This document shows positions 1 to 33,424 of a DNA stretch of 33,424 bases, one piece after another. Source of the DNA: Nitrososphaerota archaeon (GTDB taxonomy: Archaea; Thermoproteota; Nitrososphaeria; Nitrososphaerales; Nitrosopumilaceae). Within the stretch, counting starts at the first letter, position 1; the number at the start of each line of letters is the position of its first letter. Under the pieces are notes generated by a model. The model had not been told where the DNA came from and made no database searches. It worked only from the letters and a program-made list of their open reading frames with translations. The DNA lies in assembly GCA_028867615.1 (NCBI GenBank), contig JAGWGC010000005.1, positions 1 to 33,424 of the forward strand, read 5' to 3'. The position numbers were made by a program, and so were the translations under genes.

Positions 1-977
1 GGAGATAGTCCAGACCAAAACTGGTCCAAAGGCGGAATTGATTCAGATTTGAAGGAAATGCCTTGAGACAGAGTACCTCCTCCTACAGTTGTAGCAAGCC
101 ACCAGCTTCTAGCAGTAGTGTCAAATGGGATTGTAAAATTCGCATAAAAGGTACCATTTTTGTTGATTGGGATGTCTTTGGTTATTACTGGGATTTTGCC
201 ATTTTTTTCAAGGCTAATCTTTGCATCAGTATCATTCAAGTAAGATTTTCCTTTGATTGATACAACGTCACCAGGCATGTAGACGTATTTGTCTGTCGAC
301 ATGGAAACTAGTTGGACTCCAGAAGGTTTGCCTCTGATGCCAGCGTTGTCGGATACCTCTACCAGCTTACCTGATTCATCTCTGAAGTAATAGCTGGTCT
401 TGATGTTCTGACCTACTGAGGAGACTATAGTACCTGATTGGCATAATTGGTCTGGAACTTCAAAGGTACCAGTAAAGATACCTGTTGATGGACCAGTCTC
501 AACTAGTGAGAAACCAGTAGCGGATAAGCTTGATGCAAATCCGCCAGTAGTTGCGGTGTTGCTTTCACTTGTAAAGCATGAACCGGTATTATCCGGTGTA
601 AATTGACTGTTAATCTTGCTGTTAGACCATCTAACATTTTGCTGACCAAATTGTACATCTACGAGTCTGCCAAATGCGCTGCCGTCAGAGTACTGTCCTA
701 GACCTGATTTACCGATTGTGTCGGTTGCATTGTCTTGTACAGTATTATCTGGTGTACCGGCTACTGCATAAACTGGTGTGACTGCGGTGTAAATGTCAAC
801 CAAGCCGTTGTTAACGTTAAGGTCTGGGTCAGTGAGTGTAATTGTCACAGTGTCGCCTATCTTGTATGTCTTGCTATCAAATGAAATGGTTATAGAGTCA
901 GCATTGACTAAATTAATTTGAAAGTAAGTAATCATAATTATGGAAAGTGTCACAATCAGATAGTTGATAGGTTTCAA
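1..977 (-). CDS. S-layer-like surface protein, C-terminal part cut by window edge
   Basis: The open frame enters from the window edge and has no stop, so about 325 codons are visible and the C terminus is missing. The start is a TTG (LKPINYLIVTLSII), giving a signal peptide that ends near VNA; it lies 30 nt from the T-run/TATA of its promoter. The mature part reads like the distal part of Nitrosopumilus S-layer proteins: SFDSKTYKIGDTVTITLTDP, GLGQYSDGSAFGRLVDVQFG, GFSLVETGPSTGIFTGTFE, FRDESGKLVEVSDNAGIRG. These are Ig-like beta domains of the cell envelope. The visible part ends in PPLDQFWSG, which resembles the PLQQFKSG opening of the two-Cys domain found in its neighbours. At about 300 residues before the cut it is far shorter than a true S-layer subunit, so it is probably a derived accessory envelope protein. 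Confidence 0.75.
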   Translation of the reverse strand, partial: MKPINYLIVTLSIIMITYFQINLVNADSITISFDSKTYKIGDTVTITLTDPDLNVNNGLVDIYTAVTPVYAVAGTPDNTVQDNATDTIGKSGLGQYSDGSAFGRLVDVQFGQQNVRWSNSKINSQFTPDNTGSCFTSESNTATTGGFASSLSATGFSLVETGPSTGIFTGTFEVPDQLCQSGTIVSSVGQNIKTSYYFRDESGKLVEVSDNAGIRGKPSGVQLVSMSTDKYVYMPGDVVSIKGKSYLNDTDAKISLEKNGKIPVITKDIPINKNGTFYANFTIPFDTTARSWWLATTVGGGTLSQGISFKSESIPPLDQFWSGLS

Positions 978-1002
978 AATATACTGTCCTTCAACTTTCA
1001 AA

Positions 1003-1103
1003 CCTTAAAAAACTGACGTAGGTTTCCATAGTAAGATCCCCCAGAACTTACTCTACATTCCCGAACAAATGTTTTTTAGTCAACTGCAATCCGGTGGTCT
1101 AAA
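1003..1103 (-). promoter_or_regulatory. Promoter module copy 1
   Basis: This precedes the S-layer-like gene. It holds a CTACGTCA box (1014-1021), a T-run/TATA next to it, and a conserved 42-bp upstream core at 1062-1103 that contains GTTGACTAAAAAACATTTG on the minus strand. The TATA-to-start spacing suggests a leaderless transcript. Nearly the same module recurs upstream of the next four minus-strand genes. Confidence 0.7.
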
Positions 1104-1110
1104 ATAGAAA

Positions 1111-1833
1111 TTATTGGAGAGTAGAGTTTTCAATAAAGGTCACCAGATTATGGATGTGGAATGTTGGCGAAACACAGTTGCCTTTAACCCATCCTGTAGC
1201 ATTCGACCACATACCGCAGCCAAATCCGTCAGGAGGATGAGGGAGTTTGTGGTCCACTGTTTGTTTTATTGTTCTGTTATCTGCCCACCCTCTCTCAATT
1301 AGTTTTTGAGCAGTATCAGGTTTTACACAGAAAGAAGAACCGTCTTCTGCTTTCAATACGGATACAAATCCTGTGTTGCATACTGATTCGCCTGTAACCG
1401 TAATCGCAGGTTCTGTATTACATCCATTTAGCATACTAAATGCAGGTCCTATCTCTGGTAAGTTAAGTATGGGAGAGAGTTTGTAGGTTCCCGGTTGCAA
1501 TGCTTTGATTGTCATGGAAAATGGAACTCTTGAGAATTGTGTAACATTAATCATTTTCTCACTTGGTTCTGTTGACACCACAATCCATCTTGCATGTGGA
1601 GACGGACTTGAATGAATCGAAAGATATCCCTGTAAATCTTGTTGTACCATCATTGTGATATTTCCAGTTATTATGATTGTGTCTCCAGTTTGAACTGATT
1701 GGCTTGAAAAATGAACATCATCTAATCTTCCAAAACGCGGTGGTATTCCAGTACATACTCCATGTGCCGACGCTAAAGGTAACAATGGTGCGACTATTAG
1801 CCCAACAAGACATAATGAAAATAGAGTTTTCAA
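1111..1833 (-). CDS. Secreted AmoB-like domain protein with two-Cys domain
   Basis: 240 aa with a TTG start (MKTLFSL) and a signal peptide ending LASA before His24. Residues 24-148 follow the periplasmic cupredoxin-like part of archaeal AmoB as I remember it: mature N-terminal HGV, a VQTGDTI strand, a QQDLQGYLSI segment, FSMTIKALQPGTYKLS, LNLPEIGP and a closing TVTG. The AmoB copper ligands HVH correspond to K118-L-S120 here, so the mono-oxygenase copper site looks lost although the mature N-terminal His remains. Residues 150-184 are the two-Cys domain (Cys152, Cys169, RGWA), followed by a Cys-containing tail. The role is unknown: a binding or structural relative of AmoB outside the cell rather than an enzyme. 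The last codons (IENSTLQ) lie inside a DNA repeat shared with 4601-4632. Confidence 0.7.
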   Translation of the reverse strand: MKTLFSLCLVGLIVAPLLPLASAHGVCTGIPPRFGRLDDVHFSSQSVQTGDTIIITGNITMMVQQDLQGYLSIHSSPSPHARWIVVSTEPSEKMINVTQFSRVPFSMTIKALQPGTYKLSPILNLPEIGPAFSMLNGCNTEPAITVTGESVCNTGFVSVLKAEDGSSFCVKPDTAQKLIERGWADNRTIKQTVDHKLPHPPDGFGCGMWSNATGWVKGNCVSPTFHIHNLVTFIENSTLQ

Positions 1834-1856
1834 ACGATGTTAGTTATTCATTTTTC

Positions 1857-1964
1857 AAACTTTAAAAAACTGGCGTAGATTCTCTCAGTAAGATCCTTCC
1901 AGAACTAAGCCTACTGAATTCTCGAACAAATGTTTTTTAGTCAACTGCAATCCAGTGGTCTAAA
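1857..1964 (-). promoter_or_regulatory. Promoter module copy 2
   Basis: This is the promoter of the AmoB-like gene. The box CTACGCCA is at 1871-1878, TTTTTTAAA at 1861-1869, and the conserved 42-bp core at 1923-1964. The start codon is 45 nt from the box. Confidence 0.7.
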
Positions 1965-1973
1965 TACGAAATC

Positions 1974-3524
1974 CTATCCGTAGTGAGTTCCTTCAAATGC
2001 GTGTCCTGTATAGAGAGTATTACCAACTGTTATCACAACTGCACTATGCCACCAGAACTCAACATAGTATGATTTTCCCAATTGGGCTTGAGGCTTAGTA
2101 AAGATTTGATATGTCACTTTTACCACATGGTCATTTAGGTTTTCTACACTTGCAAGATTTAACAAAATATCACCAGAATCTCCAAGTGGTGGAATGCTTG
2201 TGTTTACTGAATTTTCGTCAACCTTCATTATATCTGGTGAGCCTATCAACTCAGATATGGTGGCGTTGGGTCTTGAAGGATATACATTTGAAATTACATC
2301 ACTTGTTGTAACTTTACAGTTACTTCCAGGATAAGGGTTAAAGTCATAAGTTAATGTTATTTTCCCAGCGGTTCCAGAATGTATTGCAAACTGTGTAATA
2401 CCGCCTATCATTCTGCTAATGTCTGCACCATAAAATGTGGTGCCATTTACAGGAAGATCATCTAGTACAAAACCATTTGTACCTACAATTGAAGACATTG
2501 TGTCAGTAATTCCACATGATTTGTTATCAAAATTTCTTTTCTCAGGTGTGTTTACTACAGTATCTCCAACTTTGTCATTCCAAGCCCACCACCCTTGTCT
2601 TGTCATCCTTCCCATGCCAGAATCAGTAACACATGCAGGTGAACCGTCTTCTGATTTTATTACAAGAGTGAATCCATCTGCGCATTTGACATTTGTTGCA
2701 GTTATTCCTGATTTGAATTGCTGTAGTGGAGATTCAGGGACGATCTGTGTGTTGTTTGTTCCCACTTTAAGATAAAGTGTTTCTACCCCACTGAGATGAT
2801 ATGCAAAAGGGTATTGATACATTTCAATTTTAGATGTGTAATTTCCAGACTCGGTATTTGCAGGAATTGTAAAATTAATGTTGAATTTGCCTCTGGCATC
2901 TGATGTAACCTCCTTTGTGATATTGAGTTGTTCTGCAGTAAAGTATACTTTTTCCACACCCAGATGTCTATTGCAAGCATCAACAAGTGTACCATTAAAG
3001 ATCACATCCTGTCCTGAACTGTAGATGCCTGTCTGAGGAATTCCTTTAAAGTATACCAAAGGAGATACTGCCATTCCAACAAATTCATTGACTATGGTGG
3101 CATTTTGTGAACCTTTTGGAATATCAAATGTTAAGGAGACTTCATCATTAGTGGTGGATGTTGTAAAGTTTTCGTGGTTGTTATCTACTCTCACATCAAA
3201 CGCACTACCGCTTTTTAGATAATTATCTACATCAGATCTTGTAACGCAAAAAACATTTGCCACTGCATCTTTTGTTAATGTTAAGGTCAAAGAACCATTG
3301 TATTGCTTGTTACTTGTTATATTCATATCAAGAGAATTATAAACGTAGGAGTGTAGGTTTGGGGATATTTTGTTGATACTTGAATTCTCAGTATTGAAAG
3401 TGATATCATATTGAGTATCATTAACACTAATTACTGATTTTGATATATCCGCAAATGCAATGTTAGGATATAACGTAATAGTAACTAAAATTACAATAAT
3501 TAAGAACTGCTGTAGAGTTTTCAT
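1974..3524 (-). CDS. Secreted Ig-like protein with central two-Cys domain
   Basis: 516 aa from the ATG of MKTLQQFLII. An ATG 21 nt upstream (3545) is possible, but the inner one fits the family start and the promoter spacing. The signal peptide ends NIAFA. Residues ~30-255 contain beta-rich Ig-like repeats, including an S-layer/adhesin-like stretch (GQDVIFNGTLVDACN, GKFNINFTIPANTESGNYTSKI). Residues ~266-313 are the two-Cys domain (PLQQFKSGI, VKC, GSPACV, QGWW). The C-terminal ~190 residues form a further secreted domain with two Cys (KSCG, SNCKV) ending FEGTHYG. There is no C-terminal membrane segment, so it is probably held on the envelope by other contacts. The function is unknown. Confidence 0.75.
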   Translation of the reverse strand: MKTLQQFLIIVILVTITLYPNIAFADISKSVISVNDTQYDITFNTENSSINKISPNLHSYVYNSLDMNITSNKQYNGSLTLTLTKDAVANVFCVTRSDVDNYLKSGSAFDVRVDNNHENFTTSTTNDEVSLTFDIPKGSQNATIVNEFVGMAVSPLVYFKGIPQTGIYSSGQDVIFNGTLVDACNRHLGVEKVYFTAEQLNITKEVTSDARGKFNINFTIPANTESGNYTSKIEMYQYPFAYHLSGVETLYLKVGTNNTQIVPESPLQQFKSGITATNVKCADGFTLVIKSEDGSPACVTDSGMGRMTRQGWWAWNDKVGDTVVNTPEKRNFDNKSCGITDTMSSIVGTNGFVLDDLPVNGTTFYGADISRMIGGITQFAIHSGTAGKITLTYDFNPYPGSNCKVTTSDVISNVYPSRPNATISELIGSPDIMKVDENSVNTSIPPLGDSGDILLNLASVENLNDHVVKVTYQIFTKPQAQLGKSYYVEFWWHSAVVITVGNTLYTGHAFEGTHYG

Positions 3525-3547
3525 TTGTTCTCGGTTATTTATCATAG

Positions 3548-3651
3548 CCTAAAAAAGTGGCGCATATTTTCATAGTATCTTCTCCCCAGATTGAGCCTAA
3601 TTGCGTTCTCGAACAAATGTTTTTTAGTCAACTGCTATCCAGTGGTCTAAA
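3548..3651 (-). promoter_or_regulatory. Promoter module copy 3
   Basis: ATGCGCCA box at 3558-3565, TTTTTTAGG at 3548-3556, 42-bp core at 3610-3651. The distance to the ATG at 3524 is 41 nt, supporting that start over the upstream ATG at 3545, which would lie inside the promoter. Confidence 0.65.
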
Positions 3652-3720
3652 CACTAATCGTTGTTAGGTTATTCACATAGAAACTAGTAAGTTTTTGTTT
3701 TCTTAACTCAGTCATTGTGA

Positions 3721-4470
3721 TTAATTACGATGTACTTGAGTCACATATTTTACATGAATTCCGCTTAAACCTGTAATTTGGAATACATTAGTCTGGGAAA
3801 AACATATGTCATTTTTGTAGAGCCATGGAAAATCATCCAAAATTATTCTCGATTGATTGTCATAACCCACTACAAATGGAATGCTATTACAAAAAAAGGA
3901 CACGCCGTAGAGCCCTGCCTGACTTCCAGTTTTAATGGTATATACTATTGTACTATTTCCCGTTGGAACGATATCAGGATATGTCGAAGTAGTGATTTCG
4001 CTTGCTTGCTGTTGCATATCTTTTGCGATAAAAACACTGATGCTAGGTTGCGTAGGAGAATCCGGATTATGATATGTTGCACAAATTTTCCCTGTTGAAT
4101 TAGGTGACATGTACAATACTGCTACACCGGTATTTGATTGAGGATAGGGATCATCACATGGTGCAGATGAGATGGTTGGTATGGTGTAAAGTGATGTCTG
4201 AGATACTTCCTTTGCCCAACCACGATGAATCAAGATGTATGCAGTATCAGGTTTGACACATGCAGGAGACCTATCTTCTGTTTTTGTTACAAGCCAGAAG
4301 CCCAAGTTACATTTTACATCACTTGTGGAATAACCCTCTTTAATCATCTTCAGTGGAGGTATCACCGTTGATGGTAGTGATTGTACTCCATGCCCTTCCA
4401 CATTTGATATCAACATCGAAGATATGCTAATTATCAGAATTGCTATTATTGAAAGATGCAGACTTTTCAA
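3721..4470 (-). CDS. Secreted protein with N-terminal two-Cys domain
   Basis: 249 aa, TTG start (MKSLHLSIIAILIISISS), signal peptide ending near NVEG. The mature protein starts HGVQSLPS, which recalls the AmoB-like start, but goes straight into the two-Cys domain at residues 39-87 (PPLKMIKEGYST, VKC, RSPACV, HRGWA). The rest (about 90-249) is a beta-rich extracellular domain with four further Cys and a SGIHVKYVTQVHRN end. The role is unknown. It belongs to the same tandem gene family as its neighbours and has its own promoter module. Confidence 0.7.
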   Translation of the reverse strand: MKSLHLSIIAILIISISSMLISNVEGHGVQSLPSTVIPPLKMIKEGYSTSDVKCNLGFWLVTKTEDRSPACVKPDTAYILIHRGWAKEVSQTSLYTIPTISSAPCDDPYPQSNTGVAVLYMSPNSTGKICATYHNPDSPTQPSISVFIAKDMQQQASEITTSTYPDIVPTGNSTIVYTIKTGSQAGLYGVSFFCNSIPFVVGYDNQSRIILDDFPWLYKNDICFSQTNVFQITGLSGIHVKYVTQVHRN

Positions 4471-4496
4471 AATATACTATCATTCACTTTTCAAAC

Positions 4497-4603
4497 TTTA
4501 AAAAAGTGGTGTAGATTTTCACAGTAAGATACTTTCAGAATTGAGCCTACTCATGCGTTCCCGAACAAATGTTTTTTAGTCAACTGCAATACGGTGGTCT
4601 AAA
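4497..4603 (-). promoter_or_regulatory. Promoter module copy 4
   Basis: CTACACCA box at 4507-4514, TTTTTTAAA at about 4497-4505, 42-bp core at 4562-4603. The repeat continues to 4632 with the same 32 bp that are found at 1101-1132. Confidence 0.7.
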
Positions 4604-4634
4604 ATAGAAATTATTGGAGAGTAGAGTTTTCATT
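4601..4634 (-). pseudogene. Vestigial gene start (MKTLLSNN) downstream of the 4641 gene
   Basis: Six nt after the stop of the 4641-5093 gene the minus strand reads ATGAAAACTCTACTCTCC, the hallmark start of this surface-protein family, but runs to a stop after 17 codons inside promoter module 4. Operon genes elsewhere in the window have the same few-nt spacing. It is best read as the stump of a deleted gene, with weak evidence. Confidence 0.35.
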
Positions 4635-4640
4635 TTCTTG

Positions 4641-5093
4641 TTATTTGACATTTTTCACGACCATCGGTCCTAGTTCATTCCCATGGCATTCATGGTCTTG
4701 CATAGTTGGATACCATGCATTTACAATCTTCTTGGTATGAAGATCAATCTCAACTCGTGCATTCCAACCCGTATCACATGAGTATGGAGTTTTAGCATCA
4801 GGGGGGAGATGAAACATGATAAATACGTATTTCCAATCAGTACCAGTTTTATTTGATATTCCACTAAAACCCATGGTAGAGAACTGCCATTGGTTTGACC
4901 ACGCTTGTATTCCAGTGATATTTAATGCCTCATCTACCAATTTCTGTTTTTCATCATCAGACATGACAAGTCCATTTGGAGGATGTATTTTGTCAATCCT
5001 TGACTTGGTGTTAAGAAATGGAGGTAGAAGTATAGTAGTTGTCATTGTACATATTCCTACTCCAATAATTATTGCAAGATGCAGAGTTTTCAA
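4641..5093 (-). CDS. Membrane-anchored or secreted WSNxWQF-domain protein
   Basis: 150 aa, TTG start (MKTLHLAIII), with an N-terminal membrane segment at about residues 5-28 that may be an anchor. The mature domain has the pattern VDEALNITGIQAWSNQWQF, WKYVFIMF, PYSCDTGWNARVEIDLHTKKIV, AWYPTMQDHEC. The same domain occurs in the middle of the plus-strand protein at 11253-12587 (WSNDWQF, PCDSNNNWSAMVIIDRTT, ATYPTVESHNC). The paired Cys suggest a disulfide outside the cell. The enzymatic or binding role is unknown. It lacks the PLQQFKSG domain, so it may be the unfused form. Confidence 0.65.
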   Translation of the reverse strand: MKTLHLAIIIGVGICTMTTTILLPPFLNTKSRIDKIHPPNGLVMSDDEKQKLVDEALNITGIQAWSNQWQFSTMGFSGISNKTGTDWKYVFIMFHLPPDAKTPYSCDTGWNARVEIDLHTKKIVNAWYPTMQDHECHGNELGPMVVKNVK

Positions 5094-5118
5094 AATATAC
5101 TATTACTCACTTTTCAAA

Positions 5119-5223
5119 CTTTAAAAAACTGGCGTATATTTTCATAGTAAGATTCCAAATTCAAGCCTACTAGCGTATTCCTGAACAAATGTTTTTTAGT
5201 CAACTGCAATACGGTGGTCTAAA
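5119..5223 (-). promoter_or_regulatory. Promoter module copy 5
   Basis: ATACGCCA box at 5130-5137, T-run/TATA at 5121-5128, 42-bp core at 5182-5223. It drives the 4641-5093 gene and is back to back with the promoter of the next plus-strand gene. Confidence 0.7.
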
Positions 5224-5242
5224 TACGAATCTATTGGACAAA

Positions 5243-5262
5243 TCTACACCACATTTATTTTC
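5243..5262 (+). promoter_or_regulatory. Promoter of the 5283 gene
   Basis: CTACACCA (5244-5251) is followed by the TATA-like CATTTATTTT, 39 nt before the GTG start. This is the same box as in the minus-strand modules but without the 42-bp core. Confidence 0.5.
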
Positions 5263-5282
5263 AAACCATTCAAAGGCAGGTT

Positions 5283-5810
5283 GTGAATAAAAATCAAATA
5301 TTGCTTGTCATATTATTTTCTGTTGGCATTATTTTTGTTGTCTTGGGTCTAATGTTCAATTCCATAAGGGTGCTAATGACAAGTTCAGAAATAGAACAAT
5401 ACCATAAAGAACTAACAGAATCAAAATTTTGTCACGGTGTAACTTGTCCTAGTCCTCCTTTCTACGCAAAATTACCATACGTAGGAATTGGCCAGGCGTT
5501 GTATTATACAGGTACAGTAAGCCTAGTTTCTGGTGCAATAATTTCAATTAGAAATAGAGTGTCAATTTCAAGACAATTTGTACCGCAGTGGATATTTTTC
5601 ATTGGTAGTATAATGACATCATCTTTACTTTTTGCAATGCCAGTACGTATACCTCAGTTACAATCAGAACCATTTTGTATTGACCCGTTATGTCCGATAG
5701 GAGGATTTTATTACACCGTAGACCCTGCAATTTTCTTTCCATTACTGTATTTAGGAATTATAATTGCAATTACTGGTGGAATTATTTATCTAATAAAAAT
5801 GAACAGATGA
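5283..5810 (+). CDS. Four-TM membrane protein
   Basis: 175 aa with a GTG start; I see no alternative close by. Four hydrophobic segments are visible at about residues 7-30, 68-88, 102-122 and 148-170. Two short outside loops each carry a Cys pair (FCHGVTCPSPPF and FCIDPLCPIGGFYY) with the same C-x4-C spacing, which suggests an internal duplication of a two-TM unit with a loop disulfide. I do not recognise the family. It is the first plus-strand gene after the divergent promoter region and could belong to envelope assembly, but that is only inferred from position. Confidence 0.6.
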   Translation: MNKNQILLVILFSVGIIFVVLGLMFNSIRVLMTSSEIEQYHKELTESKFCHGVTCPSPPFYAKLPYVGIGQALYYTGTVSLVSGAIISIRNRVSISRQFVPQWIFFIGSIMTSSLLFAMPVRIPQLQSEPFCIDPLCPIGGFYYTVDPAIFFPLLYLGIIIAITGGIIYLIKMNR

Positions 5811-5907
5811 AAAATACAATATTGTACTGGAACTTGTAAGACTCTATTTTGTGATCCGTTATGAAATAATATGTGGTTCAGTCCTCTCTTTCTACTCTGA
5901 AAGAAAC

Positions 5908-5925
5908 CTACGTCACTTTTTTAAA
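5908..5925 (+). promoter_or_regulatory. Promoter of the 5953 operon
   Basis: CTACGTCA (5908-5915) is followed by TTTTTTAAA. The GTG start is 45 nt from the box, the same geometry as the minus-strand promoters. This argues against a start at 5851, which would place the promoter inside the gene. Confidence 0.65.
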
Positions 5926-5952
5926 TCATACACAGTACAGTACATCTCAGAC

Positions 5953-7503
5953 GTGAAAATCATATATCTTGCAATGATAATGACGTTGAGTCTATCTGTC
6001 ACACTTCTGGTTACAACTCAGCATGCATTTGCAGACACCTGTTCTGCTAAATTGACATCATATAACGCACCACAATTTTACCTACTCTCAGACGAGGTTT
6101 TTGCTGGAACTGTACAACATATTGACAATACCACAAATCATCAGTGGAAAGTATACTTTACCGTAGACAAAATTTGGAGAGGCACAGTAGGCCAAAAACC
6201 ATTGATTGTAATGACAAATGACCTTCAAGGATGCGGATACTCCATAGTTCAGGGAGAAAAATATCTTGTCTATACAAACGGTTATCCACCTTTTTTTAAT
6301 ACTGTATGGAGCAAACCCTATGCAGACGCACAAGGCGACATTGCCATCATAGATGATCCAAAGTTCCAGTCTGATGAAAAGGCCCAGGAGGAGCTAAACA
6401 AAAAACTGGTGATTGCAAGGGATGCCATATCAAATCTTATGGGAAGCAAAATGGGGACCATACCATTTAATTCTGTAGGAGTTGACGTGATAAACTCTAC
6501 ACTTGACATTGGCATTGATTCTGCAAAAGCTGTCTTGTCTGAAGAAGCATATGAAAAGAAGATCAAAGATATTGTTGGTGATATACCGATAAAGATCACA
6601 TTTGGACAGATTGTTGCAGATGCACCTATTCTTGACACACTTGCAGCTAAAAACTCTGTATCAATATCATTGTCTCCACTACAACAGTTCAAGTCCGGAG
6701 TTTCTCCATTAAATGTCAAATGTTCTACAAACTATTCTCTTATAATAAAAAAAGAAGATGGTTCTCCTGCATGTGTGAAACTTGATGTTGCATACATGCT
6801 CATAAAAAGAGAGTGGGCTGTTAGCGAATCAGCATATCCTGGAGGAGATTCACAATTTGCACTAGACACAAATTCGACAATAATGCCTGCACACCTGCCG
6901 CGCAGCTCAGGTCTTCGAATTCCATACTATGAACCATCACGAGTCATAAATTACAGTGGCTTTGATGGGGTATACAATGAAACATTTCAGTTCCGTGGAA
7001 CGCAAAATGATTATGTGCTCAAGCCTGGAAGTACTGGAATTATAATATTCAAGCTTGAAGCAGTTTCAACAGAACAGCAAGGTCAGGATTATCCAATATC
7101 TCTTCCAAAATCTCTCAACCTGACAAACTATGCTGTATTCTATCATGAAATAACAAGTCTTGAGGATCTTTCAAAATATCCGGGAGTCACTTTTGACGAT
7201 GGTAGTTACGGTCACTTTAGGGCATGCTCCACAGGGCCTGCCGGCGAAGGTATGTGTATAGGAGGGCCATTTGGGGGGAATAATCCCATTGAAGCATTTG
7301 TGACAGACCATCCGGGAATAGACATTTTGTTTGAGCCGCCATCAGAGGTGTTGCCGCTTGGCATGAATGCAACATCACAGGTAGTTACAATGACGATAAC
7401 TGTAGATAGCGATGCACCAAGGGGTACATACTTGATAATACTGCCTTCTATTGGTGTTGATTCGTTTCTTCTAACTGTGGGCGACCAGCCATACCATGAG
7501 TGA
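5953..7503 (+). CDS. Secreted netrin/TIMP-like protein with two-Cys domain
   Basis: 516 aa from GTG (VKIIYLAMIM), signal peptide ending HAFA. The frame is open upstream to 5851, but promoter spacing and the signal peptide set this start. Residues ~30-126 resemble the NTR (TIMP/netrin) fold of bacterial and archaeal secreted proteins: early Cys30, SDEVFAGTV, FTVDKIWRGTVG, GCGYSIVQGEKYLVYT. Residues ~135-225 are charged and probably helical. Residues ~242-288 are the two-Cys domain (PLQQFKSGV, VKC, GSPACV, REWA). The C-terminal ~220 residues are Ig-like, with a strand pattern ending GTYLIILPSIGVDSFLLTV. It is first in a three-gene operon. The 104 bp coding for the two-Cys domain are almost identical to 12097-12200. 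Confidence 0.7.
   Translation: MKIIYLAMIMTLSLSVTLLVTTQHAFADTCSAKLTSYNAPQFYLLSDEVFAGTVQHIDNTTNHQWKVYFTVDKIWRGTVGQKPLIVMTNDLQGCGYSIVQGEKYLVYTNGYPPFFNTVWSKPYADAQGDIAIIDDPKFQSDEKAQEELNKKLVIARDAISNLMGSKMGTIPFNSVGVDVINSTLDIGIDSAKAVLSEEAYEKKIKDIVGDIPIKITFGQIVADAPILDTLAAKNSVSISLSPLQQFKSGVSPLNVKCSTNYSLIIKKEDGSPACVKLDVAYMLIKREWAVSESAYPGGDSQFALDTNSTIMPAHLPRSSGLRIPYYEPSRVINYSGFDGVYNETFQFRGTQNDYVLKPGSTGIIIFKLEAVSTEQQGQDYPISLPKSLNLTNYAVFYHEITSLEDLSKYPGVTFDDGSYGHFRACSTGPAGEGMCIGGPFGGNNPIEAFVTDHPGIDILFEPPSEVLPLGMNATSQVVTMTITVDSDAPRGTYLIILPSIGVDSFLLTVGDQPYHE
6674..6777 (+). repeat. Near-identical two-Cys domain DNA, copy A
   Basis: This 104-bp coding segment differs from 12097-12200 at only about four positions by eye. 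The sequences around the two copies are not alike. Confidence 0.85.
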
Positions 7504-7513
7504 TATTTCAGAA

Positions 7514-9157
7514 ATGAAAACTCTATACCTTTCAATAATTACCGGAACAGGAATTGCAAGTGTGATATCTTTTGCATTGATTGTAGTTATAATGCCGTCT
7601 TCTCTTGCTGATCAAGCAGGTCTGACAATAGGCGTTGAACAAAACGAAGTTGGTATTGGGGAACCAATCTCATTCTTTGTGGAAATTTCAAGTCCGTTGC
7701 AGAGTAGTGTTCATCCAACCGCAGTTATTGTGGATGAACAAAACAGAACGGTTTGGAGTGATGATGATTTACCTCCAAATGGGTATAAGGGCATGACAAA
7801 AGTGTACTATGTCCAAAGAGACAGTGAAAACGTACCCGTCATTAACCAAACTGGCAAGTACACACTAATTGTTACATTTGCAGACAAGAAAGCAAGCAAA
7901 GATCTTACAGTTACTGGAACAATTCAAGAAAACAACATGCTACATTACTATGGTGCGTATACAGGGATTGATAAAGAAAACACCGACATAGAAATTGTAG
8001 ACAAGTCATATTATCTTACAACTGTTCACAAAACTCCTTCAGACTTGACTGCACCAAATGATACTACAATACAATTTCATGGTGTTACATTTACATTTCC
8101 AGGATGCGGGCAGTGTCTTCCAATGCCGACTGTGTCAAATCCTTCATACAATGTAAATGTCCAATTCAATGACAAAACAAATGAGACTTTGGAAATTAGA
8201 GACAACCAGTGGTCTACCATAGGTCCTCCAATGGATTTTCATGAATATCTTGCAAATGGAACCAAAATATTTCCAAACGGGACTAGGGGTACATGGACAC
8301 CAAGATTCCATATGGATCCCATTGTCACAGTTTTTAGCAACCATGAACACCCACAGGCTGGAATCACGGTGACTCATGATTCAGTAAAATTTCTTGTAAG
8401 CGTAGAAAATAATTCATCACAGCAATATGCACAGCTTGGAAATACTGAAAATTCTACTTTATCTGAAAATCAATCCAAGGTATCTCAACTGGGGAATCAC
8501 TGGTATGGTGGAGGTGGACCTATGGTCACAATTATCTTGGATCCTCTTCAGCAGTTCAAGTCAGGAATTGCACTCAAAGATATCACATGTGCACCTGATT
8601 TTCATCTGGTCATAAAGGCAAAGAACCGTTCCCCCGCATGCGTAAAACCAGACGATGTTTCCAAATTAGTTGAAAGAGGATGGGCTGACAAACCAAACTC
8701 ATTGCAGGAAGAAATAGATTTTGCAAATGTATGCCTTGGCATGAATGATGCTTGCAATCATCGTTATGATGTAAAAAACAGTGATCCGTTTGGAATAACA
8801 GCATTGATAATTTATCACCCTCCCGATTTATGCCTTAATCCTACATCTCATAGCTCTCCAGCCAGCATGCCCAGTTGTCCTCCTAACAATTTCTATCTCA
8901 AAATAAACTCAAACTCTACTGCATATTTGTTGGGCTACAACGTTTGTGATGGAGAATCCTGTACCAAAAGTAATGACCTGTCAGTTTTATTACCAATCAA
9001 TGTCATTTCAAAACCTGATTATCAAATGATAGGATTACCTGTAGATTTACAATGGAAGTATGGGGATATAGTGCATATTCAACTGGAAGTCTCATCAACT
9101 ACTAATAATGAAACTGGACTGTTAGTAGATCTTGGAAATTCTACGATAGTACCTTAG
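7514..9157 (+). CDS. Secreted Ig-like protein with two-Cys domain
   Basis: 547 aa from the ATG of MKTLYLSIITGTGI, 10 nt after the previous stop; an upstream in-frame ATG at 7496 overlaps the previous gene and is less likely. The signal peptide ends SSLA. Residues ~30-130 form an Ig/MG2-like domain (VEQNEVGIGEPISFFVEI, GKYTLIVTFADKKASKDLTV). A middle domain contains a Cys pair (FPGCGQCLPM). Residues ~343-393 are the two-Cys domain (PLQQFKSGI, ITC, RSPACV, RGWA). The C-terminal part has many Cys (VCLGMNDACN, LCLNP, MPSCPP, VCDGESC), probably disulfide-rich. The function is unknown; it is an envelope or extracellular protein in an operon with similar ones. Confidence 0.7.
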   Translation: MKTLYLSIITGTGIASVISFALIVVIMPSSLADQAGLTIGVEQNEVGIGEPISFFVEISSPLQSSVHPTAVIVDEQNRTVWSDDDLPPNGYKGMTKVYYVQRDSENVPVINQTGKYTLIVTFADKKASKDLTVTGTIQENNMLHYYGAYTGIDKENTDIEIVDKSYYLTTVHKTPSDLTAPNDTTIQFHGVTFTFPGCGQCLPMPTVSNPSYNVNVQFNDKTNETLEIRDNQWSTIGPPMDFHEYLANGTKIFPNGTRGTWTPRFHMDPIVTVFSNHEHPQAGITVTHDSVKFLVSVENNSSQQYAQLGNTENSTLSENQSKVSQLGNHWYGGGGPMVTIILDPLQQFKSGIALKDITCAPDFHLVIKAKNRSPACVKPDDVSKLVERGWADKPNSLQEEIDFANVCLGMNDACNHRYDVKNSDPFGITALIIYHPPDLCLNPTSHSSPASMPSCPPNNFYLKINSNSTAYLLGYNVCDGESCTKSNDLSVLLPINVISKPDYQMIGLPVDLQWKYGDIVHIQLEVSSTTNNETGLLVDLGNSTIVP

Positions 9158-9160
9158 AAC

Positions 9161-10636
9161 ATGAACACTCTACATCTTTCAATAATTACACTTTTGCTTG
9201 TAATCCTTGGAACGAATCTATCCTATGAACAGTATTCTGTAACAGGTCCCTTTCAGGGATTTATCACAGTAAAAACCAACAGAGCAACCTATGATTACGG
9301 CAATACAATAACCATAGAGGGAAACGCCATAAAATATGGAACAATAAAAATGCAGATTTTCGATTCCAACAACCAGCCAATAATACATGATGCGATAGAA
9401 CCACGTTCTGGACATTATTCCGGATCATATCTCATATCAGGTCCATTGTGGAAATCAAAAGGAACCTACACAGTTACAGTTCAACAAGATTCATTTTCAT
9501 ACGAGAGAACAATCTTTTACTTTACTGGCAATGGCAAGCCTGGAGATATCACTGGACTACCATCACCACAAAACCCTCCATTGATAATAACACAGGTTGA
9601 GTTTTACGGACCTTGGACACACCATGAACATTCATGCATTGGAGATGGTGATGCTTTTGCAAACCAGTGGTTTGATCTTTACAACCCCACATCATATGAG
9701 ATCCAAATCAAAGGATATGCACTTGGAATAAAAGAGCATAGTGAATTTGGAGGAACCGAAATTTCAAATGAAGAATGGATTGATCTGCAACCTCATCAAA
9801 GATGTACATTTGCCCTACCATGGGTAGAGCAGGCATCCATACCTGACCCAAGAAACGTTATCATATCATTTGGGTACAATTACAGCACTAATACATACAA
9901 GATCACAACACCTCCATTGACTGATACCTACAATGATTCCAGAACATGGAGTCTTGTAGACAATAACTGGAATTTTTCTGCACCCAGTCCATTGAAGCAG
10001 ATATCGTCAATGATAAAACCAGATGATGTAACCTGTAACAATAATCTCAAGTTGATGATGTATCAAAACAAGACTGTCTGCATAAGTCCAGATCATGTAG
10101 CAAAAATGTCATTACATGGATGGAAACCATATGAAAAGCCAGAATACATTCCTGTGTTAAATAGAGTATACAGCAGTGGACCTGGATTTGGCTGTCCGTT
10201 CATATTTCCAAATGCTACGATTGTAAACTCGACAGGATTTGAGACCTACAATTACTCTGGAATAACACATTATATTTTGAAGCCTAAACAATCAGGCTCT
10301 TTTACCTACAACATTTACAGCGATTCGTACAACCTTGATCCTCCAATATTGAGCCCAAGCAAAATAAATGTGACAAATGGTGCTGACATTTACTTTCAGC
10401 CTGATGCACGTCATGAAATGAAGCAAGATGCCAATTCTACAATCATGATTTGGTTTAACCAAAAATCAGAGATAATCAATCGTGATCAATATGTTACAGT
10501 TGTAGCAAAGATATCTACAAACGAAAACATTCCAAAGGGAACATACTGGCTGAATTTTGTCCCGGGAGGATGTAGTCAGTTACCACCCATGCCTATTGTA
10601 ATAGGGAATAAAACAGATGCAACAGACATTGGATAG
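9161..10636 (+). CDS. Secreted protein with lamin-tail-like domain and degenerate two-Cys domain
   Basis: 491 aa, ATG start 3 nt after the previous stop (MNTLHLSIITLLLVILGTNL). The N-terminal Ig-like domain (about 30-125) is of the kind GNTITIEGNAIKYGTIKMQIFD. Residues ~144-235 resemble a lamin-tail domain: LIITQVEFYGPW, NQWFDLYNPTSYEIQIKGYALGI, WIDLQPHQRCTF. Residues ~275-322 are a diverged two-Cys domain (PLKQISSMIKPDDVTC, KTVCISPD, LHGW). The C-terminal ~160 residues are beta-rich (KPKQSGSFTYNIYSD, IPKGTYWLNFVPGGC) like the end of the 5953 protein. It is the last gene of the 5953-10636 operon. The function is not known. Confidence 0.65.
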   Translation: MNTLHLSIITLLLVILGTNLSYEQYSVTGPFQGFITVKTNRATYDYGNTITIEGNAIKYGTIKMQIFDSNNQPIIHDAIEPRSGHYSGSYLISGPLWKSKGTYTVTVQQDSFSYERTIFYFTGNGKPGDITGLPSPQNPPLIITQVEFYGPWTHHEHSCIGDGDAFANQWFDLYNPTSYEIQIKGYALGIKEHSEFGGTEISNEEWIDLQPHQRCTFALPWVEQASIPDPRNVIISFGYNYSTNTYKITTPPLTDTYNDSRTWSLVDNNWNFSAPSPLKQISSMIKPDDVTCNNNLKLMMYQNKTVCISPDHVAKMSLHGWKPYEKPEYIPVLNRVYSSGPGFGCPFIFPNATIVNSTGFETYNYSGITHYILKPKQSGSFTYNIYSDSYNLDPPILSPSKINVTNGADIYFQPDARHEMKQDANSTIMIWFNQKSEIINRDQYVTVVAKISTNENIPKGTYWLNFVPGGCSQLPPMPIVIGNKTDATDIG

Positions 10637-10660
10637 AATGTAGAGCACTCTATGCAAGTT

Positions 10661-10679
10661 CTACACCAGTTTTTTAAAG
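10661..10679 (+). promoter_or_regulatory. Promoter of the 10705 operon
   Basis: CTACACCA at 10661-10668 with TTTTTTAAAG at 10670-10679, 44 nt from box start to ATG. This is the standard geometry of the shared promoter type and shows that 10705-12986 is a separate transcription unit. Confidence 0.7.
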
Positions 10680-10704
10680 CATGTCTGTCCAGTACGTCTA
10701 GAAG

Positions 10705-11256
10705 ATGAAAATATCATATTTTTCAATTATTATAATTGTTGTAACCATGACATCAATAGCAATCATATCTGTTATGTTTTTTCAAATTTCAACATTACAA
10801 TCTCAAACCAAAATACTTGATCAAACTAATAAAAAACTAGCTACGAATTTAACCAATTATCAAGACTTGTTTGGTATCATACCAAAGAATTACACTTTCA
10901 TGCCTTTTGAACTAAAAACTAACGTGTATGTGGCAGGGCCAATTGATATTATTCCAGTGACGACAGTGAGAGCAAATCAACCTTATCAGGTTGTCGCTAA
11001 CATCACAAAGATGGAAAATATGCAACCTCTCATCTATTACTATTGTATTGTCCAAGTATCCAATTCCACAGGTTTGGGGTACCATGTTGGATGGGGACAA
11101 GGAATATTCATTCCAAAACAATCTTTTTCACAATGTGCAGTTAGCTGGACACCAACGGTTTCTGGAAATTATACTCTTACTGCATTTGCATGGAGATCGT
11201 TATTTGGCTCACCTCTGGCAAATGCATCTATGAAATATGTTCAGGTACTGCCATGA
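10705..11256 (+). CDS. Membrane-anchored Ig-like protein
   Basis: 183 aa, ATG 30 nt after the TATA T-run. A hydrophobic N-terminal anchor (residues ~5-30) is followed by a short polar, probably coiled-coil stretch (LQSQTKILDQTNKKLATNLTNYQ) and a beta-sandwich of about 110 residues (YQVVANITKMENMQPLIYYY, QCAVSWTPTVSGNYTLTAFAW) of the kind often seen in thaumarchaeal surface proteins. Two Cys may form a disulfide across the sandwich. Its stop overlaps the ATG of the next gene by 4 nt (ATGA), so the two are translationally coupled. I do not recognise a specific function. Confidence 0.65.
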   Translation: MKISYFSIIIIVVTMTSIAIISVMFFQISTLQSQTKILDQTNKKLATNLTNYQDLFGIIPKNYTFMPFELKTNVYVAGPIDIIPVTTVRANQPYQVVANITKMENMQPLIYYYCIVQVSNSTGLGYHVGWGQGIFIPKQSFSQCAVSWTPTVSGNYTLTAFAWRSLFGSPLANASMKYVQVLP

Positions 11257-12587
11257 AAACTCTACAGATTCTCATAATTGGAATTTTTGTCTTTTCTACA
11301 TTGTCGTACATAAAACCAGTCCAGGCAGATAATGAAAGTGGTGCTGTAATTGAAAATATTCAAACGCTTCCAACCTCAATTATAATTGGGCAGACATTTA
11401 AGATAAATGCAACTCTGGTAAACAACTCCACACATCCGATATTTATTGAACATGGATCTTGTGGCTCTCCATTCTCTGTAACTTTTGACAATCACATTAT
11501 GGTCCGAACAAACAATGTAACCTGTACGTTGCAACTAATTGAGCAAAGACTAGACCCGGGTACGAAAATTACATCTACTAGTCCATACTTGGATCTTACA
11601 TACGTGGCAGCACAAAATGGAACTATAAACGCTACTGTATCATTTCCGTATAATGTTTGGAACCAAACCGCACAGTCAAACACCCAAGAAAATATCTCAA
11701 AACAGTTTTCTTTTATGATATATCCTAAAACCAGAGTGCCAACATTATCGCCCTCCGGGAATCAGGCAATTATTGATGTAGCACTATCTATACCTGGTTT
11801 GCAAAAATGGTCTAATGACTGGCAATTTGACTCCATGGCATTTATGACTGCAAAAAATCAGCCAGGTAATTGGCAATATGCAATTGTCTATCTAAAAGCA
11901 TCTTCTGGTAGTTCCATCATACCGTGTGATAGCAATAACAATTGGAGTGCAATGGTGATAATAGACAGGACAACAATGAAAGTAATCCAAGCAACATATC
12001 CTACCGTGGAATCACATAACTGTAATTATACTACCGGTGGCGGACCATCAGGTGGTGGACCGAATACATATGGTGACACTACACCCAAGATGGATACTCC
12101 ATTACAACAGTTCAAGTCCGGAGTTTCTCCATTAAATGTCAAATGTTCTACAAACTATGCCCTTATAATAAAAAAAGAAGATGGTTCTCCCGCATGTGTG
12201 CAAAGAAATGACACTGACAGTCTAATGAACAAGGGTTGGGCTATCAATCAGTTTGTAGTATCAGAAATTTATAGAAATCAAGGAATCAGTGTAATTCAGA
12301 GAGATACTGGGCTTCTCAAATATGAAAACGGGACATTTGTACAATACATGTCGATTTATGTATTTATTAATAATTTCACTAAATCAAGTTCTCCATTACA
12401 AATTCAAGTTTTGCATGATGATGCATTGTATAGAACTGACGTGGTATCTTCTGCAGATATTTTACCGGACGGCTTTTACAAATACCAATTTATTCTAAAC
12501 CATGCAATATTTGGTAGCTACAAGATTGTTGCAACTTATGAAAATAGGACAAGTCAAACATCATTTGTGATTGGGATACCTCCATAG
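11253..12587 (+). CDS. Secreted WSNxWQF plus two-Cys domain protein
   Basis: 444 aa from the ATG of MKTLQILIIGIFVF. The frame is open upstream to 11190, but this start overlaps the previous stop by 4 nt and gives a clear signal peptide ending VQA. Residues ~30-150 are an Ig-like domain. Residues ~160-260 match the whole protein at 4641-5093 (LQKWSNDWQF, PCDSNNNWSAMVIIDRTT, ATYPTVESHNC). A Gly-rich linker (GGGPSGGGPN) leads to the two-Cys domain at ~281-330 (PLQQFKSGV, VKC, GSPACVQ, KGWA). The C-terminal ~110 residues are another beta domain (SPLQIQVLHDDALYRTDV). The two-Cys segment is nearly identical in DNA to the one in the 5953 gene. Confidence 0.7.
   Translation: MKTLQILIIGIFVFSTLSYIKPVQADNESGAVIENIQTLPTSIIIGQTFKINATLVNNSTHPIFIEHGSCGSPFSVTFDNHIMVRTNNVTCTLQLIEQRLDPGTKITSTSPYLDLTYVAAQNGTINATVSFPYNVWNQTAQSNTQENISKQFSFMIYPKTRVPTLSPSGNQAIIDVALSIPGLQKWSNDWQFDSMAFMTAKNQPGNWQYAIVYLKASSGSSIIPCDSNNNWSAMVIIDRTTMKVIQATYPTVESHNCNYTTGGGPSGGGPNTYGDTTPKMDTPLQQFKSGVSPLNVKCSTNYALIIKKEDGSPACVQRNDTDSLMNKGWAINQFVVSEIYRNQGISVIQRDTGLLKYENGTFVQYMSIYVFINNFTKSSSPLQIQVLHDDALYRTDVVSSADILPDGFYKYQFILNHAIFGSYKIVATYENRTSQTSFVIGIPP
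12097..12200 (+). repeat. Near-identical two-Cys domain DNA, copy B
   Basis: Partner of 6674-6777. The match stops at the domain edge (GSPACV), where the two proteins diverge. Confidence 0.85.
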
Positions 12588-12590
12588 GAC

Positions 12591-12986
12591 ATGAAAACTC
12601 TACACCTTGGAATGATAATTGGAATTATGGCAATAGCAACGATAATTACATCATATGAAATTATTCAAAATTCTGCAAAAACTACCAAGTTGGATTGTAC
12701 GGATCCAGAGCTAGCAGATCTCCAATATGATGCCAAGCGTCTAGCCACAAGACAGCAAGTTGAATCAATAATCTTAGCCTATCCTGAAACTAGAAATCTC
12801 ATAGATGATAGTACATACTGTGAATTCATGTCTACTTCAACACTGTATACACAAAATGGAACCTATCAAGGAATTAACATCAATTTGAATAACACAAAAA
12901 ACCTCATCGCTGCAATTAGTTTACAAAATAATTCTGTAGTGTCGTACGAACTCCTAAATCTTACAAGAACGTATCCTGCACCTTGA
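12591..12986 (+). CDS. Small secreted or anchored protein
   Basis: 131 aa, ATG 3 nt after the previous stop (MKTLHLGMIIGIMAIATIITSYEII). One N-terminal hydrophobic segment acts as signal or anchor. The mature part of about 100 residues has two Cys (LDCTDPELADL and STYCEFM), a helix KRLATRQQVESIILAYPETRNLI, and N-glycosylation-like sites (NGT, NNT, NNS). The family is unknown. It is the last gene of the 10705-12986 operon. Confidence 0.65.
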   Translation: MKTLHLGMIIGIMAIATIITSYEIIQNSAKTTKLDCTDPELADLQYDAKRLATRQQVESIILAYPETRNLIDDSTYCEFMSTSTLYTQNGTYQGININLNNTKNLIAAISLQNNSVVSYELLNLTRTYPAP

Positions 12987-13017
12987 AACCTTGACACTTT
13001 TTAATAAAAAATTAGGC

Positions 13018-13030
13018 ACAAACGGATCCT
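13018..13030 (+). repeat. 13-bp flanking repeat of the MNT-HEPN module, left
   Basis: ACAAACGGATCCT occurs here and at 14476-14488, on the other side of the MNT-HEPN genes, with weaker similarity continuing (AGAAC). Confidence 0.5.
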
Positions 13031-13149
13031 AAACTAGAACGCAAAACAGGCCATTTCCGGCCCTGTCCATGAATATTTTTCTATTTTAAGGGGGAACTAA
13101 ACAGGGGCATTATTTGTCTGTGAATTATACATGAACAAACCTAGATCAT

Positions 13150-13173
13150 AAACAAAGGTAACGTTTTTTTGTT
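13150..13173 (+). repeat. Inverted flanking repeat, left copy
   Basis: The reverse complement of this 24-bp stretch (starting AAACAAAGGTAAC) matches 14559-14583 with one mismatch and one inserted base. The pair encloses the MNT-HEPN module. Confidence 0.5.
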
Positions 13174-13213
13174 GACGACTGTTTATTCTCAGAAACTTTT
13201 TTCATCGAGCAAA

Positions 13214-13246
13214 CTTTAAGTTATATGTTGTATTTATACAACATAT
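13214..13246 (+). promoter_or_regulatory. Promoter and palindromic operator of the MNT-HEPN operon
   Basis: A TATA-like CTTTAAGTTAT at 13214-13224 leads into a perfect inverted repeat at 13223-13246: arms ATATGTTGTA and TACAACATAT around TTTA. The right arm ends on the first two bases of the ATG, so the transcript must be nearly leaderless and the repeat is well placed for autoregulation by the HTH of the antitoxin. Confidence 0.65.
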
Positions 13247-13853
13247 GTTGGAAGAATACAACATTAACCAAACGACGCTAAAAATACTAGGGCTTTATCT
13301 TGATGACTACAAAAAATCGCTGCATCTGAGAGAAATATCTAGAAAAACCAAGATCGATGTAAAGGCAATTCAATTACAACTCAAAAAATTAGAAAAGATT
13401 AATGTTTTGTCTAGTATCATTAGAGGTCGTAACAAAGATTATCGCTTGAACTTGAACAATGTAACTACGAAATATTACCTAGTCATGGCAGAGATTTTTG
13501 TCTCCATCATTTATCTCAAGAAAAACTTTATGATAAAAAAAATAGTTGGAGAAATTGAGAATAAGATTCATGATCCACTAATTCTGTTTGGCAGCTTTGC
13601 AAAGGGAACTTACACAAAAGAGAGTGATGTAGATGTATTCATTATAAGTGATAAAAAGATCAGCACCAGTTCTATAATTGAAGCAACTAATATGGTAGGG
13701 AGAGAAATAAGCTTGAAATCTGCAAACAGGCAACAGTTTCTTGAGGGATTAAGAAACAATGATCCTCTCATAAAAGAAGTTGTTTCTAACCATATTATTC
13801 TTAAGGGAGCAGATGAATTCTCTGATATCATGTGGTGCTATCATGCAGTCTGA
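13245..13853 (+). CDS. MNT-type nucleotidyltransferase antitoxin with N-terminal HTH
   Basis: 202 aa. Residues ~10-70 are a winged helix-turn-helix (LHLREISRKTKIDVKAIQLQLKKLEK, then a basic wing IIRGRNKDYRL). Residues ~112-200 are a minimal nucleotidyltransferase with the GS motif (LFGSFAKG, G116-S117) and the metal-binding DVD (SDVDVFI, Asp128 and Asp130). In known MNT-HEPN pairs the MNT enzyme adenylylates and so silences the HEPN RNase. The gene overlaps the HEPN gene by 11 nt. The fused HTH would let the antitoxin bind the palindrome over its own start codon. The domain call is secure; the target site is inferred. Confidence 0.85.
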   Translation: MLEEYNINQTTLKILGLYLDDYKKSLHLREISRKTKIDVKAIQLQLKKLEKINVLSSIIRGRNKDYRLNLNNVTTKYYLVMAEIFVSIIYLKKNFMIKKIVGEIENKIHDPLILFGSFAKGTYTKESDVDVFIISDKKISTSSIIEATNMVGREISLKSANRQQFLEGLRNNDPLIKEVVSNHIILKGADEFSDIMWCYHAV

Positions 13854-14328
13854 TAAAAAATATCTTGAATGGTGTGCAAAGCAGAAGAAAGGTATCAAGG
13901 TAGTTAAAGAATCAGAAAACCTACAAAAAGCATATGTAAAAAAATCTAAAGAAGCTCTCAAATCCATGGAGGTTAATGCTAATGCCGGTATTAATGAGTG
14001 GGCAGTATCAGCAAGCTATTATGCAAAATATTTTATCATTTATGCACTATTGTCAAGAATGGGAATAAAGTGTGAGATACATGATTGTACAATTGCCTTG
14101 TTCATCTACCTATTTGGAAATGATCTTCCGCAACAGCTTTTGCAAGATTTAAGACAATCTAAAAAAGATCGAGTGGAGGCACAATATTACACTTCTACTG
14201 TAAAAATTAACGCTACAGAACTAATCTCTGCGACCAAAGACTTTGTGCTCAAGATAGAGCAAATTGCTGATGGAATTGATTCTGTAAGGATCTCAAAAAT
14301 ACGAAAAGAACTCAAAACCATAGTGTAA
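13843..14328 (+). CDS. HEPN-domain toxin (partner of MNT antitoxin)
   Basis: 161 aa from the ATG overlapping the MNT stop by 11 nt. The all-helical HEPN signature of the UPF0332-like type is visible: NEWAVSASYYAKYFIIYALLSRMG at ~51-74, and a later helix with KDRVEAQYY at 109-116, corresponding to the R-x3-D-Y position of the family with Arg110 the likely active-site residue. HEPN proteins of this kind are RNases, or are silenced by AMP addition on the Tyr. Strong overlap with the MNT gene supports toxin-antitoxin coupling. The Asp of the usual R..xDY is Gln here, so activity is not certain. Confidence 0.75.
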   Translation: MQSDKKYLEWCAKQKKGIKVVKESENLQKAYVKKSKEALKSMEVNANAGINEWAVSASYYAKYFIIYALLSRMGIKCEIHDCTIALFIYLFGNDLPQQLLQDLRQSKKDRVEAQYYTSTVKINATELISATKDFVLKIEQIADGIDSVRISKIRKELKTIV

Positions 14329-14475
14329 TTAGTTTACGAATCAATCCTAGGTATAGATAGGCATCAAATTCATTCACGAATATACTTCATGTATTTTTGT
14401 TTTAACTGAACCAAAACTAGCAGAATATAGATGATAATCCCTTCTGTGTAGAATATTCTATAAGTGAATTTACGA

Positions 14476-14488
14476 ACAAACGGATCCT
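14476..14488 (+). repeat. 13-bp flanking repeat of the MNT-HEPN module, right
   Basis: ACAAACGGATCCT, a direct copy of 13018-13030. Confidence 0.5.
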
Positions 14489-14554
14489 GAAAAAGAACTC
14501 AAGTGACTCTCCTACCAGATCTACCACTTGGAGATTTTCTAAGAGCAAAACAGT

Positions 14555-14576
14555 GGTAAACAAAAAAATGTTTACC
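14555..14576. terminator. Perfect hairpin downstream of the MNT-HEPN operon
   Basis: GGTAAACA, a loop of six A, then TGTTTACC. It is 8 bp of perfect stem, about 230 bp after the HEPN stop. It could be a terminator on either strand or part of the flanking inverted repeat. Confidence 0.35.
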
Positions 14577-14583
14577 TTTGTTT
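14559..14583 (-). repeat. Inverted flanking repeat, right copy
   Basis: Inverted partner of 13150-13173, ending ACCTTTGTTT. Confidence 0.5.
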
Positions 14584-14687
14584 ACCATGATTATTAGACA
14601 ATTGGACCAGATTCTAGGTCTCCAAGATTTGAAGGGTTAAAACAAGTTCCATCATGAGGGAGAATTTTCTCACTTGTAATGGTACCG

Positions 14688-14776
14688 TAGAATTTAGTCA
14701 AAATGAAACGAGTTTACTGTTGCAAAAGTACATGATTGAAAAAATTTGAATGACAGATCATTACTAGAATGACAAG
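14688..14776 (+). repeat. Dispersed intergenic repeat, copy 1
   Basis: The first 62 bp (14688-14749) are identical to 31620-31681. The next 27 bp are similar (both end GCTAGAATGACAAG or ACTAGAATGACAAG). It has no coding potential in common frames. Confidence 0.8.
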
Positions 14777-14841
14777 AACCAGAATAATAGTTGTTACAGA
14801 GACTGCTACAAACCCAATTAATTTTTTAGACTTGGGAGTTT

Positions 14842-15924
14842 TCATTTCCTCTTCCTGTAAATTATAAGAGTGGAAACAATTCCAAATGCAAGCATTATTT
14901 GTGCAAATGGAAATTCAGGAACTTTTTCTGGAAGTATGGTAATCTGAACGGGTTTGGACCAGAGAATTATTTGCTTTGATGTATCACCAAAACTTACTAT
15001 TGACATTACAGTATAATTTCCAGGGGTATGCAGCACGATATTCTGGCCATAACTCTCTCCCGGAGTAGATGAGTTTGGTGCCACGTTCATACTATACCCA
15101 ACTAATGGGCACGCCCAAGAATATTGGGGTGAGACTAATTTCCCATACTGATCCACTACTAGTGTCACAAACAATGGACCGCAATACCCAATTGTAACAT
15201 TATGATTTGCCGCGTTTGTTAGTTCTGGAATCACGGTTATGTTCTCTCCTGCCTTGAACATGTTTTTGCCCATGATGTTGGTGACTGTCAGGTTTGCGTC
15301 TTTGTAGATAATCTGGCTTTGAGGATTTTCACATTGTTGTTTTCCGATTGTTTCTCCAAATGTGGGACCATGATCAAAGCTTTGTAAACACAACGCCCTG
15401 ATTACAGATGCTTGTGATGGAACCATGGCTCCAGGCGTACAGTCACTTGTGACTCTGTCTCCATAAATTGGAGTCATAAGCAACAACTCATCAGTTGAAG
15501 TGACTATAATCGTAGATCTTTGGCTAAATGGAACTGAATAATCATAAGAACAGTCAGAAACACGCTTGTCGTACTGACCAGATTTGAGTTGTATGCCATC
15601 TTTTATGATGGCATATGTTTCTGTTTCACTTGGACCATCTTTTCCGTTATAGTATGGAAAGTTTCTTGGAATTTTTATCTCAAATGTACCGCTTGTATCA
15701 GCCCGTACATTTGCTGTAAACATATAGTGATTTTCTTGCAGTACACCAGTGCCATTTACAACAGAGTATTGGATGTTGAAATTTTGCCCAGATTGTGTCA
15801 AGGATGAAGGTGGTGCATTCACTGTAATTGATTTCCATTCTTGAGCTTGAGCAGGCATTATCAACGATAGAAAAGCAAGCAAGACCGCCCAAGCCGTGAT
15901 TGTTAGGAGATGTATAGTTTTCAT
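14842..15924 (-). CDS. PEFG-CTERM-type anchored surface protein
   Basis: 360 aa, ATG start (MKTIHLLTITAWAVLLAFLS), signal peptide ending PAQAQ. The ectodomain holds two beta-sandwich parts (about 30-170 and 200-325) with several Cys. The C terminus is a sorting signal: PEFPFAQIMLAFGIVSTLIIYRKRK, that is a PEF motif, one membrane span and a basic tail, the type handled by archaeosortase-like enzymes in Thaumarchaeota. Its ATG overlaps the stop of the upstream sialidase-like gene by 4 nt, so it is the last gene of a three-gene operon. The function is unknown; it probably sits on the outer face of the membrane. Confidence 0.8.
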   Translation of the reverse strand: MKTIHLLTITAWAVLLAFLSLIMPAQAQEWKSITVNAPPSSLTQSGQNFNIQYSVVNGTGVLQENHYMFTANVRADTSGTFEIKIPRNFPYYNGKDGPSETETYAIIKDGIQLKSGQYDKRVSDCSYDYSVPFSQRSTIIVTSTDELLLMTPIYGDRVTSDCTPGAMVPSQASVIRALCLQSFDHGPTFGETIGKQQCENPQSQIIYKDANLTVTNIMGKNMFKAGENITVIPELTNAANHNVTIGYCGPLFVTLVVDQYGKLVSPQYSWACPLVGYSMNVAPNSSTPGESYGQNIVLHTPGNYTVMSIVSFGDTSKQIILWSKPVQITILPEKVPEFPFAQIMLAFGIVSTLIIYRKRK

Positions 15925-17486
15925 TTTCTTTTCCTAGTAAACAAGAAGACTCCGACAGAGACTCCGCCTGCAATTGGAACCATCACCTCTACCAGAACGA
16001 TTGCATTACTAGTATCTGGATTTTGATGGTTTTCAGTGTACGCCATTTTTTGCTGCGTGTTTGGAGAATATTCTGGATTTGAAATGCCGCTGTTCAGTGT
16101 TAGTAGAGGACCAAAATTTGCACCATCATCATTGCTTGCCTTGAGCCAGATCATGTTTCCATCAGAGGCGTCTCCTGCAATGTAGACATTATCTCCAGAT
16201 GAGACAATCTGAGAAAACCAAGAATCTGACCTTCCTGTCAAGTCTACTGGATCACCAAATGTGGCTCCGTTGTCAGTACTCCTGCTGAAAAATACCTGAA
16301 CATGGTCTCCATGTTTTGACGTCCAACTTGAATAAACATTGCCTGCTGAGCTTGATATTCCTGAAAAATATGAGGTTCCTATATCACCACTCAGATTCAA
16401 CGGTTGGGAAAATGTGTTGCCACCATCTGTGCTCTTTGCAAAAAATATTCCAGACACATATGCGGGAGTCAGGACACCCCCATAGTGTTCCTTTGCTATT
16501 ACGTTTTCATTGTTATACTGCCAGACGATGTAGACCGTCTTGTCACTTGTCATCATGTGCGGCCAGTCGTATTCTCCCTCCTTTTGGCCCAAGGCTATTG
16601 GTGTACTGAAGGTGTTCCCATCATCATTACTTTTTGAAAATAACAGGTCCGGTCCTTGTCCTCTTGTACCATCTACCCACACGACATAGATGTTATTGCC
16701 TGATGATATCGTTTGTAATCGTACTGGATTCCAAGATTTTGCAATATCAATTTCTGGTCCAAATGTTGACCCCATGTCGGTGCTTGTACGCAGAAATATT
16801 GCATACTGGCAATAATTGGGATTTTCACAATCGAGTTTTTTTTCACCTATTACTACAAGCTTGTCTCCAATCTCTTGTATTGATGTATCATATCCAAGAG
16901 GGTTTTCAAGTAGTGCAGATGGTAAGAGCTCTACTTTTTTGCCCCATGTAGTTCCATTGTCTTGGCTTGTTATCAGATAGACGTCTGACTGATACGGGGG
17001 CTTTTCGCCAAGCTCGTCAATCACTGCAAAGAGATGTTTTCCGTCGGACAGTAATTGTGTAATAACAGAACTTGAATCAGGACTATTATCAAGGATTACT
17101 TGACTGCCAAACATGTTGCCTCTGTCATTACTTTTTGCAAATACAACATGGGACGGTGGCCATCCCGTAAAACCGGTTTCCCATGCGAGAAAGACGTTAT
17201 CTCCAAATGTGGTTACAATCGGTTCGACTGCGGAGCCAAGGTCGATTGAATTGCCAAAACTTTTTCCTGCGTCAGAACTCTTGACGAAATAACTATGGAA
17301 ATGTGCCCCGTTGTCACTATTTTGTTGATATAACACATAGACATTATTGCCAGATGACACCATCTGAGAGAATTGGAATGGGGCGACCCTTATTGGACCT
17401 CCAAGATCCTGTCCTAGCACTGGAGATAGCATCCCAACATATGAAATACTGAAAATGATTATCATGACTTTGACAAGAGCTTTCAT
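15921..17486 (-). CDS. Asp-box (sialidase-like) beta-propeller surface protein
   Basis: 521 aa, ATG start, signal peptide ending PVLGQ. At least eight Asp-box/BNR motifs are visible: SSDAGKSFG, SNDRGNMFG, SQDNGTTWG, STDMGSTFG, SNDDGNTFS, STDGGNTFS, STDNGATFG, SNDDGANFG, with NNVYVLY/NVYIVW strands between them. This gives a six- to eight-bladed propeller. A C-terminal membrane span with a basic end (VMVPIAGGVSVGVFLFTRKRK) anchors it outside the cell. The sialidase catalytic Arg triad and Tyr were not identified, so glycosidase activity is not claimed; a glycan-binding or structural role is as likely. The stop overlaps the next ATG by 4 nt. Confidence 0.8.
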   Translation of the reverse strand: MKALVKVMIIIFSISYVGMLSPVLGQDLGGPIRVAPFQFSQMVSSGNNVYVLYQQNSDNGAHFHSYFVKSSDAGKSFGNSIDLGSAVEPIVTTFGDNVFLAWETGFTGWPPSHVVFAKSNDRGNMFGSQVILDNSPDSSSVITQLLSDGKHLFAVIDELGEKPPYQSDVYLITSQDNGTTWGKKVELLPSALLENPLGYDTSIQEIGDKLVVIGEKKLDCENPNYCQYAIFLRTSTDMGSTFGPEIDIAKSWNPVRLQTISSGNNIYVVWVDGTRGQGPDLLFSKSNDDGNTFSTPIALGQKEGEYDWPHMMTSDKTVYIVWQYNNENVIAKEHYGGVLTPAYVSGIFFAKSTDGGNTFSQPLNLSGDIGTSYFSGISSSAGNVYSSWTSKHGDHVQVFFSRSTDNGATFGDPVDLTGRSDSWFSQIVSSGDNVYIAGDASDGNMIWLKASNDDGANFGPLLTLNSGISNPEYSPNTQQKMAYTENHQNPDTSNAIVLVEVMVPIAGGVSVGVFLFTRKRK

Positions 17487-17489
17487 TTT

Positions 17490-19928
17490 CTAATGCCTGA
17501 TGTTTTCAATTGTAATCGCTTCAGGTTGGATAAAGTGCTGTCCGCCAATGTCTTCGTCTATTGCAATGTAATAAGTACCAGATGAAGGTGCATTGTGTGT
17601 GTTTACTGTTATTATGAAATAATATGGCTGTGTGGCATTCAAGGTAAACGAGGAATCCGGAATGTTGACTGAAAGCCACAGTGGTGGAAATATAGTATCA
17701 TTTCCATTCAAAAAGCCTTTTACTGAAAGTTTTACAGGCAATGTACCATTGGAACCATCCAAGGGATCATACACCACTCCGGATTCTGCAAAGTTTGTGC
17801 CATCACTGTTTGTAGTAATTGTTCCAAGACTTATCGGAGAGGGAGAATGTAATACCGAGATAAGATTAGATGGCCTTACAGAAACAATCGCTGTTTGAGT
17901 TTCGTTGTATGATGTTGCTTGTATTGTCAACGGTTCGTCTGCTAGAGGATTTGACATGGCAGGTATCTCATATCCTGCGAGAATCATTTTTGTTATGGTA
18001 CCATTTGGCTTGGCAACTAGATGATCAGGCAAGAACTTGACCCATGCCCCCTTTTCCAATCCTAATGCGTCTAGCTTTACTTCTTGTGGGGCATTAGAAT
18101 AAACCGTTATCGGTACTTCTTCGTAAATTGGACCAGTACCACAAGATTGTCCACTTGGTTTCATATCTACACAAAAAGTACGCATTTCATAGTGTGTAGT
18201 GCCTACATGAATTGAGATTTGTCCAGAATATGGCTTTACATGTACGTGAATTTTAGCAAGAATTGTATTGTCAAGTGGTGTAATCCAGCCAGTACTGGAA
18301 TCTTCGGTTCTCCCATTGCCATTTACTGTCAAAACATAATCTCCGGAGATGGTATGAGGTCCTGCATGAATCGTTATGACTTTGTTTCCAGGTGGAATTC
18401 CGTTAATTATTTCAGTTGGAAAGACAGGCGATATTCTTGCATCAATGTTTGAGGATGAATTGATTGAGAGTTGTAAATCTGAACTGGTATAGTTTGTTTC
18501 AAAATTTAGATCATATGGCAACTGTACAGTTTGGCCAACTTCAACTTCTGTATACAATTCAGTCCCATTTGTGGATGTAATTGACACATGAGTGTCATTT
18601 GATGTTTGCATGCTTTGCAAGTTGAACTGAGGGATGTCACTTGTGGCAAGACCAAGCACATATTCTAGCGGCACCTCAAAAAATTGTACATTGTTTGTTC
18701 CACCATTCTGAGAATAACCAAGTGCTACATATCTGGAATCTCCAGAGATTGCAATGTGACCCCAACTGCCAATAGGATGTCTTGACAATATGTTACCATG
18801 ATTATCAAAATATGTCAAGTATACTCCATCTCCTGCACCTGAAATAGCTGCAAGAAATGAGCCATTAGAGGACACGGCTACCTGTGATGGCATCTTGTCA
18901 TTCCAGATCATGTCTCCTGTGGAATTGAAGAGCATGGTTGCCCAGTTTGTACCGATAGCTATGTGATTATTTTCAGAAATGGAAAGAGACAGGACTGGGC
19001 TGCCAACTTGATCTTCTTTGATCAAATTCCCTTTGTTGTCTATCAAGTAAATTTTTCCATCCCATCCGCTTGCTGCATCATTTGCCACTATGTATTTGCC
19101 ATCTGGAGAAAGTCTTGCCTGACTATATCCGTAATCTGTATTAAATGTCCAGAGTAGATTTCCCTTGATGTCAAAGGAGCGTATTGTGTTTCCAGATGAT
19201 GCAATTATGTTGGAGCCATTTGATGATAGAGAGATGAAATTTATGTCTGAACTTGAGGTATAATTCCAGAGATTTTTTCCTTGGTTGTCAAAGCAGACAA
19301 GATTTGTGCCAGATGCAGCTGCAACATGTGAGCCGTCTGATGATAATGCTGAAACCAAGATTTTTCCATAGTCATTTGGTGCATAATTCCACAACATGTT
19401 ACCGTTTTTGTCAAGAAGATACATTGCCCCGTTTTCATATATTCCTGCAGGGCCAGGTGCAATCTGGTATCCGGATGCTAGAACGTATTGACCGTCATCT
19501 GAAGCTGAAACAGCTGCAATTTTTCTTGTAGAGTCGTATTTCCATATTAGATTCCCAGTTTTGTCAAAAAAATATACCGAGCCTTGATGCTCATTGTCGT
19601 CTGCATGCCCCTCCTGTAGTCTAGTACCTGCAACAACATAGGATCCATTATGCGATGTTGTAATAGACAAAATTTGTCCGTCTACATCATAATTCCATAC
19701 AATGTGTTGTGCAGATTGTCTAAATTGTTGTTCTTCGTTTTGGATTTGTTCTGTTTTGTTTACCGTTATGGGCGCAGAAAAATTCTGGGTTGGATAATTG
19801 TCAATAGGTGGATGAATTGTAGATACGTGTGATTGATCTTGTGGCGGAGCAAACATGATAAATAATCCAATTATTGTTAAAATGCTAATTCCAATTCCTG
19901 TAATTATGGAATAATGTAGAGTTTTCAA
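17490..19928 (-). CDS. Large secreted beta-propeller (PQQ/WD-like) protein
   Basis: 812 aa from the TTG of LKTLHYSIITGIGI. The frame stays open to an ATG at 19952, but that lies beside the TATA box, while the TTG gives the standard 30-nt spacing. An N-terminal membrane segment (~5-28) precedes a seven-or-more-bladed propeller with repeats of D-K/N-x-G-N-L-I/L-W (DKTGNLIWKYD, DKNGNMLWNYA, DNQGKNLWNYT, DIKGNLLWTFN, DNKGNLI, NSTGDMIWND, DNHGNIL). After about residue 430 come several Ig-like domains, with two Cys pairs (FCVDMKPSGQSCGTG). It is the first gene of the operon with the Asp-box protein and the PEFG protein. A role in surface display or substrate binding is likely, but the exact function is unknown. 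Confidence 0.75.
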   Translation of the reverse strand: MKTLHYSIITGIGISILTIIGLFIMFAPPQDQSHVSTIHPPIDNYPTQNFSAPITVNKTEQIQNEEQQFRQSAQHIVWNYDVDGQILSITTSHNGSYVVAGTRLQEGHADDNEHQGSVYFFDKTGNLIWKYDSTRKIAAVSASDDGQYVLASGYQIAPGPAGIYENGAMYLLDKNGNMLWNYAPNDYGKILVSALSSDGSHVAAASGTNLVCFDNQGKNLWNYTSSSDINFISLSSNGSNIIASSGNTIRSFDIKGNLLWTFNTDYGYSQARLSPDGKYIVANDAASGWDGKIYLIDNKGNLIKEDQVGSPVLSLSISENNHIAIGTNWATMLFNSTGDMIWNDKMPSQVAVSSNGSFLAAISGAGDGVYLTYFDNHGNILSRHPIGSWGHIAISGDSRYVALGYSQNGGTNNVQFFEVPLEYVLGLATSDIPQFNLQSMQTSNDTHVSITSTNGTELYTEVEVGQTVQLPYDLNFETNYTSSDLQLSINSSSNIDARISPVFPTEIINGIPPGNKVITIHAGPHTISGDYVLTVNGNGRTEDSSTGWITPLDNTILAKIHVHVKPYSGQISIHVGTTHYEMRTFCVDMKPSGQSCGTGPIYEEVPITVYSNAPQEVKLDALGLEKGAWVKFLPDHLVAKPNGTITKMILAGYEIPAMSNPLADEPLTIQATSYNETQTAIVSVRPSNLISVLHSPSPISLGTITTNSDGTNFAESGVVYDPLDGSNGTLPVKLSVKGFLNGNDTIFPPLWLSVNIPDSSFTLNATQPYYFIITVNTHNAPSSGTYYIAIDEDIGGQHFIQPEAITIENIRH

Positions 19929-19953
19929 TTTATACACGTACTGGACATGCATA

Positions 19954-19973
19954 GTTTAAAAAATTGGTGTAGA
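19954..19973 (-). promoter_or_regulatory. Promoter of the 19928-14842 operon
   Basis: On the minus strand, CTACACCA (19965-19972) followed by ATTTTTTAAAC. The start codon lies 44 nt from the box. It is the same promoter type as in the 1-11 kb cluster, which ties the two surface-protein groups together. Confidence 0.7.
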
Positions 19974-20207
19974 TTTGTTCTATTTGTTATTAGTCAATAC
20001 CTTTGATAGGTATTGTAATTTCAGTTTGAAACCCATTCAAGATTCCATTTAGAGGAATTGTTTAGTTGGTCTAAGTCCCTCATTTTCGAGTTCAATTTCG
20101 GTAAGACAGACTATTACAAGAATGATTTGTGGACTCGTGAATTGTTCAGTTAGTTTAGTTCTCTTAATTTCAGTGTCCAAAATATCACACCGTGAGTTAA
20201 GAATTTC

Positions 20208-20768
20208 TCATTTCCAGTTAGCTATTCCTGCTACAGACGATTTTGAATTATTAAATGGGTTCAACCAGTTCTTGATATCTCTTAGATGGAATGTGATGGC
20301 CTCAATAAATGGAATCCACAGAGCCCCAAAAATTATACCAAAAAAGATGAGCTGACTGGCAGAATCAGGTATTTTTGCGCCAAAATACTGCAAAGCCGAA
20401 TGTGTCACTTCTATATTGAAAAAAGCAGCCTCAGATTCCATAGTCGCTACGAAGGTGGCACAGAGTAATCCTACAAGTATCCATTTCTTTTTTGGAGAGA
20501 TACTTTTTACAACCGTCTTTTTTGCCAATTTAGAAAATAGAAGGTACGATGGAATTATCATCAATGGAAGCCCCAAAAGATAAAGTGGTATGATACCACT
20601 GGAGTTGTTAATAAAAATCTCAAATATATTAAAATTAAAAATTAAACTTGCAATAATTCCCATATGTGAAAAGATTCTGTATGGATTACCAGTATAAAAT
20701 GATACAGACCCTGATAGTGCCTTTAACCTATGGCTTTTCTTTGTATATGGAAGTGTTCCAATCATCAT
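20208..20768 (-). CDS. Multi-TM membrane protein
   Basis: 186 aa, ATG overlapping the GIY-YIG stop by 4 nt. Four membrane segments are visible, about residues 33-52, 58-78, 95-112 and 138-156. The cytosolic parts are basic (KKSHRLK, SPKKKW). The C-terminal stretch SQLIFFGIIFGALWIPFIEAITFHLRDI looks like an amphipathic helix followed by a span. I recognise no family. It is the third gene of the operon with a GIY-YIG nuclease, which could suggest membrane placement of that nuclease, but this is only inferred from context. Confidence 0.6.
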   Translation of the reverse strand: MMIGTLPYTKKSHRLKALSGSVSFYTGNPYRIFSHMGIIASLIFNFNIFEIFINNSSGIIPLYLLGLPLMIIPSYLLFSKLAKKTVVKSISPKKKWILVGLLCATFVATMESEAAFFNIEVTHSALQYFGAKIPDSASQLIFFGIIFGALWIPFIEAITFHLRDIKNWLNPFNNSKSSVAGIANWK

Positions 20769-21067
20769 CCAAGCCTCATGTTATAGGATGGACAATAACC
20801 ATGTGATCTCTTGTGCGCTCTAATTTCAGACCTTTCCCGCTGTTCTGCTCTTTCTTTACTTCCTGCAACTTCTGCACGATAGTATGATGCTTTAGGTATT
20901 GGATGGTTATTATTTAGAAAATGGGAATTGAGCCTAGAACTGATTCTTCCCTGGCCAATGTAAATTATTTTGCCATCACGGTCTGCCAATTCATAAATTC
21001 CATATGCATCAGTTTCCATTAGAACATTATCTTTTTTAAATGAGGACCATTTTTTGAAAAGTGGCAT
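20765..21067 (-). CDS. GIY-YIG nuclease-fold protein
   Basis: 100 aa. The GIY-YIG core is clear: YGIYELAD at 22-29, IIYIGQG at 34-40, Arg41 and Arg45 (RISSRLNSHF), and a later helix with Glu72/Glu75 (GSKERAEQRERSEIRAH) that may carry the metal-binding Glu. This is a stand-alone minimal domain, as in UvrC N-termini, homing enzymes and some stand-alone nucleases. A single metal-dependent DNA cut is the usual activity; the substrate is unknown. It lies 3 nt after the upstream gene and overlaps the downstream membrane-protein gene by 4 nt. Confidence 0.8.
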   Translation of the reverse strand: MPLFKKWSSFKKDNVLMETDAYGIYELADRDGKIIYIGQGRISSRLNSHFLNNNHPIPKASYYRAEVAGSKERAEQRERSEIRAHKRSHGYCPSYNMRLG

Positions 21068-21070
21068 TAC

Positions 21071-21331
21071 TTAACTCACTGAATATTTTTTCCATGGAAT
21101 GCACTGCAATGGAATTTTTGCAAGAAAATGAACAATATCATGACGTCCATAATACTTAGGTACACCACGATGGTCTTGCGCCATTAATACTATTGGCAAG
21201 CCTGAAAAAACAGGAGTGAATGCAACTATTGCTTTATCAGATTCAAGTGAAGAATCAATTACATATTTTTTCACCAGTACAATTGTAAAAGTAATACCTT
21301 GTTCGCGAACCACTGCAGCTGTAATCATCAA
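21071..21331 (-). CDS. Small conserved-looking hypothetical protein
   Basis: 86 aa if the TTG at 21331 is used, 85 aa from the adjacent ATG. It has no membrane segment and reads as a compact alpha/beta protein: GITFTIVLVKKYVID, AIVAFTPVFSGLPIVLMAQDHRG, then VPKYYGRHDIVHFLAKIPLQCIPWKKY. The end motif YYGR-DIV-FL-IP--IPWKKY looks like a conserved feature; I believe I have seen it in thaumarchaeal proteins but cannot name a family. It is the first gene of the GIY-YIG operon, divergent from the 21466 gene. Confidence 0.6.
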   Translation of the reverse strand: MMITAAVVREQGITFTIVLVKKYVIDSSLESDKAIVAFTPVFSGLPIVLMAQDHRGVPKYYGRHDIVHFLAKIPLQCIPWKKYSVS

Positions 21332-21381
21332 TTCAAATCATCCCCATTTTGAACTAGTTTCATATTTGGCAATAGGCATAG

Positions 21382-21443
21382 TAGTATATAAATAGCTGGT
21401 TAAAAGAGTGTTTAACTTTAATTAATTAAAGTAAAGTTTAAAG
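21382..21443. promoter_or_regulatory. Divergent promoters with an 18-bp palindrome
   Basis: A TATA-like stretch for the minus-strand operon (TTTATATACTA, about 21382-21393) and one for the plus gene (GTTTAAAG, 21436-21443) flank a perfect palindrome, ACTTTAATTAATTAAAGT, at 21415-21432. It is a plausible shared operator for the ribbon-helix-helix-like product of the 21466 gene. Confidence 0.5.
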
Positions 21444-21465
21444 ATCGCAAGATCGTGTCGGAGTC

Positions 21466-21813
21466 ATGCCTCAAGATGGTCAAAAGACAGTTACGATGTC
21501 AGGCATAATACTCAAAGAACTTTTGAAAGAATACAGAATAGAAGTAAAGAAAAGGCCATCACTTTCTTTTGCTGGATTCATATCAGAGTATGCTATCATG
21601 GAATTAGAACGAAGAAAAATAGTCAAACAGGCTGCACCCCTTTCTTTGATAACCGTACACGATAACATAATAGTGCTTAAAGATGCTAGAGAAAAGATAT
21701 TCGTAGAGGTACAAATCAAAGACAAAAAATGGTTTTGCCTTTCAGATAAATCAGATGATTGTATTCATGTAGGATTTGCAATGGCATTACCAGAAACTAA
21801 AGATATTCGCTGA
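21466..21813 (+). CDS. Ribbon-helix-helix-like small protein with C-C-H motif
   Basis: 115 aa, ATG about 25 nt after the TATA. The N-terminal half (KTVTMSGIILKELLKEYRIEVKKRPSLSFAGFISEYAIMELERRK) fits a ribbon-helix-helix fold with one beta strand and two helices, which would bind DNA as a dimer. The C-terminal half ends in KWFCLSDKSDDCIHVGFAMALPE with Cys91, Cys99 and His101, a conserved-looking motif that may bind zinc. It is likely a transcription regulator, perhaps acting on the adjacent palindrome; that link is inferred. A TTG-started gene follows after 5 nt. Confidence 0.65.
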   Translation: MPQDGQKTVTMSGIILKELLKEYRIEVKKRPSLSFAGFISEYAIMELERRKIVKQAAPLSLITVHDNIIVLKDAREKIFVEVQIKDKKWFCLSDKSDDCIHVGFAMALPETKDIR

Positions 21814-21818
21814 TCAGT

Positions 21819-22958
21819 TTGTACAGTAAACCAAATAGCGCCAGTCAATTACATGACATGATAACACAATCATTACAAATATCTGAATCAATTACAATTG
21901 ATTTGAGCCCAATTGCAGAGGTGTATGATTTGGGCAATGAGATCTTATTTGATACAATAAAATCTGAACTTCAGACACTCAAGGTAGTAATGGATTTAGT
22001 AAATAAAGGAAATTTTAAGGAATGTTTCATAATATTACGTGCCATCTTTGAGCTTATGCTATACTTTTGGTTAATGTTAGAGGGGGAGAAATACAAATTA
22101 CAGCACACATATACAATCCAGCCAGATCCAGAACAGGATATCAAGACTGCACGAGATGAAACATATGCAAAATGGCTTCAAAGTTGGAAGGAAAAAAAAG
22201 ATGGCTATGAAGCAATTACTCATATTCAAGCTATTGATACTGACAAAATTCGTGTACAATATGAATACGAAGGATTGTACGAAGAAAAAGATAAACAAAA
22301 AACCGGAAAGATTGTTCCATTTTATGTATTTGTACTTACAGATCATTATAGCCAATCGTTGAGATTCAATGCTGAGCTTCCATCGATTAAAGCAGGAGAT
22401 ATGTTTCCAGACATAACTGAGAACATGATAAAGGATCAAAAACAGTTGTATCACAATTACATATACTTTGAAGCAATATTGAAAAATTTATTATTGAATG
22501 AATTAATTACAAAAGCGCAGAGAGATTATATCATAATACATTATAATTTCCTTAGCAGATATGTACATCCATCCATTCATGCAATTACTCAATTTACTAC
22601 AAACGCAAAATTTTACAAAAGACATGATCAGTATCCAGATGACATAGTCAAAGAACAAGTATTGCTTTATGTTGCACGAATAATATGCAAGTTGATTTCC
22701 ATCACACTGAAAAGATTTGAAAAAGAATGTAACCCTATAGGAGTTGAAAAATTTAAAACATTGGTTTCACAATTAGATTTTGCTAGTAGTTACTTTTGGT
22801 TCTTTGATAATGAACCCCTTCCATTTGACAAATCAGTTTCTGAGATAAAGAAAAACTCTGTTGAATCCATTACAAAGAAAGAGTCAGAAGATCTGATCAT
22901 ATATTATGAAGATCCTATTGAAAGATTATACAATTTAAAAACGACTGCTAATCGATAG
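21819..22958 (+). CDS. HEPN-like helical protein (DUF5677-type)
   Basis: 379 aa with a TTG start 5 nt after the regulator gene; an ATG 39 nt later (MITQSLQIS) is an alternative. It is all-helical with features of large HEPN relatives (DUF5677/Cthe_2314 type): KECFIILRAIFELMLYFWLML with Arg74, and IIIHYNFLSRYVHPSIHAITQF with His250 in the R-Y-V-H-P context. These could form an RNase-type R..H pair, but they lie far apart in sequence. A charged insert (100-165) separates the parts. Pairing with a small DNA-binding protein recalls toxin-antitoxin or abortive-infection modules; this is inferred from context. Confidence 0.55.
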   Translation: MYSKPNSASQLHDMITQSLQISESITIDLSPIAEVYDLGNEILFDTIKSELQTLKVVMDLVNKGNFKECFIILRAIFELMLYFWLMLEGEKYKLQHTYTIQPDPEQDIKTARDETYAKWLQSWKEKKDGYEAITHIQAIDTDKIRVQYEYEGLYEEKDKQKTGKIVPFYVFVLTDHYSQSLRFNAELPSIKAGDMFPDITENMIKDQKQLYHNYIYFEAILKNLLLNELITKAQRDYIIIHYNFLSRYVHPSIHAITQFTTNAKFYKRHDQYPDDIVKEQVLLYVARIICKLISITLKRFEKECNPIGVEKFKTLVSQLDFASSYFWFFDNEPLPFDKSVSEIKKNSVESITKKESEDLIIYYEDPIERLYNLKTTANR

Positions 22959-23021
22959 GTTATTTTTCTTTATATTGATCCTATTGACCTGAACTCTACA
23001 ATTTACTATTTGACTGAAATG

Positions 23022-23255
23022 TCAATACTCAAACTTATGTGATATAGTATGCATTTTTCTAAATAATTCATCCGATTTTTTCTTCAATTTAGGATCCATG
23101 GTCTTATTGGCTTCATCTTCAGCCTTTTCAAGCAGTTTTTGTGCTTGTTTTATCTTCCTTACAGCTTCAGGATCCCTTGTCTTTTCTGCTTTTAGTCGTG
23201 CCTTTACATATTCTCGTTGAGTATTTGCAATTTCATCCATTAAATCAGTATTCAT
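23022..23255 (-). CDS. Small charged coiled-coil protein
   Basis: 77 aa, ATG start (MNTDLMDEIANTQREY). Almost the whole chain is predicted helical and highly charged with heptad-like spacing (KARLKAEKTRDPEAVRKIKQAQKLLEKAEDEANK, then LKKKSDELFRKM). There are no Cys, no membrane segment and no known motif. It stands alone, convergent with the HEPN-like gene. The function is unknown. Confidence 0.55.
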   Translation of the reverse strand: MNTDLMDEIANTQREYVKARLKAEKTRDPEAVRKIKQAQKLLEKAEDEANKTMDPKLKKKSDELFRKMHTISHKFEY

Positions 23256-23409
23256 TAATTTAGTTTGAAAAATACAGTATAACCAAACCCATATTCAGAA
23301 AAGTAGACTATTTTGATCGTAATTGTATTAATTACATTAAGTGGTTGACTCTGGTACGTTCCACTAAAATACTGTTCTTATAAAATATCCATCATAGTTA
23401 GATACATCA

Positions 23410-23487
23410 ATGTCGTCCTTAAAACAAGAAAAACAAGAGAGAACAAATCATGGTGTTTCTGGTTTTGTTAATGTCATATACCGATAA
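23410..23487 (+). CDS. Possible 25-aa mini-ORF
   Basis: ATG 20-25 nt after a TATA-like CTTATAAAATAT (23377-23388). The product starts MSSLKQEKQERTNHG and ends in VNVIYR. It could be a tiny leaderless gene, a truncated gene start, or chance. Only the promoter spacing supports it. Confidence 0.2.
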   Translation: MSSLKQEKQERTNHGVSGFVNVIYR

Positions 23488-23573
23488 AATTTTAGGAGTT
23501 AACCAGTTTCAGCCAAATCTCTCAATTTTCTTTTAAAATGCTCTATTTTTTCATGCGAATTCATGTCTGTATC

Positions 23574-23615
23574 TGTTAATCTGTTAATATGATTAACAGT
23601 TAATGGAATTAACAG
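23574..23615 (+). repeat. 42-bp operator-like repeat, copy 1
   Basis: Two CTGTTAAT half-sites followed, after ATG, by two ATTAACAG half-sites (8-bp arms, the first CTGTTAAT at 23573). It ends exactly next to the stop codon of the minus-strand ATPase. It is identical over 42 bp to 24822-24863. Confidence 0.9.
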
Positions 23616-24704
23616 TTACTTTTGGTCCTCTTCCATTATTGCATGCTTTACATGTCGTACAGAAATCGTTTCTGCATCGTCACTTCTTGCTTTTTCTATG
23701 GAGTTACGACAAACCGGCATTAATTGTCGTAAAGACTCTTTTTCATAAAAAGAATAAAGATGGTCCATACAACTTTCATCCCATACATCATTTAATTTAA
23801 CTTGACCGCAAGCAGCCTTTGTTCTCTTTTCGATTATCATAGTCATTGCTTTTTGTGTAGTTATTGAAGGGATTTCCAAAGTCTTGGTAAAATATGGTTC
23901 CAGAATAGAACTTTTGAAAGATGCAGTATTGTATTGATTATTGAGGACAAATACGTAAGAACATTTTGTTTTTTCTAATTTGGAAATGGCATCCAGGAAA
24001 AATGTCTTTGCTTCATCACTAGAAATTTCAGTGGTTCCAGGTTTTCTTATTTTGTCAGTTTCATCCAACATGACCACAACATGTGTTATTCCAGCATTTT
24101 TTTGAAGTGATTCTACTAATTGATTTGTAAATACAATAAGTTCTTCCAAAGTGGTATCCTCTGTTATTTCTACTCCAGACTGTGATTCTAGTTCAGTACT
24201 AGCATCAATACTCATACCCAAAACCATGGGGATGACATTAAACCATGTCTTTAGTCCAGTCTTTGCGGTCTGTCTTTCTTCACTAGTATAGACATACTCT
24301 TTTGCAAGCATTTTTCTGGCCTGATTTTTTTCAGTTTCTCCTAGCTTGATAAATTGTGAAGACATTCTATGGATTTGTCTAATTATGTGTCTTAGTAGAT
24401 CTCTTGGCCCTGTTATGTCATCATAAAATTCATTAATTTTTATACAAAAAGTCTTACTTCCGGCAGAAGATAGTTCTGAGAGTAGATAATTTAGAACCGA
24501 ACTTTTACCAGATCCACTTTTCCCTAGTAGACCATAAAATTTTCCTATGGCCTGTTTCTTGAATTCAGTTAACAAAATCGTCTCAATTTGAGAATGATTC
24601 ATCAATTGATCAAAAGGCACATAAAAATATTGGATATCTTCAAGCGGAATGCCCGTCTTACCTGAAAAGGGATCAAAATGATATAATTTCTCAACATTGT
24701 TCAT
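23616..24704 (-). CDS. AAA+ ATPase (ORC/STAND-like), first of pair
   Basis: 362 aa, ATG start. Residues 57-69 hold Walker A (YGLLGKSGSGKSS, Lys67), residues 209-217 Walker B (VVVMLDETD, Asp214-Glu215), and a sensor-like FVLNNQ lies near 257. The fold resembles the Orc1/Cdc6 and STAND group rather than hexameric proteases. Residues 120-200 form a long insert with helical parts. The C-terminal ~80 residues are helical (VWDESCMDHLYSFYEKES, VRHVKHAIMEE), a possible lid without an obvious winged helix. The LDETDK box is like LDDSDK in the neighbour at 24851, so they are likely relatives. It is divergent from that gene, with 146 bp between them. It may be a sensor or switch in a defence system; this is unproven. 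Confidence 0.75.
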   Translation of the reverse strand: MNNVEKLYHFDPFSGKTGIPLEDIQYFYVPFDQLMNHSQIETILLTEFKKQAIGKFYGLLGKSGSGKSSVLNYLLSELSSAGSKTFCIKINEFYDDITGPRDLLRHIIRQIHRMSSQFIKLGETEKNQARKMLAKEYVYTSEERQTAKTGLKTWFNVIPMVLGMSIDASTELESQSGVEITEDTTLEELIVFTNQLVESLQKNAGITHVVVMLDETDKIRKPGTTEISSDEAKTFFLDAISKLEKTKCSYVFVLNNQYNTASFKSSILEPYFTKTLEIPSITTQKAMTMIIEKRTKAACGQVKLNDVWDESCMDHLYSFYEKESLRQLMPVCRNSIEKARSDDAETISVRHVKHAIMEEDQK

Positions 24705-24850
24705 TTTCGATAATCACTGATTGACTCTAGAAACAAAGATTCACTTGCATTGAGTTAAGTGTTTTTTACGTGATTTTGTTATTCTTGGTGTGTTTTCTTA
24801 AAATTTGGAATAAGCCTTATATGTTAATCTGTTAATATGATTAACAGTTA
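24705..24850. promoter_or_regulatory. Divergent promoter region of the two ATPase genes
   Basis: It contains a TATA-like CCTTATATG (24816-24823) about 28-30 nt before the ATG of the plus gene and directly beside the 42-bp repeat. The minus-side TATA is less clear; TTAACTC-like sequence around 24755-24765 is a candidate. Confidence 0.45.
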
Positions 24851-24863
24851 ATGGAATTAACAG
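24822..24863 (+). repeat. 42-bp operator-like repeat, copy 2, over the ATPase start codon
   Basis: Identical to 23574-23615. The palindrome CTGTTAAT-ATG-ATTAACAG (24829-24847) is followed by a second ATTAACAG, and the real ATG of the ATPase (24851) lies inside. It lies just downstream of the TATA, so a bound protein should block transcription. Confidence 0.85.
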
Positions 24864-26035
24864 ATAATAGTAATAACACAGTCAAAATCGCACTATTACG
24901 GACATTCACATCTAGACCTCTTCTAAGCTTGGAAGATGATAAACGCTATTTCACTGATTTTGAAGATGAAACACAGAAGATCTTACTTACTATCAATACC
25001 AATGAAAATGCGTTAATCATAGGAGACAGAGGTAGTGGTAAAACGTCTCTTTTTAACCACATAATCTACCATCTTAAAAAGAATAACGAAACAGTGCCGA
25101 TACGAATGAATGCTCTAAGAATGGAAAAATTTGATCAGACATCATTTCTTTCCGATTTGCTTTTTGAGTTGGTAGATGTAATGAACAAGTATGAATCTCA
25201 TACAGACAAATTCAAAAAAACTCTTGTAAAAATGGCTGAAAGCGGTCTATTGGGGTTGCCTGGTACAAACATACCCAATACAACGGGATCTAAACTAAAC
25301 TATGATTTCAGTAGGAAAGACGATGTTGATACTCTTTTAAATCGACTCTCTACTTTGGTGAACTCCCTTCGAAAACAAGGAATCACTCTATGTATTCTAT
25401 TAGATGATTCAGACAAGATAGGTTCTGATGTGATTTGGAGTACATTTCGTGGAATACGAGACAGCTTATGGGAATTACGAATTTCCATCATAATGACAGT
25501 CTTACCAAATCAGGTTTCTGAAATTACAAAACCTCCATTAGATCATTTTTTCCAATATTGGATAAAATTAAAACCATTTGATAAAATAAAAACAAAAGAA
25601 TTTTTAAAGAAAAGACTCACAGATTCAGGAATTCTTGTAGAAGTAGAGGATGATGCAGTTGACAGAATTGTTGAAAAAACCAAGGGTAATCCAAGAAGTC
25701 TTGCAGAAATATTCAAATATATTTTTGAAAATAATCCATCATTAAAAATTATAACTAAAGAGCAAGTAGAAAATTTTGGTATACCATATCCACCATCTTT
25801 TTCAGATATTGAAAGGGCTGTATTCAATTATTTAATTCACAAGCCATATACGTCAGCATCATCAGAAGATTTTGTAAAAAATATTGGAGTATCACGATCT
25901 AGAATAGCACAGATCCTCAACGAATTGAAAGATAAACAACTTATAGCATCAAAAAAAGAGGGTAAAAAAGTTCAATATTTCATTACTTCCAAGGGTGTAT
26001 TGAAACGTCAGGAATTAGATCGAAAAGACTCCTAA
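24851..26035 (+). CDS. AAA+ ATPase with C-terminal winged helix (ORC/Cdc6-like)
   Basis: 394 aa, ATG inside the 42-bp repeat. Walker A GDRGSGKT at 58-65 (Lys64), Walker B LCILLDDSDKI at 180-190 (Asp185), a sensor-type IIMTVLPN near 213-220 and a sensor-2-like KGNPRSLAEI at 278-287 (Arg282). Residues ~318-385 are a winged helix (SSEDFVKNIGVSRSRIAQILNELKDKQLIASKKEGKKVQYFITSKG). The layout is that of archaeal Orc1/Cdc6 or AAA_16/STAND DNA-binding ATPases. It may bind the CTGTTAAT repeats and so repress itself, or use them as a replication, partition or sensing site. Its 3' end converges on the nuclease gene of the ubiquitin-like operon, 42 bp away. Confidence 0.8.
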   Translation: MELTDNSNNTVKIALLRTFTSRPLLSLEDDKRYFTDFEDETQKILLTINTNENALIIGDRGSGKTSLFNHIIYHLKKNNETVPIRMNALRMEKFDQTSFLSDLLFELVDVMNKYESHTDKFKKTLVKMAESGLLGLPGTNIPNTTGSKLNYDFSRKDDVDTLLNRLSTLVNSLRKQGITLCILLDDSDKIGSDVIWSTFRGIRDSLWELRISIIMTVLPNQVSEITKPPLDHFFQYWIKLKPFDKIKTKEFLKKRLTDSGILVEVEDDAVDRIVEKTKGNPRSLAEIFKYIFENNPSLKIITKEQVENFGIPYPPSFSDIERAVFNYLIHKPYTSASSEDFVKNIGVSRSRIAQILNELKDKQLIASKKEGKKVQYFITSKGVLKRQELDRKDS

Positions 26036-26077
26036 TGAAAGAGGATCTGGAATAACTCACGATTAAAAGGGTAAATT

Positions 26078-26674
26078 CTACTTTTCAAATTCAATCCATG
26101 CAGATTCTATTATATTTGAAAGCGTATCTACTGTAATTTCCGTCATATGTGCTCTTTCCACAATATATGATCGTCTAGTCTTACCACCATAATTGTGATC
26201 AATCATACTATTTTCTACATGTGGAATTGCATGTCTATTCCATTCAGACATTTCAAAGATCCATACTGCATCGGAATCAATCATAAATTTAGTGTCATCA
26301 ATCCCGATTACATACAGATAGCATTTTCCATTTTCGTTTAGTTTTTTGTGAAGATTTTCATATGCAATCATCTGAGCTACAGGTATACGAATTCTATCAT
26401 CACTAAATGATTTGATTTCAAGAATGATGAATTTTCCTTTATGTTCTACTAACCAGTCAACATCTGTTCCACCAGATGTTTTCATACCTTCAATTATTAT
26501 ATTCCCGAGAATTTCTCTACTCTTTGTAAACTCAGCAGGATTTCCAATAATGTGTTTTGCTTTTCGCTGCTTAATTTTTTCTTGAAGTAAAGGATCGAAA
26601 TTATCTTTTCTTGTTTTCTTTGGTATTGCTTTATTCCATATGTCTCCTAAATTATGTTCTACATCTTTAGACAA
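26078..26674 (-). CDS. PD-(D/E)XK nuclease associated with Ubl operon
   Basis: 198 aa, TTG start (LSKDVEHNLG). Restriction-like core: a helix with Glu48 (NPAEFTKSREILGN), then GGTDVDWLVEHKGKFIILEIKSF with Asp73 and Glu86-x-Lys88, and a following helix with Gln101 (VAQMIAYENLHKKL) as in Mrr/HJR-type nucleases. The C-terminal ~80 residues (VIGIDDTKFMIDSDAVWIFEMSEWNRHAIPHVENS) are extra and family-unknown. It lies 48 bp after the E1 stop on the same strand, so it is probably the last gene of the Ubl operon. In defence systems such a nuclease is often the effector; here it may instead be an accessory. The metal-site residues appear intact. Confidence 0.75.
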   Translation of the reverse strand: MSKDVEHNLGDIWNKAIPKKTRKDNFDPLLQEKIKQRKAKHIIGNPAEFTKSREILGNIIIEGMKTSGGTDVDWLVEHKGKFIILEIKSFSDDRIRIPVAQMIAYENLHKKLNENGKCYLYVIGIDDTKFMIDSDAVWIFEMSEWNRHAIPHVENSMIDHNYGGKTRRSYIVERAHMTEITVDTLSNIIESAWIEFEK

Positions 26675-26722
26675 TAGTGGTTACTTTACATAATATCTAA
26701 TAAAGAGATTTGAGAATTAATA

Positions 26723-28306
26723 TCAATTCCAACACGATGCGTGAACCATTCGCGGTGAGGGATTGCCTAAGTTACACAAACAATTTTCGTTTGGTTTGGT
26801 AATACGTGTATACCCAGAATTATTCCAGAAATTAAAGACAAAATCTGTATAGGGATTACAATTTAAAATGGTTTGAAAACCCGAAGTAAGTTTGGATTTT
26901 ATTAATTCTGCAGCAAGCATAAAACCACTCATGGCAGAAACAAAACTAACTGATGCCTGTGTCTGAGTTTTAATTTTTGCAAATTTTTGTATTGATTCAT
27001 TTCCTAACGTGCCACATTTTGGGTCTTCTAGATATTGTAACAATTGTTTGGTATCTATACCAGCTTTTATGGACTCTTGACGAATATCTTCAGATCCTAA
27101 TGATTTTAATCGTTTGATAACGTCTTCATCTGTTTCTGATTCTAAACTAATTGGATTGTGACACTTCAAACATTGCGTATTGCGAATAAGATCATAAAAT
27201 GATGTTTGAATCCCCATCTCATATGTGCTGCCACCATGGATGAATTTTGGTAGCTGATCTTGTATTGCATGTCGTGCCAGATTCGTGTCTACACAAGATA
27301 AAATATGACCATATGAATCTGCATTTTTATTAACATAATCTTCAAAACTTTCATCAAATCCAATGGCAGAAATTGATGGTTTTTTGTGATTCATTATACT
27401 CGCAAGTAAATTTCCTTTTTGTTTATTTTTGTCCATATTGGAAGCCATTATGTACCTATTCAGGTTAGTATCGTCAATAACTTCCAATTCCCCATTTTCA
27501 TTTGAGTTTCTATCTATGATTATCAATTCTCCTGTGATGCCAGGAGTAGAATAGAGGCTATGACATACTGAATGTGCCACTGCACCAGCTCCAACTACAT
27601 ATAATTTTCCGATTTCCACATGCTGAGGAAATGATGGATTGCTTGCGACGGTATATTCTTCACCATCAATTTCTTTTACTGAAAAATCATATGATGAAAA
27701 ACATAACTTTGAAGCGTAAGTCCCATGTTTTTCCGTAATTCCTCCAATGAATTTGAAAATATCTCCTACGGATATACAGGCTGCTGAAAATGCCCCAAAT
27801 GGGTTTATACTATTCGTTGATAATATACGAGGGTGCCAATTCTGTTTTCCTACGTATGCTAACCATTCATCGGATACTGCTCTTACTACAAATTTACTTG
27901 TAACGTCTGTTTCAGTATCATGCCCAAGTAAGATTATGGCATCATTTTCTTGTTCAAAATCAGAACGGGATGAAGTTATTACTTTACATTCTCGAGAGCA
28001 AATTTTTGCACACTCTGTAATTATGTCGTGTAGATAATAATCGTCATTTACGTTAACAAATGGAATAAAATTTGGTTTTGATAGATGTATGTTATGTGGA
28101 ATTACTAATTCTATCTGTTTCATTACTCCCTTTAATCGGACGGTTAGATTACATATCATCCAAAGCAATAATTGTCCTTCTCTAGTACTTGCACAATTTT
28201 CAGAGATTTTTACTCCTATTCTTCCTGAAGTTATAGGATTTCCAGGTAGTTTCTCTCTGAAAGGAGGTAATGTATGCCTCTCTCTAGAATCATTGGCGAT
28301 ATTCAA
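26723..28306 (-). CDS. E1-like (ThiF-fold) activating enzyme with degenerate N-terminal half
   Basis: 527 aa, TTG start overlapping the JAMM gene by 17 nt. The C-terminal half is an active adenylation domain: nucleotide loop VVGAGAVA 237-244, acidic Asp265 after strand 2 (LIIIDR), NLNRY 281-285, SCVDT 337-341, and zinc Cys (QCLKC 378-382; CLC 509-511). Cys431 (DPKCGTLG) is a candidate for the catalytic Cys. Residues 1-230 look like a degenerate copy of the fold: AIILLGHD strand, then NPFGAFSAACISVGDIFKFI, a helix typical of ThiF proteins, but no Gly-rich loop. This inactive-plus-active layout is as in eukaryotic E1 and Bil E1. It would adenylate the Ubl tail and pass it to the E2. The protein is in position D of the operon. 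Confidence 0.85.
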   Translation of the reverse strand: MNIANDSRERHTLPPFREKLPGNPITSGRIGVKISENCASTREGQLLLWMICNLTVRLKGVMKQIELVIPHNIHLSKPNFIPFVNVNDDYYLHDIITECAKICSRECKVITSSRSDFEQENDAIILLGHDTETDVTSKFVVRAVSDEWLAYVGKQNWHPRILSTNSINPFGAFSAACISVGDIFKFIGGITEKHGTYASKLCFSSYDFSVKEIDGEEYTVASNPSFPQHVEIGKLYVVGAGAVAHSVCHSLYSTPGITGELIIIDRNSNENGELEVIDDTNLNRYIMASNMDKNKQKGNLLASIMNHKKPSISAIGFDESFEDYVNKNADSYGHILSCVDTNLARHAIQDQLPKFIHGGSTYEMGIQTSFYDLIRNTQCLKCHNPISLESETDEDVIKRLKSLGSEDIRQESIKAGIDTKQLLQYLEDPKCGTLGNESIQKFAKIKTQTQASVSFVSAMSGFMLAAELIKSKLTSGFQTILNCNPYTDFVFNFWNNSGYTRITKPNENCLCNLGNPSPRMVHASCWN

Positions 28307-28868
28307 GATCCTCTACTCTAAAATCAACAAAGTCATCTATGATCACAATTCTTTTGGATTTAGCTTGATTATCTAGTATCACCCATTTAGTTTCCCAACA
28401 TTCGTGGACCGTTATGTCTTGTATATCATAAATTCCAATGTTTCCAAAGTGGGGCATTACAAGAGAAAGAAAGCCATTTCTCTTACTTATTGAATTTTCA
28501 TCATCATACCAGGAATGATTCCCACTGTCTCCAGGATGAGTATGAATTTGTGCAAGGCAAACCAATTCTCGAGCAGATAGCGTTTTACCTATTTTTGTTG
28601 ATTCATCTGCTGGTACTTCATAATTTCCTCCCGAATGAAATGCTTTGGGTATTACAATAGAAAGAACGACATCCGTCTTATCCTGATCATTTTCTTTACC
28701 ACACCAATATGCAACTGCTTCTTGATTTTTTTTCCAATAATATCTAAATGTCTTTTGTGTTTGTTCCAAGATATAGCTTGGAACGAGGAGCACTCTATTG
28801 CTATTACTTTTACTAACTATCTTATGACTGCCAAATGATTCATCATGTGTTTTATTTCTGAACTTCAT
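28290..28868 (-). CDS. JAMM/Mov34 metallo-isopeptidase (Ubl protease)
   Basis: 192 aa, ATG overlapping the E2 stop by 4 nt. The JAMM+ motif is complete: Glu50 (QEAVAYWCG), then IHTHPGDSGNHSWYDD with His109, His111, Ser119 and Asp122, which bind and activate zinc. Such enzymes cleave after the GG of ubiquitin-like proteins: here the likely job is to trim the two residues after GG of the Ubl and to remove it from targets. The N-terminal 25 residues are basic and unordered (MKFRNKTHDESFG). It lies between E2 and E1 genes as in Bil operons (position C). Confidence 0.9.
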   Translation of the reverse strand: MKFRNKTHDESFGSHKIVSKSNSNRVLLVPSYILEQTQKTFRYYWKKNQEAVAYWCGKENDQDKTDVVLSIVIPKAFHSGGNYEVPADESTKIGKTLSARELVCLAQIHTHPGDSGNHSWYDDENSISKRNGFLSLVMPHFGNIGIYDIQDITVHECWETKWVILDNQAKSKRIVIIDDFVDFRVEDLEYRQ

Positions 28869-29395
28869 GGTGCAGATCTACCTCCATAGTATGGTTTTCG
28901 TAACATTATTTGAAGGACAGTAAGTGTTGCTGCAAATGTGTGTTTTGTAGGATCCCATATTTGTTCAGGCGTTGGATTGTGATTTGATAAATAATATTCT
29001 AGAATCATGGAATTGCAAACCATTTGTCTTTGAGTCCCATCAGATAAAGAATAAGTTTGATGATATCCAATATCCATTCCAGGTGGCGCTTGTCCCTTGA
29101 CAGGTAACCATCTCAGATCTTTTGTAGCATCAAATATTTTTGTAACTGGATTTATGTATGTGACTCCAGGTGGATGAGTTCGATAATATGACATGTCTAA
29201 TTTTAAATGATAATCATCTAGCTTGACACTATTTTCATCTGTTGACCAAAGATCAATGTATAAAAGAAGATTATCAAAATCCGGAATCAGAATCCAATCA
29301 TACATCGATGGCAGATTCTGTTCAAGTATTTTTTGATAATCTTCTTTGAACTGGGCTCTGGCAAGATCTTGGTTTGTCTTTGCTATTTGTGACAT
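28865..29395 (-). CDS. E2-like ubiquitin-conjugating enzyme
   Basis: 176 aa, ATG 5 nt after the Ubl stop. E2 features in order: N-terminal helix (ARAQFKEDYQKIL), strand meander with MSYYRTHPPGVTYINP (the PPxxxF-like turn of E2s) at about 68-83, then Cys127 (RQMVCNSMILEYYLSN), WDPTKHTFAATLTVLQIMLRKPYYGGR at 147-173. The last part matches the W-x-P...T...L...LL..P end of E2s, so Cys127 is the probable thioester Cys. The HPN motif that precedes it in eukaryotic E2s is absent. Like the E2s in Bil systems it would take the Ubl from the E1 and pass it to a target. No RING-type E3 is present. Confidence 0.75.
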   Translation of the reverse strand: MSQIAKTNQDLARAQFKEDYQKILEQNLPSMYDWILIPDFDNLLLYIDLWSTDENSVKLDDYHLKLDMSYYRTHPPGVTYINPVTKIFDATKDLRWLPVKGQAPPGMDIGYHQTYSLSDGTQRQMVCNSMILEYYLSNHNPTPEQIWDPTKHTFAATLTVLQIMLRKPYYGGRSAP

Positions 29396-29400
29396 GCGGT

Positions 29401-29700
29401 TTACAGAGCTCCGCCTGACGGGGTTCTTATCTCGAATTTTGCTTCTTTACACTTGCTTTCTATGACTGATTCCACTGTCTTACTCATCTCACCTGTCATA
29501 GAAGTACCATTCAGACAGAAGTATTGATCAGTATCCTTCTTTGGTTCTCCAAGTTTTACATAAGCTTCATTAAATAATTCATGGAGTGTTGCATTCTTTG
29601 CTATCACAAACTTTACAGTTCTACCTGTGCCTGAATATACGACTGATACTTCCACATTATGGTGTTCATGATGTTCGTGTTTCTCATTTTCTTTTTCCAA
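29401..29700 (-). CDS. Ubiquitin-like protein with C-terminal GGAL
   Basis: 99 aa from the TTG of MEKENEKHEHHEHH; a GTG 9 nt upstream (29709) lies within the ribosome-binding site and is unlikely. The His/Glu-rich tail (HEHHEHH) is followed by a beta-grasp domain: VEVSVVYSGTGRTVKFVIAKNATLHELFNEAYVKLG, YFCLNGTSM, EIRTPSGGAL. The chain ends GG plus Ala-Leu, so a protease must remove two residues to expose the GG for conjugation; the JAMM protein of the operon can do so. It resembles single-domain prokaryotic Ubls with E1/E2/JAMM neighbours (BilA-like). It is first of the conjugation genes. Confidence 0.85.
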   Translation of the reverse strand: MEKENEKHEHHEHHNVEVSVVYSGTGRTVKFVIAKNATLHELFNEAYVKLGEPKKDTDQYFCLNGTSMTGEMSKTVESVIESKCKEAKFEIRTPSGGAL

Positions 29701-29708
29701 CCTATTCA

Positions 29709-29714
29709 CCTCCT
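29709..29714 (-). promoter_or_regulatory. Strong ribosome-binding site of the Ubl gene
   Basis: AGGAGG on the minus strand, 8 nt before the TTG start. It decides the start codon. Most other gene heads in this window look leaderless, so this implies a transcript with a leader. Confidence 0.7.
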
Positions 29715-29741
29715 ATCGATGTTACAATTTTCTTCTCAGAT

Positions 29742-29876
29742 TTCACATGGATTCTTGTTAGAACAGACGTAAATTCTGAGATTGAAATCTTTGAAAAATT
29801 AAAAGAATCCAACAAATTGCTTATCATAACAGTCTCCCTCTTGCCTGATAATGAAATAATCTATAGTAAATCATAG
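29742..29876 (+). pseudogene. Possible Lrp/AsnC ligand-domain fragment
   Basis: About 45 codons read FTWILVRTDVNSEIEIFEKL and then a divergent end. The first part is like strand 1 and helix 1 of the Lrp/AsnC ligand-binding (RAM) domain in thaumarchaeal proteins (YVLV-T---SE-EI-EKLK), but there is no start codon and no continuation into strand 2. It overlaps the minus-strand two-TM gene. If real it is a remnant; the similarity may be chance. Confidence 0.25.
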
Positions 29877-30027
29877 GAATGACAAAGAACGAAGACCATG
29901 CAGAAAGAGTTGAAACTTGAATGCCATAACCAAGGCCTGAAACTGAATGACTCAATACTAGTGCTATCATGGCACTAATCCCGAGAACTGTGCCAAATTC
30001 AATTAGACGGCCTATGATGTTAACCAT
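29824..30027 (-). CDS. Small two-TM membrane protein
   Basis: 67 aa, ATG start. Two membrane segments at about residues 8-28 and 43-57 with a short loop (HSVSGLGYGIQVSTLSAW) and a basic end (HYQARGRLL). It lies 115-125 bp upstream of the Ubl gene on the same strand and could be the first gene of that operon, or a stand-alone gene divergent from the TrmB regulator. Small two-TM proteins serve as effectors in many defence operons, but nothing in the sequence shows that here. Confidence 0.5.
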   Translation of the reverse strand: MVNIIGRLIEFGTVLGISAMIALVLSHSVSGLGYGIQVSTLSAWSSFFVIPMIYYRLFHYQARGRLL

Positions 30028-30072
30028 TCCGACTTTTTATTATGATATCGAAGGTTTTAATAATTGTGAAAA

Positions 30073-30099
30073 AAACTCCAAATTGGAGTTTAATTAAAC
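30073..30099. promoter_or_regulatory. Operator palindrome and TATA of the TrmB gene
   Basis: AAACTCCAAATTGGAGTTT at 30073-30091 is a perfect inverted repeat (9-bp arms, 1-bp centre). It abuts GTTTAATTAAAC (30088-30099), the TATA for the plus gene. It is between divergent genes and is a good TrmB-type operator candidate. Confidence 0.55.
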
Positions 30100-30115
30100 A
30101 ACTCAGGATTATTGT

Positions 30116-30865
30116 ATGTTAGAACAACTAAGAGATGTTTTGAAGGCACTAAAATGGCCAGATTATGATATTACTGTATATGCAACATTGGTGGAAAAGG
30201 GGGCAATGTCTCCTAAAGATCTAGTCTATGAAACAGATGTTCCATCGGGTCGTATTTATGACGTACTAAAATCATTGGAAAAAAGAGGGGCTCTCATAGA
30301 AATTGAGAGTAAACCAAAAATTTGTGATGCACAACATCCTAGAATGGTTTTGTCCGGAGAACTAGATGCCATAGAAAAAAAAGTTGACAAAGCGCTAGTA
30401 TCAGCAGAACAATCATGGGAGAAAAGAAGTAATACCATTGCAAACAATAATGAATCAGCATGGACAGTAAGAGGATCCAAAGGAATAGTTACACAACTAA
30501 GAGAACTCATGCAAAATATATCTGAATCTGTAATATTGTGTGATGATGACATAAATTGGCTTGGAAAAAGGGATTATAAGATTATCAGAAACATAATAAA
30601 AGCAAAAAAAGAAGTTAAAATTCTAAGCTCATCTGTTTTCTCTGAGGTATTGGAAGATCTTAGTAGCTATGGAATAGAAGTTAAAACAAAAGATAAGATC
30701 TCTACATGTTATATAATTGATAGAACAATTGTGTTACTCAAATTTGGAAATCCACCATCAGGAGTAGTTATTCGTAATAAGTCATTTGTAAAAAAAATTA
30801 TAGATGACTTCGAAAGAGATTTTAAGGCAGCAAAAAAAGTAACGGCGAAGGAACTTGTTAGTTAG
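30116..30865 (+). CDS. TrmB-family transcriptional regulator
   Basis: 249 aa, ATG start about 25 nt after TATA. Residues ~17-80 are the TrmB winged helix (DYDITVYATLVEKGAMSPKDLVYETDVPSGRIYDVLKSLEKRGALIE). Residues ~85-110 form the linking coiled coil (LDAIEKKVDKALVSAEQSWEKR). Residues ~117-235 are the PLD-like C-terminal effector domain typical of shorter TrmB proteins (WTVRGSKGIVTQLRELMQNISESVILCDDD). It lacks the sugar-binding C-terminal domain of the larger sugar-responsive TrmBs. It likely controls itself and the divergent membrane gene. It overlaps the next gene by 11 nt. Confidence 0.8.
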   Translation: MLEQLRDVLKALKWPDYDITVYATLVEKGAMSPKDLVYETDVPSGRIYDVLKSLEKRGALIEIESKPKICDAQHPRMVLSGELDAIEKKVDKALVSAEQSWEKRSNTIANNNESAWTVRGSKGIVTQLRELMQNISESVILCDDDINWLGKRDYKIIRNIIKAKKEVKILSSSVFSEVLEDLSSYGIEVKTKDKISTCYIIDRTIVLLKFGNPPSGVVIRNKSFVKKIIDDFERDFKAAKKVTAKELVS

Positions 30866-31313
30866 GCAAATTTTACCTTTGTTTGTGGCGTATGCCTCTG
30901 ATAAGGAACCAGTAGAAGGTAGAACAAGAATGCAGAAAATGCTGTTTCTTTTGCAACAAGAATACAAGTCATGTGACTTTCAATACAAATATCATGCATA
31001 TGATTATGGACCGTATTCATCTACCTTGCAAACAGATCTTGATGAATTGATTGATGAAGGCCTTTTAGAAGAGGAAGATCAAGCATTACCGAGTGGAAAA
31101 TACAAGTATAGATATTCAATCACTAAAAAGGGAATCAAACATGTTGAATCTGCATTATCAGATCCTAGAAACAAAAAACTTCAACTAAAGCAAATCTATC
31201 GGTCTAGTGAGAAAATAAAGGCATTTGCCAATAGCGCTAACCTTAATGATTTATTGAAGTACGTATATGCAAAATATCCGGAATATACTAAATTTAGTAT
31301 ATTTGAATTCTAA
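30855..31313 (+). CDS. YwgA/Panacea-like protein
   Basis: 152 aa, TTG start (LLVRQILPLFVAYA) overlapping the TrmB stop by 11 nt. The motif GRTRMQKMLFLLQQEYKSCDFQYKYHAYDYGPYSSTLQTDLDELIDEGLL is the pattern of YwgA and of the Panacea (DUF4065/SocA) group: an LQK-L helix and a YGPYS-L loop. In those families such proteins are helical regulators or antitoxins. The C-terminal half is helical with a winged-helix-like KYRYSITKKGIKHVE. Overlap with TrmB suggests co-translation. The precise role is unknown. Confidence 0.65.
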   Translation: MLVRQILPLFVAYASDKEPVEGRTRMQKMLFLLQQEYKSCDFQYKYHAYDYGPYSSTLQTDLDELIDEGLLEEEDQALPSGKYKYRYSITKKGIKHVESALSDPRNKKLQLKQIYRSSEKIKAFANSANLNDLLKYVYAKYPEYTKFSIFEF

Positions 31314-31410
31314 ACTAAATTCATAAATCTAGATTCTTACAAAATCAAACATTTGTTGTGTATAAACCCTGTAAAGTATGCCCTGAAGGTTCCATTGCAA
31401 GTGAGAAAAA

Positions 31411-31434
31411 TTCTCACTTACGATGGTACCGTAG
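31411..31434 (+). repeat. TTCTCACTT..ATGGTACCGTAG module
   Basis: Similar to 14667-14690. It overlaps the right arm of the 31399-31419 hairpin. Confidence 0.55.
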
Positions 31435-31619
31435 TGTCAGGCATAGAATTGGACCAGATTTTGACTCTCTAGGATTTGAGGGTTAAAGCAGAATTCCATC
31501 GTGTGATGAAAAATTCCATCACGGGATGGAATTAATTTCTGATCTTTTAGATTCGAGGATAGAAAGATTGGAACAAACATTGCCAACATAAGGGCAAAAT
31601 TTTTTCCTTATCTTGGCAC

Positions 31620-31710
31620 TAGAATTTAGTCAAAATGAAACGAGTTTACTGTTGCAAAAGTACATGATTGAAAAAATTTGATAGTGATAGGTCACTGCTA
31701 GAATGACAAG
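31620..31710 (+). repeat. Dispersed intergenic repeat, copy 2
   Basis: 31620-31681 is identical to 14688-14749. The tail to 31710 is similar. Confidence 0.8.
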
Positions 31711-31812
31711 TAACTAGAATCAGGCCATGATTGTAATATAATATAACATTGTAAGAAAAGAAAGATTATAGAGTTACCAGCAATTTGTGTAGAACCGTTT
31801 TGAATGTGATAC

Positions 31813-32109
31813 ATGACGGTAAAGAAGGCTATTTCACACATTGATCTTTTGATTCAAGACAAGCATGATCTCAAAATGAAAATGATAGGCCCGGTACTGC
31901 CACTACCTATTCCCGGTGACCTTGTAAACAGATTCGATAGAGCAATGGGAAGCATGTTAGAGACAGACATTGAATGGTTACAGTCAATCAAAAGGCAGCT
32001 TCTGCCGGAACAGCACAGGACAAAGATAGTTTGCAAGCATCCAAAGAAAGACCATGATGTTGATCCCAATGGGCAAAAGTATTGCACGGGGTGCAATGCT
32101 AATCTGTAA
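31813..32109 (+). CDS. Small zinc-ribbon-like thaumarchaeal protein (MTVKKAI family)
   Basis: 98 aa, ATG start (MTVKKAISHIDLLIQDKHDLKMKM). A helical N-terminal part is followed by a Cys/His end: CKHPKKDHDVDPNGQKYCTGCNANL, that is C-x-H...C-x2-C, a plausible zinc site. I recall a similar family (MTVKKAL...CKHPKK...YCMNCN) in Nitrosopumilus, usually in several copies. The function is unknown. The next gene starts with the same MTVKKAI stretch, so the two are paralogous at the N terminus. Confidence 0.65.
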   Translation: MTVKKAISHIDLLIQDKHDLKMKMIGPVLPLPIPGDLVNRFDRAMGSMLETDIEWLQSIKRQLLPEQHRTKIVCKHPKKDHDVDPNGQKYCTGCNANL

Positions 32110-32124
32110 AGGTGAGGGAGAATC

Positions 32125-32556
32125 ATGACGGTCAAGAAAGCCATCGAACTGATTGAGCAAAACAACAAACATCATCAAGAAGACATCAAACTCTACGACG
32201 AGGTTTTAAAAAAATATGAAGAATCAAACAAGACACGACCTCCTATGCACGAGCTCGCAAAACAGCAACAGGAGATATTCTTAGGCCTAGTTACAATGAT
32301 CAAAAAAACGAAAGAGACCCAGATACAGTTCAACAACGGTATAGTCAATTTGCTAACTAGGAAAATGGAACTGGTGGTGCAGGACAAAGTGAGTGGCAGG
32401 AGAAATCAGGTGAGGAAACTATTGTCAGAAGGCTATAAGCAAAAGGAAATTGCACAAAAAGTAGGTAGTAGTCTGTCAACAGTGGAAAAAGACATTAGAG
32501 AAATAAGAAAAGAAATAATGAGCAAGGCTCAAAAAGACAAAATAGACACAGGATAA
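32125..32556 (+). CDS. HTH protein with MTVKKAI N-terminus
   Basis: 143 aa, ATG start (MTVKKAIELIEQNNKHH), 15 nt after the previous stop, with AGGTGAGGGAG as a possible ribosome-binding site. A helical, coiled-coil-like middle leads to a helix-turn-helix of the sigma-70-region-4/LuxR type: RNQVRKLLSEGYKQKEIAQKVGSSLSTVEKDIREIRKEI at ~95-130. It likely binds DNA. It shares its N terminus with the upstream zinc-ribbon protein; the two might act together, as a stem part and a DNA-binding part. Confidence 0.65.
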   Translation: MTVKKAIELIEQNNKHHQEDIKLYDEVLKKYEESNKTRPPMHELAKQQQEIFLGLVTMIKKTKETQIQFNNGIVNLLTRKMELVVQDKVSGRRNQVRKLLSEGYKQKEIAQKVGSSLSTVEKDIREIRKEIMSKAQKDKIDTG

Positions 32557-32845
32557 CTAAGAATGATAGTAACACTGGAACAACAAGTACTAAAAAATAC
32601 TGATCAAGAAAGCTTGTAAAAAGAAAACGTCGTTAGACAGCCTAAATAATTTAAAACAAAAAAGAAGCCAGCTATAAAAGATATGGGCAACAAAAACTGA
32701 TGACTTGATTTTTGATACGATTTTTACGAACAAGACATTCTTCTTACCACGATTCGTATTTTGTATAAAAGAAACATCATCCAGGTCTAAAATTACTACA
32801 TCAAATTTCTTCCTTATCTCATTGCCAGGAAGTTTATACTATTTT

Positions 32846-33004
32846 TCAAACTAATTTTTTCTTACTATCCGCCACATTTTTGTGTAAATCCTCTATCAAT
32901 TCTTCAGGGGTGTTAAACAGTTTGCCCTTGCTTTTTCGTGCTTGTTCAACGTCCCTAATTTCTGCCGTAGAAAGTGGAAGTGAATTGATTTTTGCTTGTG
33001 GCAT
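32846..33004 (-). CDS. Small antitoxin-like protein
   Basis: 52 aa, ATG start about 28 nt from an AT-rich TATA-like TAGATTAATTAG (about 33029-33040). The sequence LPLSTAEIRDVEQARKSKGK followed by FNTPEELIEDLHK resembles short RelB-type antitoxins that fold as one helix around a toxin, though the family is not certain. No intact toxin gene is next to it; the 82-codon open stretch downstream has no start codon. Real gene status rests on the length, the promoter and the protein-like composition. Confidence 0.4.
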   Translation of the reverse strand: MPQAKINSLPLSTAEIRDVEQARKSKGKLFNTPEELIEDLHKNVADSKKKLV

Positions 33005-33110
33005 GTATTTTTAGAGGTCTTTTCTCTAATTAATCTAACCATGTTTCATGCTGCAATTCACACCTTTCTTTGTTCGTGAATCTCAAGGATCAAAAGAGTT
33101 GGTAGTGATG

Positions 33111-33266
33111 TCACACATCTTGTTTTAAAAAATCAGTTGGTGTGAAAAATCCACGTTGCTCTATTGTATCATAATAGAAGATTTTGTTGCGAGCAGATAT
33201 TTTTGTTAGTTGGTGTGTACCCAAAAAGATGGGCAATTTAACATTACAGAATTCTGTAATAATCAC
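33111..33266 (-). CDS. Possible 51-aa small ORF
   Basis: GTG start. It reads VIITEFCNVKLPIFLGTHQL and then TKISARNKIFYYDTIEQRG, FFTPTDFLKQDV. The composition is protein-like, but I recognise no family and no clear promoter is seen. It may be the tail of a decayed gene. Confidence 0.25.
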   Translation of the reverse strand: MIITEFCNVKLPIFLGTHQLTKISARNKIFYYDTIEQRGFFTPTDFLKQDV

Positions 33267-33424
33267 ATGTCAAATCAGTGCAAAGTTGTGTTGTTTGTTG
33301 GATGTGGATTAGAAAAATGAAAAGAGATTCTAGAATTGGTGGCTATGTTGCCAAATGACATATGCGGAGTTTTTGTTGTGTAAGCTGGTGTTGCTTGTGC
33401 ATAAAATGTATTTTATTTATAAGG

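Follow-up and report, generated by a model that had tools for sequence, protein, structure and literature searches.

Why should one 42-bp sequence occur twice in the genome of a soil archaeon, once against the end of an ATPase gene and once over the start of another? The question is raised by a stretch of 33,424 nucleotides (hereafter the window), which is contig C203 of a genome of the genus Nitrosotalea (G000; 1.60 Mb in 247 contigs, 77% complete, such that further sites may be absent from the assembly). Our analysis suggests that the repeat is likely to be the operator array of the second gene, which would encode an autoregulated winged-helix AAA+ protein, and that the other copy arose later. 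The elements concerned are listed here in map order; G237 denotes a genome from a second genus in the family to which Nitrosotalea belongs.

23573..23615: copy 1 of the array, with palindromes at 23581-23599 and 23597-23615 and a left half-site at 23573-23580
23616..24704, minus strand: divergent partner AAA+ ATPase gene (362 aa), a distant homologue of the 24851 protein, absent from G237
24705..24850: intergenic region from which the two ATPase genes diverge
24815..24822, plus strand: putative TATA box of the winged-helix ATPase gene, a TATA-like element (CTTATATG) that is also conserved in G237
24821..24863: copy 2 of the array, putative operator, with palindromes at 24829-24847 and 24845-24863 and a left half-site at 24821-24828
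24851..26035, plus strand: gene for the 24851 protein (394 aa), an AAA+ ATPase of Pfam ATPase_2 with a predicted winged helix at its C-terminal end; probable binder of the arrays
25799..25990, plus strand: predicted winged-helix domain of the 24851 protein, approximately residues 317-380

Two arrays of half-sites at a divergent gene pair

An earlier note on this DNA had described identical 42-bp copies lying 1248 bp apart, and 23574-23615 is indeed the same as 24822-24863, with 1248 bp from start to start. Its placement of the copies also stands: copy 1 directly adjoins the minus-strand ATPase ORF 23616-24704 at its stop codon (23616-23618), and copy 2, which begins at the TATA-like element and runs to about codon five, contains the start codon (24851-24853) of the plus-strand winged-helix ATPase ORF. 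The remark that only the second copy has a TATA is fair (TATATG in copy 2 versus TATCTG in copy 1). The description of the repeat as one 42-bp palindrome has to be replaced, since each copy consists of two 19-bp palindromes and a flanking half-site. When extended to 49 bp (23570-23618 and 24818-24866), the copies are 96% identical and differ once near either end, beyond which the likeness ends sharply on both sides.

Each 19-bp palindrome has an 8-3-8 structure, CWGTTAAT-N3-ATTAACWG, in which a forward half-site (CTGTTAAT) and a reverse half-site (ATTAACAG) of 8 bp pair around a 3-bp centre. The two palindromes of a copy are offset by 16 bp and overlap by 3 bp, and the further half-site to the left of both is perfect in copy 1 and matches at 7/8 positions in copy 2. 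Forward half-sites are thus found at 23573, 23581 and 23597 (one mismatch) in copy 1, and at 24829, 24821 and 24845 (one mismatch in each of the last two) in copy 2; the reverse ones lie at 23592 and 23608, and at 24840 and 24856. Half-sites with two mismatches continue the 16-bp step at 23613 in copy 1 and at 24861/24872 in copy 2.

The repeat is not a product of chance, because the window holds eight matches to the palindrome pattern on both strands where 0.23 are expected, and the whole genome holds four exact matches to CWGTTAATNNNATTAACWG, all of them palindromes of the two copies, where about 0.008 are expected in 1.6 Mb. The next best site in the genome is a single one with 2 mismatches. 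A wider regulon built from sites with up to three mismatches was rejected, as there were 43 genome-wide against 53 in the backward control, and no match to an extended array pattern was found in viral contigs. The same arrangement occurs in a second metagenome-assembled genome (Candidatus Nitrosotalea sp. sed-bin190, the record from which the genus is taken), which makes an assembly artefact unlikely. That contig is 99.9% identical to ours across 27 kb and therefore does not represent a separate lineage; we rejected it as independent confirmation.

The winged-helix ATPase and its ortholog in another genus

The ATPase domain of the 24851 protein scores 41.0 bits against PF01637 (ATPase_2), above the gathering cut-off of 33.2. 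A winged-helix topology at its C-terminus is predicted by three means, namely a profile search, the secondary structure and a fold search: the profile hits are of TrmB and ArsR type and lie below curated cut-offs, the fold matches are NolR/SmtB and ArsR/MarR-like, and the structure model has a pLDDT of 70-84 in this region with a mean of 57 over the whole chain. Among 250 genomes of the family and 400 sampled from the order, the sole full-length ortholog outside this lineage is that of G237 (41% identity). Most other relatives in the order match the protein over parts only, at 23-38% identity, and none were found in the viral contigs, plasmids or phages searched.

The start of the G237 gene reads TTATATGTTAACTGTTAATTGGATTAACTGTTAATGCCGTCAACAGTTAAC and carries the same kind of array, with forward half-sites at 1285, 1301 and 1317 (two mismatches) and reverse ones at 1296 (one mismatch) and 1312 (two mismatches). 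The arrays of the two genomes agree in the 11 bp from forward to reverse half-site and in the 16-bp step, the first palindrome begins 22 bp before the ATG in both, and TATATGTTAA lies just upstream of the array in both. An exact match to CWGTTAATNNNATTAACWG occurs only once in the 1.9 Mb of G237, at the ortholog gene, against about 0.01 expected by chance in that genome. The first palindrome is the better conserved there, the second having two mismatches to the pattern. The array extends into codons with differing amino acids (MELTDN in the window, MPSTVN in G237), and the two orthologs have an identical stretch, VSRSRIAQIL, in the winged helix, which is expected if both read the same DNA.

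Judged from these sequences, the array is a conserved companion of the start of the 24851 gene, a conservation that rests on two points, as there is one independent ortholog in the genomes searched. No comparable array was seen at the starts of the weak ATPase homologues that we inspected, and in the loci of winged-helix proteins of about 215 aa from genus g27, which match the C-terminal part of the profile, the best palindrome matches have 3-5 mismatches. Neither a second array nor a partner ATPase gene was found in the 12 kb of G237 that were read. What copy 2 shares with G237 is the promoter element, the position and the register, which argues that it is the ancestral copy; copy 1 shares the array alone, and would most simply be a derived, extra copy.

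Possible roles of the two arrays

The earlier note had proposed an operator with a second binding site for looping. The operator half of the proposal is supported by the array being kept in register with the start codon of an orthologous gene in another genus. Inverted repeats cover the gene's own promoter and start, they are kept with the gene in G237 (one ortholog), and the encoded protein has a predicted DNA-binding domain, as in autoregulatory operators. The C-terminal winged helix would most likely bind the 8-3-8 palindromes as dimers every 16 bp, and dimers bound there would hinder transcription initiation such that the gene would presumably be repressed by its own product. Nucleotide state or oligomerisation would be a likely switch. 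The ligand of the arrays could also be another DNA-binding protein. Copy 1 would be a later duplicate at the far end of the partner ATPase gene, where the 24851 protein probably binds as well. It may bring the 23616-24704 gene under the control of that regulator, either through a roadblock at the 3' end of the gene or through a loop between the arrays. A role of copy 1 as terminator was rejected, as no bacterial-type intrinsic terminator was found in 23400-24900. Copy 1 may be a looping site, the scar of an insertion or a site of initiator type.

Operators on the regulator's own promoter are well known, in particular among autoregulated winged-helix repressors of the ArsR/SmtB, MarR and TrmB types. 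The array resembles theirs in having inverted half-sites between a TATA-like element and the start codon of a gene whose product has an ArsR/MarR-like fold. Less usual, and unlike these repressors, are the fusion of the winged helix to an AAA+ ATPase and the repetition of the array beyond a divergent partner ATPase gene. The inspected archaeal ATPase_2 relatives (PF01637), the family in which the ATPase domain scores above the Pfam cut-off, also differ in lacking a comparable array. The AbiEi/Rv2827c antitoxins likewise have inverted repeats in more than one set on their own promoter, and their autoregulation involves multiple inverted repeats and complex cooperativity (PMC7319586), but these are bacterial, lack an AAA+ domain and have their repeats confined to the promoter. 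If the operator reading holds, a defined DNA target would be available for a winged-helix AAA+ ATPase of archaea, and the site consensus, repeated every 16 bp, could be used to find more targets.

The partner ATPase is a distant homologue of the winged-helix ATPase (tblastn 3e-6 against the G237 protein, hhalign E 1.2e-7 against the 24851 protein). It has no winged helix that could be recognised, and inspection by eye of the three frames downstream of its gene showed no remnant of one. Its matches in the phylum sample are only weak, and no relatives were found in viral contigs or plasmids. Its structure model (pLDDT 35) was left unused. The partner gene might have arrived at the locus later, and copy 1 could then be the scar of the event: the gene and an array would have recombined at the existing operator, or duplicated it, leaving a direct repeat on both sides. 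This explanation, which the earlier note had raised as a trace of insertion, is a serious if tentative possibility and leaves the operator role of copy 2 untouched. The single array and missing partner gene of G237 mark copy 1 and the 23616-24704 gene as extra, a search of the 400 order genomes gave no match to the partner, and the likeness of the copies stops on both sides after 49 bp. Yet, no empty site was found in 37 genomes of the genus, because the neighbourhood is not syntenic; a search by way of the left neighbour gene (23022-23255) retrieved homologues in three genomes (G035, G017 and G031), in unrelated contexts. Moreover, no transposase or integrase was recognised in the segment, a duplication of 42-49 bp is long for a transposon target duplication, and boundaries that coincide with the array also fit a functional second site.

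The two arrays and the two ATPases might also form one module, in which the winged-helix ATPase would bind both arrays, assemble with its partner, in which no winged helix is recognised, and close a 1.25-kb loop around the partner gene. We regard this as doubtful; if true, it would be an AAA+ DNA switch of a kind not described in ammonia-oxidising archaea. Copy 1 lies next to the partner ATPase gene, with a Bil-like operon (described below) in the same neighbourhood, and would matter more if it linked the pair to defence or mobile DNA.

More improbable still is an origin or partition role, which the earlier note had listed and which we find possible but do not favour. The arrays would then serve initiation or partition by an ORC-like pair of AAA+ proteins, such as a former replicon or mobile element might have left behind. 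Like archaeal Orc1/Cdc6 initiators, the 24851 protein has an AAA+ domain followed by a winged helix, both ATPases have sub-threshold Orc1/Cdc6 profile matches, and the best fold match is to the heterodimer of Sulfolobus Cdc6/Orc1 proteins bound to origin DNA (E 2.5e-7, with a TM-score of 0.22 from a weak model). Integrated elements of Thaumarchaea can encode Orc1/Cdc6 homologues (PMC6563490). However, the 24851 protein scores 25.0 bits and the 23616 protein 41.6 bits against TIGR02928, far under the family cut-off of 181.3, and the match of the latter goes no further than profile position 272 of 366. The sites follow a promoter and start codon, the array being in register with the TATA-like element and the ATG in both genera. 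In addition, G237 has a single array, at the promoter, and such searches as were made of viral, plasmid and phage collections gave no relatives.

Least probable is an action of the array in RNA, where the second palindrome would fold at the transcript's 5' end, hiding the start codon: the TATA-like element at 24815-24822 would, with the usual archaeal spacing, place the transcript start near 24845 and so the second palindrome at the 5' end, but the better conserved first palindrome would then fall upstream of the transcript, the second has its two mismatches in G237, copy 1 is without a TATA-like element, and the window has no Rfam family.

Neighbourhood of the ATPase pair

Several other features of the window lie near the pair. 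Convergent with the 24851 gene is a minus-strand gene (26078-26674) whose product contains a GGTDVDWLVEHKGKFIILEIK stretch, matches Cas4 weakly (E 0.001) and might be a PD-(D/E)XK nuclease; many Nitrosotalea genomes have DNA similar to this gene. It is followed by an archaeal operon resembling the Bil (bacterial ISG15-like) conjugation operons (26723-29709, minus strand), with these members:

29401-29709: ubiquitin-like protein (BilA, E 0.005)
28865-29395: no assignment
28290-28868: JAB protein (BilC, E 6.6e-11)
26723-28306: ThiF protein (BilD, E 6.8e-7)

Perfect direct repeats of 62 bp (14688-14749 and 31620-31681) enclose about 17 kb, among them the ATPase pair and the Bil-like operon; each repeat is itself part of a longer stretch of similarity. 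In another genome (G028:C2, L080 at about 7153-9009), sequence like the left copy is joined directly to the right flank of these 17 kb, a possible empty site, with the caveat that only about 140 bp of the left side match and that related repeats are dispersed.

Elsewhere in the window, a promoter-like element, TTTAAAAAACTGGCGTAGATTT, is repeated at 969-5252 and 19950-19976; its copies measure 27-121 bp and mostly fall between ORFs. Finally, a plus-strand gene at 30855-31313 encodes a protein that resembles part of DarG and the PADLOC candidate PDC-M19A, and it adjoins a gene for a TrmB-type regulator (30116-30865).
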